Source: Pedobacter sp. MR2016-24
GTDB taxonomy: Bacteria > Bacteroidota > Bacteroidia > Sphingobacteriales > Sphingobacteriaceae
DNA length: 64,000 bases
Direction: 5' to 3'
Assembly (NCBI RefSeq): GCF_026239655.1
Contig: NZ_JAPIVO010000001.1
Location: 496,001-560,000 of the forward strand
The notes beneath the pieces are model-generated. The model saw only the letters and a program-made list of their open reading frames with translations. It had not been told where the DNA came from and ran no database searches. Shown here one piece after another: positions 1 to 64,000 of the stretch (within the stretch, counting starts at the first letter, position 1; every line of letters starts with the position of its first letter). Both the position numbers and the translations under genes were made by a program.

Positions 1-1041
1 ATAAGAGATACCTTTCTGGTATTTATTTTTTGTGCTTTTCCGCGCTGACAGTTGATAATATTTTTCTGCTTCTGCAAAATTTCCATCTTCTGCATAACTT
101 TCTGCAACCTGATAATAGATCTGATCTGTATAATCAAAATTTTTATCGTCCCTCAGAAGGATCAGCAGCTGCTTTTTTCTATCCAGTTTTTCGCCATTCA
201 ATAATCCGGTAAGCTTAATCTTATTCAAATTGGCATTGAAATACAGTTCAAAAGCGGCATTACTTTTTTGGACTTTCACATAATTGCGCAGTGCTTCCTG
301 ATAATTTTTCTGTTTCTCATAAAGCTGGGCAAGTATGTAGGTCCAGCGGATCCTGTTACGCTTTAGATGGCTCAGCTTTACGGCGCTTTCCAGCAGAGGA
401 ATAGCTTCATCAATCCTGTCCTGATAGATATACATCTGCGCGATAGTCGCCCTCGGTTCAGCGCCGCGTGTTTTAATCATCGACAGGTTGGTATATACTG
501 TATCCAGTATCAATGCTGCATCTTTCAGGTTATTCAATTGCATTAAACTTCTTGCCTTCCAGTTGAGCGCGCTCATTACCACATCAATATTGGTCTCATA
601 AGTTTTAGCTGCATAGTCGAAATATTCTTCGGCAATAAAGTAGTCGCCCTTAAAATAATAAGCCTTACCCAGTAAAAGATAGGAGTCATCTATATAGTTA
701 CTAAATGATTTATCAGCAATGATTACCTGTGCTTTTGCGATAATCGCATTGAGTGCTTTGTCATTAACAGGTGTTGTTGTTGTGATCTGGCTTGTATTAA
801 ATTTTTCCGGAGCTGTATATACTGGTAGGATTTCACTGTAATTATCCGTATATTCCTGATACAGATCTTCTTCGTAGTTATCCAGAATGACATTGGAGTT
901 GTAGATGTAATTATACCTGGCAGTAAGATTCTGCATTCCCCTGCTCATGGCAGTATCTTTTTGACTGCCACAGGCGATAAGGAAGCTGATTCCTATGCAA
1001 AATAACAGTAACTTTAAATTTGGCTGGTTTAAATTCTTCAA
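1..1041 (-). CDS. porW: PorW/SprE-like TPR lipoprotein of type IX secretion (5' part)
   Basis: The reading frame is open from a TTG start at 1041 to the left edge, so only the first 347 codons are present; the family is usually well over 800 residues. The N-terminus is a lipoprotein signal with lipobox LIAC (Cys24) followed by GSQKD, so it should be an outer- or periplasm-facing lipoprotein. After it comes a YNYIYNSN segment and then helical TPR-type repeats (IKTRGAEPRATIAQMYI, KRNRIRWTYILAQLYEK) that resemble SprE/PorW. Members support T9SS function and gliding. There is no ATG near the signal peptide, so the TTG is chosen because it gives a complete signal. It diverges from the ATP synthase operon. 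The identification rests on motif recall. Confidence 0.78.
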   Translation of the reverse strand, partial: MKNLNQPNLKLLLFCIGISFLIACGSQKDTAMSRGMQNLTARYNYIYNSNVILDNYEEDLYQEYTDNYSEILPVYTAPEKFNTSQITTTTPVNDKALNAIIAKAQVIIADKSFSNYIDDSYLLLGKAYYFKGDYFIAEEYFDYAAKTYETNIDVVMSALNWKARSLMQLNNLKDAALILDTVYTNLSMIKTRGAEPRATIAQMYIYQDRIDEAIPLLESAVKLSHLKRNRIRWTYILAQLYEKQKNYQEALRNYVKVQKSNAAFELYFNANLNKIKLTGLLNGEKLDRKKQLLILLRDDKNFDYTDQIYYQVAESYAEDGNFAEAEKYYQLSARKSTKNKYQKGISY

Positions 1042-1145
1042 AGGCTGAGTTTGAGTCAAAAATAAATTATAGAATATATGCAAAATTATTTTTATTCGGC
1101 AATATTCTCAGTAAATATCTTAAATTATTTGTAACAGGTAAGACA

Positions 1146-1364
1146 ATGAGTGCTAAGGAGAAAGATAAAAACACGACTAACTTTGTAAAATATTCCGGAA
1201 TGGGTTTCCAGATGCTCGCAACCATTGGTCTGTTCACATTTGCAGGTTATAAAATTGATACTTACAGGGAATCACATAAACCGCTTTTTGTTGCCTTGCT
1301 GGGTGTTCTGGGCGTGATTATTTCTCTATACCAGGTGGTTAGACAGCTGAATAATAAAAAGTAG
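1146..1364 (+). CDS. AtpZ/AtpI family small membrane protein
   Basis: This 72-residue protein has a charged N-terminus, then two transmembrane helices (roughly residues 18-36 and 45-65) separated by a short loop with the sequence GYKIDTYRESHKP. That is the usual AtpZ/AtpI arrangement. Proteins of this family sit first in F-ATPase operons and help c-ring assembly or Mg/Ca handling. A longer frame starts further upstream, but the ATG at 1146 gives the family-length protein and follows a plausible A-rich leader. It leads the atp operon and is followed 31 bp later by a second membrane protein. Confidence 0.8.
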   Translation: MSAKEKDKNTTNFVKYSGMGFQMLATIGLFTFAGYKIDTYRESHKPLFVALLGVLGVIISLYQVVRQLNNKK

Positions 1365-1395
1365 GCTACAATTCAGGTGGTATTTTATTACTTTT

Positions 1396-1797
1396 GTGAA
1401 AAATACCATTTTGAGCATACCAAAATTTACCTTATTTTATTTGTTATATAGTTTACTCCTTGCGGGAGTGGCTTTTTTATTGCCTTCACTATTTCCGCAG
1501 GTCACCTTATTGGCCGGGAAGTTCTGGCTGGTCTTCTGTTTTGTGGGGGGACTTACTTATATAGCCTATATAGTCGCCTATTATGGCATTAAACTGGATC
1601 CTGAATCCGGTGTAATGGCGATTATGGGGTCTATAGTTTTGAAAATGATTTTTTCTATGGCTTTTGTACTGATTTACAGCCTGAACAGCAAGGAAAAGGG
1701 TTTAGTTTTTGCCCTCAATTTTTTTTCTTTATATTTATTGTTCAGCTTCTTTGAAATATACTCCCTGTTACGTAACTTGCGCCACCAAAATAAATAG
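1396..1797 (+). CDS. Small four-helix membrane protein of the ATP synthase operon (AtpI-like position)
   Basis: The protein has 133 residues and four predicted membrane helices (about 10-30, 42-62, 74-96 and 104-124), with a basic tail ending RNLRHQNK. It lies between atpZ and atpB, where many bacteria carry the assembly gene atpI, so a role in F0 assembly is inferred from position; I cannot see a diagnostic AtpI motif. The start is GTG at 1396. The G of this codon is also the last base of a TACTTTTG string resembling a Bacteroidota -7 element. If that is a real promoter, the true start would lie a little further in (TTG at 1411). Confidence 0.62.
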   Translation: MKNTILSIPKFTLFYLLYSLLLAGVAFLLPSLFPQVTLLAGKFWLVFCFVGGLTYIAYIVAYYGIKLDPESGVMAIMGSIVLKMIFSMAFVLIYSLNSKEKGLVFALNFFSLYLLFSFFEIYSLLRNLRHQNK

Positions 1798-1814
1798 TAA
1801 AAATCTGCCAGTAA

Positions 1815-2945
1815 ATGGATTGTAGCCACGTTTTTGATTTTAAAGTTAATAGGTTAATTGTTGTTTTTACGCTTTTTTTAGCGTTATTCTCTGTAACACC
1901 CTCGTTATATGCGCAGGAAGACACATTGAAAACAACATCAGCCGCTCATGCCGAACCAGAGGCAGAGAAGAAGTTCAATATTGGTAAGTTCGCCTTACAT
2001 CACGTAGCTGATTCACACAGCTGGCATGTAATTGGCGATTACTATATCGGTCTTCCCGTAATCCTGTATACTCAGGTTGGATTTGTTACCTTTAATTCGG
2101 GTGACTTTCTTCATGATGATGAGGCTAAAGTAGTTGTTGAACGTTATGGACAACGCTTTGTTAAGATGCATGAAAAGATCTATTATGCTTCTGCCACTGC
2201 GAATGAGCATGGTCAGTATGCAGATTTAGATGAAGCGCATCACGTTAAGAATGCCCGTCCTCTTGATATTTCGATCACTAAAAACACTTGTACATTATTG
2301 CTTTCCATTGTGGTGATTCTTGCTGTATTCCTTAAAGTAGCTAACAGTTACAAAAAGAATGCTGGTAAATCTCCTAAAGGAATCCAGTCATGGATAGAGC
2401 CGATTATCATTTTTGTTCGTGACGACATAGCCAAACCAAACCTTGGCCACAAGTATGAGCGCTTTATGCCTTACCTGTTAACTGTATTTTTCTTTATCTG
2501 GTTTAACAACATGCTTGGTCTGGTGCCGTTTCTTCCCGGAGGAGCGAACTTAACAGGTAACACAGCAGTAACTGTTGTACTTGCGTTATTGACGCTGATT
2601 CTTACCGTTACGAACGGTAACAAATATTACTGGAGACACATATTTGCACCAGATGTTCCATGGTGGTTATATATCGTTCTTGTGCCGGTAGAGATCATTG
2701 GTATTTTTACTAAACCTATTGCATTGGCCATTCGTTTATTCGCGAACATTACAGCTGGTCACATTTTAGGATTAGCATTAATCGGACTTGTATTCGTATT
2801 TAACAGTATATATGTTGCTCCGGTATCTATTGCATTTGCATTGTTTATCAATGTGATTGAGTTGCTGGTAGCATTTATACAAGCATTTATTTTTACAATT
2901 CTATCTGCACTGTTCATTGGAATGGCGATAGAGGAACATCACTAA
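1815..2945 (+). CDS. atpB: F0F1 ATP synthase subunit a
   Basis: Subunit a forms the proton half-channels against the c-ring. The protein has 376 residues, longer than the ~270 of E. coli. An N-terminal hydrophobic, signal-like segment ending SLYAQ is followed by a His/Glu-rich hydrophilic domain to about residue 150, and then by the five-helix core. The essential arginine is visible in the IALAIRLFAN motif (Arg307), with the HILG and EELLVAFIQAFIF-like last helices following. The N-terminal extension is common in Bacteroidota subunit a. It is 31 bp upstream of atpE and clearly cotranscribed. Confidence 0.96.
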   Translation: MDCSHVFDFKVNRLIVVFTLFLALFSVTPSLYAQEDTLKTTSAAHAEPEAEKKFNIGKFALHHVADSHSWHVIGDYYIGLPVILYTQVGFVTFNSGDFLHDDEAKVVVERYGQRFVKMHEKIYYASATANEHGQYADLDEAHHVKNARPLDISITKNTCTLLLSIVVILAVFLKVANSYKKNAGKSPKGIQSWIEPIIIFVRDDIAKPNLGHKYERFMPYLLTVFFFIWFNNMLGLVPFLPGGANLTGNTAVTVVLALLTLILTVTNGNKYYWRHIFAPDVPWWLYIVLVPVEIIGIFTKPIALAIRLFANITAGHILGLALIGLVFVFNSIYVAPVSIAFALFINVIELLVAFIQAFIFTILSALFIGMAIEEHH

Positions 2946-2970
2946 TTTGAATTTTTAACAATTAATATAA

Positions 2971-3180
<210 letters not shown>

Positions 3181-3191
3181 CTAAAAATGGT

Positions 3192-3224
3192 AACGTACTT
3201 TGTAGGATTGCTACAAAGTACGTT
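3192..3224 (+). other. Intra-operon RNA hairpin between atpE and atpF
   Basis: A perfect 14-bp stem (AACGTACTTTGTAG pairing with CTACAAAGTACGTT) with a 5-base GATTG loop. It is not followed by a T-run, and the operon continues, so it is not a simple terminator. A stem in this place could protect the 3' end of an upstream atpE segment after processing. Confidence 0.75.
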
Positions 3225-3262
3225 CTATATTAAGAAATAAAAACCTACATATATATACTTAA

Positions 3263-3757
3263 ATGGAATTATTAGTACCGGAAATTGGTTTAGTTATTTT
3301 TCAGACAATAGCATTTTTATTGTTAATGTTTGTTCTGGCTAAGTTTGCATGGAAACCTGTATTGGCTGCGATTAAACAGCGTGAGCATGATATTGATGAA
3401 GCTTTAAATAAAGCTGAATTAGCAAAACAGGAAATGGTTCGTTTAGCTGCTCAAAACGAGGAGTCGATGAAAGAAGCCCGTGCAGAAAGAGATCTGATTC
3501 TTAAAGAAGCTAAAGCTTTGAAGGATTCAATCGTAAATGAAGCAAAAAGCCAGGCACAGACTGAAGGAGCTAAATTAATTGAAAAGGCAAAAATTGAAAT
3601 TGAGAATCAAAAGAAAGCTGCTTTGGCTGAATTGAAAGATCAGGTTTCAACATTATCAATTGATATCGCAGAACGTGTATTGCGTAACCAGTTAACTGAT
3701 AAAGCCAAGCAGCAGGATTTAGTTGCGGGTCTTTTGAAAGATGTTGAATTAAACTAG
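3263..3757 (+). CDS. atpF: F0F1 ATP synthase subunit b
   Basis: This is the peripheral stalk subunit. The 164-residue protein has one N-terminal membrane helix (about residues 8-26, IGLVIFQTIAFLLLMFVL), the conserved FAWKPV elbow, and a long charged amphipathic helix (residues 40-145) that dimerises and binds delta. Length and layout match the family. The ATG at 3263 follows an 82-bp gap from atpE, the largest gap inside the operon, and that gap holds the hairpin. Confidence 0.96.
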   Translation: MELLVPEIGLVIFQTIAFLLLMFVLAKFAWKPVLAAIKQREHDIDEALNKAELAKQEMVRLAAQNEESMKEARAERDLILKEAKALKDSIVNEAKSQAQTEGAKLIEKAKIEIENQKKAALAELKDQVSTLSIDIAERVLRNQLTDKAKQQDLVAGLLKDVELN

Positions 3758-3781
3758 TTCTTGTTTTCAAATTAAAGAAAA

Positions 3782-4330
3782 ATGTCACAAAATAAAGCAG
3801 CATCAAGATACGCCAAATCATTAATTGATCTTTCTACTGAGCAATCTGCTCTGGAGGAGATTAAAAATGACATGGCACTTATTGAGCAGACTATTGATCA
3901 GAACAGTGAATTGGAGACGATTCTTCAGAACCCTGTTATTCCTTTGAGTAAGAAAGCTGGAATTTTAGACGATGTTTTCGGTACAAAGGTTCATGCAATT
4001 ACCAGAACTTATCTGAAGCTGGTAGTGAGCAAAGGCCGCGCTGCTATTTTATTTGATACGGCAAAGTCTTTTGTTGCTCAGTATAATACGATCAAAGGTA
4101 TTATTACGGCGGAGGTTTCTTCAGCTGTAGCACTTACTGATGAGAACAGGGCGCAGATCATTGCTGTAGTTAAAAAAGAAATAGGTGCGAATGAAGTTGT
4201 CATCAAAGAGAAAGTAAATGAAAATCTTATTGGTGGTTTCATCCTTAAAGTTGGTGATAAACAATTTGACGCGAGTATTTCAGGTAGCTTGAATAAATTA
4301 AAAAAGGAATTATCCCACGGACTGGTTTAA
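3782..4330 (+). CDS. atpH: F0F1 ATP synthase subunit delta
   Basis: The 182-residue delta (OSCP-type) subunit links the b stalk to the top of the alpha/beta hexamer. Visible family marks are the N-terminal ASRYAKSLIDL helix, LELVV-like helix LKLVVSKGRA in the middle, and the C-terminal NLIGGFILKVGDKQFDASISGSL domain. It starts 24 bp after atpF and is followed 45 bp later by atpA, in the standard F-ATPase order. Confidence 0.95.
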   Translation: MSQNKAASRYAKSLIDLSTEQSALEEIKNDMALIEQTIDQNSELETILQNPVIPLSKKAGILDDVFGTKVHAITRTYLKLVVSKGRAAILFDTAKSFVAQYNTIKGIITAEVSSAVALTDENRAQIIAVVKKEIGANEVVIKEKVNENLIGGFILKVGDKQFDASISGSLNKLKKELSHGLV

Positions 4331-4375
4331 TTCAAATTAACAGTATAAGAATTACAAAAGAAATAATATAAAATT

Positions 4376-5950
4376 ATGGTAGAGGTAAGACCAGACGAAG
4401 TATCGGCAATTATCAGGCAACAATTGTCGGGCTTCAAATCAGAAGCCGAACTTGAAGAAGTTGGTACCGTATTGCAAGTGGGTGATGGTATTGCCCGTGT
4501 ATATGGTTTAACTAAAGTTCAATCAGGTGAGCTAGTTGAATTTGAAAACGGCTTGCAGGGTATTGTTTTGAACCTTGAAGAAGATAATGTTGGTGTGGTT
4601 TTATTAGGCCCGTACAGCAGTATCAAAGAAGGTGATACGATTAAACGTACTAAGAAAATTGCCTCTATTAAAGTTGGTGAAGGTATGTTAGGCCGTGTTG
4701 TAAATACACTTGGAGAACCTATCGATGGTAAAGGACCAATCGTTGGTGAGACTTACGAAATGCCAATTGAACGTAAAGCTCCAGGAGTAATCTACCGTCA
4801 GCCAGTTAACGAACCTCTTCAGACAGGTATCAAAGCGATTGATGCGATGATTCCTATCGGACGCGGTCAGCGTGAGTTGGTTATCGGTGATCGTCAGACC
4901 GGTAAAAGTGCTGTTTGTATCGATACGATTATCAACCAAAAAGAATTTTATGAAGCAGGTAATCCTGTTTTATGTATATATGTTGCTTGTGGTCAGAAAG
5001 CCAGTACAGTTGCAAACGTTGTTCGTACATTAGAGGAGAACGGTGCAATGGCTTATACAGTAGTTGTTTCGGCTTCTGCTGCAGATCCTGCTCCATTACA
5101 ATTTTATGCCCCATTCTCTGGTGCAGCTATTGGTGAGTACTTCCGTGATACTGGTCGTCCTGCACTGATTGTTTATGATGATTTATCTAAACAAGCTGTA
5201 GCATACCGTGAGGTTTCTTTATTATTGCGTCGTCCACCAGGACGTGAGGCATATCCGGGTGATGTGTTTTATCTGCACAGTCGTTTATTAGAGCGTGCGG
5301 CTAAGATCAATGCTAACGATGAGATTGCACGTAATATGAACGATTTACCAGAATCAATCAGAGGAATCGTAAAAGGTGGTGGTTCACTAACTGCTTTGCC
5401 AATTATCGAAACTCAGGCTGGTGACGTATCTGCTTATATCCCTACTAACGTAATTTCAATTACTGACGGACAGATCTTCTTAGAGTCTAACTTGTTTAAC
5501 TCTGGTATTCGTCCGGCTATTAACGTAGGTATCTCGGTATCACGTGTAGGTGGTAATGCACAAATTAAATCAATGAAAAAGGTTGCTGGTACATTGAAAC
5601 TGGATCAGGCGCAATACCGTGAATTAGAGGCTTTCTCTAAATTCGGATCTGATTTGGATGCAGCTACTAAATCTGTACTGGATAAAGGTGCCAGAAACGT
5701 TCAGATTTTAAAACAAGCGCAGTTCTCTCCAATGTCTGTAGAGAAACAGGTAGCAATTATATACATTGGTACCAAGAACCTGATGCGTTCTGTACCTGTA
5801 AATAAAATCAGGGAATTCGAAGCTGAATATCTGCAACAACTGGAATTGCGTCACCCACAAACATTGGCTTCTTTAAAAGCTGGTAAACTGGATGATGAGA
5901 TTACAGGTGTGTTAGAAACAGTAGCTAAAGAATTAGCTGGAAAATACTAA
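4376..5950 (+). CDS. atpA: F0F1 ATP synthase subunit alpha
   Basis: This is the non-catalytic nucleotide-binding subunit of F1, 524 residues. The N-terminal beta-barrel domain is followed by the P-loop GDRQTGKS (171-178), the [17 protein letters not shown]alker B region, and the signature segment [22 protein letters not shown]. The C-terminal helical domain is complete. It is the fifth canonical subunit gene of the operon. Codon use and length are ordinary. Confidence 0.98.
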
Positions 5951-5974
5951 GTAAAGAAGGAAGATTAATAAAGA

Positions 5975-6853
5975 ATGGCAAATTTAAAAGAAGTAAGAAT
6001 TCGTATATCGTCGGTTCAATCTACGCAGCAGATCACCAAGGCCATGAAAATGGTTTCGGCAGCGAAGCTGAAACGTGCAACCAATGCTATTGTACAGTTA
6101 CGTCCGTATGCTACGAAGCTTAAAGAGATCTTAGGAAATCTTTCTGCCAACCTGGAAGGATCTTCTTCACCTTTTGTACAGGAGCGTGAACCTAATAAAG
6201 TTTTAATTGTTATCGTTTCTTCCAATCGTGGTTTAGCTGGTGCGTTCAATATGAACGTGATCAAAGCAGCAAATAACCTGATCAGTGATAAATATAGTGA
6301 GCAGTACAAAAACGGAAACGTAAGCATTATATCTATCGGTAAGAAATCTCAGGATTTTTATGAGAAAAGGGGTTACAATATCATTGGAAATAACAACGAG
6401 GTATATACTGCATTAACGTTTGAGAATGTAACTAAAATTACGGAATCAATCATGGCAGGATTTAAAAAGGGTGAGTTTGATAAGGTAGAATTAGTATATA
6501 ACCGTTTTAAAAATGCGGCTATGCAGATTATCACTACTGAACAATTGTTACCATTGCCGAAAACTGAAAATGTGAAGGCTTCCAAAACTCAGGTAGACTA
6601 TATTCTTGAGCCTACACAAGAGGAAATTGTTAAGGAATTAATTCCTAAATCAATTAAAATACAATTGTATAAAGCTGTGCTGGACTCTCATGCTTCTGAG
6701 CATGGTGCAAGGATGACTTCAATGGACAAAGCGACTGAAAATGCAGGTGATTTGTTGAAAGCATTGAAATTATCATACAACCAGGCCCGTCAGGCTGCAA
6801 TTACAACTGAACTTTCAGAGATTGTAAGCGGAGCTGCTGCATTGAATGGCTAG
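5975..6853 (+). CDS. atpG: F0F1 ATP synthase subunit gamma
   Basis: The central rotor shaft subunit, 292 residues. The N-terminal coiled-coil helix (KEVRIRISSVQSTQQITKAMKMVSAAKLKRA) and the C-terminal helix (ASEHGARMTSMDKATENAGDLL...QARQAAITTELSEIV) are both present; together they form the shaft inside the alpha3beta3 ring. It ends the operon and is followed by a clear intrinsic terminator. The usual next genes, atpD and atpC, are not here and must be elsewhere in the genome, as is common in Bacteroidota. Confidence 0.97.
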   Translation: MANLKEVRIRISSVQSTQQITKAMKMVSAAKLKRATNAIVQLRPYATKLKEILGNLSANLEGSSSPFVQEREPNKVLIVIVSSNRGLAGAFNMNVIKAANNLISDKYSEQYKNGNVSIISIGKKSQDFYEKRGYNIIGNNNEVYTALTFENVTKITESIMAGFKKGEFDKVELVYNRFKNAAMQIITTEQLLPLPKTENVKASKTQVDYILEPTQEEIVKELIPKSIKIQLYKAVLDSHASEHGARMTSMDKATENAGDLLKALKLSYNQARQAAITTELSEIVSGAAALNG

Positions 6854-6873
6854 TGCATCAAAATTATAAGATT

Positions 6874-6908
6874 AAGGCCCTTATCATCTCCATGGTAAGG
6901 GCCTTTTT
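6874..6908 (+). terminator. Rho-independent terminator of the atp operon
   Basis: A perfect 10-bp stem, AAGGCCCTTA pairing with TAAGGGCCTT, is followed by TTT. It lies 20 bp after the atpG stop codon. Confidence 0.88.
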
Positions 6909-6941
6909 AATTCCTATCCTTTAAATATCAATTTCATCTTT

Positions 6942-7724
6942 ATGAAGATTTTTTCAGTTTTAATCACACTTCTGTTGCCACTACATTTACTCGCGCAAAA
7001 TAAACCTTCTGTAAATGCAGCTAAAGATTACACCATGGCTGTAGCCTGGCAACAGCATTCTGGCGAGTATAAGGCACTTTGCTTTCAGGCTTATAACTTT
7101 GCGAGGCTATCTTTAGATTATCGTTTAAAAATGGCAGATACATCAAAGCGTAACTGTATAGTGGTGGATATTGATGAAACGGTTTTGGATAACTCGCCTT
7201 TTCAGGGACATGAGATAAAAAATGGGGTTAGTTATGATCCTAAAGACTGGAGCGACTGGACGGGTAGAAGCGCAGCAGACACGGTGCCGGGTGCATTGAG
7301 CTTCCTTAATTATGCCAGGTCGAGAAAAGTAGAGACTTATTATATTACGAACCGGGAGCAATCTGATTATACCGCGACACTGAAAAATTTACAGCGGTTT
7401 GGATTTCCAGACGCTGATGATGCGCATTTACTGGTGAAGACTACCACGTCCGATAAAGAGGCCCGCCGGCAGAAAGTTTTGGAGCGGTATCATATCCTGT
7501 TACTTTGTGGAGATAATCTGAGTGATTTCTCGAATGTTTTTTATAGAGAGGGCAAGAATACAGGGGAGCAGGTATCAAAATTCAGTGAGGAATTTGGCAG
7601 TCATTTTATAGTCCTGCCTAACCCAATGTATGGCGATTGGGAAAAGTTACTTTATAGGGGAGAACATTTGAATGAAAGCGAAAAAGCTAAGCAGCGTGCG
7701 GAAGGATTAAAAGGTTATTATTAA
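6942..7724 (+). CDS. HAD-family acid phosphatase / 5'-nucleotidase, e(P4)-type
   Basis: Exported phosphatase of the class C acid phosphatase (e(P4)) family, which dephosphorylates nucleotides such as NMN and AMP outside the cytoplasm. The 260-residue protein has a signal peptide (MKIFSVLITLLLPLHLLAQ) cleaved near Ala-Gln. The HAD nucleophile motif VVDIDETVLDN places Asp76 and Asp78, WSDWTGR follows, TNRE is the second HAD motif, and GDNLSDF is the last acidic motif. Unlike the classical lipoproteins of the family there is no lipobox Cys, so it should be soluble in the periplasm or secreted. It stands alone after the atp terminator. Confidence 0.88.
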   Translation: MKIFSVLITLLLPLHLLAQNKPSVNAAKDYTMAVAWQQHSGEYKALCFQAYNFARLSLDYRLKMADTSKRNCIVVDIDETVLDNSPFQGHEIKNGVSYDPKDWSDWTGRSAADTVPGALSFLNYARSRKVETYYITNREQSDYTATLKNLQRFGFPDADDAHLLVKTTTSDKEARRQKVLERYHILLLCGDNLSDFSNVFYREGKNTGEQVSKFSEEFGSHFIVLPNPMYGDWEKLLYRGEHLNESEKAKQRAEGLKGYY

Positions 7725-7784
7725 AGTCGCCGCAAAAAGAGAAATTATTCTCCATTCAACATGCGGTTTTTATATAAATAATCT

Positions 7785-7792
7785 TAATTTTG
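7785..7792 (+). promoter_or_regulatory. Candidate -7 promoter element
   Basis: TAATTTTG matches the Bacteroidota TAnnTTTG element, 24 bp before the ATG at 7817. No good TTTG -33 box is seen at the expected distance, so this is only a candidate. Confidence 0.4.
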
Positions 7793-7816
7793 TGCAGCAA
7801 TTTAAAAAATAAAAAC

Positions 7817-8032
7817 ATGGAACAAACTCCAAATCACAATACTAAAAGCATGCAGACTGCGAATGAGTCATCAATATACAAACTATTGATTGTTGGTGTA
7901 GTTGTCAGCCTTGTGGGTGTATATTTACGCTTTGCTTTTGATTCCAATATGTTATCATTAGTTTCCTGGATCATTTTATTCTTAGGTGCGTTTATCTGCT
8001 TCAAAGCAGTATTCAAAATATTGGGCGCTTAA
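7817..8032 (+). CDS. Small two-helix membrane protein, unknown function
   Basis: A 71-residue protein with a polar Asn/Thr-rich N-terminus (residues 1-19) and two hydrophobic helices (about 22-40 and 47-66), ending KAVFKILGA. I do not recognise a named family. The ATG at 7817 is preferred over the longer frame because it follows a promoter-like element and an A-rich leader. It is monocistronic: a promoter motif precedes it and a strong terminator follows 23 bp after the stop. Confidence 0.7.
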   Translation: MEQTPNHNTKSMQTANESSIYKLLIVGVVVSLVGVYLRFAFDSNMLSLVSWIILFLGAFICFKAVFKILGA

Positions 8033-8055
8033 TAAGTATATAAAAATATATAAGA

Positions 8056-8089
8056 GCCTTCAGTAGCCTTTGCTGCTGAAGGCTTTTTT
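8056..8089. terminator. Terminator shared by the small membrane gene and ruvC
   Basis: A 12-bp stem with one G-U pair (GCCTTCAGTAGC with GCTGCTGAAGGC) is followed by TTTTTT. The T-run runs into the stop codon of ruvC, which converges from the other side. Confidence 0.85.
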
Positions 8090-8651
8090 ATTTTAATCTT
8101 TTTTGATTGTCTTTGGCAAAAGCAGACCATCCTGAATAAGATTTGCCACTGCCGCTTGTGCTTACTCTTTGAAAAGAATGACAAACAGCAACAGCAAGTC
8201 CATCTGTAGCATCAAGAAATTCTGGTGTTTCTTTGAAATTAAGTAGTCGCTGTAACATAGCTGCCACTTGTTCTTTACCTGCACTTCCATTACCTGTAAT
8301 AGACTGCTTAATCTTTCTTGGCGCATACTCTGTAATAGGCACATCTTTAGACAGCGCAGCAGCCATAGCAATCCCCTGAGCTCTCCCCAATTTCAGCATT
8401 ACCTGAATGTTTTTGCCATAGAAAGGTGCTTCAAGCGCCATTACATCTGGTTTATATTGTTCCACCAGTCCCACTGTCTTTGCAAAAATACGCTGGAGTT
8501 TCAGAAAGTGATCATCCAGATGATCCATACGTACGATGCCCATGCTGATCAGTTCGATTTTATTACCCTTCTCCAGTATTACTCCATATCCCATCACAGA
8601 AGTTCCAGGGTCTATACCCATAATTACCCGTTCCTTTTTTTCGACCAACAT
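8088..8651 (-). CDS. ruvC: Crossover junction endodeoxyribonuclease RuvC
   Basis: RuvC resolves Holliday junctions together with the RuvAB branch-migration motor. The 187-residue protein carries the RNase H-like fold with all four acidic catalytic residues visible: Asp14 in GIDPGT, Glu74 in ALEAPF, and Asp147 and Asp150 in FLDATDGLAVAVCH. The basic C-terminal tail is short and Ser/Gly-rich. The stop codon overlaps the T-tract of the terminator. The upstream gene on the other strand starts about 45 bp away, so the two are divergent. Confidence 0.96.
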   Translation of the reverse strand: MLVEKKERVIMGIDPGTSVMGYGVILEKGNKIELISMGIVRMDHLDDHFLKLQRIFAKTVGLVEQYKPDVMALEAPFYGKNIQVMLKLGRAQGIAMAAALSKDVPITEYAPRKIKQSITGNGSAGKEQVAAMLQRLLNFKETPEFLDATDGLAVAVCHSFQRVSTSGSGKSYSGWSAFAKDNQKRLK

Positions 8652-8696
8652 AGAACAATATTAAGCATATTTGCACAGAGTAAAAGCATAAAAAAA

Positions 8697-9674
8697 TTGA
8701 TTAGCAGATACAAGCCAATATTTTCATTATTTCTAAAATCGGCAATTGTATTATTTGCCATGTGGTTTATTTACAACAAACTGGTTGCCAATACAAACCT
8801 GAAAGACTTTAGGAACATCTTATCCCTTATCCCGGCGGCAGAAATAACGGCAGTGCTTTCGCTTGTTATCTTATTGATGCTGGTGAACTGGGGACTGGAA
8901 GCTTTCAAATGGAAGCGCCTTGTGCAGCAAATAGAAAATATATCGATATGGAAAGCGGTGGAGTCTGTATTCTGCGGTTTAACCTGGGCTGTGTTTACAC
9001 CAAATAGAATTGGTGAATATGGAGGTCGGGTATTCTTTCTTTCTCCAAAGCGCAGAATTGTGGGTATAGTGGCCATGGCAGTAGGTAATATTGGTCAGAT
9101 GGTGCTCACAAATATCTTTGGAGCTGTTGCGCTCAGCATTTTTATTTATCGTTTTATGGCTTTAGATTACCGGTTGAATTATGCATTAATGGCACTCTCG
9201 GCGATGTTTTGTGTATTCTTCCTGATTTTCTTCTTCAATATCCGGTGGTTAAATGGTTTATTGCTGTCCATGCGGTTCACCCGTAAATACAAAAAATTTT
9301 ATAGTATTCTTGGCAGGTATCAGAAAAAAGAACTTTTTAAAATCCTGCTCTTCTGCCTGGCCCGCTATGTGGTATTCAGCACGCAGTATTTTATTATGTT
9401 TTACTGGCTTATTGCCGATATCCATTATCTGGATATATTGATGATGGTATGTATCTTATTCTTTGTACAGTCCACATTACCCTCTCTGGATTTGTTTGAT
9501 ATTGGTATCAGGAGTGCTACTGCCTCTTATTTTTTTAGCTTTGTTACGCATCAGGATGTTGCTGTTATTGCATGTACTGCAAGTATATGGCTGATTAATA
9601 TTATTATTCCTGCTATATTAGGCTCTTATTTTGTTTTTAAATTAAATTTTTTTGGAAGTATACAGCGTAGTTAG
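8697..9674 (+). CDS. LPG synthase-like (UPF0104) multipass membrane protein
   Basis: An integral membrane protein of the lysylphosphatidylglycerol synthase transmembrane (AglD/MprF flippase-like) family, without the cytoplasmic aminoacyl transferase domain. It has about eight helices and the family-typical segment TPNRIGEYGGR near residue 100. The open frame extends far upstream, antisense through ruvC. The TTG at 8697 is taken as start because it keeps the first helix (KPIFSLFLKSAIVLFAMWF) and clears ruvC; the next ATG would cut that helix. The end overlaps the next gene, a glycosyltransferase, by 23 bp, so they are cotranscribed and probably act together on an envelope lipid or glycan. Confidence 0.78.
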   Translation: MISRYKPIFSLFLKSAIVLFAMWFIYNKLVANTNLKDFRNILSLIPAAEITAVLSLVILLMLVNWGLEAFKWKRLVQQIENISIWKAVESVFCGLTWAVFTPNRIGEYGGRVFFLSPKRRIVGIVAMAVGNIGQMVLTNIFGAVALSIFIYRFMALDYRLNYALMALSAMFCVFFLIFFFNIRWLNGLLLSMRFTRKYKKFYSILGRYQKKELFKILLFCLARYVVFSTQYFIMFYWLIADIHYLDILMMVCILFFVQSTLPSLDLFDIGIRSATASYFFSFVTHQDVAVIACTASIWLINIIIPAILGSYFVFKLNFFGSIQRS

Positions 9675-10788
9675 TTGCCTATCATTATTTTTAACCATTC
9701 TCTATCTGGTAGTTGTGACTACATTTATAAGAGGCTGGCACCGTTTAATTCCTTTTCAGTATAAAACTGCTACGGCAGTTACACCTGTATCTATTATTAT
9801 TGCTGCAAGAAATGAGGCAGAGCAGATTCATGAAACAATAGAGGCGTTGCTGGCGCAGGACTACGATAAAAACCTTACGGAGATTATTTTTATAGATGAT
9901 CATTCTACTGATGCTACGGCTGCGATTATCCGGTCTTATGCGGACAGAGGAGTGAGGCTGATTTCTTTGAAAGAAGACAGGGCACTTAACTCTTACAAGA
10001 AGAAGGCTATACAGACTGCTATAGCGGGGGCAAGCGGAAGGCTGATCATTACTACAGATGCCGACTGCCGTATGGGCACAAGATGGCTTAAAACGATTGT
10101 ATCGTTTTATGAGGAGAATGACTATAAAATGATCTCTTCACCGGTAGCGTATGATCAGGAGAAAAGCTTTTTTGAACGTTCGCAGTCCCTGGAATTCCTT
10201 TATTTGATAGGTCTGGGTGCATCAACGATAGGAAACAATCAGCCCTCAACCTGCAACGGGGCAAATCTTGCGTATGAAAGGGATGCTTTCTATGAGGTTG
10301 GCGGTTTTCAGGGTATAGATGATCTGGCGTCGGGAGATGACGAATTGCTGCTGCATAAAATTGCAGCGAGATATAATAATCAGATCGGTTTTTTAAAGAA
10401 TACTGATGCCATAGTTTATACCCATGCCAAACCTAATTTAAAAGAATTTTTGCAACAACGCAAACGCTGGGCTTCGAAGAGTACACGATATAAAAATAAG
10501 GCAATTATTGTGCTGGGTGTCTTTATCTGGTTTTTCAATGTGAGTATTCTACTGAATCTTTTAACCGGTTTATTTCTGATCACTTATCTTAAAATAGCAC
10601 TCCTGCAGCTTGTTTTAAAGATCGTTGCAGAGTTGATATTTCTTATCGATGTAACGGGATTTGCCAAAAGAAAAGAATTGCTGATCTTATTACCCGTACT
10701 TAATATTTTCCATGTACTTTATATTATTTATATTGGTATAGCCGGTAATTCGGGCAAGTACAATTGGAAAGGTAGAATGGTCAACTAA
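9652..10788 (+). CDS. Family 2 glycosyltransferase, membrane-anchored
   Basis: The 378-residue enzyme has an N-terminal membrane helix (residues 4-26), a cytoplasmic GT-A domain (SIIIAARNEAE near 47-57, IDDHSTD 81-87, metal-binding DAD at 136-138 in TTDADC, GDDE at 228-231, and QQRKRW at 268-273), and three or four C-terminal helices. The DAD, ED-like and QxxRW motifs match processive or polyprenyl-linked GT2 enzymes. The start is TTG at 9652 inside the 3' end of the preceding flippase-like gene. It transfers a sugar for an envelope product that cannot be named from sequence alone. The stop overlaps the next start (TAATG). Confidence 0.88.
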   Translation: MEVYSVVSCLSLFLTILYLVVVTTFIRGWHRLIPFQYKTATAVTPVSIIIAARNEAEQIHETIEALLAQDYDKNLTEIIFIDDHSTDATAAIIRSYADRGVRLISLKEDRALNSYKKKAIQTAIAGASGRLIITTDADCRMGTRWLKTIVSFYEENDYKMISSPVAYDQEKSFFERSQSLEFLYLIGLGASTIGNNQPSTCNGANLAYERDAFYEVGGFQGIDDLASGDDELLLHKIAARYNNQIGFLKNTDAIVYTHAKPNLKEFLQQRKRWASKSTRYKNKAIIVLGVFIWFFNVSILLNLLTGLFLITYLKIALLQLVLKIVAELIFLIDVTGFAKRKELLILLPVLNIFHVLYIIYIGIAGNSGKYNWKGRMVN

Positions 10789-11894
10789 TGAAATCTAATC
10801 ACAATCCTTCAGCCCAGGTATGGAAAAAGTTCAGGAAAAATAAACCGGCTTTGGGAGGATTGATTTTCATTTTACTTTTAATGATGATGGGGATTCTGGG
10901 CTACCTGATTACACCAGATCAAACACCCTTATCAAACACAATGCACTTGCAGCTGAGTAACAAAAAGCCGGGACGCAGCTTCGAATTTTTTATTGTCAGC
11001 ACCAGGAAAGTAGAGCAGGTAAATTTTCTGCATAAGATGTTATTTGGTCAGGAGGCTTCTTACAGAAGTATCCCTGTCACCTCTTATAGAGTAGCGGGGA
11101 ACCGGATTTTTGTAAAAGAATATATAGGCGATGATGAAGAGGCGGCAGAAACCAGTTTCCCCATTGCACAAGATGGTCGGAAAGCTATTGACCGGCTCAT
11201 TTATAAACAAACATTTCTACTTGGAACAGATACCTATGGCAGGGATTTATTGAGCCGGTTAATTACAGGCATCCGGGTCTCTTTGTCAGTTGGACTAATT
11301 GCTGTCATTATTTCTCTCACTATTGGTATCACATTGGGCGCCGTTGCTGGTTATTTTGGTGGTAAAGCAGATACCTGTATCAGCTGGCTGATGAACGTGA
11401 TCTGGTCATTGCCCTCCTTGTTACTGGTGATCGCTATTTCTTTTGCATTGGGAAAAGGATTCTGGCAGATATTTATTGCGGTAGGACTATCTACCTGGGT
11501 GGATGTTGCGCGCTTAGTACGTGGGCAGGTAAGGGCACTAAAAGAAGTAGAGTTTGTGGAAGCTGCGAAGGCACTGGGATTTTCTTCTTCACGCATTATC
11601 ATCAGACATATCTTACCTAATATTGCCGGGCCGGTGCTGGTCATGGCTTCAGCTAATTTTGCTTCCGCTATTTTGCTTGAAACAGGTCTCAGCTTTCTTG
11701 GTTTCGGTGCTCAGCCGCCAATGGCGAGTTGGGGCAGCATGATTAAAGAAAACTACGGTTACATTATTATGGACGCAGCATACCTTGCTATATTGCCTGG
11801 TTTAGCTATTATGTTCACCGTCTATGCATTCAATCTCATTGCGATTGGATTGGGTGATGTATTTGATGTGAAAGCACAAAACGTAACTGTTTAG
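10788..11894 (+). CDS. ABC transporter permease, OppC/DppC type
   Basis: A 368-residue inner-membrane permease of the peptide/nickel ABC importer family. The first helix (21-41) is followed by a large extracytoplasmic insertion (about 45-140). Then comes the five-helix permease domain starting at LGTDTYGRDLLSRLI, with the ATPase-docking EAA loop (FVEAAKALGFSSSRIIIRHILPN, EAA at 258-260) and the LSFLGFG hallmark near the C-terminus. No partner permease, ATPase or binding protein is adjacent, so it probably pairs with subunits encoded elsewhere. It overlaps the GT2 gene by one base. Confidence 0.9.
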   Translation: MKSNHNPSAQVWKKFRKNKPALGGLIFILLLMMMGILGYLITPDQTPLSNTMHLQLSNKKPGRSFEFFIVSTRKVEQVNFLHKMLFGQEASYRSIPVTSYRVAGNRIFVKEYIGDDEEAAETSFPIAQDGRKAIDRLIYKQTFLLGTDTYGRDLLSRLITGIRVSLSVGLIAVIISLTIGITLGAVAGYFGGKADTCISWLMNVIWSLPSLLLVIAISFALGKGFWQIFIAVGLSTWVDVARLVRGQVRALKEVEFVEAAKALGFSSSRIIIRHILPNIAGPVLVMASANFASAILLETGLSFLGFGAQPPMASWGSMIKENYGYIIMDAAYLAILPGLAIMFTVYAFNLIAIGLGDVFDVKAQNVTV

Positions 11895-11913
11895 ATCTGT
11901 CTCCTAATTTTAT

Positions 11914-11921
11914 TAAATTTG
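11914..11921 (+). promoter_or_regulatory. -7 promoter element of rnhB
   Basis: TAAATTTG is a perfect TAnnTTTG match; TTAG sits at 11891-11894, giving a 19-bp spacer to a weak -33 box. The element ends 4 bp before the ATG, so the transcript would be leaderless or nearly so. Confidence 0.5.
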
Positions 11922-11925
11922 TGCC

Positions 11926-12537
11926 ATGTTATTGAATTGTTATCAACTGGATTTTTTAGAAGCAGGTTGCGATGAAGCCGGCAGAGGTTGTCTGGCTGGT
12001 CCCGTATATGCTGCTGCAGTGATCTTACCGCCTGACTTTGTTGCTGGTGTATTAACGGATTCCAAACAGCTAACGCACAAACAGCGTGTGGTATTAAGAG
12101 AAATCATAGAGAAGGAAGCTGTTGCATGGGCTGTGGCCGCAGTAGATAATCATGAAATTGATGAGATCAATATTTTAAACGCTTCATTTCTGGCAATGCA
12201 CAGGGCGATAGAAAAATTAGCTGTCAAACCTGAATATTTAAGTATAGACGGGAATCGATTTAAAGCCTATCCCGGAGTGCCTCATTCCTGCATTGTAAAA
12301 GGGGATGGGAAATATTTGAATATAGCTGCTGCATCTATCCTGGCAAAAACTCATCGCGATGAATACATGGAGAACCTTGCGGTATCTTATCCGGCATACC
12401 AGTGGCATCAGAATAAAGGCTATCCAACCAAAGTCCATCGCCTTGCGGCACTGAAAGAAGGGCTTACGCCATTTCATCGTAAAACTTTTACGATCAGCAA
12501 TCCTGAGCTTACACTCTTTTCTGAAATCGAGGTATAA
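11926..12537 (+). CDS. rnhB: Ribonuclease HII
   Basis: RNase HII cuts RNA in RNA-DNA hybrids and removes ribonucleotides misincorporated in DNA. The 203-residue protein shows the complete active site: DEAGRG (Asp16, Glu17), SIDGN (Asp108) and AKTHRDEYM (Asp145), plus SILAK and the [13 protein letters not shown]-terminal segment. It has its own promoter-like element directly upstream. The next gene on the same strand starts 18 bp downstream, so the two may share a transcript. Confidence 0.96.
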
Positions 12538-12555
12538 TTTGTATTTTCACATGAT

Positions 12556-13758
12556 TTGAAAACATTAATACTAAGTAACAGAGTTCCCTTTCCACCCAAT
12601 AGCGGTTATCCGATTGTAGTTTACAATACTATAAAAGGGTTGTTGAAGTTGGATGTGGATATTACTTTGTTTAGTATTAATACCAATAAACACCGGATTG
12701 ATGTTGATGATATCTATGATCCGGTTTTTGAGAGTATCAAGTTTCATTCTTTTGATATAGACACGGAGGTCAACCTCATGGGTGCATTCCTGAATATATT
12801 CTCTAACGAATCTTATAATGTATCCCGGTTTTATGATGATGATGCGGCAAAGTTATTAGAGAATATCCTGCGGGAAAATGAATTTGATATCATTCAGTTT
12901 GAAGGCCTGTTTGTGGTACCTTACCTGGATGTCGTGAAGAATAACAGTAAGGCCAAGCTCATTTATCGTGCGCACAATATCGTTTTTGACGTGTGGGAGC
13001 GATTAGCCAACTCCGAACGTTTTACGCCCAGAAGGAAATACCTTCAATTTCTGGCAAGAAGGTTAAAAGTTTATGAAACAGAGCAAATTAACCGGTTCCA
13101 CCAGATTTTTGCAATCAGTGAACCGGATCGCCAGAGTATACTTCATTTTGGATGTGAAACCTGTTTAGATGTGTTTCCTGTAGCACTGGACTTCGAAAAA
13201 TATGTTATTGATACATCTAAAACGAGTTTTCCTACGCTGTTTCATCTTGGAGCAATGGACTGGCGACCAAATAAGGAAGGACTGGAATGGTTTATAGATG
13301 AGATCTGGCCGGATATTGAGAAACTCAACAGTGAACTCCGCTTTTACGTTGCGGGTAAAAGTATGCCTCAGCATTTTTATAATTATGATTCAGATAATCT
13401 GGTTGTAGAAGGTGAGATTTTTGATGCGGTAGAATTTATGAATTCCAAAGCCATCATGATTGTTCCCTTATTATCAGGTAGCGGAATGCGTGTGAAGATC
13501 ATTGAGGGTATGGCGATGAAGAAGTGTATCATCGCGACCAGTTATGCTGCCGAAGGAATCAACTGTAAGAACGGTGTTGATATCCTGATTGCGGATACGC
13601 CGGATGAGTTTTACCGTTCCATTCTTCAATGTATAACAAATCCGAACCGCTGGCGTGAGATTGGCGAGAATGCGAGAAAAACGGTTGAGCGCGACCATCA
13701 TATCAGCACCATTTCTGAAAGGATGTTAAGTGTTTACCAGCGACTGGTAAATGGTTAA
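12556..13758 (+). CDS. Family 4-type glycosyltransferase
   Basis: This 400-residue GT-B enzyme has an N-terminal acceptor domain starting MKTLILSNRVPFPPNSGYPIV and a C-terminal nucleotide-sugar domain with FHLGAMDWRPNKEG and the GSGMRVKIIEGMAMKKCII EX7E-like region near residues 300-325. It fits sugar transferases of the PEP-CTERM/exosortase-associated or capsule type, but donor and acceptor cannot be read from the sequence. The start is TTG at 12556. The ATG five bases upstream is out of frame and meets a stop after one codon. It sits between rnhB and gcvT and has no polysaccharide operon around it. Confidence 0.82.
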   Translation: MKTLILSNRVPFPPNSGYPIVVYNTIKGLLKLDVDITLFSINTNKHRIDVDDIYDPVFESIKFHSFDIDTEVNLMGAFLNIFSNESYNVSRFYDDDAAKLLENILRENEFDIIQFEGLFVVPYLDVVKNNSKAKLIYRAHNIVFDVWERLANSERFTPRRKYLQFLARRLKVYETEQINRFHQIFAISEPDRQSILHFGCETCLDVFPVALDFEKYVIDTSKTSFPTLFHLGAMDWRPNKEGLEWFIDEIWPDIEKLNSELRFYVAGKSMPQHFYNYDSDNLVVEGEIFDAVEFMNSKAIMIVPLLSGSGMRVKIIEGMAMKKCIIATSYAAEGINCKNGVDILIADTPDEFYRSILQCITNPNRWREIGENARKTVERDHHISTISERMLSVYQRLVNG

Positions 13759-13766
13759 ATTTTATG

Positions 13767-13774
13767 TACTTTTG
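13767..13774 (+). promoter_or_regulatory. -7 promoter element of gcvT
   Basis: TACTTTTG matches TAnnTTTG, 26 bp before the gcvT ATG, giving a short A/C-rich leader. The -33 box is poor. Confidence 0.5.
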
Positions 13775-13800
13775 CCCTCGATTTTTAACCGCAACAGTAG

Positions 13801-14880
13801 ATGAATAATACCGCATTAACAGAAAAACACATTTCCCTCGGTGCCAAAATGGTACCCTTTGCAGGCTATAATATGCCTGTTCAATACGAAGGTATCAACG
13901 CAGAACATGCTACAGTCAGAAAATCTGTAGGGGTTTTTGATGTAAGTCATATGGGCGAATTTATCCTTAAAGGTGAAAATGCTTTAGACCTGATCCAACG
14001 TGTAATCAGTAATGATGCAAGTAAGTTATATGATGGAAAAGTTCAGTATGCATATCTGCCGAATGAAGACGGTGGTATAGTTGATGACTTGCTGGTCTAC
14101 AGAATTGATGAAAAAACTTATATGCTTGTAGTGAATGCTTCAAACATAGAAAAAGACTGGAACTGGATCAGTAAGTTCAATACGAAAGATGTAGAAATGC
14201 ATAACATTTCTTCAAAAACGTCACTTTTAGCTGTTCAGGGTCCTAAAGCTGCAGAAGCATTGCAAAGTTTGACTGATATTGATCTGGCCTCAATGGAATA
14301 TTATAATTTCACAAAAGGTACTTTTGCAGGTGTTGAAAATGTAGTTGTATCTGCAACAGGTTATACTGGTGCAGGCGGGTTCGAGATTTACTGTGACAAT
14401 GAACATGCTGAAAAGGTTTGGGATGCTGTTTTCGAAGCAGGGAAACCTTTCAACATCAAACCAATTGGTTTAGGTGCACGTGATACTTTACGTTTAGAGA
14501 TGGGTTTCTGTTTATATGGAAATGATATTGATGATACAACCTGCCCGATTGAAGCAGGTTTAGGATGGGTAACTAAATTCACTAAAAACTTTACGAATGC
14601 GGAAGGACTTGCGGCTAAAAAAGAAGCAGGTGTTACACGTAAACTCATTGGATTTGAAATGATTGACCGCGGTATTCCACGTCACGATTATGAGATTGTT
14701 GATGCTGCAGGAAATGTAATTGGCAAGGTAACTTCGGGTACTCAGTCGCCATCTCTTCAGAAAGCGATAGGAATGGGTTATGTGACTAAAGAACATACAA
14801 AAGAAGGTGCAGAAATTTTTATCAGTATCCGTAATAACAGTATCAAAGCTAAAGTCGTTAAATTCCCTTTTTACAAATAG
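13801..14880 (+). CDS. gcvT: Glycine cleavage system aminomethyltransferase (T protein)
   Basis: GcvT takes the aminomethyl group from lipoylated H protein and passes the carbon to tetrahydrofolate, releasing ammonia. The 359-residue protein shows the usual landmarks: [14 protein letters not shown] near the start, [10 protein letters not shown] (Asp near residue 49), the folate-site region [28 protein letters not shown], and the C-terminal [11 protein letters not shown] and TSGTQSPSL segments. gcvH and gcvP are not nearby. A ComB-like gene follows 15 bp downstream and is probably cotranscribed. Confidence 0.96.
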
Positions 14881-14895
14881 TCTGTCCCGGTATTC

Positions 14896-15609
14896 ATGCA
14901 AAGAAAAATAGAAGTCTGCCTAACGCCCGCACTCATTAATTTATATACTATTGAAGATAGTATTGTAGTTGTAATTGATATACTGAGGGCAACTTCATCT
15001 ATCGTTTATGGAATTGATAACGGAGCTGAGGCGATTATTCCCGTAGCTCAGGTAGAAGACTGCCTGAATTACGCGGATAAAGGATTTCTGTTAGCAGCAG
15101 AAAGAAATGGGGAAGTAGTAGAAGGATATGACTTCGGTAATTCCCCATTTTCTTATACTGCAGATAAGGTTGCCGGAAAAACGGTAGTGCTGACCACAAC
15201 CAATGGTACCAAGGCTTTACACCTGGCAAAAAAAGCACATCAGGTAGTAATTGGCTCTTTCCTTAATTTACAATCACTCTGTGAATGGATTAAACTACAG
15301 GATAGAAACGTGCTGTTGTTATGCGCAGGCTGGAAAGATCAGTTTAACCTGGAAGATACACTTTTTGCAGGGGCGGTAGTACAGCAGCTACGTTCCTCGT
15401 TTGAATTATATGACGATGCAAGTGTGGCAGCAGAGGATTTATATACGCTCGCAAAAGATAACTTAAGGGCATATGTAGGAAAATCATCCCATAGCCACAG
15501 AATGGTTGCCCTGAATATTGAGGAAGATGTAAAATTTTGTCTGCAATTGAATATCTGTGAAGCCATACCTGTTCTGGTTGGCGACAGTCTGGTTGCCCTG
15601 GAAAAATAA
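14896..15609 (+). CDS. 2-phosphosulfolactate phosphatase family protein (ComB-like)
   Basis: A 237-residue protein of the ComB family, whose archaeal members remove phosphate from 2-phosphosulfolactate in coenzyme M synthesis. Family marks are VIDILRATSSIVYG near residue 35, AERNGEVVEGYDFGNSPF near 70-86, TTTNGTKAL near 100 and a C-terminal acidic region. Coenzyme M is not expected in this organism and no ComA or ComC gene is near, so the substrate here is unknown. It follows gcvT by 15 bp. The gene ends 2 bp from the converging patatin gene. Confidence 0.82.
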   Translation: MQRKIEVCLTPALINLYTIEDSIVVVIDILRATSSIVYGIDNGAEAIIPVAQVEDCLNYADKGFLLAAERNGEVVEGYDFGNSPFSYTADKVAGKTVVLTTTNGTKALHLAKKAHQVVIGSFLNLQSLCEWIKLQDRNVLLLCAGWKDQFNLEDTLFAGAVVQQLRSSFELYDDASVAAEDLYTLAKDNLRAYVGKSSHSHRMVALNIEEDVKFCLQLNICEAIPVLVGDSLVALEK

Positions 15610-15611
15610 GC

Positions 15612-16388
15612 TTAGTTTTTATTTAACAATTCTTTCAGCTGCTCATTATTTTTGATGGTCTTCAGGGTTTCCTCGTAAGCCAGCCAGTAAATTGTTTCTG
15701 CCTTTTTCATGTCGAATGTGCTGATTTCACCCATACCTTTGGGTTCTACCAATACATTGCAAAAGGCGGCTTTCTGCTCCATATCCTTATTGATAGACAT
15801 CACACCTGCTCTTGCCATGAGGGAAGTAATCTTAGTAATACTTTGTACAGGTTTTAAATGATTGCAGGAAGAACCGATAATAAAGTCGCAGTTATTCAGC
15901 AGTGGTTCCACCGGGAAATTATTGAGAATACCCCCGTCTACATACATTTGATTATCGATCATGATTGGTCTGAAGATTCCGGGAATGCAGCTTGATGCCT
16001 GAATGGCACTGATCAATGGTCCTTTTGTAAAATAAACCAGTTTTCCTTCGCTAAAGTTTGTCGCTGCTATTGTTAGCGGTATTTTAAGGTTTTCGATTTT
16101 GTTGTCAGGAAAATATTCCTTCAGTAAATTGGAGGTATGTTCGATGTTGATCAGTCCTAAGGAGCCTACAGCAGGTCTGATAAAGCGTAATAATTTTGTT
16201 TTTATAAAGATATTGAGTCCTTCTTCCGGGTCTATGCCGGCAGCATAAAATGCACCTGCGATGGAGCCTGCACTGGTTCCGCTAATGTGACTAAAGGTAA
16301 TTCCTGCATTGATAAAAGCTTTTAATACGCCGAGATGCGCAATTCCCCTTATTCCTCCGCCTGATAATACGATTCCAATTTTAGTCAT
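15612..16388 (-). CDS. Patatin-like phospholipase family protein
   Basis: A 258-residue serine hydrolase of the patatin (RssA-like) group, expected to cleave acyl esters of lipids. The oxyanion-hole loop SGGGIRG (9-15), nucleophile elbow GTSAG (Ser39) and catalytic Asp151 in VDGG are all present, so the Ser-Asp dyad is complete. The frame can extend to an ATG at 16436, but that would overlap the upstream gldB-like gene. The ATG at 16388 puts the glycine loop near the N-terminus, as in the family. No signal peptide is seen, so it is cytoplasmic. Confidence 0.9.
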   Translation of the reverse strand: MTKIGIVLSGGGIRGIAHLGVLKAFINAGITFSHISGTSAGSIAGAFYAAGIDPEEGLNIFIKTKLLRFIRPAVGSLGLINIEHTSNLLKEYFPDNKIENLKIPLTIAATNFSEGKLVYFTKGPLISAIQASSCIPGIFRPIMIDNQMYVDGGILNNFPVEPLLNNCDFIIGSSCNHLKPVQSITKITSLMARAGVMSINKDMEQKAAFCNVLVEPKGMGEISTFDMKKAETIYWLAYEETLKTIKNNEQLKELLNKN

Positions 16389-16410
16389 GCTGTTCGATTT
16401 AACAGGGTAA

Positions 16411-17439
16411 TTATTTCGGTTTATATTTTGCTGCACTTAATATTTTTTGTGCATCCTGCTCTGCCATCAGTTGCTGTAAAGTAATATCAGGATTTTCTTC
16501 CATATATTTTTTCACAATCTGCCAGCCCGTCCATATACCCAATTTGGGAGCTGATTCGTTCTTTTCACCTAATCCTGGTGTAAAAGGAGCTTCGCTTACA
16601 TACATCTGGATCTTTTGAAAGTCGGTCTCAAAAAGCAGATCGTTCTGCATAAAATAAGCCCAGATATCACCCTGATACGTTTTGCACCAGTTGAGCTGTT
16701 TATCTGTATAACCAATTTTTACGGCATCAGGTGTTTTATCATCTAATACACGGTCCATAAAATAAAGGATTTTACCATTCTCTATCATTTTTGAAAGTAA
16801 AGACCGGTTTTCATCTTTTTGAGGGAAAAGCTCCTCACGGGCATAAGTTTCTGTTAGTCTTGGTACAATATATTCAGGTGTAAATCTCCTGGAAAGGTAC
16901 AAGGGAACACTTTTGACAATGGCTTTGTAAAATTTACTGTCTTTTCCCAAAAACATATCGAGACCAATTCCCATATAGTCATCACCAATAGGGGTCTGCA
17001 CAGCAAACCCTGAAATGAAAGAGATAAATTTGGGCACACGTATTTTCGGATAATAATACTTGATATACTTAAAGGTCTGTGTTAAGGCTGCTTCGGTAGG
17101 GGCCATATCTTTAAATACACTATCGGCTTCCTGATTTAAATCTTTGTAAGCCTTGTCTTTATATAATGTAGCTAATATCTCCTCATTGGTATAACTCAGG
17201 TCCCCAACCATTCTATGTACATAGTCATCATAAAATGCGCCGTATTTTTTTTGTAGTAACTGGTCTGTTTTTACAAGCGCGGCGGACTGCCCATCAGACA
17301 AGTCCCGGTCAAATCTTTCAATTTTAATCGTCAGATCAATACCCTCAACATCAGGTTTATTACCCTGTTTACAGGAAAAAAATAAGGATACACACAGAAA
17401 AAATAGATAAATTTGTCGATGTTTTGCGTTATATGTCAT
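16411..17439 (-). CDS. gldB: GldB-family gliding motility lipoprotein
   Basis: A 342-residue lipoprotein with signal peptide and lipobox LFFSC (Cys23). The body has the GldB/DUF2268-like features IERFDRDL near residue 42, the long helical region FKYIKYYYPKIRVPKFISFISGF, GIGLDMFLGKDS, and the C-terminal PGLGEKNESAPKLGIWTGWQIVKKYMEEN. GldB is required for gliding in Flavobacterium johnsoniae, where it lies beside nadE. Here too nadE is close by, across one gene, which supports orthology. Start: the ATG at 17439 gives a complete signal and lies 6 bp after a TATATTTG promoter element. Confidence 0.85.
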   Translation of the reverse strand: MTYNAKHRQIYLFFLCVSLFFSCKQGNKPDVEGIDLTIKIERFDRDLSDGQSAALVKTDQLLQKKYGAFYDDYVHRMVGDLSYTNEEILATLYKDKAYKDLNQEADSVFKDMAPTEAALTQTFKYIKYYYPKIRVPKFISFISGFAVQTPIGDDYMGIGLDMFLGKDSKFYKAIVKSVPLYLSRRFTPEYIVPRLTETYAREELFPQKDENRSLLSKMIENGKILYFMDRVLDDKTPDAVKIGYTDKQLNWCKTYQGDIWAYFMQNDLLFETDFQKIQMYVSEAPFTPGLGEKNESAPKLGIWTGWQIVKKYMEENPDITLQQLMAEQDAQKILSAAKYKPK

Positions 17440-17444
17440 TATAG

Positions 17445-17452
17445 CAAATATA
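17445..17452 (-). promoter_or_regulatory. -7 promoter element of gldB
   Basis: On the minus strand the sequence reads TATATTTG, a perfect TAnnTTTG, ending 6 bp before the gldB ATG. A leaderless or very short leader transcript is implied. No convincing -33 box is visible. Confidence 0.48.
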
Positions 17453-17493
17453 AACAGATCAGGATTGAAAAATCATTAAACAAACATATGATA

Positions 17494-18168
17494 ATGAAAA
17501 AAATATTTACGGCGATAGTATTACTGGTTTTAACTAAAGGTGGATTTGCACAAAATGGTCCGGAGCCTTATTACGGTTTCAGACTGGGTTTGACGGCACA
17601 TCCGACAATTGGCTGGGTAAAACCTGAAACGGGTAAAAGCAACGGCGTAAACCTGGGGTTTTCGTATGGTCTGATTGGTGATTTTAATTTCACGGAGAAC
17701 TATAGTTTCTCCACAGGACTGACTATAACTACGATCAACGGGAAGAGTACAGAGATCAATCCAAGTCCTTATCATGATGCTGCGGCGAATCCAAACCCTA
17801 CTGCATATGATCTGAAATACATGCTTCAGTATGTTGAAATTCCACTAACCCTGAAATTGAAGACAGAGAAAATAGCCAATGCGAGATGGTATGGTCAGTT
17901 TGGACTATCCAACGACTTTAATATAGGTGCAAGACAGGATGTAGCGCTTGCCGGAAAGAACGTGGTTAAAGATATCAGTATCAAAAAAGACATTAATTTT
18001 TACCGTGCCGGATTAATTATTGGTGGCGGTTTGGAATATGATGTGGCAAGAAGTACGAGCATCACTATGGGACTAACTTATAACAATGGTTTTACAGATA
18101 TATCTGATGATAAAGGCAGAAGTGTGCGTAACCATTATTTAGGTATCAATTTCGGCGTTTTCTTTTAA
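17494..18168 (+). CDS. PorT-family outer membrane beta-barrel protein
   Basis: A 224-residue exported protein with signal peptide MKKIFTAIVLLVLTKGGFAQ. The remaining sequence has alternating amphipathic strands ending in an aromatic residue (GVFF at the C-terminus), typical of a small outer-membrane barrel. The segment LQYVEIPLTLKLKTEKI is the hallmark of the PorT-like/outer-membrane beta-barrel family. PorT itself belongs to type IX secretion, but the family is large, so it is not assigned as PorT. The ATG at 17494 is chosen over the in-frame ATG at 17488 and the longer frame because it starts the MKK signal. It ends 4 bp before nadE. Confidence 0.78.
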   Translation: MKKIFTAIVLLVLTKGGFAQNGPEPYYGFRLGLTAHPTIGWVKPETGKSNGVNLGFSYGLIGDFNFTENYSFSTGLTITTINGKSTEINPSPYHDAAANPNPTAYDLKYMLQYVEIPLTLKLKTEKIANARWYGQFGLSNDFNIGARQDVALAGKNVVKDISIKKDINFYRAGLIIGGGLEYDVARSTSITMGLTYNNGFTDISDDKGRSVRNHYLGINFGVFF

Positions 18169-18172
18169 AATT

Positions 18173-19813
18173 ATGAAGATAGCATTAGCACAACTCAACT
18201 ACCATATCGGTAATTTTGAAAGTAATACAAAAAAGATAATTGAGCATATTGCTTTGGCAAAAGCGAAGGGGGCAGACCTTGTTGTTTTTGCCGAACTGGC
18301 TGTATGTGGTTATCCTCCCCGTGATTTTCTTGAATTTGAGGAATTTATCTCCCTTTGTGAAGATGCTGCAAAACAGATTGCCGGCCATTGCCAGGGAATT
18401 GCCTGTATTGTTGGTCTGCCTGTCAAAAATGAACAGGCAGCTGGTAAGGATTTATACAATGCAGCTTATTTTATAGCCGACGGACAAGTAAAAGCGGTAA
18501 CGAGAAAGGCATTGTTGCCGAATTATGATGTTTTTGACGAGTACCGTTATTTTGAACCTGCTACCCAATTCAGCTGTATAGACTTTAAAGGAACCAGGAT
18601 AGCACTGACTATTTGCGAAGATTTATGGAACATTAACAATAATCCATTGTATGTTTCTAACCCAATGGACGTACTCATTAATGAATCGCCCGATATCATG
18701 ATCAATATTGCCGCCTCTCCATTCTCCTATCAGCACGATGATGAACGCAGGGCTGTACTATCGGATAATGCAAAGAAATATAACCTTCCATTACTTTATG
18801 TAAATCAGGTAGGGGCCCAAACTGAGATCATTTTTGATGGTGGTTCTATGGTATTTGACAGTAAAGGTAATCTATTGCATGAAATGCCTTATTTTAAGGA
18901 GCATTTAAGCGTGTATCAGCTATTGGATAATAAGATACAAGGTTTTTCTCCTGAGGAGCATCAGCCTGTGCCAGATATCGCCCAGATTCATGATGCACTG
19001 ATTCTTGGCATTAAAGATTATTTCAGTAAATCCGGATTCTCCAAAGCGGTATTAGGTTTATCTGGCGGAATAGATTCTGCTATCGTTTGCGCACTGGCGT
19101 GTCGTGCTTTAGGACCTGAAAATGTGATGGCGGTATTAATGCCTTCAAAATATTCTTCAGATCATTCCATTAAGGATGCATTGGATCTGGTAGAACATTT
19201 TGGTTGCAAACATGAAATTATTCCTATTGCGGAGGCGGCTGACGCTTTTGACAGCATGATGTCTAAAGCTTTTACCGGTCTTTCCTTTAACCTTACTGAA
19301 GAAAATATACAGGCAAGAAGCAGAGGTATAGTCGTGATGGCAATGTCCAACAAGTTTGGCTATATTCTTTTGAATACTTCTAATAAAAGTGAATGTGCCG
19401 TCGGTTATGGTACACTGTATGGCGATATGTGTGGAGCAATAGGCGTAATTGGAGATGTGTATAAAACCCAAATCTATGAACTCGCCCACTATATCAATAA
19501 AGATGGAGAGGTAATACCTGAAAATACAATAGTGAAACCACCATCTGCAGAGCTGAGACCGGGTCAGAAGGATTCAGACTCATTGCCGGATTATGATACG
19601 CTGGATGCTATTCTCTATCAGTTTATTGAATTGAAAAAGAGTTCGGCTGCAATCATTGCATTAGGCTATGATGAGGCATTAGTGAGAAGAATTATAAAGA
19701 TGGTGAATGCAGCCGAATTTAAGCGCTACCAGACGCCTCCAATTTTGAGAGTTTCTCCAAAAGCTTTTGGTATGGGCAGAAGGATGCCTATCGTTGGAAA
19801 ATACCTGGCTTAA
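18173..19813 (+). CDS. nadE: Glutamine-dependent NAD+ synthetase
   Basis: This enzyme performs the last step of NAD synthesis, amidating nicotinic acid adenine dinucleotide with ammonia from glutamine and ATP. The 546-residue protein has two domains. The N-terminal nitrilase-type glutaminase has the triad Glu41 (FAELAVCGYPP), Lys112 (RKALLPNY) and Cys148 (TICEDLW). The C-terminal synthetase has the pyrophosphatase P-loop SGGIDS (297-302), and TSNKSE and KPPSAELRPGQ segments follow. Both are intact. It follows the PorT-like gene with a 4-bp gap and overlaps the converging Pr6Pr gene by 4 bp. Confidence 0.97.
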   Translation: MKIALAQLNYHIGNFESNTKKIIEHIALAKAKGADLVVFAELAVCGYPPRDFLEFEEFISLCEDAAKQIAGHCQGIACIVGLPVKNEQAAGKDLYNAAYFIADGQVKAVTRKALLPNYDVFDEYRYFEPATQFSCIDFKGTRIALTICEDLWNINNNPLYVSNPMDVLINESPDIMINIAASPFSYQHDDERRAVLSDNAKKYNLPLLYVNQVGAQTEIIFDGGSMVFDSKGNLLHEMPYFKEHLSVYQLLDNKIQGFSPEEHQPVPDIAQIHDALILGIKDYFSKSGFSKAVLGLSGGIDSAIVCALACRALGPENVMAVLMPSKYSSDHSIKDALDLVEHFGCKHEIIPIAEAADAFDSMMSKAFTGLSFNLTEENIQARSRGIVVMAMSNKFGYILLNTSNKSECAVGYGTLYGDMCGAIGVIGDVYKTQIYELAHYINKDGEVIPENTIVKPPSAELRPGQKDSDSLPDYDTLDAILYQFIELKKSSAAIIALGYDEALVRRIIKMVNAAEFKRYQTPPILRVSPKAFGMGRRMPIVGKYLA

Positions 19814-20436
19814 TCTTCTCCGGTATATTTGCTGATCAGTTTGCCAGTGCCTATCACCAATAGAGAAAGAACCAAAAAGATAATAAATAGGCCGGCGCAA
19901 TTAATAAGGACGGCGTTGTAGCCTGATTCACTCACATCGACAAATGGATAGGGGTAGAAATCTGAAAAAGTGCCTCTTATTAAAACGAGTATAATATAGA
20001 GCAATGGAAAGAGTAGCCATGCAAATGCATTCTTCCATTGCAGCTCATTTTTGGGAACACGGAACAGCCAATGCGCAACAAATAACATGGGCATAGTACT
20101 GTGTAATATGACATCCACAATCTTTTGCAATCCTTCCGGATTCCATAACTGGCGAAGTACAAGGTTGTACACGGCACTCACAACGATAATATAAACCACC
20201 GTTCCGGATATCACTTTGGAATGAGTGAATATTCTGCCCCATGCAGATTTTGGCTTAACCAGCAGGGCTGTAAAACAAAGTGCAACCAGTATATTACTGA
20301 GTATGGTAAAATAGCTGAAGAACCTGAATAATGTTTCAGTTAAGGAAACTGTACGGTTGATGATGTAGAGCACAAGTTGAGCAATGACGGCAAACCATCC
20401 CAATAATACGCTGACTGCAATAAACAGATTCTTCAT
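19810..20436 (-). CDS. Pr6Pr family membrane protein
   Basis: A 208-residue protein with six predicted membrane helices, spaced along the whole length, and the family-type segments FRFFSYFTILSNIL, LHSTMPMLFVAHWLF and YPYPFVDVSESGY. These match the Pr6Pr (FAR-17a/AIG1-like) group, whose eukaryotic relatives hydrolyse fatty-acid esters; function in bacteria is not established. It sits 2 bp downstream of lnt on the same strand and is probably cotranscribed with it. Its 3' end overlaps nadE by 4 bp. Confidence 0.75.
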   Translation of the reverse strand: MKNLFIAVSVLLGWFAVIAQLVLYIINRTVSLTETLFRFFSYFTILSNILVALCFTALLVKPKSAWGRIFTHSKVISGTVVYIIVVSAVYNLVLRQLWNPEGLQKIVDVILHSTMPMLFVAHWLFRVPKNELQWKNAFAWLLFPLLYIILVLIRGTFSDFYPYPFVDVSESGYNAVLINCAGLFIIFLVLSLLVIGTGKLISKYTGED

Positions 20437-20438
20437 CT

Positions 20439-22073
20439 TTATTTTTTTACCGGTTTCTTTTTGAAAAAAGCGTAGTATGGAATAAACAACGCCATAATGA
20501 AGCCTGTAATACTTAATAGTTGCGCTATCAGATCGCCGCTTTTGGTATAAAAAGTAAGCTGGTCATTCAGGTTGACATCCATTTTAAGCGCATCGCGGGT
20601 CCACCATTGTGATTGTTTGACGATATCGCCACGCTGATTGATAAAGCCTGATATTCCTGTATTCGCAGACCTGACTACCCACCTTCTGTTTTCTATGGCT
20701 CTTAATTTCGCATATAGGAAATGCTGGTCTTTGCCATAGGTATTCCCCCACCATCCGTCATTTGTGATGATGGCGATAAACTGAGCACCATTTTTAACAG
20801 CACCAGCTATCCAGCTGCCCCATAATGATTCATAGCAAATTACCGGTGCTACACCAACTCCGCCCTGGGAATAAAAGACACCAGGTTCATCCTGCCATCC
20901 CCATCCTGAGACTGTACCGCCTAAACCTGAAAATACAGGAGCAAGGAAAGCTAATGTTTTCGGGAAAGGCATCTTTTCAACCCCGGGCACCAATTTAGAT
21001 TTGTGGTAGAAATCTACCTTTGCAGAGTTCTCCACCTGCATCGCAGAATTGAAATTATCATAAAATCTGCCTCCATTTCCATCTTGTTTGGCCGATAAAG
21101 TTATTTTCTCATTATAAAACTTTACACTTTCTATTCCTGTGATCAGTGTTCCGTTTTTGTACTTGTTTAAAAAATGCTGCGCATCGATGAATTCGCTGGT
21201 ATTTCTGATATTGTCTTCATCAGCAAAACTCGGGATCGCTGTTTCAGGCCAGATAAAATATTCTGTATTTACCTGTCCGACAGAATCAGATAAAAGTGTT
21301 AGCGTTCGCAATTGCTCTGCCGGTGTTATACCTCCGTTTTTCTCATAGGGGTCTATGTTTGGCTGCACTGCGACCACATTAACCGGAATTGTTTTTTCTT
21401 TATATCCGTAATATTTAATCAGTGAAATCCCTGCCGGGATAACGATCAGTAACAGCCATGCTAATCCGGTCCTGATTTTCAGGTAACCCGTTTTGGACTT
21501 AAAGCTTTTATAAGCTTCGAATGCAAGGATATTGCTGAGCATAATCCATACCGTACCTCCATACACACCTGTGGTTTCATACCATTGTGCCAGCTGATGC
21601 ATTCCTGCAAAGCCATTTCCCAGGGTCATCCATGGAAATGCGAGATCCCAGGTTTGGTGAAGATATTCCATGCTTACCCAGAAACTGATTAAGGCAAGGT
21701 AAGCTATGTTTTTACTGCTTACCACTTTGCTGAAACGGTAGTAAAGCCAGAAAGCAAAGGTCATCAATAAGGCACCGAGTCCAAAAGGAATCAGTGATAT
21801 AGGCAGCGCTACCAAAGGACTGTTATAAGCACTGATCGCATTGTATACCCAATAAATGCAAGCTGTATTCCATACCAGAAATGTCAGGCCCGCAGTGAGA
21901 AAAACCTTTTTGCCGGTTTTTTTCTCATTGCCCTGCATGAGCTGTTCCAGTGCAATAAACAGAGGTACCAGTCCGATTAGTAAAATTGGAGCGGCAAAGG
22001 TATGCGGCGGCCATGCCAGCCACATTAAGAAAGAACTTAATAAGGCAAGCAGGAGAGGGGCTTTGTTTTTCAT
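20439..22073 (-). CDS. lnt: Apolipoprotein N-acyltransferase
   Basis: Lnt adds the third acyl chain to the N-terminal cysteine of lipoproteins in the inner membrane. The 544-residue protein has an N-terminal membrane domain of about six helices (residues 5-220) and a periplasmic nitrilase-fold domain. The catalytic triad is visible: Glu277 in IWPETAIPS, Lys360 in KSKLVPG, and Cys413 in VICYESLWG. The last helix is near residue 515-535. The window also carries lspA, so two of the three lipoprotein maturation enzymes are here. Upstream, 13 bp away, is a PH/SHOCT protein. Confidence 0.95.
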   Translation of the reverse strand: MKNKAPLLLALLSSFLMWLAWPPHTFAAPILLIGLVPLFIALEQLMQGNEKKTGKKVFLTAGLTFLVWNTACIYWVYNAISAYNSPLVALPISLIPFGLGALLMTFAFWLYYRFSKVVSSKNIAYLALISFWVSMEYLHQTWDLAFPWMTLGNGFAGMHQLAQWYETTGVYGGTVWIMLSNILAFEAYKSFKSKTGYLKIRTGLAWLLLIVIPAGISLIKYYGYKEKTIPVNVVAVQPNIDPYEKNGGITPAEQLRTLTLLSDSVGQVNTEYFIWPETAIPSFADEDNIRNTSEFIDAQHFLNKYKNGTLITGIESVKFYNEKITLSAKQDGNGGRFYDNFNSAMQVENSAKVDFYHKSKLVPGVEKMPFPKTLAFLAPVFSGLGGTVSGWGWQDEPGVFYSQGGVGVAPVICYESLWGSWIAGAVKNGAQFIAIITNDGWWGNTYGKDQHFLYAKLRAIENRRWVVRSANTGISGFINQRGDIVKQSQWWTRDALKMDVNLNDQLTFYTKSGDLIAQLLSITGFIMALFIPYYAFFKKKPVKK

Positions 22074-22086
22074 TAATAATATAGAA

Positions 22087-22734
22087 CTAGAAACTATCTA
22101 AAATATCGGCCTTTTTAGCCTCATACTCATCCTGAGTAATCAGTTGTTTATCGTAAAGTGTTTTTAATTTTCTTAATTTCAGTGTAGTTTCATCTTCCGG
22201 TTCCTCAACAGGAGTTGGGGACGTGTAAACAGGTACTACAGGTGTCTCACTTACATTATTTTCAATTACCGCCGGCTCGGGAGCAGGAGCTGGAACAGGC
22301 TGTTGTGCTCTTCTGTCTTCCAGGTCTGACTGTCTCTGCTGCTCTTTAAAGCCTTCCAATTGTTCGTAAGCAGCCTGATACAATTTCCTTGCCTGTACTT
22401 TTGGAATATATTCCGTAATGATGTTTTCACCATGCTGCGGTACACAGATAAATTTCGAACCAAATAATTCTTCTTTGAAAGAAACCTCTTTGATACTTTT
22501 CCAGGAAATATCCTTAAAATTCATCGTGATACCGAAATTAGCTGGCTCACAGTAGAAAATCCTTTTATTGCTCACTACGATACAATCAGGCAAAAGGTTG
22601 ACTGCAGGTTTTTTCTGTACGGCAAGATAAATCAACTCTTCATTAGCCGTCAGCATGTCATTCAGCTTTCCTAAGACTTTTTCTACAGCTTTAGGATCCT
22701 GTTCGTCACTTAAAAATCTATCTATTAAAATCAT
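22087..22734 (-). CDS. Bacterial PH-domain protein with C-terminal SHOCT motif
   Basis: A 215-residue soluble protein. Residues 1-120 look like a bacterial pleckstrin-homology domain (YLAVQKKPAVNLLPDCIVVSNKRIFYCE, then ISWKSIKEVSFKEELFGSKFIC). A Pro/Glu-rich linker follows (about 140-185). A SHOCT motif ends the protein (LRKLKTLYDKQLITQDEYEAKKADIL). SHOCT ends often serve as oligomerisation or targeting tails. No enzyme signature is seen and the function is unknown. It lies between rsmI and lnt on the same strand with 13-30 bp gaps. Confidence 0.75.
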   Translation of the reverse strand: MILIDRFLSDEQDPKAVEKVLGKLNDMLTANEELIYLAVQKKPAVNLLPDCIVVSNKRIFYCEPANFGITMNFKDISWKSIKEVSFKEELFGSKFICVPQHGENIITEYIPKVQARKLYQAAYEQLEGFKEQQRQSDLEDRRAQQPVPAPAPEPAVIENNVSETPVVPVYTSPTPVEEPEDETTLKLRKLKTLYDKQLITQDEYEAKKADILDSF

Positions 22735-22764
22735 ATTATTTTATTTTATGGATTGATGAAAGCA

Positions 22765-23487
22765 TTAATCTTTTTCATAAGTCCGTTTTTCCTTTTTGGT
22801 TTCTTCTTTACCAGCAACACAAATTACGAATTCGCCCTTTAAGATATTGTTTTCAAAGTGTGATTTTATTTCCGCTAATGTGCCTCTGACAGTCTCTTCA
22901 TAAAGTTTAGTTAGTTCCCGGCTTACCGAAGCTTGTCTTTCTTCGCCAAAAAACTGCATAAATTCCTCCAGTGTTTTTAAAAGGCGATGAGGACTTTCAT
23001 ATAGAATTATAGTCCGTTCTTCTTCTGCAAGCTTTTTCAAACGCGTCTGTCTCCCTTTTTTTACCGGTAAAAATCCTTCGAATACAAATGCATCCGTTGG
23101 TAATCCGGAATTTACCAATGCAGGAACAAATGCCGTGGCACCAGGTAAACATTCCACCGGGAAGTCATGTTTTAATACTTCTCTCACCAGGAAAAAGCCC
23201 GGATCAGAAATTGCTGGCGTGCCTGCGTCAGAGATGAGTGCTACATTTTTCCCCTCACTTAAAAACTTAATGATCTCACTCGTTGCCTTGTGCTCATTAT
23301 GCTGATGGTGTGAGTATGCTTTTTTATCTATTCCAAAATGCTTAAGCAAAGGAGCACTTGTACGGGTATCTTCAGCGAGGATGATATCTGCCTCTTTCAG
23401 GATACGCACAGCCCTGAAGGTCATATCTTCAAGGTTACCGATAGGTGTAGGAACCAGAAATAGTTTACCGCCCATATTATTCTCCAA
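22765..23487 (-). CDS. rsmI: 16S rRNA (cytidine1402-2'-O)-methyltransferase
   Basis: RsmI methylates the ribose of C1402 in the decoding centre of 16S rRNA, using SAM. The 240-residue protein has the tetrapyrrole-methylase fold with the standard signatures LFLVPTPIGNLEDMT near the start, LAEDTRTS (35-42), ALISDAGTPAISDPG (84-98) and LPGATAFVPALVNSGLP. Length is slightly below the E. coli protein because the C-terminal tail is shorter. It is divergent from serS, with 30 bp between the start codons. Confidence 0.96.
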   Translation of the reverse strand: MENNMGGKLFLVPTPIGNLEDMTFRAVRILKEADIILAEDTRTSAPLLKHFGIDKKAYSHHQHNEHKATSEIIKFLSEGKNVALISDAGTPAISDPGFFLVREVLKHDFPVECLPGATAFVPALVNSGLPTDAFVFEGFLPVKKGRQTRLKKLAEEERTIILYESPHRLLKTLEEFMQFFGEERQASVSRELTKLYEETVRGTLAEIKSHFENNILKGEFVICVAGKEETKKEKRTYEKD

Positions 23488-23495
23488 ACTCTTGT

Positions 23496-23503
23496 TATAT
23501 TTG
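23496..23503 (+). promoter_or_regulatory. -7 promoter element of serS
   Basis: TATATTTG is a perfect TAnnTTTG, 14 bp before the serS ATG and only 8 bp from the divergent rsmI start. No clear -33 box is seen. Confidence 0.5.
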
Positions 23504-23517
23504 TTAAAAATTTAATA

Positions 23518-24789
23518 ATGCTGCAAGTTAACTATATCCGCGAAAATAGAGAGAAAGTTTTAGAACGCTTAAGCGTCCGTAATTTCAAACAGCCAGAACT
23601 GGTGGATGAAATTATCAAATTTGATGAAGAACGCCGGCAAACTCAAACTTCGCTTGATAACTTATCAGCCATCGCTAATGCGAGTGCTAAACAGGTAGGT
23701 GAGCTGATGCGTAATGGCAAAAAAGAAGAAGCTGAACTGGTAAAAGCGGAAACTGCTTCAAATAAAGAAAGTATTAAAAAGCTTTCAGATGAGTTGGCTG
23801 TGGTTGAACTTCATCTGTATAATGCGCTGGTACAGTTACCTAATCTTCCCGGTGAGCAGGTGCCAACAGGATCAACCCCTGAAGAAAATGAAGTTGTTTC
23901 CTTACATGGTGAGCCGGCTCAGTTACATGAGAAAGCATTGCCACATTGGGAACTTACGGCTAAGTATGATATTATTGATTTTGAATTAGGGACTAAAATT
24001 ACTGGTGCTGGTTTTCCTGTCTATAAAGGGAAAGGTGCCCGCCTGCAGCGCGCATTGATTAATTTCTTCCTTGACCGTGCTACTGAAGCAGGATATAAGG
24101 AGATGCAGGTTCCTTTGATGGTAAATGAGGCGTCTGGCTTTGGAACCGGACAATTGCCTGATAAAGAAGGCCAGATGTACCATTCGACGGTAGATAATCT
24201 ATACCTGATTCCTACGGCGGAAGTTCCGGTGACGAATCTTTATCGTGATGTGATCTTAAAAGAAGATGATCTGCCGATTAAAAATACAGCTTATACGCCA
24301 TGTTTTCGTCGTGAGGCTGGTTCTTATGGTGCACATGTACGCGGACTCAATAGATTACACCAATTTGATAAAGTGGAATTGGTGCAGGTTGTACATCCTG
24401 ATAAATCATACGAGACATTGGAGCAAATGAGCGCTTATGTGCAGTCATTGCTGCAGGAACTTGGCTTACATTACCGTGTGCTTCGCCTTTGTGGTGGAGA
24501 TATGGGCTTTGTAGCGGCGATGACTTATGATATGGAGGTCTGGAGTGCAGCACAACAACGCTGGCTGGAAGTATCTTCAGTTTCAAATTTTGAAGCTTAC
24601 CAGACGAACAGGTTAAAACTAAGATATAAAGGCGCTACAGGAAAAACACAACTGGCACATACTTTAAATGGAAGTGCATTGGCTTTACCACGTATTGTAG
24701 CCGCCATATTAGAAAATTACCAAACCGAAGATGGTATCAAAATTCCGGAGGTATTAGTTAAGTATACTGGTTTCGATAAAATAGATTAG
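23518..24789 (+). CDS. serS: Seryl-tRNA synthetase
   Basis: Class II synthetase charging tRNA-Ser, 423 residues. The N-terminal coiled-coil arm that grips the tRNA long variable arm is seen at about residues 30-100. The catalytic core follows, with PTAEVPVTNLYRD, motif 2 (CFRREAGSYG) and motif 3 (LNGSALALPRIVAAILEN). A complete gene with normal length, transcribed alone from its own promoter-like element and ended by a strong terminator. Confidence 0.97.
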   Translation: MLQVNYIRENREKVLERLSVRNFKQPELVDEIIKFDEERRQTQTSLDNLSAIANASAKQVGELMRNGKKEEAELVKAETASNKESIKKLSDELAVVELHLYNALVQLPNLPGEQVPTGSTPEENEVVSLHGEPAQLHEKALPHWELTAKYDIIDFELGTKITGAGFPVYKGKGARLQRALINFFLDRATEAGYKEMQVPLMVNEASGFGTGQLPDKEGQMYHSTVDNLYLIPTAEVPVTNLYRDVILKEDDLPIKNTAYTPCFRREAGSYGAHVRGLNRLHQFDKVELVQVVHPDKSYETLEQMSAYVQSLLQELGLHYRVLRLCGGDMGFVAAMTYDMEVWSAAQQRWLEVSSVSNFEAYQTNRLKLRYKGATGKTQLAHTLNGSALALPRIVAAILENYQTEDGIKIPEVLVKYTGFDKID

Positions 24790-24846
24790 TTATTGTTGAC
24801 GTAGCAGGTACACTTAATAGCGTGTCAAATGTTTAAAAACAAAAAA

Positions 24847-24867
24847 GGCGGCCAGATGGCCGCCTTT
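24847..24867. terminator. Bidirectional terminator between serS and a small secreted-protein gene
   Basis: An 8-bp GC-rich perfect stem (GGCGGCCA with TGGCCGCC) with a 2-base loop, flanked by a run of A on the left and TTT on the right. It serves the convergent genes on both sides. Confidence 0.85.
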
Positions 24868-24886
24868 CTCATAAATATTATTTTGA

Positions 24887-25195
24887 TTACAATATCAGAA
24901 TCAATAACAAGATAATGATAATAATTGCACCTACTGAAAGGTAAACACCACCACCCGCAGCACGAGCTTGTTGTTTCATTTCTTTTAATTCTTTACGCAA
25001 TGCTTTTTTCTCAGATCTAGACATATGAGATTTATCCATCGCCTTGATTTCTTCAACACGGTTAGTGATTTTTTCAACTAGTGCTTTTTGTTCTGCCGTT
25101 AATTCAACTTTGTCCTTAGTCGGAGCCGCAGATACGGTGTTTGCACTAACAGCTAACATAAAAATTAATGCGAAAGAGTAAATTAGTTTTTTCAT
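24887..25195 (-). CDS. Small exported protein with hydrophobic C-terminal tail
   Basis: A 102-residue protein: signal peptide (MKKLIYSFALIFMLAVSANTVSA), a highly charged helical middle (residues 30-80, Lys/Glu-rich with KKALRKELKEMKQQ), a Gly-rich hinge (AAGGGVY), and a very hydrophobic end of Ile/Leu (IIIIILLLILIL). The tail would anchor it in the inner membrane with the charged part in the periplasm. No named family is recognised with certainty; similar small proteins occur in Bacteroidota. It is monocistronic, with terminators on both sides. Confidence 0.75.
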   Translation of the reverse strand: MKKLIYSFALIFMLAVSANTVSAAPTKDKVELTAEQKALVEKITNRVEEIKAMDKSHMSRSEKKALRKELKEMKQQARAAGGGVYLSVGAIIIIILLLILIL

Positions 25196-25247
25196 GATTC
25201 TTTGATTTTGAGATTAAAGATTTGTGTTATATATAAGTCCAGAATAT

Positions 25248-25276
25248 CAAAAAACCTACCAAAAGTATTGGTAGGT
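25248..25276 (-). terminator. Minus-strand terminator after the SIMPL gene
   Basis: A 9-bp perfect stem (ACCTACCAA with TTGGTAGGT) with a 5-base loop. On the minus strand it is followed by a run of T (A-run at 25249-25254). Confidence 0.75.
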
Positions 25277-25374
25277 CTTTAAAAGGCTGTTTTTAATGAA
25301 TTATATGCCTTTTGAACAATGTTTTTCGACTTACGATCAAAAAAATCATTAAAAAGTGTCTATTCTTTTGGGCA

Positions 25375-26073
25375 TTACTTGATTTCAAAGACGGTGTTCA
25401 TGATATAACTGAGCTTTATTTTCTTGAAATCTATCTCCGGAGCAGATGCAGAACTGTCTGCTGCTTCAGATCTCATCATCATGGTGCGATATACAGGCTG
25501 AGGGAAAGATTCATTATTCACTTCCTGAATATCTATTACGCTACCTAAATGATCACCCATTGCTTCGACCAGGTAAGTGGCCTTCGCTTTGGCAGCCTGT
25601 AATGCTTTGATCTTTAATTCTTTTTTCAGGACTTCAATTTTTGAATAATCATAGCTATCAATGTTGGTATAAGCTACACCCTTAGGATCAATGGCACCTA
25701 CGATGGCATTCCATTTATTCAAATCCGTCACTTTCAGCCTGTATTGTTTACTCACTAGAAAATCGGGGTTTTTCTTTTTTTCTCCAACCGTATTATAACT
25801 TGATAAGTTATTTATCGTCAGATTTTCCCTGGCTATTCCTGCGCTTTGAATGGCAGTATATAATTGATTTTCAAGTTCAGTAATCTCCACTTTCTTTTTG
25901 CTGTTGCCATCTTTCAGGTATTCTTTTAATGAAATACTGATATAAATGATATCAGGTGTAACCTCGGTTTCTGCCGTCCCGCTAACAGTTATTTTTTTAC
26001 GTAAATCTACTTGCTGGGCCATAGCGTTAATACTGAAGAACGCAACAAAGGCAAGGGCTAATAACTTTTTCAT
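25375..26073 (-). CDS. SIMPL (DUF541) domain periplasmic protein
   Basis: A 232-residue protein with signal peptide MKKLLALAFVAFFSINAMAQ and one SIMPL domain. Recognisable parts are KITVSGTAETEVTPDIIYISISL at the N-terminus of the domain, the conserved KKVEITELENQLYTAIQSAGI helix and KALQAAKAKATYLVEAMGDHLGSVIDI. SIMPL proteins form oligomeric periplasmic or outer-membrane rings and are linked to stress protection; the exact role is unknown. The frame opens 30 bp earlier, but the ATG at 26073 begins the signal peptide. It is a single-gene unit. Confidence 0.86.
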   Translation of the reverse strand: MKKLLALAFVAFFSINAMAQQVDLRKKITVSGTAETEVTPDIIYISISLKEYLKDGNSKKKVEITELENQLYTAIQSAGIARENLTINNLSSYNTVGEKKKNPDFLVSKQYRLKVTDLNKWNAIVGAIDPKGVAYTNIDSYDYSKIEVLKKELKIKALQAAKAKATYLVEAMGDHLGSVIDIQEVNNESFPQPVYRTMMMRSEAADSSASAPEIDFKKIKLSYIMNTVFEIK

Positions 26074-26165
26074 AATGTCTTTTTTATTTGTGTGTACTAT
26101 CAAGATGTAAAAACCGTACCGTTTCCATATTATATTTTAATATATTTTTTATTCATGTAAATGCA

Positions 26166-26189
26166 AAAAGCCAGGCATGCCTGGCTTTT
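26166..26189. terminator. Palindromic terminator after lspA
   Basis: A perfect palindrome (AAAAGCCAGGCA with TGCCTGGCTTTT), usable in both orientations. It lies 20 bp after the lspA stop codon on the minus strand, with A-run/T-run flanks. Confidence 0.8.
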
Positions 26190-26208
26190 AATTTTTTTGA
26201 ACGCTAGA

Positions 26209-26811
26209 TTAGTCTTCTACAACCTCATTGTTAGGCCCTATCTCTTCTTTTACTTCTTCTTTGAAGTATGTTTTCTGAAAAATAAGTATAACGATCACGC
26301 CTACAGAGATAGCTGCGTCAGCGACGTTAAATACGGGTCTGAAGAAGATATAATCTTCACCTCCCCATATCGGTACCCATTTAGGAAATATTCCTTCCAG
26401 TATCGGGAAGTAGAACATATCTACTACTCTACCATGAAACAAAGTAGAATAACCATATATTTTCCCATACAATACAGAATCGATGATGTTTCCCAACGCT
26501 CCTGCAAAAATTAATGCCACATTGATTATCAGCCCTCTATGGTATTTATTTTTAATCAGATAGTACAATCCATAACCGATTCCCGCAACAGCAGCGATTC
26601 TGAATAGTGATAGCGCAAGTTTTCCAAACTCACCACCAAATTCCATCCCGAAAGCCATGCCGTTATTTTCGGTAAAATGTATAATGAACCAGTTACCAAT
26701 AATTTTAAATTCCTGTCCAATGTACATATTGGTCTTAATCCAGGTCTTTAATATCTGGTCTGCCAGCAGTACCAGGAAAATAACCAGTAAAGGTTTAGTA
26801 TAGCCTTTCAT
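26209..26811 (-). CDS. lspA: Lipoprotein signal peptidase
   Basis: LspA (signal peptidase II) cleaves the signal peptide of diacylglyceryl-modified lipoproteins in the inner membrane. The 200-residue protein has four membrane helices and both catalytic aspartates: Asp111 in GNIIDS and Asp165 in FNVADAAI. Also seen is the NNGMAFGM segment near residue 49. The acidic C-terminal tail is longer than in E. coli (about 30 residues). It overlaps the stop codon of the dksA-like gene by one base, so the two are translationally coupled. Confidence 0.96.
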   Translation of the reverse strand: MKGYTKPLLVIFLVLLADQILKTWIKTNMYIGQEFKIIGNWFIIHFTENNGMAFGMEFGGEFGKLALSLFRIAAVAGIGYGLYYLIKNKYHRGLIINVALIFAGALGNIIDSVLYGKIYGYSTLFHGRVVDMFYFPILEGIFPKWVPIWGGEDYIFFRPVFNVADAAISVGVIVILIFQKTYFKEEVKEEIGPNNEVVED

Positions 26812-27194
26812 TATGCTTGTTTCAATTTAGCTTCCATACTTAGCGTAGCATGAGGTACCGCGCGCAAACGTTCTTTTTGAATCAGTTTGCCTGTTTCACG
26901 GCAAATGCCATAAGTTTTATTTTCAATACGAACCAGTGCAGCTTCCAGGTTATCAATGAATTTTTTCTGACGGGCAGCTAATTGATTCAATTGTTCTTTC
27001 TCCATTGTAGCAGATCCGTCTTCCAGGGTTTTGTATGCACCTGAAGTATCTTCTGTTCCATGAGAATTTGGGCTGCTCAAAGAACTGGTTAGTGAAAGAA
27101 ATTCTTCTCTTGCCATACGAAGTTTATCCTGGATCAGCTCCTTAAATTCTTGAAGCTCATTGTCTGAGTAACGTGTTTTTGTAGGTTTTTCCAT
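26811..27194 (-). CDS. DksA/TraR-family protein with degenerate zinc finger
   Basis: DksA-type protein, 127 residues, that would bind the RNA polymerase secondary channel. The N-terminal coiled coil (about 10-45 and 60-92) carries acidic residues (EDGSATMEKEQ). The C-terminal finger region reads TYGICRETGKLIQKERLRAVPHAT and has only one Cys (Cys98) instead of the four that bind zinc. This variant is frequent in Bacteroidota, so the loss looks lineage-typical. It lies 6 bp downstream of ileS and overlaps lspA, giving an ileS-dksA-lspA operon. Confidence 0.88.
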   Translation of the reverse strand: MEKPTKTRYSDNELQEFKELIQDKLRMAREEFLSLTSSLSSPNSHGTEDTSGAYKTLEDGSATMEKEQLNQLAARQKKFIDNLEAALVRIENKTYGICRETGKLIQKERLRAVPHATLSMEAKLKQA

Positions 27195-27200
27195 AATTAG

Positions 27201-30200
27201 TTATTGTTTTGCAATCGAAATTTGTAGTTCAACATCATCGATTGCTATTTTGTTTCCGTTAATAATCTCTACTGCCAGATCAAACTGGTCAGCCAAAATT
27301 TCTGCGCAAATGTAGGCTTTATTCTGCGCTACAGCAGAGGCAATCAAATTATGATTTTGTAAACTCACCGTAATGCGGTCAGTCACTTCAAAATTTAATT
27401 CCTTTCTTAAATTCTGTATTCTATTGATCAGTTCTCTTGACAGGCCTTCTTGTTTCAACTCATCAGTAATTGTAACATCCAGCGCCACTGTCAGATTTCC
27501 TAAATTGGTCACCTGCCAGCCTGGAATATCCTCAGCTATGATTTCTACATCTTCCAGCAGAATTACATAATCTGTATCAGGAACAAGATACCGGCCTTCT
27601 GCTTCAAAAGCAGTCAGCTCTTCCTGACTCATGTTACTTACTTTTTCTGCTACAGACTTCATGTCTTTGCCTACCTTAGGTCCTAAAGCCTTAAAATTAG
27701 GTTTTATTTTTTTCTTGATAAAGCCGGCAGCATCAGTAATATACTCAATGTCCCTGATATTCGTTTCGGACAAAATAATGTCTTTAACCAGTTCTATCCT
27801 TTCCTGGAAAGTTTTATCTAATACAGGGATCAATATCTTTGCAAGGGGCTGACGTACATTGATACCGGATTTTTTTCTCAATGACAGCACCATTGATGAA
27901 ATGTGCTGTGCCATCTCCATGCGTTCGTTCAGTTCTGTGTCAATCAGCGAAACATCTCCTTCTTTCCATAGACTCAGATGTACGGATTGTTCTGCACCTT
28001 CGGTTTTTGTGGCGGTCAGATTCTGGTATAACCAGTCAGCAAAGAAAGGGGCGATTGGCGACATCAGTTGTGAAATGCTCATCAGACAAGTATACAGGGT
28101 TTCATATGCTGCTTTTTTATCTTCAGTCATTTCACCCTTCCAGAAACGGCGGCGTGATAAACGGATGTACCAGTTGCTTAGATGTTCATCAACAAAAGTC
28201 TGTATCGCTCTCGCTGCTTTAGTAGGCTCATAAGTATTCAGACTTTCATCAACCTCATTGATTAAGTTCTGCAATAAAGATAAGATCCATCTGTCCAGCT
28301 CACTGCGCTGCGACACCGGGGTCTCATTTTGCTCATCAATCTCAAACTGATCAATATTCGCATATAAGGCGAAGAATGCATAAGTATTGTAAAGTGTACC
28401 AAAAAATTTACGGCGTACTTCGTCCAGTCCCTCTGTATTAAATTTCAGGTTATCCCATGGAGAAGCATTACTGATCATATACCATCTGGTCGCATCAGCA
28501 CTATAGGTATCTATCGTATGGAACGGATCAACACCATTACCTAAACGCTTAGACATTTTATTGCCGTTTTTATCCAGTACTAAACCGTTCGAGACTACGT
28601 TTTTATACGCAATGCCCTTATTCCCGATACGCTCATTGATCGCTTTAATTTCATCACTGGTTTCACTCAGCATGACTGCTATAGCATGTAATGTAAAAAA
28701 CCATCCGCGGGTCTGGTCAACACCTTCTGCAATAAAATCTGCAGGATAAGCATTCTCAAACTCTTCTTTATTTTCGAATGGGAAATGCCATTGTGCATAA
28801 GGCATAGCGCCACTATCAAACCATACATCGATCAGGTCCAGCTCACGTACCATTTTTTCACCAGTTGCAGAAACCAGGATAACGTCATCCACAAATGGAC
28901 GGTGCATATCTTTCAATTCGAAAGACGCTTCCATAAAGCCGGCTTCGACAGATTTTTTGATCTCTGCATTCAGTTCTGCGATAGAGCCGATACATTTTTC
29001 TTCTGTACCGTCTGCCGTTCTCCAGATCGGAAGAGGGGTGCCCCAGTAGCGTGACCGCGATAAGTTCCAGTCCACCAGGTTTTCCAGCCAGTTGCCAAAA
29101 CGACCTGTTCCTGTAGCCTCAGGTTTCCAGTTAATGGTTTTGTTCAAAGCTACCATTTTCTCTTTTACAGCAGTGGTTTTGATAAACCAGCTATCAAGCG
29201 GGTAGTATAAAATAGGTTTGTCAGTTCTCCAGCAATGTGGATAACTGTGTTCATATTTTTTTACGTCGAATGCCTTATTGTCTTCCTTTAATTTAATAGC
29301 GATTAATACGTCAGTCGACTTAAAATCTGCCGCCTTACGTTCTTCGTCACTATAATATTCTTCTTTCACATAGTAACCTGCAAAGTCGGTTACTTCGTCA
29401 ACAAATTTACCTTGTTTATTTACCAGTGGCAATTCATTACCCTGATCATCAGTAACCATTACTGCCGGTACGCCACTTTCTTTGGCTACACGAAAATCGT
29501 CCGCACCAAAAACTGACGCGATATGCACAATACCGGTACCATCTTCAGTCGTTACGTAGTCCGCAGGAATAACACGGAAGGCTTTCTCTTCCAGTTCTGC
29601 ATTAGTTACATAACTCAATAACTGATGATATTTTAATCCTACAAGTGCTTTACCCGGGAATTCAGCAGCAATTGTCCATGGAATCAGTTTATCTCCACCT
29701 TTGTAATCTTCAAAAGAAAGATCCTGAGCATCACTTTTAAAGTGTTTTCCAACTAGATCTTTTGCCAATATCACACTTACAGGTAAGAACGTATACTGAT
29801 TAAACGTCTTTATTTTCACATAGCTGATCTTTTCACCGACTGCCAGTGCTCCGTTAGAAGGCAATGTCCATGGCGTAGTTGTCCAGGCGATAAAAGCTGT
29901 CTGTTCTTCATCACGCTCAAAAACTGAAGATATCAGTGCATGCTGCTGATCCCTTTTAAGGAAAAACTGTGCAGTAATTGATGTGTCCTTTAACATTTTG
30001 TAGGTGCCGGGCTGATTTAATTCGTGAGAACTTAAACCGGTTCCGGCAGCCGGAGAATAAGGCTGAACAGTATATCCTTTATATAAAAGTCCTTTATCGT
30101 AGAATGTTTTTAAGATCCACCACAGGGACTCTATATATTCGTTTTCGTAAGTGATATACGGTTTTTCAAGATCTACCCAGTAACCCATTTTTTCCGTCAG

Positions 30201-30596
30201 GTCATTCCAGATGTCTGTGTAACGCATTACTTCTTCACGACAGGCAGCATTATATTCCTCAACGGTAATTTTTACACCGATGTCAATTTTAGTAATGCCG
30301 AGTTTTTTCTCTACAGCAAGCTCAATAGGTAAGCCGTGTGTATCCCATCCTCCTTTGCGTTTCACCTGGAAACCTTTTAGGGTTTTATAGCGACAGAAAA
30401 TATCCTTAATTGCACGTGCCATCACATGGTGAATTCCAGGCATGCCATTAGCTGAAGGCGGTCCTTCATAAAAAGTAAACGGGTTGGCTTTTGAACGCGT
30501 AGAAATACTCTTTTCAAATATGTTTTCCGCTTTCCAAAATTCCAGTATCTCTTTACCTATTTTCGGTAGTTCTAATTGTTTAAATTCCCTATACAT
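27201..30596 (-). CDS. ileS: Isoleucyl-tRNA synthetase
   Basis: Class I synthetase charging tRNA-Ile, 1131 residues, with CP1 editing domain and a long C-terminal tRNA-binding region, matching the long eukaryote-like type. The HIGH motif is seen as GIHH (54-57) after PPSANGMP; the KMSKR motif is at about residue 678. WTTTPWTLPSN is the editing-domain threonine-rich peptide. The ATG at 30596 is preferred over an upstream TTG codon. A TAACTTTG promoter element lies about 30 bp upstream. No T-box-like leader is seen. Confidence 0.97.
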   Translation of the reverse strand: MYREFKQLELPKIGKEILEFWKAENIFEKSISTRSKANPFTFYEGPPSANGMPGIHHVMARAIKDIFCRYKTLKGFQVKRKGGWDTHGLPIELAVEKKLGITKIDIGVKITVEEYNAACREEVMRYTDIWNDLTEKMGYWVDLEKPYITYENEYIESLWWILKTFYDKGLLYKGYTVQPYSPAAGTGLSSHELNQPGTYKMLKDTSITAQFFLKRDQQHALISSVFERDEEQTAFIAWTTTPWTLPSNGALAVGEKISYVKIKTFNQYTFLPVSVILAKDLVGKHFKSDAQDLSFEDYKGGDKLIPWTIAAEFPGKALVGLKYHQLLSYVTNAELEEKAFRVIPADYVTTEDGTGIVHIASVFGADDFRVAKESGVPAVMVTDDQGNELPLVNKQGKFVDEVTDFAGYYVKEEYYSDEERKAADFKSTDVLIAIKLKEDNKAFDVKKYEHSYPHCWRTDKPILYYPLDSWFIKTTAVKEKMVALNKTINWKPEATGTGRFGNWLENLVDWNLSRSRYWGTPLPIWRTADGTEEKCIGSIAELNAEIKKSVEAGFMEASFELKDMHRPFVDDVILVSATGEKMVRELDLIDVWFDSGAMPYAQWHFPFENKEEFENAYPADFIAEGVDQTRGWFFTLHAIAVMLSETSDEIKAINERIGNKGIAYKNVVSNGLVLDKNGNKMSKRLGNGVDPFHTIDTYSADATRWYMISNASPWDNLKFNTEGLDEVRRKFFGTLYNTYAFFALYANIDQFEIDEQNETPVSQRSELDRWILSLLQNLINEVDESLNTYEPTKAARAIQTFVDEHLSNWYIRLSRRRFWKGEMTEDKKAAYETLYTCLMSISQLMSPIAPFFADWLYQNLTATKTEGAEQSVHLSLWKEGDVSLIDTELNERMEMAQHISSMVLSLRKKSGINVRQPLAKILIPVLDKTFQERIELVKDIILSETNIRDIEYITDAAGFIKKKIKPNFKALGPKVGKDMKSVAEKVSNMSQEELTAFEAEGRYLVPDTDYVILLEDVEIIAEDIPGWQVTNLGNLTVALDVTITDELKQEGLSRELINRIQNLRKELNFEVTDRITVSLQNHNLIASAVAQNKAYICAEILADQFDLAVEIINGNKIAIDDVELQISIAKQ

Positions 30597-30626
30597 CAAT
30601 CCAGTATCTTAAAAAAAATAAGGATG

Positions 30627-30634
30627 CAAAGTTA
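30627..30634 (-). promoter_or_regulatory. -7 promoter element of the ileS operon
   Basis: The minus strand reads TAACTTTG, a perfect TAnnTTTG, 30 bp before the ileS ATG. The -33 region is not convincing. Confidence 0.5.
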
Positions 30635-30797
30635 CGGATTAAGAATGGAAAAAGATAAAAAGTGGTGAATTCATTAGCCATCAAAAAATAAAAATTTCGT
30701 GAATAGTCAAATATGACAATTCTGCCTGCATAGACTATTGGTTTGATTTTTGTTGTTCTTTCTTAAATTAAAGTTAAGAGCTAACAATCTCAAGATC

Positions 30798-31061
30798 ATG
30801 ATAAAAGTATTAAAACTTCAAAAGGCAGTAATAGCTATAATTCTGGGCGTTTTAGGCATAATTGCTTACGTGATCATGAGTGCCAATGATATACAATGGG
30901 GGAAGTACGTTCTTGAAGCGTCTGGTTTACTGTTTATGTTGGGCGCTTTACTATTTTTGTATCCTATCCTGTTTGCCAGGAAGGATAAGGATGGTTGTGT
31001 AGAACTTGATCCGGAAGCCGTTGTTGATGCTCCTGCAGAGAAATCAGAAAGTCAGGCCTAA
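30798..31061 (+). CDS. Small two-helix membrane protein, unknown function
   Basis: An 87-residue protein with two membrane helices (about residues 8-27 and 38-59), then a cytosolic acidic tail (KDKDGCVELDPEAVVDAPAEKSESQA). No family recognised. The ATG at 30798 is chosen over the upstream frame because it starts a positively charged MIKVLKLQK before the first helix. It is transcribed alone, with a 200-bp AT-rich gap upstream and a very strong terminator downstream. Confidence 0.7.
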   Translation: MIKVLKLQKAVIAIILGVLGIIAYVIMSANDIQWGKYVLEASGLLFMLGALLFLYPILFARKDKDGCVELDPEAVVDAPAEKSESQA

Positions 31062-31088
31062 TCCATTGAGGATTCCTGAGGATTTATA

Positions 31089-31129
31089 GTTAACAAAAAA
31101 AGAGCGCCTGGCGCTCTTTTTTTGTTAAC
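31089..31129. terminator. Bidirectional terminator of the ara operon and the small membrane gene
   Basis: A 19-bp uninterrupted stem with a 3-base loop: GTTAAC, seven A, GAGCGC on the left and the exact complement on the right. The A7/T7 tracts inside the stem make it work in both directions. Confidence 0.92.
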
Positions 31130-31140
31130 GGAATTATCAT

Positions 31141-32826
31141 CTACCAGAATTTCACGTATAAAGCTGTGATAATTAGTAGGGTTAATACAATGAGTGCAAG
31201 TGTGGACGGGTTAACTTTAAACATCGTTTTATCCAGTTCAAAAGCTTTAGGATTTATTTTTGGTCCGGCTAAACTCATGGCAATCATGATCACCATTGTG
31301 AACCCAAAGGATAGACCCATGCAAATGTGGAATGGAATTTCATATCCTCCGGCACCATTTGGATAGGCAGTATACAATATTGTATTGTGTCCTAATACCG
31401 AAGGTGCGAATTCATTAAAGAAAACAGAGAAGATAAATCCTGCCAGTACACCCACAATAGCCGCTGCTCCGGTAGTTCTTTTCCAGAACATTCCTAAAAA
31501 GAACATCGCAAATACACCGGGACTAATAAAGCCGGTGTACTTTTGGATATAGGTAAACCCACCTACACCGCCTATGCCGAGCGTATCGTTCCAGGTGAAT
31601 AAAACTGCCAGGATCATCCCTGCGAATACCGTAGCCTTTCCTACAAAGAGCAGGTTGGTCTCATTACCTCCCTTATTAAAATACTTAGAGTAGATATCCA
31701 GCGTAAAAATTGTGGAGATACTGTTCACTTTACCAGCAAGGGATGCTACAATTGCTGCCGTTAAGGCAGCTACTGATAATCCTTTCAATCCTGTTGGCAG
31801 GAAGGTCAGCATGGCAGAATAAGCACCATCTTTTCCACCTGTCAGCTGTGGTAAATGCCCGCCCTTATACAATACATAAGCAGCGATACCAGGTAACATT
31901 ACAATCAGCGGCATCATTAATTTTAACAAACCAGCAAATAAAATTCCTGTTCTTGCTGTATGCAGGTCTGCTCCCAATGCTCTTTGTGTGATGTACTGAT
32001 TACAGCCCCAGTAGTTAAGGTTAATGATCCATATACCTGCAACATAAGATGCCAGTCCCGGGAAAGTCAGATATTTGCTGATCTCATTTTGTGAGGAATT
32101 AGCATTAGGCTTAGGGATGATCATTTTGAAATGTTCCGGAGCCTGTTCCATCAGTACATTAAAGCCAGCGATCGCATTACTGCCTACGCCGAATTTTTGT
32201 CCTACCACTGTAAGGGCAATATAGGTAGTCATTAACCCTCCAAAGATCAGTACTGCAACCTGTATTACATCTGTATACGCTACCACTTTCATCCCGCCCA
32301 AAGAGATCAGTAAAGCGAAAACTGCGAGGCAGATCATGATGATATGCAGATACTCGCCACCCATTAAACCGTTGATGGCTACTGCACCCAGGTACAAGAT
32401 AGAAGTAAGGTTCACGAATACATACAAGAAGAGCCAGAAAACGGCCATGATCATTGCTACCGTGTCATTATACCTGTTCTGCAGGAACTGGGGCATCGTG
32501 TATATCTTATTTTTGAGATATACAGGAATGAACCATACTGCTACAATAATCAGGGCAATTGCAGCAATCCACTCATAAGCAGCAACGGCAATACCGAGGA
32601 AAAAACCTTCGCCGCTCATCCCTATAAATTGTTCTGCAGAGATATTGGATGCAATTAATGAAGCACCGATTGCCCACCACGTTAAGGTGCCTTCTGCCAG
32701 AAAGAATGCTTTAGCATCCTGTTCATCTTTTTTTCGCTTGTGGTAGATGGAGTATCCATATCCGGCAACAACAAGGAAATAGATGATAAAAACTACATAG
32801 TCTGTAGTCGCTAAACTATTATTCAT
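31141..32826 (-). CDS. Sodium:solute symporter (SSS family), probable arabinose importer
   Basis: A 561-residue transporter of the SSS/SglT family with about 14 membrane helices. Family landmarks: GASLIASNISAEQFIGMSG near residue 55-75 (sodium-site helix 1), YEWIAAIALI, QRALGADLHTARTGILFAG, and the AALTAAIVASLAGKVNSISTIFTLDIY motif near 350-380. It is the last gene of the araB-araD-araA operon (34 bp after araA), so L-arabinose is the likely substrate; this is inference from context. Confidence 0.9.
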   Translation of the reverse strand: MNNSLATTDYVVFIIYFLVVAGYGYSIYHKRKKDEQDAKAFFLAEGTLTWWAIGASLIASNISAEQFIGMSGEGFFLGIAVAAYEWIAAIALIIVAVWFIPVYLKNKIYTMPQFLQNRYNDTVAMIMAVFWLFLYVFVNLTSILYLGAVAINGLMGGEYLHIIMICLAVFALLISLGGMKVVAYTDVIQVAVLIFGGLMTTYIALTVVGQKFGVGSNAIAGFNVLMEQAPEHFKMIIPKPNANSSQNEISKYLTFPGLASYVAGIWIINLNYWGCNQYITQRALGADLHTARTGILFAGLLKLMMPLIVMLPGIAAYVLYKGGHLPQLTGGKDGAYSAMLTFLPTGLKGLSVAALTAAIVASLAGKVNSISTIFTLDIYSKYFNKGGNETNLLFVGKATVFAGMILAVLFTWNDTLGIGGVGGFTYIQKYTGFISPGVFAMFFLGMFWKRTTGAAAIVGVLAGFIFSVFFNEFAPSVLGHNTILYTAYPNGAGGYEIPFHICMGLSFGFTMVIMIAMSLAGPKINPKAFELDKTMFKVNPSTLALIVLTLLIITALYVKFW

Positions 32827-32860
32827 AATTTAAATATTTGGTTAGATTTGGAATGGTGTT

Positions 32861-34366
32861 TTAGTGATTATTGATTTGATAATAAACTTCGTTCCATTTC
32901 AGCTCATTGCGGAACTGGTTAATGTTGGTGTTATTGTCGATTCCAACATATTCTATTCCTGCAATATCTGCAAAATCTGTCAAATGTTCAGCTGTTAAAT
33001 TCTGACTGTAGCAGGTGTGGTGTGCTCCACCGGCATAGATCCACGCTGCACATCCTGTTTTCATATCCGGCTGCGGTTTCCATAATACCCGTGCAACAGG
33101 TAATTTCGGTAAATCCTCATTAGATTCCACGCCATCCACTACATTGACCAGCATTCGGAACCTGTTTCCCATATCTACGATGGATGCATTTAAAGCCGGG
33201 CCATTTGCTGCATTAAAGATCAGCCTTACAGGATCTGCTTTTCCTCCTATCCCAAGGGGATGTATTTCGCATTTGATTGGTCCTTTGGCCAATGCTGCAT
33301 CAACTTCCAGCATATGAGAACCTAAAACAAAAGAATTGTCTGGCGTGAAATTATAGGTGTAATCTTCCATAAATGCATTAGCTCCTTCCAGACCGCTGCC
33401 CATTACTTTCATAGTGCGTACCAAAGCTGCTGTTTTCCAGTCGCCTTCTCCTGCGAAACCGTATCCATCGCTCATTAAACGTTGCACGGCAATACCCGGT
33501 AGTTGTGCCATCCCATGCAGATCTTCAAATGTATCTGAGAAGCCTTTGAAGTTCCCGTTTTCCAGAAAATTACGGAGTCCGATTTCGATTTTTGCTGCTT
33601 CCCTTAATGAAGCATGTTGTGCACCACCCTTAATTAAAGTTTCTGCTAAAATATAGCTGTCGGCATATTCTTTAACCAGTTTGTCGATATCAGCATCTGC
33701 AGTCTGATTAATCACTGCTACCAGGTCGCCGATTCCGTAAGTATTGCAGGAGAATCCAAATTTAATTTCAGCCTCTACTTTATCACCTTCGGTTACCGCC
33801 ACGTTACGCATATTGTCTCCAAAACGGGCAAATTTAGCACCTTGCATATCAAACCATCCAGCTGCTGCTCTTAACCAGGTATTTACGCCTTCGCGTACCT
33901 GCGGATCTTCCCAGTGGCCGGCAATTACCTTTCTGTTGATACGCATTCTTGACATAATGAAACCAAATTCACGGTCTCCATGAGCACTCTGGTTCAGGTT
34001 CATAAAATCCATATCCATTGTACTCCATGGGATATCACGATTAAACTGCGTATGTAAATGCAATAGTGGTTTTTGCAGAGTTTTTAAACCACCGATCCAC
34101 ATTTTTGCAGGTGAGAACGTATGCATCCAGGCAATAATACCAATACAGTTTTCTGCATTGTTTGCCTGCTGACAGATCGCATATATTTCCTCGTGAGTTT
34201 TCACAGTAGGCTTGAAGACGATCTTAACCGGAATCTGCGGTGAGTCGTCCAATGCTTTTGCGATCTGCTGGGAATGTTCGGCAACTTGTCTTAAAGTTTC
34301 TTCTCCGTATAAATGCTGGCTTCCGGTAATAAACCAGGCTTCGAATTGTTTGAGGTTGGTTGTCAT
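32861..34366 (-). CDS. araA: L-arabinose isomerase
   Basis: Converts L-arabinose to L-ribulose in the cytoplasm. The 501-residue protein matches the usual length, with the [16 protein letters not shown]-terminus, the metal/active-site region around Glu and His ([39 protein letters not shown]) and the C-terminal [18 protein letters not shown] complete enzyme. It lies 9 bp downstream of araD and 34 bp upstream of the symporter gene. Confidence 0.97.
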
Positions 34367-34375
34367 AGTTTCTAT

Positions 34376-35074
34376 TTATTGGCCGTAATAGGAATCAACA
34401 CCGTGTTTCCTGTCATAATGTTTTTTAATTAATGCATCTTTCATTGGTCGTACTTCCCTGTTAATCTGTTCGGTCAGAAAAGCCATTTTAGCCAGTTCTT
34501 CTACAACAGCGCTGTTATAAACTGCTTTGTCTGCCGTTTTGCCCCAGGTAAAAGGCGCATGGTTTCCTACCAGTATCATTTCTACTTCAGTATAACTTAA
34601 ACCTGATTCTTTTAAATGATCTATGATCTGAAAACCAGTTTCGTACTCATAATTCCCTTTTATCTTCTCATCGCTCATCGGTGGCGCACAAGGAATACTG
34701 GCAGTGGTATGGTCAGCATGTGTTGTCCCGTAAACAGGAATAGACTTTAGAGATTGCGCCCAGGCAGTTCCGTAAGTGGAATGTGTATGCACAATGCCCC
34801 CTATTTCTTCCCAATGTTTGTAAAGCACTGCATGCGTTTTTGTATCAGATGACGGTCTGAGGTCGCCCTCTACTGTATTGCCATCAAAATCTACAATCAC
34901 CATATTTGCGGGCGACAGTTCTTCGTAAGGAACGCCGCTGGGTTTTATAGCAAATACTTTTTTCTCCCGGTCTGCTGCACTGGCATTGCCGAAAGTAAAA
35001 AGTACCAATCCGAGTTGAGGCAGCTTCATATTGGCGGCGTAAGCTTTCTCCCTGATATCCTGATAAGTATTCAT
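34376..35074 (-). CDS. araD: L-ribulose-5-phosphate 4-epimerase
   Basis: Epimerises L-ribulose-5-P to D-xylulose-5-P, a zinc-dependent class II aldolase-fold enzyme. The 232-residue protein shows TFGNASAADREKKVFAIKPSGVPYEEL, the zinc histidines in IVHTHSTYGTAWAQ (about His94 and His96), HADH and a later VGNHAPFTWG zinc-ligand region. Length matches the family. Second gene of the ara operon, 45 bp after araB. Confidence 0.96.
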   Translation of the reverse strand: MNTYQDIREKAYAANMKLPQLGLVLFTFGNASAADREKKVFAIKPSGVPYEELSPANMVIVDFDGNTVEGDLRPSSDTKTHAVLYKHWEEIGGIVHTHSTYGTAWAQSLKSIPVYGTTHADHTTASIPCAPPMSDEKIKGNYEYETGFQIIDHLKESGLSYTEVEMILVGNHAPFTWGKTADKAVYNSAVVEELAKMAFLTEQINREVRPMKDALIKKHYDRKHGVDSYYGQ

Positions 35075-35119
35075 GGTTTCTTATTGTTTTTAATTGAATT
35101 CATGAGCTTGCAGGCCCGG

Positions 35120-36802
35120 TTATTCATGACTTGTATTTTGTTCTATATAATTTCCCAAAGATTTGTAGCGCGGATACCGGTTTGCATAATAAGCAGCATC
35201 CTCTTCGTTAGGATAGTATTCTGCATCAAAGCCACTTCCCATACCTTTCATGGCTTTTTCTACTGTCGGATAAATTCCTGCTACTACCGCAGCGAACATT
35301 GCTGCACCTAATGCGCAGGTATGTTCAAATTGATGAATCCTGATAGGCATATTCAATACGTCAGCCATCATTTGCATGATATAAGGTGATTTTTTGGCAA
35401 CTCCGCCTATGCCAATGATTCCTTTAACAGGGATTCCTTCTGCTATAAAACGGTCAACTATATTTTTTGCGCCAAAACAGGTGGCTTCTGCAAGTGCCCT
35501 GAACATTCCTGGCGCGTCAGTACCCAGGTCCATATTGATTAAGGCACCTTTTAATTCCTGATTTGCATCAGGAGTTCTGCGGCCATTAAACCAGTCAATC
35601 CCAAGCTCATCGTCTTCACTTTTTGGTAAAAGTGCAGCCTGCCTGCTTAACTCGGGGATGATCTTTGCCATTAATTCTTCTTCCAGTGCTTTTGCAGTGG
35701 TGCTGTCAATTAAAGAAGATTCCTGCAGTAAATTTTTTAAGGGCCAGCTGACTATGTTTTTAAACCAGGCATAGGTATCGCCAAAAGCTGATTGTCCGGC
35801 CTCGAGTCCAAGCATACCTGGAATGACTGAACCATTTACCTGACCACAGATACCTCTGATTAATTTGCCTGAAATATCAACAGTAGGTGCTACCAGTATA
35901 TCGCAGGTAGAAGTACCCATCACCTTACTCAGGTGATAAGGTTCGATTTGGCCCCCTACAGCACCCATATGTGCATCGAAAGCACCCACACCCACAACTA
36001 CTGAGGTATTAAGGCCAAGTATATCAGCCCATTCCTGGCTTAAATTGCCTGCAGCCTCATCAGATGTATAGGTATCTTTATATAAACGATCAGTAAAGCC
36101 GTCAAGCAAGGGATCCAGAGAAGTGAAAAATTCGTTAGGCGGTAAGCCATCAAATTCTTCTGCCCATAAAGCTTTATGGCCCGCGGCACAGCGACTCCTT
36201 TTCATTTCTTTTACATCATTACCACCGGTTAATAAGAAAGGGATCCAGTCGCAATGTTCCACCCATGAATAACAGGCAGCTCTTACCTGTTCATCCTTAC
36301 GTAAGGTTCTCAGTAGTTTTGCCCAGAACCATTCAGAAGAATAAATTCCGCCGCAATAATCAAGATAGTTGATGTCAGATGTTAAGGCATGTGCATTGAT
36401 CTGTGCCGCTTCTTTTACCGCGGTATGGTCTTTCCACAATACGAACATCGCATGCGGGTTTTCCTGAAATTCAGGAAGCAGGGCCAGAGGAGTTCCGGCT
36501 GCATTTACAGCAACGGGAGTAGAACCTGTAGTGTCAACAGCTATGGCCTTAACTGCTGCTGCAATACTTTCTCCACCTGCTTTGCGAATACATTCTTTGA
36601 TTGTATGTGTCAGCCCCTCTGTATAATCCAGCGGATGTTGTCTGAACTGATTAACGGCAGGATCGCAATACAATCCTTTTTGCCATCTCGGATAATTGAA
36701 TACTGAAGATGCAATCTCTTCGCCATTTGTCGCGTTTACCAGGACAGAGCGAACAGAATCTGACCCATAATCCACACCTATTACGTACATATTTGGTTCC
36801 AT
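35120..36802 (-). CDS. araB: Ribulokinase
   Basis: Phosphorylates L-ribulose with ATP. The 560-residue FGGY-family kinase shows the N-terminal GVDYGSDSVRSVLVN phosphate loop, the substrate-side VEHCDWIPFLLTG, GVGAFDAHMGAVGG near residue 275, and the C-terminal IGIGGVAKKSPYIMQMMADVLN adenosine region. First gene of the operon. An AT-rich inverted repeat directly abuts the ATG and may be the regulator's binding site. Confidence 0.96.
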   Translation of the reverse strand: MEPNMYVIGVDYGSDSVRSVLVNATNGEEIASSVFNYPRWQKGLYCDPAVNQFRQHPLDYTEGLTHTIKECIRKAGGESIAAAVKAIAVDTTGSTPVAVNAAGTPLALLPEFQENPHAMFVLWKDHTAVKEAAQINAHALTSDINYLDYCGGIYSSEWFWAKLLRTLRKDEQVRAACYSWVEHCDWIPFLLTGGNDVKEMKRSRCAAGHKALWAEEFDGLPPNEFFTSLDPLLDGFTDRLYKDTYTSDEAAGNLSQEWADILGLNTSVVVGVGAFDAHMGAVGGQIEPYHLSKVMGTSTCDILVAPTVDISGKLIRGICGQVNGSVIPGMLGLEAGQSAFGDTYAWFKNIVSWPLKNLLQESSLIDSTTAKALEEELMAKIIPELSRQAALLPKSEDDELGIDWFNGRRTPDANQELKGALINMDLGTDAPGMFRALAEATCFGAKNIVDRFIAEGIPVKGIIGIGGVAKKSPYIMQMMADVLNMPIRIHQFEHTCALGAAMFAAVVAGIYPTVEKAMKGMGSGFDAEYYPNEEDAAYYANRYPRYKSLGNYIEQNTSHE

Positions 36803-36839
36803 TAAATAATTAAATGTCTAATTAACGTTTAATTATTTA
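36803..36839 (-). promoter_or_regulatory. Inverted repeat in the araB leader, candidate operator
   Basis: Arms TAAATAATTAAA and TTTAATTATTTA (12 bp, perfect) are separated by 13 bases. It lies between a -7 element and the araB start codon. It could be bound by the Nudix-type regulator encoded next door or act as a leader hairpin; no experimental data. Confidence 0.5.
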
Positions 36840-36856
36840 GTAAATGAAATATTAGC

Positions 36857-36864
36857 CAAAAATA
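36857..36864 (-). promoter_or_regulatory. -7 promoter element of the ara operon
   Basis: The minus strand reads TATTTTTG, matching TAnnTTTG, 54 bp before the araB ATG. The -33 spacing is not ideal (TTG with 23 bp), so confidence is limited. Confidence 0.42.
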
Positions 36865-36909
36865 TTTGTAAAATTAATGGTGTGAAGCAATTGAGGTATA
36901 ATCCGGATC

Positions 36910-37617
36910 TTAGCTGATCAGATTCTCCGGATTGGGAATGAAATTTAAAAACGCCTGGAATTTTGCTTTGTACTTTTTCTTATCCAGCTTAAAATAAAAT
37001 GCCCCTTTTTTAGAATTCGATTTGTCTTTTTCTTCCAGTTTGATCAGCAGACCGGTTGAGGTGAGTTTCCTGATGAAATTCCTGTTGTCAATCTTTGTAT
37101 TGTAAACCCCTTCATATAAACTTTGCAGTTGCGGGATAGTAAATTGTTTTGGCAGTAATTCGAATAGAAGGGGATGCAGCGCTGCTTTATATCTTATTTT
37201 CTTTTTCGCAATTTCTACCATCTCCTCATGATCAAAAATCAGCTTAGGCATTTCATTAACAGGAAACCATTCTGCGTGATAGCGGTCGTTCAACTGGGTT
37301 TCGTATTTATGAATATCAATTAAGGCGAAATAAGCTACAGATACCACGCGTTCTTTAGGATCCCTTCCCGGAGTGCCGAAAGCTTGCAGCTGTTCCAGGT
37401 ATACACCATCAAGACCGGTTAATTGCAGCAGAATTTTATTGGCGGCTTCATCCAGACTTTCATTTTCTTCAATAAAGCCTCCCATCAGACTCCATTTGTC
37501 TTTTTCCGGTTCAAATCCTCTTTTGATGAGCAGGATCTTTAAGTTTTCTCCATCAAATCCAAAAATGATGCAATCTACTGCAAGCAGCATCCTGGTTTCT
37601 GTCGTATAGTCGATCAT
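36910..37617 (-). CDS. Nudix-fold transcriptional regulator, AraR-like
   Basis: A 235-residue protein with an N-terminal Nudix domain and a C-terminal winged-helix domain (about 150-235, with LQSLYEGVYNTKIDNRNFIRKLTSTGLL). The Nudix box is degenerate: Gly47 and Glu53 remain, but the catalytic RE..EE segment reads KILLQL (residues 61-66), so hydrolase activity should be lost. Nudix-related AraR regulators with arabinose as effector are known in Bacteroides; the location beside araB-galM supports the same role here. It is 107 bp upstream of araB on the same strand and divergent from galM. Confidence 0.85.
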   Translation of the reverse strand: MIDYTTETRMLLAVDCIIFGFDGENLKILLIKRGFEPEKDKWSLMGGFIEENESLDEAANKILLQLTGLDGVYLEQLQAFGTPGRDPKERVVSVAYFALIDIHKYETQLNDRYHAEWFPVNEMPKLIFDHEEMVEIAKKKIRYKAALHPLLFELLPKQFTIPQLQSLYEGVYNTKIDNRNFIRKLTSTGLLIKLEEKDKSNSKKGAFYFKLDKKKYKAKFQAFLNFIPNPENLIS

Positions 37618-37693
37618 TAAACTTTAATTAGGTATAGCAGATTATGCAATATATTAGATAAAAGATTTATAAGTACAAAATAATCATAAATAT

Positions 37694-37736
37694 ATTAATC
37701 GTTGTTTTGACGGTTAATGTAAAATTATCTAATTTG
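37694..37736 (+). promoter_or_regulatory. Candidate promoter/operator region of galM
   Basis: TTTG at 37706-37709 and an imperfect -7 element ending TTTG at 37736 have about the right spacing for a Bacteroidota promoter. ATTAATCGTTG (37694-37704) overlaps the -33 side and recurs upstream of the sugar transporter gene at 60861. ATTAATCGT also faces ACGGTTAAT as a partial inverted repeat. Confidence 0.4.
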
Positions 37737-37769
37737 CCGCTGACTATTTATAAACTGTAAAGAATAATT

Positions 37770-38936
37770 ATGAAAACGAACCACAAGATTTTTATTGCGG
37801 CACTACTAGTGTCAGGCGCACTGGCCGGTTGCAATCCTTCGGAAAAAAAAGCTGCATCTGCAGATAGCTCAACAGTTAAAACGCTGCCGGATTCGGGTGC
37901 ATTTGCAGGTACAACGGATCAGAAGAAAACACATTTATTTGTATTAAAGAATAAGGATGGGGCAGAGGCTGCGATTACAAATTTTGGCGGACGCTTGGTT
38001 TCATTGCTGGTAAAAGATAATAAAGGAGCACTGGTGGATGTGGTTTTAGGGCATGACAGTCTGAAATCTTATCAGCGAAAGGAAGAGTTTTTCTTTGGTG
38101 CCCTGATCGGACGATATGGAAACAGAATTGCGAAAGGTAAATTTACACTGGATGGTAAGTCTTATCAACTGGAAGTGAATGATGGTAAAAATACATTACA
38201 TGGGGGTTTCAATGGCTTTTATAAAAAAGTGTGGGAAGGTAAACAGCTCGATGACCATACGCTTGAACTGAGTTATGTGTCTAAAGATGGAGAAGGCGGC
38301 TACCCGGGCACTTTAAACGTAAAGGTGACCTATTCCCTGGAAGATGATAATTCCCTGAAAATTGCCTATAGTGCTACTACCGATAAAGCTACAGTAGTTA
38401 ATTTGACTAATCATGCCTACTTTAACCTTAACGGAGCCGGAAATGCAACGATCACTGATCATTTGCTTACGCTGGAAGCGGATGAATATACACCTGTAGA
38501 TACCACTTTGATTCCAACGGGAAAATTGCAGAAAGTAGCTGGTACAGCATTCGATTTTACCAAACCAAAACTGATAGGTGCCGAAATTGATGCAAATGAT
38601 CCCCAGTTAAAAAATGGAAAAGGTTATGATCATAACTGGGTGTTGAGAAAAGGTACAGGATTACGTAAAGCAGCTACGCTAGAAAGTACTAAAACAGGTA
38701 TTGTTATGGAGGTACTGACAGAAGAGCCGGCTATCCAGTTTTACAGTGGCAATTTCCTGACTGATCAAATGAATTATGGTAAGGGAGGTGCAACTTATGG
38801 TTACCGCTCAGCCTTATGTCTGGAAACCCAGCATTTCCCTGATTCACCCAACCAGCCATCTTTTCCTTCAACAGTATTGAAGCCTGGTCAGGAATACAAG
38901 ACGGTGTCTGTTTATAAATTTTCTGTAAAAAAATAA
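37770..38936 (+). CDS. galM: Aldose 1-epimerase, lipoprotein form
   Basis: Interconverts alpha and beta anomers of aldoses. The 388-residue protein has a lipoprotein signal with lipobox LAGC (Cys21), so it acts outside the cytoplasm, probably at the inner face of the outer membrane. The GalM fold shows ALIGRYGNRIAKGKF, LHGGFNGFYKKVW, NLTNHAYFNL (catalytic His) and LETQHFPDSPNQPSFPST (catalytic Glu). It is divergent from the Nudix regulator and 61 bp upstream of tkt. Anomer interconversion could supply the importable form of arabinose. Confidence 0.93.
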   Translation: MKTNHKIFIAALLVSGALAGCNPSEKKAASADSSTVKTLPDSGAFAGTTDQKKTHLFVLKNKDGAEAAITNFGGRLVSLLVKDNKGALVDVVLGHDSLKSYQRKEEFFFGALIGRYGNRIAKGKFTLDGKSYQLEVNDGKNTLHGGFNGFYKKVWEGKQLDDHTLELSYVSKDGEGGYPGTLNVKVTYSLEDDNSLKIAYSATTDKATVVNLTNHAYFNLNGAGNATITDHLLTLEADEYTPVDTTLIPTGKLQKVAGTAFDFTKPKLIGAEIDANDPQLKNGKGYDHNWVLRKGTGLRKAATLESTKTGIVMEVLTEEPAIQFYSGNFLTDQMNYGKGGATYGYRSALCLETQHFPDSPNQPSFPSTVLKPGQEYKTVSVYKFSVKK

Positions 38937-38997
38937 ACTCTTTGAAACAGGATGACAGTTTATTCTATTAATAGAGTGTTACCAATAAAATCTAAAC

Positions 38998-41007
38998 ATG
39001 GATTCAAATCTTAAAATCGAAGAATTAGCAATAAATACCGTTCGTACTTTATCAATTGATGGCGTACAGAAAGCAAATTCGGGTCACCCTGGTATGCCTA
39101 TGGGCGCTGCTCCTATGGGGCACGTATTGTATTCACATTATATGAACTTTAATCCTAAAAACCCTGACTGGGCAAATAGAGACAGGTTTATTTTGTCTGC
39201 AGGTCATGGTTGTATGTTACAGTACAGTCTGTTGCACCTTACCGGGTTTAATGTAACTATAGACGATCTGAAAAACTTTCGCCAGCTTAACAGTAAAACT
39301 GCTGGTCACCCTGAATACGGTTTGATTGATGGGGTTGACGTAACTACTGGTCCATTGGGACAGGGCTTTGCAAATGGAGTTGGCTTTGCTATCGGACAAA
39401 AGAATTTAGCGGCAAGATACAATAAACCGGGATTTGAGCTGTTCGACTATAATATTTATGCAATTTGCAGTGATGGTGATATGATGGAAGGGGTTACTTC
39501 CGAAGCAGCTTCGCTTGCTGGTCACCTTGAACTGGGCAATATGATTTATCTTTACGATGATAACCATATTTCTATTGAAGGCAGTACCGATATCGCATTC
39601 AATGAAGATGTAGCGAAACGTTTCGAAGCTTATAACTGGCATGTGCAGACAGTAGAGGATGGCAATGATATCACGGCTATCATTAATGCCGTTCGCAATG
39701 CGAAGGCAGAGAAACAAAAGCCGTCACTCATTAAAGTACGTACACAAATTGCTTACGGTAGTCCGAATAAAGTAAATACAGCTGGTTCACATGGATCGCC
39801 ATTGGGTGCAGATGAGATCAGGCTCGTTAAAGAATTTTTCGGCTTTAACCCTGATGAGTCATTTGCAGTTCCCGCGGAAGCAGCGGCCTATTATGCAGCA
39901 GCCGGTGAAAAAGGAACAAAAGCTAACCAGAAATGGGACGAACTTTTCGAACAATACAGAGCGGAGTTTCCTGAACTTGCAGCAGAATATGAATTGGCTG
40001 CATCGGGCGAGCTTCCGGCAAACTGGAAAGAATCTCTTCCTGTATTCGCCCCTTCTAAAGATAAAATGGCTACGCGTCAGGCTTCAGGAAAGGTTTTGAA
40101 TGCTATAGTTGACAGTCTGCCCGGATTAATCGGTGGAGCTGCGGATTTAGCGCCTTCAACTGAGACAAACCTGAAGAAACATAATTCCTTCACTTCAGAA
40201 GACAGAAGCGGACGTAATTTTCACTTTGGTATCCGCGAGCATGCCATGGGATCAGCGTTAGTTGGTCTGGCGCTGACTAAAGGTGTAATTCCTTTTGGTG
40301 CTACCTTTCTGATGTTCTCTGAATATATGCGTCCGCCGATCCGTCTGGCCGCAATTATGAAGATCCGTCCGATTTTCGTTTACACGCATGATAGTATTGG
40401 TTTAGGAGAGGATGGAACTACACATCAGCCAGTAGAGCAATTGATTTCACTGCGTTCTATTCCAAATATCACGGTGATCCGACCCGCAGATGCAAATGAA
40501 ACTGCACATGCATGGCGTGTTGCATTAGAGCATAAAGACGGTCCGGTAGTACTGGTATTTACGCGACAAGGTTTGCCTGTGCTTGATCAGGATAAATATG
40601 GTAAAGCTGAAGGTTTGGAAAAAGGTGCTTATATCCTGTCAGAGCCAGAAGGTCGGCCAGAACTGATTCTTATAGCTACAGGATCTGAAGTTGCACTCAT
40701 TATGGATGCCCAGGCGAAACTGAAAGAAGAAGGAATTGCAGCGCGTGTAGTGAGCATGCCATCATGGGAATTATTCGAAAAACAGGATGCTGCTTATAAA
40801 GAAGAAGTGTTTCCAAAAGCAATCAGAAAACGCCTTGCTGTGGAAACAGGTTCACCATTGGGCTGGCATAAATATGTTACCGATGAGGGTGATATTATTG
40901 CAATGAATACTTTCGGAGAATCTGCACCTGCAGAAGAGCTGTATAAAGTATTTGGCTTTACGATTGACAATGTAGTGGGCAAAGCCAAAGCATTATTAGG
41001 TAAATAG
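38998..41007 (+). CDS. tkt: Transketolase
   Basis: Moves two-carbon units in the pentose phosphate pathway, using thiamine diphosphate. The 669-residue full-length enzyme shows ANSGHPGMPMGAAPMGH at the N-terminus, the ThDP motif SDGDMMEGVTSEAASLAG...DDN (about 155-185), the pyrimidine domain FHFGIREHAMGSALVG and the C-terminal domain. It follows galM at the arabinose locus, where it would process xylulose-5-P made by AraD. A bidirectional terminator follows 21 bp later. Confidence 0.96.
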   Translation: MDSNLKIEELAINTVRTLSIDGVQKANSGHPGMPMGAAPMGHVLYSHYMNFNPKNPDWANRDRFILSAGHGCMLQYSLLHLTGFNVTIDDLKNFRQLNSKTAGHPEYGLIDGVDVTTGPLGQGFANGVGFAIGQKNLAARYNKPGFELFDYNIYAICSDGDMMEGVTSEAASLAGHLELGNMIYLYDDNHISIEGSTDIAFNEDVAKRFEAYNWHVQTVEDGNDITAIINAVRNAKAEKQKPSLIKVRTQIAYGSPNKVNTAGSHGSPLGADEIRLVKEFFGFNPDESFAVPAEAAAYYAAAGEKGTKANQKWDELFEQYRAEFPELAAEYELAASGELPANWKESLPVFAPSKDKMATRQASGKVLNAIVDSLPGLIGGAADLAPSTETNLKKHNSFTSEDRSGRNFHFGIREHAMGSALVGLALTKGVIPFGATFLMFSEYMRPPIRLAAIMKIRPIFVYTHDSIGLGEDGTTHQPVEQLISLRSIPNITVIRPADANETAHAWRVALEHKDGPVVLVFTRQGLPVLDQDKYGKAEGLEKGAYILSEPEGRPELILIATGSEVALIMDAQAKLKEEGIAARVVSMPSWELFEKQDAAYKEEVFPKAIRKRLAVETGSPLGWHKYVTDEGDIIAMNTFGESAPAEELYKVFGFTIDNVVGKAKALLGK

Positions 41008-41028
41008 TCATCTGTTCTGAAATAAAAG

Positions 41029-41067
41029 AAGGGGTATCTGTTCATTTCAAATGACAGATACCCCTTT
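41029..41067. terminator. Bidirectional terminator between tkt and susD-like gene
   Basis: A 13-bp perfect stem (AAGGGGTATCTGT with ACAGATACCCCTT), extended by a further CATTT/AAATG pairing after one bulged base, with A-rich and T-rich flanks on both sides. Confidence 0.9.
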
Positions 41068-41115
41068 TATTTAGAGATCAATTTATACTGTATGTGCGAT
41101 GATACGCAGCATATT

Positions 41116-42549
41116 TTAGTTTACATCAAACCACAATCTGGTAGTGAGCAAATCTGCTCCCTGATGTGCAACAGCAGCTTTGTATCCTTCGGGATTTAAA
41201 GATTGCTCCGTTCCGGGATAGATAAAACGAACCGGAATCTTTCCTCCAAGCGAACCTGCAACCGCAGGAGTAAGTACTGGATAGTCAAGCCTCCTCCATT
41301 CTGAGAAGGCTTCTAAACCCTGCCCGAATAGTGCAATCCATTTCTGCTCGCCAATTGATTTTTTATAATTTGCGGCATCATACTTTACAGCAGGCAAATC
41401 CTGGTATGCAGCAATCTGCGTGGTATTCGAAATTCCATACTGCAGAAAAGAAGCTTCAATAGCGAGGTTATATAAGGTAGCCGGGTTCTCGCTGGTAAAT
41501 CCTCTTGCCGCAGCTTCTGCACGGTCAAATAATACTTCAGCATAACTGATAATTACAGCCGGAGCTTTTGGCGCTGTAAAATAAGCACCAGGCTTGGATG
41601 TACTTGTCAGCAGTTTAGAAGCATCACCTGCTAGTAAACCATTCTGTAAACCTGTATATAATTGGGTAGCTGATGCTTTGGCTGCATAGACAGGTAAGCG
41701 GGGATCATTCAGTGTAACCAGCTTATCCACAATCGTATTACTGATTCTGTAATCATCTCTTGTATCAAAAAGGTTGCTGATCGGATTCTGATTTGGAGAA
41801 TCTGAATAAACCAATTGTGCATTTTCTGCAGTTGCATTGATGTAGCCGGTTCCTTCCGCTTGTATTTCTGCAATCGTCTGCCTGGCTGTTTCTGGTTCAC
41901 GGTCTGCAATGCGTAAGGCAATCCTTAAGCGAAGTGAGTTAGCCAGTTTTTTCCATGATACAATTGTATTGTTATAAATAATATCTCCGGCAATTGCCTT
42001 TCCTGCAGGATCAAGTAAGGACTGTGCTGCTTTTAGATCTGCAAGCACACCCAGATAAACATCCTTTTGCGCATCATATTTTGGCGTAAGGTATTGATCA
42101 ATATTTCCCGCTTGTGAATAGGGAATGTCACCATAGGCGTCGGTCAGTAGGCTGAAGACCCAGGAGCGAAGAACCAGTGCTACCCCTTTGTAGTTTGGAT
42201 TTGATTGTGCGTCAGCAAGTTTAATCAGCTGATTCAGATTCACCACACCCTTACTGAAACCTTCCGTCCATAAGTCCTGAAAATCTGAATTCGCATAGAT
42301 ATACCGGTCCGGATCCGTGTACTGTACTTTTGCCCAATGCTGTACAAACAACAGGCTTGAATTCATATTATTGGTTGTTCCCCAATAGGTATCTGAAGAA
42401 CTTTTAATCGCACCTGTTAACAGATAATCAGGTTGCGCTTTTTCAGCTGCATTTGGGTTGATATTCGTTTCGTCTAATGTTTTCTTGCATGAACTCAATG
42501 CCAGCAGAAAAATACCTGATAAGAAAAGGGATATATGTTTTGTCTTCAT
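41116..42549 (-). CDS. SusD/RagB-type nutrient-binding outer membrane lipoprotein (SusD-like_2)
   Basis: A 477-residue lipoprotein with lipobox LSSC (Cys21) followed by KKTLDETNINPNAAEKAQPDYLLTGAI, the N-terminal signature of the SusD-like_2 group. A helical body with NNMNSSLLFVQHWAKVQYTDPDRY and ends in a loop region (KAAVAHQGADLLTTRLWFD). It forms the lid of the SusC channel on the cell surface. The frame extends 40 codons upstream into susC; the ATG at 42549 starts the signal. It begins 4 bp after the susC stop. The substrate is not predictable from sequence; the leader riboswitch suggests a sulfur compound. Confidence 0.92.
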   Translation of the reverse strand: MKTKHISLFLSGIFLLALSSCKKTLDETNINPNAAEKAQPDYLLTGAIKSSSDTYWGTTNNMNSSLLFVQHWAKVQYTDPDRYIYANSDFQDLWTEGFSKGVVNLNQLIKLADAQSNPNYKGVALVLRSWVFSLLTDAYGDIPYSQAGNIDQYLTPKYDAQKDVYLGVLADLKAAQSLLDPAGKAIAGDIIYNNTIVSWKKLANSLRLRIALRIADREPETARQTIAEIQAEGTGYINATAENAQLVYSDSPNQNPISNLFDTRDDYRISNTIVDKLVTLNDPRLPVYAAKASATQLYTGLQNGLLAGDASKLLTSTSKPGAYFTAPKAPAVIISYAEVLFDRAEAAARGFTSENPATLYNLAIEASFLQYGISNTTQIAAYQDLPAVKYDAANYKKSIGEQKWIALFGQGLEAFSEWRRLDYPVLTPAVAGSLGGKIPVRFIYPGTEQSLNPEGYKAAVAHQGADLLTTRLWFDVN

Positions 42550-42553
42550 GATT

Positions 42554-45500
42554 TTAGAATTTGAAATTAAGGTTGAAACCAAGGGAGCGTACAGAAGGTA
42601 GACCCAGATCTTCCAGACCTTGTCCGTTACCAGTGTTAAACGCAGTTTCCGGATCAATATTAGGGACATCTTTATGTATAATAAAGAGGTTCCTGCCTAC
42701 TAAGGATATGGCTGCACTTTGTATACCAAGCGATTTGATCCACTGTGCCGGCAGGGTATAACCCAGTTTTACTTCTCTTAGTTTCACATAAGTTGCACTG
42801 TATACAAAAGCCTCGTCTGCATTGGTAAAGCCTTTGTAATATTGTTGTGCAGGTAAAATAGTGGTGTTTGCTGTACCATCTGCCAGAACTCCCTGGAATA
42901 CCATTCCGTCATCGTATACGGTAGCTCCTGCTGGTGCAGCAGTACCAGGAGAAAGTCCTATTGCTTTACCAGCTGTGTTATTTCCTGCATAGTAGTAATT
43001 CAATCCTCCATTTTCTGCACCGCGTCCCGGCAGGGTGGAGGCAAGTACACCGGTGTAAGTACCTGTCCGGTTCGTATTGGAATAAATTTTACCACCTACA
43101 TGGGCATCTACCAGCACACTCAGATTAATTCCTTTATAAGCGAAGCTGTTTGTAATTCCACCAATCCAGTCAGGCGTATATTTTCCAAGAATCTGTTTAC
43201 TTGCACTGATAGTTGGTGTTCCGTCTGCTTTTACAATAATCTCACCAGCAGCATCTCTCACAAATGCAGTTCCAAATAGGGTACCGTAAGGCTGGCCGAC
43301 TGTTGCCAAAACTTGTACTGTTCTGTTAGTACCCAAAACAAAGCTTTGGACATTCTCATAGAGTGATTTTACTTCTGAACGGTTTCTTGAATAGTTAAGA
43401 CTGATATCCCAGGTAAAATCCTTTGTTTTGATTGGTGATACGCCCAGTTGTGCTTCAAGACCTTTGTTATTAATTGTTCCGCCATTAACTAATTTTTGGC
43501 TATATCCTGTTGAGGGACTGACATCCAGGTTTAGAATCTGGTCCACACTGTTTGTATTGTACACACCAATATCCGCATGAACCCTATTGTTAAATAGGCC
43601 AACTTCTATACCTGCTTCTGCAGACTTGGTTGTTTCAGGTTTCAGGTTTGGATTGAGGTTTACCTTATTGAGTAACTGTTGCGGATTGCCATTAAATGGC
43701 GCTTTGAAATCATATGTATTGATCAATTGATAAGGGGTAGCATCTTTTCCTACTTTAGACCAGCCACCGCGGATTTTAGCGAAACTAAGGGTATTACTTT
43801 TGATGTCAAATGCTTCAGTAAGAATAAAACTTCCGTTTACCGAAGGATAAAAATAAGAGCGGTTTTTTGCCGGCAGGGTAGTGGACCAGTCATTTCTGGC
43901 AGTTAAATTCAGGTAAGCATAATTTCTGAAACCCAATTGTGCAGAACTGAATGCACTATATACTTTTTGTTTGGTATAAACATTAGAAGAGATCAGTGCA
44001 TCGCGGGAATTACTTAAAGTATATAACCCGTTAACGGCAAGCTTGGAGGCCAGCTGATCATTATTTTCTAAAGTTGTGGTCCTGATATTTCCACCCGCAA
44101 GGATATCCAGATTGAAATCATCATTCAGTTTCCTGCTGAAATCCAGGCGGCCTTCTGTATTGTTTTCATTAAATGTATAGGCATCTTCTTCATAGGAGCC
44201 AAAAGGTGTACCATTGGTACCATAGGCTACCTTGATTTTTCTGCGGTCTGTATAGTAGTCATTCCCGGTTCTGAAATTAGCTGATAAACCATCAATGATC
44301 TTATAGTTTAATTCAGCACTTCCTATAAACCTGTTACGAACCTGCCCTACAGTGTTTTCATAAGCAATAAAATAAGGGTTGCTGTAATAACTGTTGTTCC
44401 AGTTGATGTTATTTCCATTCTCATCCTGATAGTTTTTCAACTGATCAATATCTACCTGACGACCAAACCAGGTAAACTGAAGCATGGTGCTACTTGCTCT
44501 TTTTCCTCCGGCACCAGGAAGATTGGCTGCATTGCTGCTGATATAGTTAGCTAATGCGTTGAAAGTAAGTTTAGGCGTAATCTTGTAAGAAGTATTCAGC
44601 ATAAAAGAGTTTTTCGACTGCGAAGAGTTCGGAATTACACCTTTCTGATCTGTATTGTTATAAGAAAAACGCAGGTCGTACTTATCGCCGGAACCTGATA
44701 TGGCAATGCCATTATTCAAAGTACGTCCCGTATCGAAAAAATCGCGCACATTATCCGGATGCGCTACAAACGGTACTGCTACACCATTCGAAAAGAATTG
44801 TGTAATCAGTCTTCCATCCAATCTTGGTCCCCAGCTTTCATCCACGCCATCGTTGATACTGCCAACTCCATCTTTACCATTAACGTATTTAAACTGACCA
44901 TTCAGTCCCTGTCCGTATGAGTTCTGGTAATCTGGTAAAGTCAGTAAAGTAGAAAATGTAGCATTGGAATTTACGCTGATGCCTAAGCCTTTGGTATTTT
45001 TACCTTTCTTGGTAGTGATCAGAATTACCCCGGCAGCGGCTCTTGAACCATATAAGGCTGCTGCATTCGGCCCCTTTAAGACCGTCATGCTTTCTATATC
45101 TTCAGCGTTGACATCAGAAATTGTATTGGCAAAATCCCTTGATCCGGCGTTGCCCAGGTTCTGTGTATTGTCTACCGGAATACCATCAATCACAAACAAA
45201 GGCTGGTTATTTCCTGAAATGGAAGTTTCCCCACGAATGATAATTCTGGAAGAACCCATGTCACCCTGACTATTGGTGGTTTGCACTCCGGCGATCTTTC
45301 CTGATAAAGCATTCACCAGATTGGCTTCTTTAGCTTCAGAAATATCTTTTGATTTCAGTTCCTGAATGGTATATCCTAAAGATTTTTTCTCTTTAGAAAT
45401 GTTTAATGCCGTAACGACTACTTCACTAAGTGCATTAGCTGCTTCAGCCAGCTGAACGTTAAGTGCAGTTTTTTCTGCAGTTACCCTGATCTCCTGAGTA

Positions 45501-45742
45501 CCAAATCCAATTGAGATAATTCTCAGAATATCATTCGGATTTGCAGTAATACTGAATTTACCATTCACATCGGTTTGCGTACCCGTGGTGCTACCTTTAA
45601 TATTGATACTTACCCCGGGCAGGGGAAGTCCGTTTGATTTCTCGGTTACCGTACCGGAAATTTTAACAGACTGCGCTACCGCCGTCTGAAAAATTAAAAA
45701 GGATAAGACAATCCCTAATAAGTATTTGTAAGTTTTGGACAT
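42554..45742 (-). CDS. SusC/RagA-family TonB-linked outer membrane transporter
   Basis: A 1062-residue TonB-dependent transporter. Signal peptide (about 1-23), a carboxypeptidase-regulatory-like domain (ISGTVTEKSNGLPLPGVSINIKG, to about 105), the SusC signature in the plug (LIVVTAL-type ALSEVVVTALNISKEKKSLGY and SRIIIRGETSISGNNQPLFVIDGIPVDN), then the 22-strand barrel ending SLGFNLNFKF. It imports a nutrient bound by the partner SusD-like lipoprotein. It is preceded by a roughly 430-base leader with a SAM-I riboswitch and a short upstream ORF. Confidence 0.95.
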   Translation of the reverse strand: MSKTYKYLLGIVLSFLIFQTAVAQSVKISGTVTEKSNGLPLPGVSINIKGSTTGTQTDVNGKFSITANPNDILRIISIGFGTQEIRVTAEKTALNVQLAEAANALSEVVVTALNISKEKKSLGYTIQELKSKDISEAKEANLVNALSGKIAGVQTTNSQGDMGSSRIIIRGETSISGNNQPLFVIDGIPVDNTQNLGNAGSRDFANTISDVNAEDIESMTVLKGPNAAALYGSRAAAGVILITTKKGKNTKGLGISVNSNATFSTLLTLPDYQNSYGQGLNGQFKYVNGKDGVGSINDGVDESWGPRLDGRLITQFFSNGVAVPFVAHPDNVRDFFDTGRTLNNGIAISGSGDKYDLRFSYNNTDQKGVIPNSSQSKNSFMLNTSYKITPKLTFNALANYISSNAANLPGAGGKRASSTMLQFTWFGRQVDIDQLKNYQDENGNNINWNNSYYSNPYFIAYENTVGQVRNRFIGSAELNYKIIDGLSANFRTGNDYYTDRRKIKVAYGTNGTPFGSYEEDAYTFNENNTEGRLDFSRKLNDDFNLDILAGGNIRTTTLENNDQLASKLAVNGLYTLSNSRDALISSNVYTKQKVYSAFSSAQLGFRNYAYLNLTARNDWSTTLPAKNRSYFYPSVNGSFILTEAFDIKSNTLSFAKIRGGWSKVGKDATPYQLINTYDFKAPFNGNPQQLLNKVNLNPNLKPETTKSAEAGIEVGLFNNRVHADIGVYNTNSVDQILNLDVSPSTGYSQKLVNGGTINNKGLEAQLGVSPIKTKDFTWDISLNYSRNRSEVKSLYENVQSFVLGTNRTVQVLATVGQPYGTLFGTAFVRDAAGEIIVKADGTPTISASKQILGKYTPDWIGGITNSFAYKGINLSVLVDAHVGGKIYSNTNRTGTYTGVLASTLPGRGAENGGLNYYYAGNNTAGKAIGLSPGTAAPAGATVYDDGMVFQGVLADGTANTTILPAQQYYKGFTNADEAFVYSATYVKLREVKLGYTLPAQWIKSLGIQSAAISLVGRNLFIIHKDVPNIDPETAFNTGNGQGLEDLGLPSVRSLGFNLNFKF

Positions 45743-45859
45743 AATTTTAATGAATTAAATTTTGGGTACATCAATTCCATGACTAACATCGCTATGTTTC
45801 CCTAGCGGCTAATCTTAAGATATAATGAAAGAATATTTGGGGTGTTTGTGTTTACTGGA

Positions 45860-45967
45860 TTAACAGCAATATAGACGGCACATATGCATGAGATGGAGAC
45901 TATTCGTATGTCTGCCAAAAGAGGGAGAGCTGTTGCTCAGTTTTAATTTCTTACTGTCTGTTTTCAT
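45860..45967 (-). CDS. Upstream ORF (35 codons) ending Cys-Arg-Leu-Tyr-Cys-Cys, candidate leader peptide
   Basis: ATG at 45967 opens a 35-codon frame on the susC mRNA leader, after the SAM riboswitch and 117 bases before the susC ATG. The product begins MKTDSKKLKL and ends MHMCRLYCC followed by TAA. Three cysteines in the last six codons, right before the stop, is the pattern of leader peptides that sense cysteinyl-tRNA supply. Inner ATG codons at 45889 and 45883 could give MHMCRLYCC or MCRLYCC alone. That it is translated is an inference; conservation in relatives is the key test. Confidence 0.45.
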   Translation of the reverse strand: MKTDSKKLKLSNSSPSFGRHTNSLHLMHMCRLYCC

Positions 45968-46046
45968 TGCTTGTTTAATTGATACGTTATTGAATTGTAT
46001 TTCATGTAATCAGTCATCAATGATTAATCTGCTTACTCAGAACTAC

Positions 46047-46149
46047 TGCTTATCTTCTCTGCATTTTGCGGATAAGGTTAGCACCTTTTACTAATGTATA
46101 GGTTGCTAAGACTTCAAAGGGCCTTTCCCTCGGTCTTTCTGGATAAGTA
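46047..46149 (-). promoter_or_regulatory. SAM-I (S-box) riboswitch upstream of susC
   Basis: The minus strand holds the S-box aptamer in order: 5' P1 strand CTTATC, K-turn/P2 strand CAGAAAGACCGAGGG, GGCCC then TTTGAAGTCTTAGCAACC, a P3 hairpin, then GGTGCTAA, and the 3' P1 strand GATAAG (AGAGAAGATAAG). P1 pairs CTTATC (46147-46142) with GATAAG (46054-46049), and AAGAC with GTCTT forms P2. The conserved GCAACC, GGUGCUAA and AGAGAAGAUAAG blocks are all present. S-box aptamers bind SAM and usually repress when SAM is plentiful. The promoter motif lies 29 bases upstream. The expression platform is not obvious; no classical terminator follows. Confidence 0.9.
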
Positions 46150-46177
46150 AAAAATCAATGAACGTCTAATTCTTTGG

Positions 46178-46185
46178 CAAAGATA
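46178..46185 (-). promoter_or_regulatory. -7 promoter element for the riboswitch-susCD transcript
   Basis: The minus strand reads TATCTTTG, a perfect TAnnTTTG, 29 bp before the aptamer. With initiation 5-7 bases further on, the riboswitch would lie at the 5' end of the mRNA, as expected. The -33 box is weak (TTTAG). Confidence 0.55.
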
Positions 46186-46309
46186 TCAATTATCTACTAA
46201 ATCTATAGTATTTATGTCTTTATTTGTTTTTCTGAGATTGGGGAGACAATTGATCACATAGCTCTAATTGAAAGGGGGGGTAATTTTAAGGGAATATGAA
46301 CGCAAACGC

Positions 46310-46358
46310 AAAAAAACTCCAGTAGGACTGCTCGTATGATGATGAGGCCTACCGGAGT
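46310..46358 (-). terminator. Terminator of the RND efflux operon
   Basis: Minus strand: an 11-bp stem with one G-U pair (ACTCCGGTAGG with CCTACTGGAGT) and a run of seven T after it, 9 bp after the stop codon of the adaptor gene. Confidence 0.85.
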
Positions 46359-46367
46359 GATCAGGTT

Positions 46368-47543
46368 TTATTCTTCAGCGGAGCCGGCCGACATAGATTG
46401 CAGGTAAAAAGCGCCTTTTGTGACTATTTTCACATTTTCAGCGAGTTGATGAAGTGGATTGATCTGTATAAACCCTAATTCAGTTACACCTGTTCTTACC
46501 TCTGTTTTTACAAAATTTACAGCCGGCTTACTTTCTGCTGTTACTACAAAAATGTATTCTTTACCTTCCGAACGGATCACTGCATCAACTGGTACGGCCG
46601 GTTTTAGTTCTGTTCCCACGCTGATTAATGCGGTCACATACATCCCTGGTATCAAATTCTGATGTGCTGTATTCTTAATTACGGCATGTACAATTACACC
46701 CTTGCTTTCATTTTCAAATGACTTATTGATTCCATTTATGGTTCCGCGGATTTGCTGATTCTCCTGGTTGGTCAACATGAAATCTACTGACTGACCAATT
46801 TTTACCTTCATCAGGTCTTTCTCAAAAACGATCAGGTCACAATGGATCTTTGAATTATCTACTACTTCCATAATAGACGTTCCTGGTTGGACAAATGCAC
46901 CAGTATTAGCCGTTATTTGTCCGACAGTACCACTAATTGGAGATAACAGTGGAAATTGTGAGATAATATTTCCTCCTGATATTTTTCCGATAGCAATGCC
47001 CATCTGACGCAACTGACTTTCAAATGCTGAAATACGTGCCCGCTCGGAATTGTAGTTTGCTGCGGCCGACTGATAAAATTTTCCTGTTCCGGCGCCTGCA
47101 GCTTTTAACTGCTTCTGCCGCTCGTATTCTGCCGCTACATAGCTGAAGTTATTTTTTGCAGTCAGATACTCCTGCTGAATTCTGATCAGATCCTGATTCT
47201 CAATTGTTGCGAGTACCTGTCCCTTTCTGACCTGCTGGCCTTCCAGCACGGTAATCTTCCGGATTATTCCACCAGATAGCACACTTACGTCTGCTTTATT
47301 CTGCGGGGGTACAGCAAGCTGTCCATTTGCTTTAACAATGGTATTCAGATTCTTTTGTTCTATCTCACCGATACTAATGCCCACGGATTGCATCTGCTCG
47401 TTTGTAAGTGATAAAGCGGTTGTTTTATCTTCTTCCGCTGGTTGCTGTTTTTCCTTACCTTCATCAGAAGTCCCGCCCGAACAAGAAAGGAAAAATAGGA
47501 CAGAGAAGATAAAGAAGACGGATTTATATTTTATGAATTTCAT
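46368..47543 (-). CDS. RND efflux periplasmic adaptor subunit (CusB/CzcB type)
   Basis: A 391-residue lipoprotein adaptor of the HlyD/MFP group; lipobox FLSC (Cys21) then GGTSDEGKE. Domains: barrel-sandwich/lipoyl halves (VLSGGIIRKITVLEGQQVRKGQVLATIEN and QFPLLSPISGTVGQITANTGAFVQPGTSIMEV), a helical hairpin between them (about 125-190), beta-barrel and membrane-proximal domains at the C-terminus. It bridges the RND pump and outer-membrane channel to export metal ions. It starts 1 bp after the pump-channel fusion gene, so it is the last gene of the operon. Confidence 0.9.
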   Translation of the reverse strand: MKFIKYKSVFFIFSVLFFLSCSGGTSDEGKEKQQPAEEDKTTALSLTNEQMQSVGISIGEIEQKNLNTIVKANGQLAVPPQNKADVSVLSGGIIRKITVLEGQQVRKGQVLATIENQDLIRIQQEYLTAKNNFSYVAAEYERQKQLKAAGAGTGKFYQSAAANYNSERARISAFESQLRQMGIAIGKISGGNIISQFPLLSPISGTVGQITANTGAFVQPGTSIMEVVDNSKIHCDLIVFEKDLMKVKIGQSVDFMLTNQENQQIRGTINGINKSFENESKGVIVHAVIKNTAHQNLIPGMYVTALISVGTELKPAVPVDAVIRSEGKEYIFVVTAESKPAVNFVKTEVRTGVTELGFIQINPLHQLAENVKIVTKGAFYLQSMSAGSAEE

Positions 47544-47544
47544 G

Positions 47545-50500
47545 TTATTCTCCTTTTAAAAATTGTAGCTGGATAGCCGATTGGTTTAAGTGATCTACGG
47601 CTGTGATGTACGATAGTTTATTTTGTATGGCTGAAGAAATATTCTGGATATACTCTACATAACCTATTTCGCCCAGATCGAATGAGACCTGTGTAATCCG
47701 CAATTGTTCATCTGCCTGTTTGAGTCCGGCAGCCTGATAATAAGTTATTGCCTGCCTGAAGTTTTGATATTGCTGTAACTCCTGCTCATATTTCAGACGT
47801 ACCAGCGACTGACTTTGCTCAAAATTTGTCTGCGCAATTTTCCCTGCCAGTTGTTCCCCTTTTATGCGTGACTTATTTGCCTGGGTAAACACTGGTATAG
47901 CTAATCCGACTTGTATACCTGCGATTCTTGTTCCGGGAAAATAGCCGCGGTTTGTGCCTGCAGGATTGAAGGAGTTGATGACGAGCTGCTGGCTATAACC
48001 TACAACGAAATCAGGCATGCCTTTTGATTTTTCTACTTTTACACGAGCATTGGCAACGGTAACATGTTGAAGTTCATATTTCAGCTGGCTGTTTTCTGCG
48101 AGGGCGATTGTATCATCTGCCGCAGTAATCAGGAGTGGTAAGTGGTTTTCAGCAAAGACCACCCGTTCCTTTGTGTTTAACAGCTGTTGCAGGACAAGTT
48201 CGTGGCTTCTTAATTCTGCCTGTGCCGCCAACCTGGCTAACTGAATCTCCTGATATTTATTCCTTGCGCTCATCAATTCCAGATTGGAAGTTTCTCCGGA
48301 TTTAAAACGGACTTCAGACTTTTTGATAAAGCTCGTATAAAGGCTATCCTGGTAATTCAGCAGGCGCAAAATTTCCCTTTGAGCTAAGCAACCGAAATAA
48401 GCCTGTCTGACACTCCTGGTGATTTCTGTTCTTAACTGATTACCTGCAAGTTTGCTCAGGTTTGTCTGCTGAATGAGCAGTTTCTTTTGATTTTTATATA
48501 AACCGGGCCATGCAAAACTCTGTGTTACGCCCACTGCGTTATCCATATTTCCGCCACTTGTAGGGTCTTGTGTTAACATGAGCTCTGTTTTAGGAATATC
48601 CAAAGCCGACTTTTGAAGTAGGCGTGATTGTGAGATGGTCAATTCGGAAGACCGCAGCTGTAAATTATTTTTCAGGCTCAAGGCAATTATACTGTCCAGC
48701 GTAAGTCCTTTATCCTGCGCACTGACTGGAGTTGCCAGTCCTAAGCCTATTATCATCAATAGGATCAGGACAGCTTTAGGTGTTTGCTTATCCGAATTTT
48801 TCTGACCATTCACTCTTTCCCTGCCATTAAATAAGATGTATAAACAAGGCAGAACAAATAATGTGAGAATGGTTGCCGTAAGTAATCCGCCAATCACTAC
48901 CGTAGCTAATGGGCGCTGTACCTCCGCACCTGCGCTGGATGATAAAGCCATTGGCAGAAAACCAAAAGAAGCCACCGCTGCGGTCATCAATACCGGCCTT
49001 AAGCGTAATCTGGTTCCATGCAGCACGCGCTGATAAACATCATCCATCCCTTCTTCTTTCAGCTGGTTGAACTGGCCGATGAGCACAATGCCATTTAATA
49101 CGGCCACACCAAACAGCGCGATAAAACCGACACCGGCAGAAATGCTAAAAGGCATGTCTCTCAACAGCAAGGCCGCTATCCCACCCATGGCAGCCAATGG
49201 TACAGCTGTAAATATCAGCATACTCTGCTTGAAGGATCTGAAAGTCACAAAAAGCAAAGTAAGGATAAACAGTAATGCAGCCGGCACTGCAATCATCAGC
49301 TTTTGTTTTGCTGCCTGCAGGTTCTGGAACTGACCGCCGTAAGTAAGATAATACCCTGACGGTAACTTAATGTGCGCATCAACCAGCTGCTGAATCTCTT
49401 CCACTGTTCTTTCCACATCCCGGCCCTTGATATTGAAACCTACAAAAATTCTTCTTTTACCATCTTCGCGAGACACCTGGGCGGGTGCATCTTTAAAGGA
49501 GATATCCGCTACCTGGCTTAAAGGGACTTTATTGCCGGATGATAAAGGAATGAGCAGGTTTTGCACATCGGAGATGTTTTGTCTCAATGCTGATTGTAAC
49601 CGCACTACCATATCAAAGCGTTTTTCTCCTTCAAATACTACCCCGGCCACATTTCCTGCAAATGCGGTGCGTAAAATCATATTGATGGCACTAATATTTA
49701 GTCCGTATTGCGCCATCTTGTCGCGGTTATAATTTACGGTGATCTGGGGTAAACCACTTACCTTCTCTACATAAGGCTCCGTAAGGCCTGCCACAGGGGT
49801 GATTAATCTGGCGATTTTATCAGCTTCCAGCGCAAGCACATCGAGGTCATCGCCGTAGATCTTAATGGCAACATCCTGCCTGATTCCTGTCATCAGTTCA
49901 TTAAAGCGCATTTGCATCGGCTGCGTAACCTCTACGTTAATTCCGGGAATGACCGATAGTGTTTCTTCCATCTTCTCCATCATTTCTTCACGTGTAGCTG
50001 CAGAAGTCCATTCCTCTTTAGGTTTCATGGCCAGCATCATATCCCCGCGTTCCATAGGCATGGGATCTGTGGGGATTTCGGAACTGCCAATACGTGTTAC
50101 CGCCTGTTTCAATTCCGGAAATTTTGCTTTCAGCAATTGCTCTGCTTTGCCGAAAGTTTTCACTACTTCAGATAAAGAAGTCCCCTGCATCATCGCAATT
50201 TCTACTGTCAGATCTCCCTCTTCCAGGGTGGGGATAAACTCACCACCCATGCGGTTAAAGGCCCATAACGACAGACCAAAGAGTAGAAACGTAACGATCA
50301 CTATGCTTTTTTTACTGCGCAGTACCTTCACCAGCACACGCTGATAATGTTGTTGAAGAAAACTGATCAGGCGGTCTGAGATCGTTGTCTGATGTACCGT
50401 GTTTTTGCTTAATATCAAAGCACTCATCATCGGTACGTAAGTAAGTGATAAAATAAAGGCACCCAGAATGGCAAAAACTACGGTCTCTGCCATTGGCCTG

Positions 50501-51927
50501 AACATCTTTCCTTCAATGCCTACCAGCGCGAAAAGCGGCAGGTAAACCACCAGGATAATGATCTCGCCAAAAGCTGCACTGCTTCTGATTTTAGATGCTG
50601 CAGTATATACTTCTGTATCCATCTCTGCCTGCGATAACCTGGGTTTATCCGGAAACAGTTTGCTCTCCGTCAGCCGGAAAACGATAGCTTCAACGATAAT
50701 TACTGCACCGTCTACTATCAATCCGAAATCTATTGCACCCAAACTCATCAGATTGCCCGATACGCCAAATAAGCGCATCATCGCAAAAGCAAAAAGCATC
50801 GCTAAAGGAATCACGGAAGCAACCACTAAACCTGCGCGCAGATTACCGAGTAAAAGAACCAATACCAGTACGACAATCAAGGCCCCTTCCAGCAGGTTAG
50901 TTTTTACAGTGCCAATTGCGCGACCCACCAGTTCCGTCCTGTCAATAAAAGGTTCAATCACCACTCCCTCGGGCAATGATTTCCGGATTTGTACAATCCG
51001 CTCCTTTACATTTCTGATCACCTGGTTAAAGTTCTCTCCTTTTAACATCAGGGTAACTCCGGCAACTACTTCGCCTTCGCCATTTCTGGTGACTGCCCCA
51101 TAGCGGGTTGCGCTGCCAAACTGTACTTTCGCAATATCACGGATGAGTACCGGGGATTCCCCATTTGTTTTGACTACAATTTTACCGATATCTTCCAGTG
51201 ATTGTACCTGTCCGAGTCCCCTGATAAAATATACATTACTCTGTTGTTCTATATAAGAGCCCCCGGTATTTTCGTTATTCCGTTCGAGCGCCTCATAAAC
51301 ATCAGGAATTGTTAATCCTAACGAATTCAGCTGGTCATTGTCCAGCGCAATCTCATACTGTTTCACATATCCGCCCCATCCGCTTACTTCTGCTACTCCG
51401 GGTGTACCTGCAAGTTGGGTTCGGACGAGCCAGTCCTGCAACGTACGCAGATCAGTAGCGGTGTATTTTTTCTCAAACCCTTTTTTTGTATGCAGTACAT
51501 ACTGGTAAATTTCTCCGAGGCCGGTGGTAATTGGTGCCAGCAGCGGTTCTGTTAATCCTTTAGGAATATTGTTTTCCGCTTCTTTCAATTGTTCGTTTAC
51601 CTGCTGTCTTGCCCAGTAGATATCAGTGTCATCTTTAAAAACAAGTGTAATCACAGAAATACCTGAACGGGATATTGATCTTTTTTCCAGAATGTCGGGA
51701 ATATTCGCCATTGAAAGTTCTATGGGAGCTGTGATAAACTGCTCCACTTCCTGCGCGCCTAAACTTGGTGCCTGCGATATAATCTGCACCTGGTTATTTG
51801 TAATATCAGGTTGTGCATCCACCGGCAGGTGATATGCAGCGTAGATGCCCCAGAGAATCAATCCCATAGTCATCAACCCGATAGTTATTTTGTTCCTGAT
51901 AGAGAACGCTATAATCTTATCAAACAT
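47545..51927 (-). CDS. CusA/CzcA heavy-metal RND pump fused to a TolC-like outer membrane factor
   Basis: A 1460-residue fusion. Residues 1 to about 1040 are a complete heavy-metal RND transporter: twelve helices, two porter domains and the HME motif DFGLIVDGAVIIVEA (Asp400, Asp406), and a Met-rich stretch near 620-690 that fits copper/silver or zinc/cobalt handling. After a linker of about 10 residues, a second signal-like hydrophobic stretch ends PVSAQ (about 1051-1075). The remainder (about 1080-1460) is a TolC/CusC-type outer-membrane factor with the repeated helical hairpins. One frame, with no frameshift visible. Such fusions are found in Bacteroidota. Metal specificity is not resolved. 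Confidence 0.92.
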   Translation of the reverse strand: MFDKIIAFSIRNKITIGLMTMGLILWGIYAAYHLPVDAQPDITNNQVQIISQAPSLGAQEVEQFITAPIELSMANIPDILEKRSISRSGISVITLVFKDDTDIYWARQQVNEQLKEAENNIPKGLTEPLLAPITTGLGEIYQYVLHTKKGFEKKYTATDLRTLQDWLVRTQLAGTPGVAEVSGWGGYVKQYEIALDNDQLNSLGLTIPDVYEALERNNENTGGSYIEQQSNVYFIRGLGQVQSLEDIGKIVVKTNGESPVLIRDIAKVQFGSATRYGAVTRNGEGEVVAGVTLMLKGENFNQVIRNVKERIVQIRKSLPEGVVIEPFIDRTELVGRAIGTVKTNLLEGALIVVLVLVLLLGNLRAGLVVASVIPLAMLFAFAMMRLFGVSGNLMSLGAIDFGLIVDGAVIIVEAIVFRLTESKLFPDKPRLSQAEMDTEVYTAASKIRSSAAFGEIIILVVYLPLFALVGIEGKMFRPMAETVVFAILGAFILSLTYVPMMSALILSKNTVHQTTISDRLISFLQQHYQRVLVKVLRSKKSIVIVTFLLFGLSLWAFNRMGGEFIPTLEEGDLTVEIAMMQGTSLSEVVKTFGKAEQLLKAKFPELKQAVTRIGSSEIPTDPMPMERGDMMLAMKPKEEWTSAATREEMMEKMEETLSVIPGINVEVTQPMQMRFNELMTGIRQDVAIKIYGDDLDVLALEADKIARLITPVAGLTEPYVEKVSGLPQITVNYNRDKMAQYGLNISAINMILRTAFAGNVAGVVFEGEKRFDMVVRLQSALRQNISDVQNLLIPLSSGNKVPLSQVADISFKDAPAQVSREDGKRRIFVGFNIKGRDVERTVEEIQQLVDAHIKLPSGYYLTYGGQFQNLQAAKQKLMIAVPAALLFILTLLFVTFRSFKQSMLIFTAVPLAAMGGIAALLLRDMPFSISAGVGFIALFGVAVLNGIVLIGQFNQLKEEGMDDVYQRVLHGTRLRLRPVLMTAAVASFGFLPMALSSSAGAEVQRPLATVVIGGLLTATILTLFVLPCLYILFNGRERVNGQKNSDKQTPKAVLILLMIIGLGLATPVSAQDKGLTLDSIIALSLKNNLQLRSSELTISQSRLLQKSALDIPKTELMLTQDPTSGGNMDNAVGVTQSFAWPGLYKNQKKLLIQQTNLSKLAGNQLRTEITRSVRQAYFGCLAQREILRLLNYQDSLYTSFIKKSEVRFKSGETSNLELMSARNKYQEIQLARLAAQAELRSHELVLQQLLNTKERVVFAENHLPLLITAADDTIALAENSQLKYELQHVTVANARVKVEKSKGMPDFVVGYSQQLVINSFNPAGTNRGYFPGTRIAGIQVGLAIPVFTQANKSRIKGEQLAGKIAQTNFEQSQSLVRLKYEQELQQYQNFRQAITYYQAAGLKQADEQLRITQVSFDLGEIGYVEYIQNISSAIQNKLSYITAVDHLNQSAIQLQFLKGE

Positions 51928-52013
51928 AAATGTATGTGTATTCAGTAATCAGCGTTACTGATGCGGTAAATAAAATGGTTTACAACTTTTAGCAAAAAGC
52001 TGTTAAGAACAAA

Positions 52014-52328
52014 TTAAGACCACTGTGGGGGCTGCCATATAGGAAGGCTGAGATCCAGATAACTCCGCTGAATATAGGGAATAGCGGTTCTGCTATATTC
52101 GGTAAAGGGTACTGAATTGAGATACATCATCTTTACAATCGATGAATTTGCGCAGCAGGAGCAATGGCAAAATGGAGAGCAGGTATCTGTAAAAGGGTGA
52201 TCATGACTGGTGTCTGAATGCTGCTGTAAGGTAGTAATGTTTTGATCTGCTGTTTCCGGCATATCAGCACAGGGCACCAAATTAAGTACCAGCACTACAA
52301 TTACACAAATCAATGAAAGAAGTCTCAT
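52014..52328 (-). CDS. Small Cys/His-rich exported protein (DUF6660-like)
   Basis: A 104-residue protein with signal peptide (MRLLSLICVIVVLVLNLVPCADM) and a metal-ligand-rich middle: HSDTSHDHPF followed by DTCSPFCHCSCCANS. The C-terminal third is Tyr/Pro/Trp-rich. Such small proteins are typical companions of metal-efflux genes in Bacteroidota. Located 86 bp upstream of the RND pump gene, same strand; a periplasmic metal-binding or sensing role is inferred from composition and place. Confidence 0.72.
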   Translation of the reverse strand: MRLLSLICVIVVLVLNLVPCADMPETADQNITTLQQHSDTSHDHPFTDTCSPFCHCSCCANSSIVKMMYLNSVPFTEYSRTAIPYIQRSYLDLSLPIWQPPQWS

Positions 52329-52397
52329 GTTTCCTTTTATCCCTGCAAATATATTTTTTTTAACTTATTGATCTGTATGTTTTTCGCAATATTGATT

Positions 52398-53744
52398 TTA
52401 AATTTTATGCTGTGCCTTTATAGACAGGTAACTGTTTACAACGTTTACAGTCAATTTATCAGGAGAGGTGAGTATAGCTAGTATTCCATTTTTTGCCAGC
52501 TCCCTGACCATTATCTTTTTCTCGTAAGCGAATTTCTCTGCAATAGTTTTAATATAGATACCCTCTACATCTTTCGCAGGATCCTCAGATAAAGCTTTTA
52601 ATGCTGTATTCTCAAAAAAGACAATCAGTAAGAGGTGAAACCTGTTCATCCTCTTTAAGTAGGGGAGCTGACGCTGGAGAGCCGACATGGTTTCAAAGTT
52701 GGTGAAAAAGATAACGAGACTACGTTGTTTTAACACTTTGCGTATGGTGAGGTGAAGTGCTTCCATATTGACTTCCAGGTATCGGGTCTTTTCTTTGTAC
52801 AGCACTTCCATAATCTTCCCAAGGTGTGCCGGCCTTCTTTCTGCCATCACAACGCTGCCAGTTTTTTCGGCAATGGTGATCAGCCCGGCTTTATCCTCTT
52901 TTACAAGAGCAATATTGGAGAGTACCAGGCTGGCATTTATGGCATAATCCAATAAACTTAAGCCGTCAAAAGGCATTTTCATGACTCTCGATTTATCAAT
53001 TACACAGTAAACATGCTGCGCCTTTTCATCTGTATAAGAATTGACCATCAGATTTCCTTTACGTGCTGTGGCCTTCCAGTTGACTAACCTGTAATCATCA
53101 CCCTGTACATAATCTTTCAGCTGATCAAATTCCATACTCTGTCCGATACGCCTGATTTTCTTGATCCCCATATCACTTAGCCTGTTCGATATAGCCATCA
53201 ATTCGTATTTGCGCAGTTGCAGGAATGATGGGTAGACGGGTACGGTAGACCCCGCACCGAAATTAAACCTTCTTACAATCAGTCCAAGTGGTGAGGATAC
53301 ATAAAGTCTGACTAATCCAAAGCTATATTCACCCCTTTTTACCGGCCGTAATTGATAAGTGATAGTCTTTTGCTCACCAGGTTTCAGATTGCTTTTAAAC
53401 CAGATATCCCTTTTTTGAAACTGAAAGGGTATTTCATCTATAATCCCAAGGCTGACCCCAAATCCATAAAAATTCTCTACATAAATATTTACTGCGTTGT
53501 CATCTCCATTGCTTAGCCGTTCGGGTAATACCCTCCTTAGAAAAACGCCTTTGCTGGTATTGAAAAGTAACACCAGGTCAACCACAATCAACAATATCAA
53601 TACCCAGAAACAGATATAAGACAGGTCACTCAGCCAATTCAGAAAAAAGGAGCATAAAAATAAACTTACACAGGTTCCTATCCCTGCAAAAAGCCTTTTG
53701 CCAAGAAAAAGGTCTGTATAATATTTTTTAATCAGCTGTTTCAA
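52398..53744 (-). CDS. DUF58 domain-containing protein
   Basis: A 448-residue protein with two N-terminal membrane helices (about 18-60), a beta-rich middle, and the DUF58 core with the diagnostic RRIGQSMEFDQLKDYVQGDDYRLVNWKATARKGNLMVNSY (about 193-230), then a von Willebrand factor A-like fold. DUF58 proteins work with MoxR ATPases as partner scaffolds in protein-complex assembly. 12 bp downstream of the moxR gene, in the same operon. Confidence 0.93.
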   Translation of the reverse strand: MKQLIKKYYTDLFLGKRLFAGIGTCVSLFLCSFFLNWLSDLSYICFWVLILLIVVDLVLLFNTSKGVFLRRVLPERLSNGDDNAVNIYVENFYGFGVSLGIIDEIPFQFQKRDIWFKSNLKPGEQKTITYQLRPVKRGEYSFGLVRLYVSSPLGLIVRRFNFGAGSTVPVYPSFLQLRKYELMAISNRLSDMGIKKIRRIGQSMEFDQLKDYVQGDDYRLVNWKATARKGNLMVNSYTDEKAQHVYCVIDKSRVMKMPFDGLSLLDYAINASLVLSNIALVKEDKAGLITIAEKTGSVVMAERRPAHLGKIMEVLYKEKTRYLEVNMEALHLTIRKVLKQRSLVIFFTNFETMSALQRQLPYLKRMNRFHLLLIVFFENTALKALSEDPAKDVEGIYIKTIAEKFAYEKKIMVRELAKNGILAILTSPDKLTVNVVNSYLSIKAQHKI

Positions 53745-53756
53745 TCGTATGTTATT

Positions 53757-54734
53757 TTATCTGGGTATCTCTATTTTCTGTATGATCTGTTTGATCATAT
53801 CTGAGGTAGTCAAACCTTCCATCTCCTTGTCGGGCGTCAGCATAATCCTATGAGCAAGTACAGGTGTTGCTACCTTGATGATATCTTCCGGTGTAACAAA
53901 ATCACGTCCCTCCATTGCTGCAATTGCTTTCGAACTGTTAATGATGGCAAGGGAAGCACGGGGTGAGGCACCAAGGTAGACAGATTTGTTGTTCCTGGTC
54001 TCATGTACAATTTTTGCGGCATATGCTATGAGTTTAGGTTCCACATGCAAGGCTTTAATAATGGTTCTGCAGGTTTTGATCTGTTCAATGCTCAGCACAG
54101 CTTTAACTTCTTTCAGCTCATTGTCCAGTTTTTGCTGGTGCTGGTTAGTCAAAATCATAATCTCTTCTTCCAGGGAAGGATATTTAATCTCAATCTTAAA
54201 CAGGAAACGGTCTAACTGTGCTTCAGGTAAACGGTAAGTACCCTCATGTTCAATTGGATTTTGGGTAGCTAAAACCATAAAAGGTTCTTCCATGAGATAA
54301 GTATGGCCGTCCACAGTTACCTGACGCTCTTCCATCACCTCAAAGAGCGCTGACTGCGTTTTTGCGGGCGCCCTGTTGATCTCATCAATCAGAATGATAT
54401 GTCCGAATACAGGTCCCTTTCTATATTCAAATGCAGCAGTTCTGGGATCGAAAACGGAAGTCCCGAGCACATCCGAAGGCATCAAATCTGGTGTAAACTG
54501 GATCCTTGAAAATGACGCAGCTATACTTTTTGCGAGAAGTTTGGCACTTAATGTTTTTGCTACTCCCGGTACGCCTTCCAGCAGCATATGACCGTCAGCC
54601 AGTAAACCAGCAATAAGGAAATTAATCGTTTCCTGCTGTCCAACAATGATGTTACCTAATGTCTGCCTGATTTCTGCTACTGCAGCATTCAGTGCTGTAA
54701 GATCTGTTCTTTGGTTAAATATTTCAGCTTCCAT
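53757..54734 (-). CDS. MoxR-family AAA+ ATPase
   Basis: A 325-residue AAA+ chaperone-like ATPase. Walker A GVPGVAKT (54-61), Walker B LIDEIN (115-120), the sensor 1 segment LATQNPIEHEGTYRLPEAQLDRF and the C-terminal lid (GASPRASLAIINSSKAIAAMEGRDFVTPEDI). MoxR proteins load or remodel partner complexes, with DUF58/vWA proteins; here the DUF58 gene follows at once. The targets are not known. Confidence 0.95.
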   Translation of the reverse strand: MEAEIFNQRTDLTALNAAVAEIRQTLGNIIVGQQETINFLIAGLLADGHMLLEGVPGVAKTLSAKLLAKSIAASFSRIQFTPDLMPSDVLGTSVFDPRTAAFEYRKGPVFGHIILIDEINRAPAKTQSALFEVMEERQVTVDGHTYLMEEPFMVLATQNPIEHEGTYRLPEAQLDRFLFKIEIKYPSLEEEIMILTNQHQQKLDNELKEVKAVLSIEQIKTCRTIIKALHVEPKLIAYAAKIVHETRNNKSVYLGASPRASLAIINSSKAIAAMEGRDFVTPEDIIKVATPVLAHRIMLTPDKEMEGLTTSDMIKQIIQKIEIPR

Positions 54735-54737
54735 AAT

Positions 54738-55922
54738 TTATCGGGCTTGTCTGTAAAATTTCTCAATTAGTTTATTTAGTTCAATCAGTTGCTGGTCATT
54801 CACCTTTGTCAGAGGAGTGATTTCAGCAATTACCTGGAATAGCTTCCTGACCACTTCTTCTTCAGCGCCAGACTTAATGATTAGGTTATCCGTTAGTTCC
54901 GTATTAAGAACTGCGGTCTTTATCCGGTAAATGCTACGGATATGTTCCAGCAGGTAGCTGATTTTTTTCTGCACAATATCCCGGTTGTCGCGTTGCTGGT
55001 AATATACCTTCCCAATAACTTTTACAAAATCTACCGATGAATTTTTTAAGGGACTTACTACAGGGATAATTCTTTGTCTGCGCTTCATCTGAAATAAGAC
55101 AAAAATCAGTAGTCCCATAACTGTCAGGGTATAGGCCCAGGTCAGCTGTGTATTTTCGAAAATAAAGCGGAGGACATTATCGCTCTTTGTTACAGTTCCT
55201 TTAGTACCATATTCATCCCAGATCAGTGTGCTGCCGGATGGTAAATAGGATAGTGCTCTGGCTGCATACTCAGCACCTCCCGGACTCAGCAGGGAGAAAT
55301 TTGTGAGCAGCTGCGGATTAGGCAGAATGTAGATAGCGCCTTTGCCAGAGGCATATTTTATGAAATTGGGATTTCCATCGGCATTAGTACCCAGCACAGT
55401 CACCTTAGTGGTATCCAGTTTGCTGAAATATTGCTGCGCTATACCTTTATTAAAACGGTAAGCTGTGGGCGACTTCAATAGAGAATTGACAAAGTTTACT
55501 GGTGTATTGATCTCATCCATCATATTACCGGCTGTTTTGACATCCATATGAAGTGAATCTCTCAGTAAATCGGAAAAATCATAAGCGGCAAGAAAAGCAG
55601 AATTACCATCATTAACAAAGCGGATCAGCTCTTTATAATCTACCTCATCCAGTTTAATACTATTGCCCGCAATCAGGTAACTGGTATTGTGCAGACTTTT
55701 ATTTTTTAATGTATTGTAGACCGGTAATCTTGATAGTTTTATGTCCGCGTCAGGGAAGATATCTGCCCTTTGCTGGTATAACAGGTACAAGCCAAAAGGA
55801 ATCTTGTCTTCTTTTGCATAAGTGGGCGACCAGTCCGTAGGTTGTGGTTTATAGTATTGAGCTGTTACATACAGGATCAGTGCTACAGCACTGCAGATAA
55901 TATAAATTTTAAATCCTTTCAT
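54738..55922 (-). CDS. DUF4350 domain-containing protein
   Basis: A 394-residue membrane protein: one N-terminal helix (about residues 5-20), an extracytoplasmic GATase-like/DUF4350 domain (DKIPFGLYLLYQQRADIFPDADIKL, then GKGAIYILPNPQLLTNFSLL), and a second helix near residue 260-275, with a basic cytoplasmic part after it. It is found regularly in MoxR-DUF58 operons. 3 bp upstream of moxR and overlapping the DUF4129 gene by 4 bp, so translational coupling is likely. Confidence 0.85.
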   Translation of the reverse strand: MKGFKIYIICSAVALILYVTAQYYKPQPTDWSPTYAKEDKIPFGLYLLYQQRADIFPDADIKLSRLPVYNTLKNKSLHNTSYLIAGNSIKLDEVDYKELIRFVNDGNSAFLAAYDFSDLLRDSLHMDVKTAGNMMDEINTPVNFVNSLLKSPTAYRFNKGIAQQYFSKLDTTKVTVLGTNADGNPNFIKYASGKGAIYILPNPQLLTNFSLLSPGGAEYAARALSYLPSGSTLIWDEYGTKGTVTKSDNVLRFIFENTQLTWAYTLTVMGLLIFVLFQMKRRQRIIPVVSPLKNSSVDFVKVIGKVYYQQRDNRDIVQKKISYLLEHIRSIYRIKTAVLNTELTDNLIIKSGAEEEVVRKLFQVIAEITPLTKVNDQQLIELNKLIEKFYRQAR

Positions 55923-56653
55923 AGCTCTCTCCCGTTAAAGACGTCAAAATTCTTTTTTACCAGGTTAAAACGCTCCTGATCGATGATAAATTCACCATAC
56001 CAGATATATTCAAACTGCTGCGTAAGCGTCTGAAAGGATTTTCTCTTTTCAACATCAGTTATTTCCATTAAATAGGCCTGGTTCGTTTTTTCTGGCTGCC
56101 AGCTGATCATGTTTTTGTCAGATAACCTTTTTAAGGTGCTTAAGTAACATAGTCTTACGGCGAGCCTGTAATTGCCAGCCAGGATGGCCGTAGACAACTC
56201 ATCGTTAAAATTAATCTCATGGATATTTTCTGCCGCCTCACTATAGGGCACCGCAACAGGCGCTGATTTTCCGGAAAAAAGTTTAAAATCAAGTCCGATG
56301 ATCTTGAAGATTGCAAAAATGACTATTCCCACAAACAGGCCAATCACGATATACTGCAGAATAGTTCCTGAGTATTTTTGTTTAAATGCCGATTGTAAAC
56401 CCTCCCGGAACCAACGCCAGAATCTGCTCCAGGATCTGCTCCACCAGGATTCACTCTCCGGTAGATTATCCTGGTAAATAAAGGCCCTTTCTGTGCTGTA
56501 GTTCTTTAATTGCTCCGCATCGAATTTACGTACAGATACTTTTCCTGTATCATATTTCAGCACCTTTTCCGGCACGGATGCAGAAAAAACAGTGCCGCTC
56601 ATACAGGTCATGGTCAGCATTGCAAAAATGATGAAAGCAAAGATTCTGTTCAT
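55919..56653 (-). CDS. DUF4129 domain-containing membrane protein
   Basis: A 244-residue protein with a signal peptide or first helix (about 5-22), a periplasmic Trp/Arg-rich linker (WWSRSWSRFWRWFREGLQ), a membrane helix (about 100-125), and a C-terminal cytoplasmic DUF4129 domain (LAGNYRLAVRLCYLSTLKRLSDKNMISWQPEKTNQAYL). DUF4129 proteins occur with MoxR-DUF58 partners. It overlaps the DUF4350 start by 4 bp and directly abuts the preceding membrane gene. Confidence 0.85.
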   Translation of the reverse strand: MNRIFAFIIFAMLTMTCMSGTVFSASVPEKVLKYDTGKVSVRKFDAEQLKNYSTERAFIYQDNLPESESWWSRSWSRFWRWFREGLQSAFKQKYSGTILQYIVIGLFVGIVIFAIFKIIGLDFKLFSGKSAPVAVPYSEAAENIHEINFNDELSTAILAGNYRLAVRLCYLSTLKRLSDKNMISWQPEKTNQAYLMEITDVEKRKSFQTLTQQFEYIWYGEFIIDQERFNLVKKNFDVFNGREL

Positions 56654-57535
56654 TTAATATTCTTCTTTACCTGTCTGGAATTCCTGCTTTTCGCCCAATT
56701 GATCTATTCTGCTCATTAGTCCGGTATTATCGAGTCTTTCTGCAAGGTTAAAATAGCACAGTGAAACTCCGATAACGGGAATAATCAATAACACCTGGCA
56801 GAGGTACTGAATAGTGGTAGAAATAATGATGACCAATGTTGATATTTCTTTAGATTTGGAAGTCAGGCCACTCACCACCGTTAGAATAATTCCCGGCAGT
56901 GAAGCGAAAGAAGTTGTAGCATAAGTGATTACCCAGATAATAATTATAGTTCCTGCAGTGATCCACCACTGATCTTTCAGTAACCTGAAGGAGCGTCCAA
57001 AAGAATAACCAAATGAGCCATTCTCTATCATCATTACAGGGAAAAACAGGGACATTGCTGGGAAAATATAGAAGAAAGGAATCATACAAAATACAAAACC
57101 AATTAACAGGAGCAGACTGATGATGATACTGCTGATCAGTGCCCTGAAATAATAATATTTAAAATATCCCCAGACCTGTTCCACGGTGGGCGCCACATTA
57201 CCTTTTTCCACATAGAGTGCTACAAAGCTGAATATGGAAACATTGATAGCAGTAAAGTTGGCCATAGAGAAAATGACAACCAGCAGGTACTGGTAAGAAA
57301 ACATTGACCTGAATATTTCCATTCCCTGTATCGAACCAGAGGTCTTCAGTATTTTCTGAATCCCAATCTGCTGCATGATTGCAGTGATCAGTGTAGCAAG
57401 GACAAAAAATCCGCAGAGATAAAAATATACTTTTAAAAGAGGTTTGAAATTCTGTTTAATGAACGTAAATGTATCATTGATAACTTCTCCGAATTCCCTG
57501 ATTTTTTTAAATTCGAGTCTGGTCTGTGTCTTCAT
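56654..57535 (-). CDS. Multipass membrane protein of the MoxR cluster
   Basis: A 293-residue protein with about six membrane helices and the family-like region EFGEVINDTFTFIKQNFKPLLKVYF at the N-terminus. It resembles membrane regions of the glycerophosphoryl-diester-phosphodiesterase membrane-domain type, but I cannot assign a function. The ATG at 57535 (MKTQTRLEF) is preferred over an earlier in-frame codon, and overlaps the 3' end of the SpoIIM gene by 29 bp. The stop directly precedes the DUF4129 ATG. Confidence 0.72.
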   Translation of the reverse strand: MKTQTRLEFKKIREFGEVINDTFTFIKQNFKPLLKVYFYLCGFFVLATLITAIMQQIGIQKILKTSGSIQGMEIFRSMFSYQYLLVVIFSMANFTAINVSIFSFVALYVEKGNVAPTVEQVWGYFKYYYFRALISSIIISLLLLIGFVFCMIPFFYIFPAMSLFFPVMMIENGSFGYSFGRSFRLLKDQWWITAGTIIIIWVITYATTSFASLPGIILTVVSGLTSKSKEISTLVIIISTTIQYLCQVLLIIPVIGVSLCYFNLAERLDNTGLMSRIDQLGEKQEFQTGKEEY

Positions 57536-58484
57536 GTATTTGATTGCGTTTTGAGAGTTTAGCGGGATATAATACAACGTACCATATCACAAAAGTAAAT
57601 GATGAGGCTAAAATTGACGCACTAAGCCAAACGGGCATTTCTGTATGCCGGGTGATAAAACTTTCCAGAAAAGCTGCGGCTAGTATGATGGGGATGATTC
57701 CCAAAGCGATTTTGGTGCCATCTTTAGCGCTTGTTTTGAAAGCCTCCAGGCGTGTATAAGTTCTGGGGAATAACAGTCCATTGCCCATCACCAGGCCGGC
57801 AGCACCAGCAATGATAATAGCCGATATTTCCAATGTACCATGGATCCATATGACCAGTACAGATTCTACTCCTAAGTCCTTACTGAAAAAGAAATATTCA
57901 AACGAGCCTATCATTATAGCATTTTTTACCAGAATGATTATAGATCCGAGTGATACGAATATACCGCATAAAAATGTAACCAGGGCTACATAGGTATTGT
58001 TGGCAGCTATCTGGAAGAACATGGATACCTCTCCCTGCTTTTTGTAGACACCAAAAGGGTCACCCTTGGCTATATTTTCTAAGGTCATGTTTACATACCT
58101 GTCGCCCAGAATCAGTCTCAAAAAGGTGTCGTCATATTTCGCAGATAGTGCACCGACCAGAGCGGCTGTGATGAAAAACAGAAGTGCATACAGCAGCTGC
58201 CTCCGGTAGGTGTAAAACAGCAATGGCAACTCTGCTTTCCAAAAGTTGAAGAAGCGATTTGACTCTTCCTTTTTATTCTTGTAAATGGATTGATGCAGTA
58301 CTGAGGCCAGACCGTTCAGGTAAGCCGTGGTTTTGGATTCAGGGTAGAAGGTTTTTGCATGAGAAAGGTCATTCGTAATATCAATAAACCGCTCTGCAAG
58401 CTCGTCAGGATTGTTCGTCTGCAGTTGTTCATAGGCTTTCCATTTCCCGGAATTCTGCTTCACAAACAATGCTTCTCTCATCAT
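57507..58484 (-). CDS. Stage II sporulation protein M family membrane protein
   Basis: A 325-residue protein of the SpoIIM family with a cytoplasmic N-terminal helical region (1-95), then five or six membrane helices. The hallmark segments are NNTYVALVTFLCGIFVSLGSIIILVKNAIMIGSF and WIHGTLEISAIIIAGAAGLVMGNGLLFPRTYTR (near 215-245). In spore formers, SpoIIM takes part in engulfment; this organism does not sporulate, and the homologue is a normal member of this gene cluster in Bacteroidota. First gene of the minus-strand operon, divergent from the RDD gene. Confidence 0.88.
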   Translation of the reverse strand: MMREALFVKQNSGKWKAYEQLQTNNPDELAERFIDITNDLSHAKTFYPESKTTAYLNGLASVLHQSIYKNKKEESNRFFNFWKAELPLLFYTYRRQLLYALLFFITAALVGALSAKYDDTFLRLILGDRYVNMTLENIAKGDPFGVYKKQGEVSMFFQIAANNTYVALVTFLCGIFVSLGSIIILVKNAIMIGSFEYFFFSKDLGVESVLVIWIHGTLEISAIIIAGAAGLVMGNGLLFPRTYTRLEAFKTSAKDGTKIALGIIPIILAAAFLESFITRHTEMPVWLSASILASSFTFVIWYVVLYPAKLSKRNQIHEDTDQTRI

Positions 58485-58572
58485 AATCTATCAGTTCTGA
58501 TTTTTCTGTAAAATACAGACAAAAATCAATTTTACAACAATAAATTAAATATCAGTATTATATTTGAGCTGA

Positions 58573-59304
58573 ATGGAAACAATAAAAGTAAATACCAGTC
58601 AGCATGTGGATATAGATTATCCCGTTGCCGGTCTGGGAGAAAGAATTGCCGCCAGGCTGATAGATCTCGCGTTTTTTACCGGAGGCTTAATTTTACTTGT
58701 GATGCTGATGATGATTCCGGGTTTGCGCGGAAATGACCTGATCACAGGTACTCTGTTTGTTATTTACGGGGCTATTTATGTTTTTTACAACCTGCTATGT
58801 GAAATTTTGATGAACGGACAGAGTGCCGGGAAAAGGATCATGAAAATTAAGGTGATCAGTATTGACGGGGGACAGGCAAGTTTAGGTCAGTATTGTATTC
58901 GCTGGTTATTCCGACTGGTAGACTTTGTGCTTACCGGACAGGTAGGAGGGCTGATATGCGTTGCCGTTTCTGAAAATAAGCAGCGGATTGGAGATATTGT
59001 TGCTGGCACAACAGTGATTAAAACGATTCCCCGTACGGGTTTGGAGCATATTGCCTTTCAACCTGTAGAGGAAGATTACGAACCTGTTTACCCTAACGCA
59101 GGTCAGCTTGCTGACAGGGATATAGAACTGATCAATGAAGTGTTACACACTTATTATAAAACCGGAAATGCAGATATTATTTTCAGAACAGCAGCTAAAA
59201 TTGCGCCGATTCTGGCTGTTAAATTGCCCGAGCAATATGATCAGCTTGACTTCTTAAATATAATTATCAAGGATTACAACCATATTACTTCTGTAGCAGA
59301 ATAA
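58573..59304 (+). CDS. RDD family membrane protein
   Basis: A 243-residue protein. The RDD domain (about 10-160) has three membrane helices and the family motifs GERIAARLIDLAFF, NGQSAGKRIMKIKVISIDG and CIRWLFRLVDF, and then QRIGDIVAGTTVIK. A soluble C-terminal helical extension of about 80 residues follows. It is divergent from SpoIIM (88 bp between) and closes the MoxR-type cluster; RDD genes usually stand in this place. Ended by a terminator that abuts the tRNA gene. Confidence 0.9.
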   Translation: METIKVNTSQHVDIDYPVAGLGERIAARLIDLAFFTGGLILLVMLMMIPGLRGNDLITGTLFVIYGAIYVFYNLLCEILMNGQSAGKRIMKIKVISIDGGQASLGQYCIRWLFRLVDFVLTGQVGGLICVAVSENKQRIGDIVAGTTVIKTIPRTGLEHIAFQPVEEDYEPVYPNAGQLADRDIELINEVLHTYYKTGNADIIFRTAAKIAPILAVKLPEQYDQLDFLNIIIKDYNHITSVAE

Positions 59305-59324
59305 GATGCAGGGGGTTTAAATGA

Positions 59325-59356
59325 AAAAGCCTCTCAGTAAATACTGAAAGGCTTTT
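59325..59356. terminator. Bidirectional terminator between RDD gene and tRNA-Val
   Basis: Stem AAAAGCCT, one mismatch, TCAGTA against TACTGA, AGGCTTTT: 14 bp with one mismatch. Its right edge touches the encoded CCA of the minus-strand tRNA, so it ends that transcript too. Confidence 0.85.
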
Positions 59357-59433
59357 GGTGGGAAATGAGGGGTTCGAACCCCCGACCCCCTCGGTGTAAA
59401 CGAGGTGCTCTGAACCAGCTGAGCTAATTTCCC
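59356..59433 (-). tRNA. tRNA-Val (anticodon TAC), copy 1
   Basis: On the minus strand a complete cloverleaf: acceptor GGGAAAT pairing with ATTTCCC, D arm with GCTCAGCTGGTTCAGAGC, anticodon stem CCTCG/CGAGG with loop TTTACAC (anticodon TAC, valine), T arm with TTCGAAC, discriminator A and encoded CCA. It is identical to a second copy 77 bp upstream. Confidence 0.97.
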
Positions 59434-59477
59434 TAAGGTTCCTGCCATTTTTATTTAGCATGGCTGCTATTTCAAAT

Positions 59478-59504
59478 AAAAACCCCTCAATGGTAGCTGA
59501 AGGG
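59478..59504 (-). terminator. Terminator between the two tRNA-Val genes
   Basis: Minus strand: CCCTTCA pairing with TGAGGGG (the outer C lies against a G; 7 bp) with an 8-base loop and TTTTT after it. It sits 7 bp after copy 2 and before copy 1. Confidence 0.7.
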
Positions 59505-59510
59505 CTTATT

Positions 59511-59588
59511 TGGTGGGAAATGAGGGGTTCGAACCCCCGACCCCCTCGGTGTAAACGAGGTGCTCTGAACCAGCTGAGCTAATTTCCC
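59511..59588 (-). tRNA. tRNA-Val (anticodon TAC), copy 2
   Basis: Same 78-base sequence as copy 1, with encoded CCA and TAC anticodon. It is the promoter-proximal copy on the minus strand. Confidence 0.97.
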
Positions 59589-59648
59589 TTTGGTTTTTTC
59601 CCTTCAACAATTTTGCTTTTTAACAAGCGCTGGTCGTTGTTGGGAGTG

Positions 59649-59679
59649 CAAATATACACCTCTAAATTAAAACTCCAAA
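59649..59679 (-). promoter_or_regulatory. Promoter of the tRNA-Val pair
   Basis: On the minus strand TTTG, a 19-base spacer, and TATATTTG: an exact match to the Bacteroidota housekeeping promoter pattern. It lies 60 bp before the first tRNA and is the best promoter in the window. Confidence 0.78.
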
Positions 59680-59695
59680 AAAAATGCAATCTTTT

Positions 59696-60421
59696 TTAAG
59701 ATAACACATCTTCAAGAACCTGGTGGGATTTAATTTCTCCAAAAGAAGCTGTGTGTAAAGTGTAGTAAACGAGTATCTTATCTAAGATGAGTCTACGGGT
59801 AACATTGTCAATTTTTATTTCAGATAATTTTTCAAATGGCGTAGTGAATAATGAAATAAAGAGTATTGCCGCAGTTTTTTCTATAAAAAAGGGATGTAGA
59901 GGAGGTAAAGATTTGAATTCACCCTCCTGCAAATCGAAATAACTCGAGTCACTTTTAGTCTCCATACTTGGTGCAAATCCCAGAAAACGGGAAAGTTTTA
60001 ATAAAAAAGCCAGGTGGAAGTTGGAGTTCGACTCATCCGATTCGTCAAACCACGAGATTGCATTGAAAATATAATCGAATATATTCTCATCCGCATTTTG
60101 CTGACGAATACTTTTGTACAATACTTCATTTAAAAAGATGATCATCGTACTCTTTAATATATCGTAGGGAATAGTCCGGAATACCGGCGACGGCCTTAAT
60201 TCTGAAATACGCTGAATACTGGAATTCGGTTTATGGTATACCACCATATCAACCAGATGCAAAGACTGCAGCATATTCATCCTGATTTTTGCTTTAGGCT
60301 TTTTAACACCATTGATCATATAGGATTGAATTCCGAATTTATCAGTAAAAATCTGTACAACCACACTGCTCTCGCTGTATAGCGTAGTTTTTAAAACGAT
60401 ACCACGGGTTTTGTGCAACAT
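59696..60421 (-). CDS. recO: DNA repair protein RecO
   Basis: RecO loads RecA onto gapped DNA coated with SSB, with RecR. The 241-residue protein shows the N-terminal OB-fold (KTRGIVLKTTLYSESSVVVQIFTDKFGIQSYMINGVKK), then the helical C-terminal region (NFHLAFLLKLSRFLGFAP). Zinc-binding cysteines present in some RecO proteins are absent here, as in many Bacteroidota. It starts 2 bp downstream of dgkA on the same strand and ends 107 bp from the tRNA pair. Confidence 0.92.
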   Translation of the reverse strand: MLHKTRGIVLKTTLYSESSVVVQIFTDKFGIQSYMINGVKKPKAKIRMNMLQSLHLVDMVVYHKPNSSIQRISELRPSPVFRTIPYDILKSTMIIFLNEVLYKSIRQQNADENIFDYIFNAISWFDESDESNSNFHLAFLLKLSRFLGFAPSMETKSDSSYFDLQEGEFKSLPPLHPFFIEKTAAILFISLFTTPFEKLSEIKIDNVTRRLILDKILVYYTLHTASFGEIKSHQVLEDVLS

Positions 60422-60423
60422 GG

Positions 60424-60771
60424 TCAGATCAATTTTGGGATAAAAATGATGGCACCTGTTACCACAGCAATTGCAGCAGCAATTAACACTGCGCCCGCTG
60501 CAATGTCTTTTACTTTACCTGCCTGCGGATTAAAAGCGGGAGAAACCAGATCTACCAATAATTCTATTGCAGTATTTACCAATTCGGTTACCAGGACCAA
60601 TCCAATTGCCAATACAATCCATAACCATTCACTGATAGTCAGCTTTAAAAACCATCCTGAAAGGCTTACCACTGCAATGGCAAGCAGGTGAATCTTAAAA
60701 TTCAACTGTGTTTTTGTTGTATAAGCGATCCCGGATAATGCATATCCGAAACTTTTTATTAATCTTCGCAT
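60424..60771 (-). CDS. dgkA: Diacylglycerol/undecaprenol kinase (DgkA family)
   Basis: A small trimeric membrane kinase, 115 residues, phosphorylating diacylglycerol or undecaprenol. Three helices and the signature ELVNTAIELLVDLV (active-site Glu residues) followed by KVKDIAAGAVL. The gram-negative and gram-positive types differ; the length and the motif match the undecaprenol-kinase-like group, so the lipid acceptor is not certain. 2 bp upstream of recO. Confidence 0.93.
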   Translation of the reverse strand: MRRLIKSFGYALSGIAYTTKTQLNFKIHLLAIAVVSLSGWFLKLTISEWLWIVLAIGLVLVTELVNTAIELLVDLVSPAFNPQAGKVKDIAAGAVLIAAAIAVVTGAIIFIPKLI

Positions 60772-60860
60772 ATTATTTATGGATGCTTCAAATAGGAATA
60801 CCGAAGCTAATATCCGGTTTTAATACCTGATCCCATCAATTATTTTACCTTATCAACACA

Positions 60861-60896
60861 ATTAATCGTTGAGTAAACAGTTTATTTGCTTAATCG
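60861..60896 (+). promoter_or_regulatory. Candidate operator/promoter region of the sugar transporter gene
   Basis: Two direct TTAATCG repeats (60862 and 60890) flank a palindrome TAAACAGTTTA. The left repeat forms ATTAATCGTTG, also found at 37694 upstream of galM. TTTATTTG at 60881-60888 resembles a -7 element with one mismatch. A shared sugar regulator is possible but unproven. Confidence 0.35.
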
Positions 60897-60937
60897 ATTT
60901 ACAGATACGAACATAAATTCAGCTACTTAATTAGAAC

Positions 60938-62347
60938 ATGGAAATTCCTACTCCCGCTAAAAAAAGCAACTCCGTTATCCCTCTTGTTACAATGACACTC
61001 CTCTTCTTCATGTGGGGTTTTATCACCTGCATGAATGACATCCTGATTCCGCATTTAAAAGAAATGTTCAGTCTGTCGAATCTGCAGTCTATGCTTGTTC
61101 AGTTTGCCTTTTTCGGGGCTTATTTTATAGGTTCTCTCATCTATTTTCTGATCTCTTATTATAAAGGAGATCCTATTAACAAAGTGGGATATAAAAAAGG
61201 AATTATAGCAGGCGTACTGCTTTCCGCAGTTGGTTGCTGTTTGTTTTATCCGGCAGCGAGTTTATCCGTTTACGGAGTTTTCCTTGGTGCATTATTTGTT
61301 TTAGGACTCGGTTTTACGATCCTGCAAATTACAGCTAATGCTTATGTAACCCTGCTGGGTTCAGAAGAAAGTGCTTCAAGCCGTTTGAACTTAACCCAGG
61401 CTTTTAATTCGTTTGGTACGACCATCGCCCCTGTACTGGGCGGACATTTGATTTTTACCCTATTCTCTGATCATGGAAAGGTAACAGCAGATTCAACGCG
61501 TATTCCTTACCTTATTTTCGCAGGTATACTTGTGCTGCTGGCTATCATTATCAGCAGGGTAAAACTACCTTCTTTCAGTTCTGAAGAGTCTGAGGAAAGA
61601 GGTCTTGGCGCATTAAAGTTCCCGCAATTAAGGATGGGGATTTTGGGTATCTTCTGTTATGTTGGTGCTGAAGTTGGCATCGGAAGTTTGCTGATTGGTT
61701 TTATGGCACAAAAAGATATTATGAACCTGCCGGAGGTGATCAGCAAAAATTACCTGGCATTATACTGGGGAGGTGCAATGATCGGCAGATTCCTTGGGGC
61801 TATTTCATTGAGCAACCTGGCACAGGCAAAAAAACTCATCTATATGGTGCTTGCAGCTGCTGCAGTTTATCTGCTGGTATTTAGTATTGTTGACCTTACC
61901 TTTGCCCAGACCAGCTTCTTCATCATCTTCATTGTCTTAAATATTATTGCTTTTGTAATTGGTAAATCTGCCCCGGCACGTACGCTGGTTCTTTTTGCTG
62001 GTGTAAATATTGCGCTTTTGCTGGTATCTGTATACAGTAAGGGAAGCATGGCACTGTACCCGATTTTAGGCATAGGTTTATTCAATTCAATTATGTTCTC
62101 CAATATTTATACACTGGCTATTTCCGGTTTAGGAAAGTACGTGAGTCAGGGTTCTTCATTGCTGGTTATGGCAATTCTGGGTGGTGCCTTGTTGCCATTA
62201 ATACAAGGAGGTATCGCAGATTCGTTTGGTATCCAGAACTCTTTCTTCTTACCGGTAGTGTGTTATCTTTACATACTAATTTTTGGACTATATTGTATGA
62301 AACGTATTCAGGTAGATGTAGACAAGCCAGTCAGGGCTAATCATTAA
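60938..62347 (+). CDS. Sugar MFS transporter, FucP/GluP type
   Basis: A 469-residue major facilitator with 12 helices. The FucP-family N-terminus is clear: LLFFMWGFITCMNDILIPHLKEMFSLSN, then FGAYFIGSLIYFLISYYKGDPINKVGYKKG, ANAYVTLLGSEESASSRLNLTQAFNSFGTTIAPVLG near residue 150. Relatives import fucose, glucose or galactose with protons. An extra hydrophobic pair in the second half (about 330-370) is longer than in E. coli FucP. It stands alone, 166 bp after the dgkA start region, with its own terminator. Confidence 0.93.
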   Translation: MEIPTPAKKSNSVIPLVTMTLLFFMWGFITCMNDILIPHLKEMFSLSNLQSMLVQFAFFGAYFIGSLIYFLISYYKGDPINKVGYKKGIIAGVLLSAVGCCLFYPAASLSVYGVFLGALFVLGLGFTILQITANAYVTLLGSEESASSRLNLTQAFNSFGTTIAPVLGGHLIFTLFSDHGKVTADSTRIPYLIFAGILVLLAIIISRVKLPSFSSEESEERGLGALKFPQLRMGILGIFCYVGAEVGIGSLLIGFMAQKDIMNLPEVISKNYLALYWGGAMIGRFLGAISLSNLAQAKKLIYMVLAAAAVYLLVFSIVDLTFAQTSFFIIFIVLNIIAFVIGKSAPARTLVLFAGVNIALLLVSVYSKGSMALYPILGIGLFNSIMFSNIYTLAISGLGKYVSQGSSLLVMAILGGALLPLIQGGIADSFGIQNSFFLPVVCYLYILIFGLYCMKRIQVDVDKPVRANH

Positions 62348-62359
62348 CAGCCGACTCCT

Positions 62360-62407
62360 AAAACAGCAACACCCCGGACAATTACTTGCCCGGGGTGTTG
62401 CTGTTTT
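62360..62407 (+). terminator. Terminator of the sugar transporter gene
   Basis: An 18-bp perfect stem (AAAACAGCAACACCCCGG and its complement) with a 12-base loop, ending in TTTT, 12 bp after the stop codon. Confidence 0.92.
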
Positions 62408-62509
62408 AAGACCATGTCTTTTCTGTCATTTACCAGAAATGACAATTTCAAAAAACTTTACAAACGGACATGCTGTTGTATATATGTTTTAACATTTAAT
62501 TACGACATC

Positions 62510-63262
62510 ATGAAAAGTTTAGAAAATAAAGTAGCAATTGTAACCGGTGCAAGTTCAGGAATCGGGGAAGCAATAGCAATTACATTTGCAGCAGCAGGGG
62601 CTAAAGTTGTTGTATCTGATATCAATGAAGAAGGTGGAAATAAAGTTGTCGAGGCAATAAAAAGCAAAGGTGGTGACGCTTTTTTTATCAGGGCAGATAC
62701 CTCCGGTGCGGAAGAAAATGAAAAACTGGTTGCAGAGACAATAAAACATTATGGCAGTTTATCCATTGCAGTAAATAATGCGGGTGTAGGTGGCCCGGCA
62801 GCACTGACCGGAGAGTATCCTATAGATGCATGGGATAAAGTAATCGCTGTTAATCTGTCAGGCGTATTCTATGGCTTACGTTATCAGGTTCCTGCTATCC
62901 TGGCTAACGGGGGAGGTAGTATTATCAATATGGCTTCCGTATTAGGACAGGTTGGTACTAAGTTTTCACCCGCCTATGTCGCTGCTAAACATGGTGTAGT
63001 GGGTTTAACTAAAGCTGCGGCACTGGAATATGCAGATCAAAAAGTAAGAATCAATTCGGTAGGTCCCGGTTATATTAAAACACCGCTGTTAACCCAGCAC
63101 CTGAGTCAGGAACAAATGGATGACCTCGTATCCAAACACCCGGCAGGTCGTTTAGGCGAATCACAGGAAATAGCAGAACTGGTACTTTGGCTGGCATCAG
63201 ACAAAGCTTCTTTTGTAACCGGAACCTATTACGCTGCTGATGGCGGCTTCCTCGCACAATAG
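62510..63262 (+). CDS. SDR family NAD(P)-dependent oxidoreductase
   Basis: A 250-residue classical short-chain dehydrogenase. Cofactor loop TGASSGIG (12-19), NNAG (89-92), catalytic Ser143, Tyr156 and Lys160 (YVAAK), and PG motif after it. Asp37 at the end of the second strand favours NAD over NADP. Substrate is not predictable. The open frame extends 32 codons upstream through the terminator region; the ATG at 62510 (MKSLENKVAIVTG) is standard for the family. It is a single gene with no partner adjacent. Confidence 0.92.
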   Translation: MKSLENKVAIVTGASSGIGEAIAITFAAAGAKVVVSDINEEGGNKVVEAIKSKGGDAFFIRADTSGAEENEKLVAETIKHYGSLSIAVNNAGVGGPAALTGEYPIDAWDKVIAVNLSGVFYGLRYQVPAILANGGGSIINMASVLGQVGTKFSPAYVAAKHGVVGLTKAAALEYADQKVRINSVGPGYIKTPLLTQHLSQEQMDDLVSKHPAGRLGESQEIAELVLWLASDKASFVTGTYYAADGGFLAQ

Positions 63263-63306
63263 TAGCTTAATTGTATCTTAATGCAATTATCTCCATAAAT
63301 ATAGGA

Positions 63307-63334
63307 TTAACGCTTACCTTTGGGCAAGCGTTAA
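63307..63334 (+). promoter_or_regulatory. Inverted repeat with embedded promoter motif before rlmF
   Basis: Perfect arms TTAACGCTT and AAGCGTTAA, with a 10-base spacer. TACCTTTG at 63315-63322, a TAnnTTTG match, lies across the left arm and spacer. The second arm ends 3 bases before the rlmF ATG. It may be an operator over the promoter, or a hairpin. Confidence 0.45.
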
Positions 63335-63337
63335 TTT

Positions 63338-64000
63338 ATGTCTGTTGAAAAACAAATCCTCCATCCAAGAAATCTACACCGTTCAAGGTATGATTTTCCG
63401 CAATTAATTCAAGATTGCCCGCAGCTCAAATCTTTTGTGTCTGTTAATCCTTATGGTGATGAATCAATAGATTTTTCCAATCCTGAGGCTGTCAAAACAC
63501 TGAACAAGGCACTGCTGATCCATTTTTATAAAATTGAACACTGGGATATCCCCGAAAACTACCTTTGTCCGCCTATTCCTGGCAGGGCAGATTACATTCA
63601 CTATCTGGCAGATTTGCTGGCGTCAGTAAATGGAGATGTGATTCCTAAGGGAAATGCTGTAAAAGTACTCGATATCGGTGTTGGTGCAAATTGTGTCTAT
63701 CCAATCATTGGGCATCAGGAATATGGCTGGACCTTCGTGGGTGCTGATATCGACAAACGGGCAGTCAGCAGCGCAACCAACATTGCAGCAGTGAACCCTG
63801 CTCTGGCACCTCATTTAACTTTCCGTTTGCAAAATTCTACCTTCCATATCTTCAAGGGTATTGTTAAGCCAGGGGAGTTATTTGACCTGACTATTTGTAA
63901 TCCGCCATTTCATTCCTCTGCCGAAGAAGCACAGGCAGGAAGCCAGCGTAAAGTTAAGAACCTTGGCAAACAAAAAGGCAAGGCGTTTGTACTCAATTTC
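63338..64000 (+). CDS. rlmF: 23S rRNA (adenine1618-N6)-methyltransferase (5' part)
   Basis: The frame runs off the right edge after 221 codons; the family is usually near 300 residues. Marks of RlmF (YbiN): [17 protein letters not shown] at the N-terminus, [18 protein letters not shown] (SAM-binding loop, near residue 107-124), [13 protein letters not shown] and the adenine-N6 NPPF motif (about 188-191) in [13 protein letters not shown]. It methylates A1618 of 23S rRNA. It has a palindromic element directly upstream. Confidence 0.93.

Follow-up and report, generated by a model that had tools for sequence, protein, structure and literature searches.

Why does a SAM-I riboswitch stand in front of an outer-membrane SusC/SusD importer, and is it the only sensor on that leader? 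The question is raised by a minus-strand locus in the window, by which we mean the whole 64,000-nucleotide stretch of Pedobacter DNA analysed here. SusCD pairs can number dozens per genome (56 SusC matches were found in the genome of this strain), and we know of no substrate for most of them. We propose, at a probability of roughly two in three, that the riboswitch and a cysteine-ending short ORF behind it may form a two-input sulfur sensor in series, which would turn on a peptide-type importer only if both SAM and charged cysteinyl-tRNA are scarce. The features of the locus are as follows.

46178..46185, minus strand: presumed Bacteroidota-type -7 promoter box TATCTTTG (motif TANNTTTG), read from the sequence, 28 nt before the aptamer
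46047..46149, minus strand: SAM-I (S-box) riboswitch aptamer, RF00162, model positions 1-108
45860..45967, minus strand: short upstream ORF of 35 codons, translated as MKTDSKKLKLSNSSPSFGRHTNSLHLMHMCRLYCC and stop, proposed cysteine leader peptide
42554..45742, minus strand: SusC-type TonB-dependent transporter, 1062 aa (TIGR04056, 652 bits; PF13715, Plug and TonB barrel domains)
41116..42549, minus strand: SusD-type lipoprotein, 477 aa (PF12771, SusD-like_2, 364 bits)
41029..41066, minus strand: hairpin AAGGGGTATCTGT...ACAGATACCCCTT followed by CTTTTATTT, likely operon terminator, read from the sequence

The aptamer, its regulon and the importer

A preliminary description had read a complete S-box core on the minus strand and had named the RF00162 covariance model as its check. 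Both points were borne out: the model matched 46149-46047 over its full length at 72.6 bits, against a gathering score of 44.4 (E = 4.5e-15 in the whole window, 5.6e-17 in 45600-46400), and the P1 halves CTTATC/GATAAG, GCAACC and GGTGCTAA can all be read in the aptamer sequence. R1, a covariance model made from 27 related aptamers, the window's own among them, scored 96.1 bits on this aptamer. In an Rfam search of the window leader at E up to 1, RF00162 was the only RNA family found. The promoter motif that had been placed just upstream was also recovered, as TATCTTTG at 46185-46178; it is an instance of the motif TANNTTTG, which we take to be the Bacteroidota-type -7 box and which occurs within 60 nt upstream of 76 of 141 SAM-I aptamers (5.6% in mononucleotide shuffles). 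A sigma-70 scan gave no match.

The SusC/SusD genes of the SusD-like_2 group that had been described downstream are likewise present, as the scores above attest. The TonB-linked SusC has a carboxypeptidase-like domain, and the SusD lipoprotein lies directly downstream after a gap of 4 nt. The SusD signal peptide, read by eye, ends LSSC|KK, and the protein is 61-77% identical to that of 10 relatives in the genus. A 517-aa ORF for SusD was rejected, as its start lies too early, inside SusC; the ATG at 42549 was taken from the sequence.

The genome carries four SAM-I aptamers. Of the remaining three, one lies before metY-metX-hom, one before metH-metF and one before a NifS-like cysteine desulfurase with metN-metI-metQ; the MetX and the cysteine-desulfurase-like protein score below the NCBIfam cut-offs. 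Because these three sites sit on methionine and sulfur genes, a sulfur nutrient may fairly be inferred for the SusCD pair. Our aptamer search covered 59 genomes, this one included, of which 55 gave a match, and returned 141 aptamers (137 and the four of this genome). Sorted by the first gene on the same strand, they precede metH (48), metY (35), SusC (22), a cysteine desulfurase (10), a two-TlpA operon (6), a DUF4833 gene (6), metX (4), an M28 peptidase (3), metN (1), another TlpA-like gene (1) and four others, and one precedes no gene. In this sorting, genes were called by a simple ORF rule and clustered by blastp linking, and the protein family of each cluster was read from scans of one or a few of its members. 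The 22 SAM-I-SusC loci are spread over 21 of the 59 genomes, every one in the genus. The preliminary description had proposed looking for the same leader in relatives; an aptamer followed by SusC occurs in 21 of the 36 genus genomes searched, the present one included. When the window SusC was compared with the SusC of eleven such loci, ten were 62-80% identical; G023:C7 is a different SusCD, with 31% identity.

In four genomes (G011, G020, G029 and G035; loci L075, L101, L129 and L152), a SAM-I aptamer is followed by a gene of the M28-peptidase cluster, whose family was scanned in the G011 member, and then by a different SusC-cluster gene; in G029, a TlpA-like gene stands first in this operon. 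Three further pairs of loci (L064/L065, L072/L073 and L146/L147) each hold two divergent aptamers about 1 kb apart. One of these leads to a DUF4833 gene and the other to two TlpA-like proteins, a YceI protein and a SusC-clustering receptor (one member per family scanned), with a di-haem cytochrome c peroxidase also in the two-TlpA operon of G009 and G011.

What might the pair carry? Among solved chains, SusC is closest to 5fq6_B, which is BT2264 (446 bits, E 2.5e-132; next chain, 187 bits). Bt2263/64 and RagAB bind oligopeptides, as stated in an excerpt of PMC7782687. Their similarity to the window pair, compared at the protein level, is moderate. The same excerpt bears on the earlier idea that a SusCD pair serving something other than glycans would be a different use: such a use is not new. 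Because a sulfur regulon here meets the peptide kinship of SusC, sulfur-containing peptides are suggested as the substrate; the protein and regulon comparisons suggest that SusCD may import these, with cystine or glutathione possible too. A related view is that the two-input switch works as proposed on some other cargo, for example cystine, glutathione, a sulfonate, a sulfated glycan or a metal chelate. The closest solved chain to SusD by score, 5j5u, has a title that names no ligand, SusD-like_2 is a broad family, and the TlpA-like thioredoxin and cysteine desulfurase found in the operon of relatives would suit disulfides such as cystine or oxidised glutathione. Against this stand the wide gap between BT2264 and the next SusC chain, the M28 peptidase found together with another SusC in a SAM-I operon of relatives, and the finding of no glycoside hydrolase or sulfatase among the scanned window neighbours. 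We hold another cargo to be possible but rather unlikely, and keep peptides as the preferred substrate of the proposed sensor.

The surroundings of the pair in the window were also noted. Beside SusCD, at 31141-41007, lies an arabinose-type sugar cluster with a symporter, L-arabinose isomerase, ribulose-phosphate epimerase, FGGY kinase, aldose epimerase and transketolase; the transketolase gene converges on SusD, with the likely terminator between them. A CusA/CzcA-type RND pump of 1460 aa is encoded at 47545-51927 on the minus strand, and the C-terminal part of this protein matches the outer membrane efflux protein family, placing pump and outer-membrane channel in one polypeptide. Two tRNA genes of equal score, identical in sequence as printed, lie 80 bases apart at 59359-59433 and 59514-59588 on the minus strand.

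Cysteine-ending short ORFs in the leaders

The account of a SusCD pair under SAM-I control stands as far as the aptamer in front of a SusD-like_2 type SusCD is concerned; what it overlooked is a short ORF between the two that ends in cysteine. In the window, this ORF lies between aptamer and SusC and has the C-terminus ...MHMCRLYCC before its stop, with three Cys, a number below that in many relatives. When the 22 SAM-I-SusC leaders were read, a short ORF with Cys at or near its end was seen in 20. An automatic count of any ORF of 12-50 codons with terminal Cys between aptamer and SusC gave 16 of 22, against 1.3 expected from dinucleotide shuffles; G025 enters this count through a non-homologous ORF, which leaves 15 leaders with a Cys-terminal homologous ORF. 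In five genomes (G002, G007, G014, G025 and G030), the Cys is set back a few residues from the ORF end. Under the criterion of two or more Cys among the last 12 residues, 11 of the 22 SusC leaders have such an ORF on the sense strand and 1 of 22 on the antisense strand. The Cys run is kept while the remainder of the peptide diverges, as in MCRLYCC, SCWCCK, YMCCD, ESCFC, KNCCC and TAYCC.

The leaders of other SAM-I genes were counted in the same ways. Those of metH had no Cys-ending ORF (0/48; these leaders are short, with 0.2 expected) and none with at least two Cys in the last 12 residues (0/48). Among the small groups, a Cys-ending ORF was found before metX in 1 of 4, and before the desulfurase (0/10), two-TlpA (0/6), DUF4833 (0/6) and M28 (0/3) genes in none; at least two Cys in the last 12 residues occurred before metN in 1 of 1 and in the two-TlpA group in 1 of 6.

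The metY-metX-hom leader was considered as a control and rejected as such, being a second case of aptamer plus cysteine ORF. Here, the ORF behind the aptamer ends CMCCCI(G/Q/L) or similar, and at least two Cys fall in the last 12 residues in 34 of 35 leaders (antisense, 2 of 35); in 31 of these 34, the ATG lies 5-9 nt after the aptamer. The run does not reach the very last residue, and a strictly Cys-terminal ORF is found in 1 of the 35. The metY short ORF of the present genome reads MKTINQSLSGEIISANTFNPQQAACVCMCCCIG and stop, and that of G036, from another family of the class, ends CCCCCC. Behind the metY ORF (L006:4575-4792, alignment A4), there are two conserved hairpins, CTTCC...GGAAG and GCC(C/T)C...G(G/A)GGTACGC or similar. 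The latter shows compensatory changes, and 4 of 11 predicted pairs in the whole metY leader do so. In the metY leader of this genome, a search of Rfam at E up to 1 matched RF00162 and no family for the hairpin.

A second set of leaders was drawn from named species. From 329 SusD relatives in species genomes, the best 80 in the SusD alignment were taken, and 77 of these include the SusC start; they belong to Pedobacter, Mucilaginibacter, Hufsiella, Segetibacter, Ferruginibacter, Sediminibacterium and others. Several records are common to this set and the 59-genome set, which are therefore not independent. We counted ORFs of 15-50 codons within 350 nt ahead of SusC by the number of Cys in their last six residues, with expected values from shuffles. 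Among these best 80 of 329, at least one Cys was found in 69 of 77 (22.7 expected), at least two in 57 (2.48), at least three in 38 (0.19) and at least four in 14 (0.01). For the same four thresholds, DNA further downstream at the same loci gave 15, 3, 1 and 1 of 75 (18.9, 1.77, 0.08 and 0.01 expected), and the 350 nt before metH, aptamer included, gave 7, 4, 0 and 0 of 48 (10.2, 1.00, 0.04 and 0.00 expected); in metH, a mixed control, the ORFs overlap the aptamer or precede it instead of following it. As a further control, 30 of the 56 SusC matches of the present genome were taken, of which 22 had a usable start, and these gave 4, 0, 0 and 0 of 22 (6.0, 0.65, 0.04 and 0.00 expected). The idea that a Cys-ending ORF is a general trait of SusC leaders was rejected on the 0 of 22 with at least two Cys, a weak control in that only 0.65 was expected. 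Cys codons are clustered at the ORF end beyond chance in the SusC leaders, in the orthologues and in the metY leaders.

How closely does the cysteine element follow the riboswitch? Searched with R1, the 77 orthologues carry a same-strand aptamer within 560 nt of SusC in 36 cases, at 560-3000 nt in 25 and none found in 16, the upstream DNA covered being at most about 2.9 kb (less than 1.8 kb for L228, L232, L250, L263 and L277 of the 16). In L232 and L242, there is an aptamer on the opposite strand. All 25 loci at 560-3000 nt have a gene of one or both of two kinds in the interval from aptamer to SusC: a TlpA-like thioredoxin in 23 and a cysteine-desulfurase-like gene in 4. By the criterion of two or more Cys among the last 12 residues, the ORF is present in 31 of the 36, 23 of the 25 and 12 of the 16, respectively. 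These 12 are orthologues for which the upstream DNA covered shows no same-strand aptamer, so the cysteine element occurs both with and without the riboswitch.

These counts bear on a simpler explanation, in which the SAM-I riboswitch alone regulates SusCD and the short ORF is untranslated or has no regulatory role. The aptamer is strong, and three loci manage without the ORF: G013 and G019 have riboswitch and SusC but no Cys short ORF, as does L206. The substitution test was neutral, with no protein-level constraint seen; pN/pS in clade A, a group of eight close relatives, was 0.71 in frame against 0.71 and 1.04 in the other frames, and for the metY ORF 0.78 against 0.98 and 0.69, and 0.56 against 0.74 and 0.72. 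Such an explanation, however, leaves Cys-ending ORFs at more than 10-fold over shuffles in two partly overlapping sets, the absence of ORFs with at least two Cys before 22 other SusC genes of the same genome, and the ORF in those 12 of 16 orthologues. We consider it improbable, and prefer the two-input sensor. From their sequences, G013 and G019 look like deletions of the ORF between two AACACACCAATT repeats, which flank it in relatives; in these two loci (L082 and L097), the riboswitch stands alone, 131-133 nt from SusC, and they provide nature's own comparison for what the ORF contributes.

The cysteine element may extend beyond these leaders. A genome-wide scan with TGYTGYTGYTRA returned 82 matches, and the 30 inspected yielded one more case, before a TonB receptor. 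This poly-Cys ORF, MKTDLHFISSHTASPIEEKLFQIGCCC and stop (L314:9811-9822, minus strand; C15:153310 in the present genome), lies 191 nt ahead of a TonB-dependent receptor of 853 aa (L314:7058-9619, minus strand), on a contig that carries none of the four aptamers of this genome. A wider cysteine regulon of outer-membrane receptors is possible.

Hairpins and a proposed mechanism

No terminator-like site was found in the window between aptamer and SusC. Because of this, the read-out in the window would more likely be translational or Rho-dependent. Among the relatives, a terminator-like hairpin lies 30-62 nt after the aptamer in 11 of the 22 SusC leaders, and the leaders of clade A have two terminator-like hairpins in series. 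The first of these, GAGCACTTCTGATTTAAGGGGTGCTTTTTTTT, stands behind the aptamer. G031 was the one leader folded, and there the hairpin arm CUGAUUUAA pairs, as an alternative, with the 3' strand of P1, UUAAGUCAG; an exchange between terminator arm and P1 strand is the usual S-box mode. The second, CCTGTTAAAAT...ATTTTAACAGGCTTTTTT, holds the last Cys codon and the stop codon of the ORF in its 5' arm. By eye, it is present in all 8 aligned clade A leaders, with an interrupted U run in G011 and G034; the strict pattern is matched by 6 of 8. When 90 leaders, a mix of both sets, were scanned by script, any terminator-like hairpin after the ORF was found in 38, and one beginning near the ORF stop in 23.

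We propose that the leader works in three steps. First, SAM bound to the aptamer would shut the transcript off, as suggested by the terminator after the aptamer in the eight close relatives and by the CUGAUUUAA/UUAAGUCAG exchange in G031. Second, a ribosome waiting on the Cys codons before the stop would keep the downstream RNA from taking its off form; in clade A, a ribosome at the last Cys codon would cover an arm of the second hairpin and so permit read-through. Third, SusC and SusD, identified by family, would take up peptides, most usefully those containing Met or Cys, and the imported peptides would feed MetNIQ and cytoplasmic sulfur metabolism. It is very improbable that the Cys-ending ORF is no attenuator and instead encodes a small product with a function of its own, for instance as a peptide signal or in binding metal: some relatives do have long Cys runs (CCCCCC in L209 and L246), but it is the C-terminal Cys that is kept while length and remainder vary, the run precedes metY too, and the stop codon of the clade A ORFs forms part of a hairpin arm with U residues behind it.

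We lean slightly towards a broader form of the sensor proposed here, in which a SAM-I riboswitch stacked on a poly-Cys leader would act as a logic gate and would mark a widespread Bacteroidota SusCD family for the import of sulfur peptides, the cysteine half being the older and wider of the two.

Relation to known systems

As a SAM-I riboswitch of the RF00162 family, the window copy is ordinary in its full-length match above the cut-off and in its three genome siblings, which precede methionine and sulfur genes; it differs in preceding an outer-membrane SusCD pair and in being stacked on a Cys-ending short ORF. Two-sensor leaders are known, such as SAM-I with B12 before metE in Bacillus clausii and a Mg sensor with mgtL in Salmonella. 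Like these tandem riboswitches and riboswitch-plus-leader-peptide arrangements, the window leader would place two RNA sensors in one leader to combine two signals; unlike them, it would pair a SAM aptamer with a cysteine codon sensor and thus read both sulfur amino acids.

The cysteine half has its own precedents. Polycysteine short ORFs occur in mycobacteria (Canestrari et al. 2020, as cited in an excerpt of PMC13236596), and leader peptides of cys operons, without a recognisable terminator, have been predicted in Actinobacteria (excerpt of PMC1262725). In both, as here, a run of Cys codons lies near the stop of a short ORF before sulfur genes, and the actinobacterial leaders, as that excerpt describes them, resemble the window in having no recognisable terminator; unlike them, the present ORF belongs to another phylum, follows a riboswitch and precedes a SusCD importer. 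A closer likeness to clade A is offered by uORFC-8-2 before cysS in Rhodobacterales (passage of PMC8632094), which has tandem Cys codons in a uORF and a terminator-like stem. It differs in that its Cys usually lie at codons 14-15 and that cysS is not an import gene, and the passage makes no mention of a riboswitch. Leader-peptide attenuation has been noted for amino-acid operons in Flavobacterium (excerpt of PMC9723704). SAM-I riboswitches, cysteine leader peptides and peptide SusCDs are each already known, and it is their combination on one leader that seems new: among the open-access matches listed, taken by titles and opening lines, we found no report of a SAM riboswitch or a cysteine leader peptide joined to SusC.

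If the leader does respond to both sulfur amino acids, one large group of SusCD pairs would gain a testable substrate class, and the outer-membrane import of Bacteroidota would prove capable of being linked to sulfur status. The locus would also be a small, natural case in which a riboswitch and a leader peptide compute together, and would extend cysteine leader peptides to the Bacteroidota.
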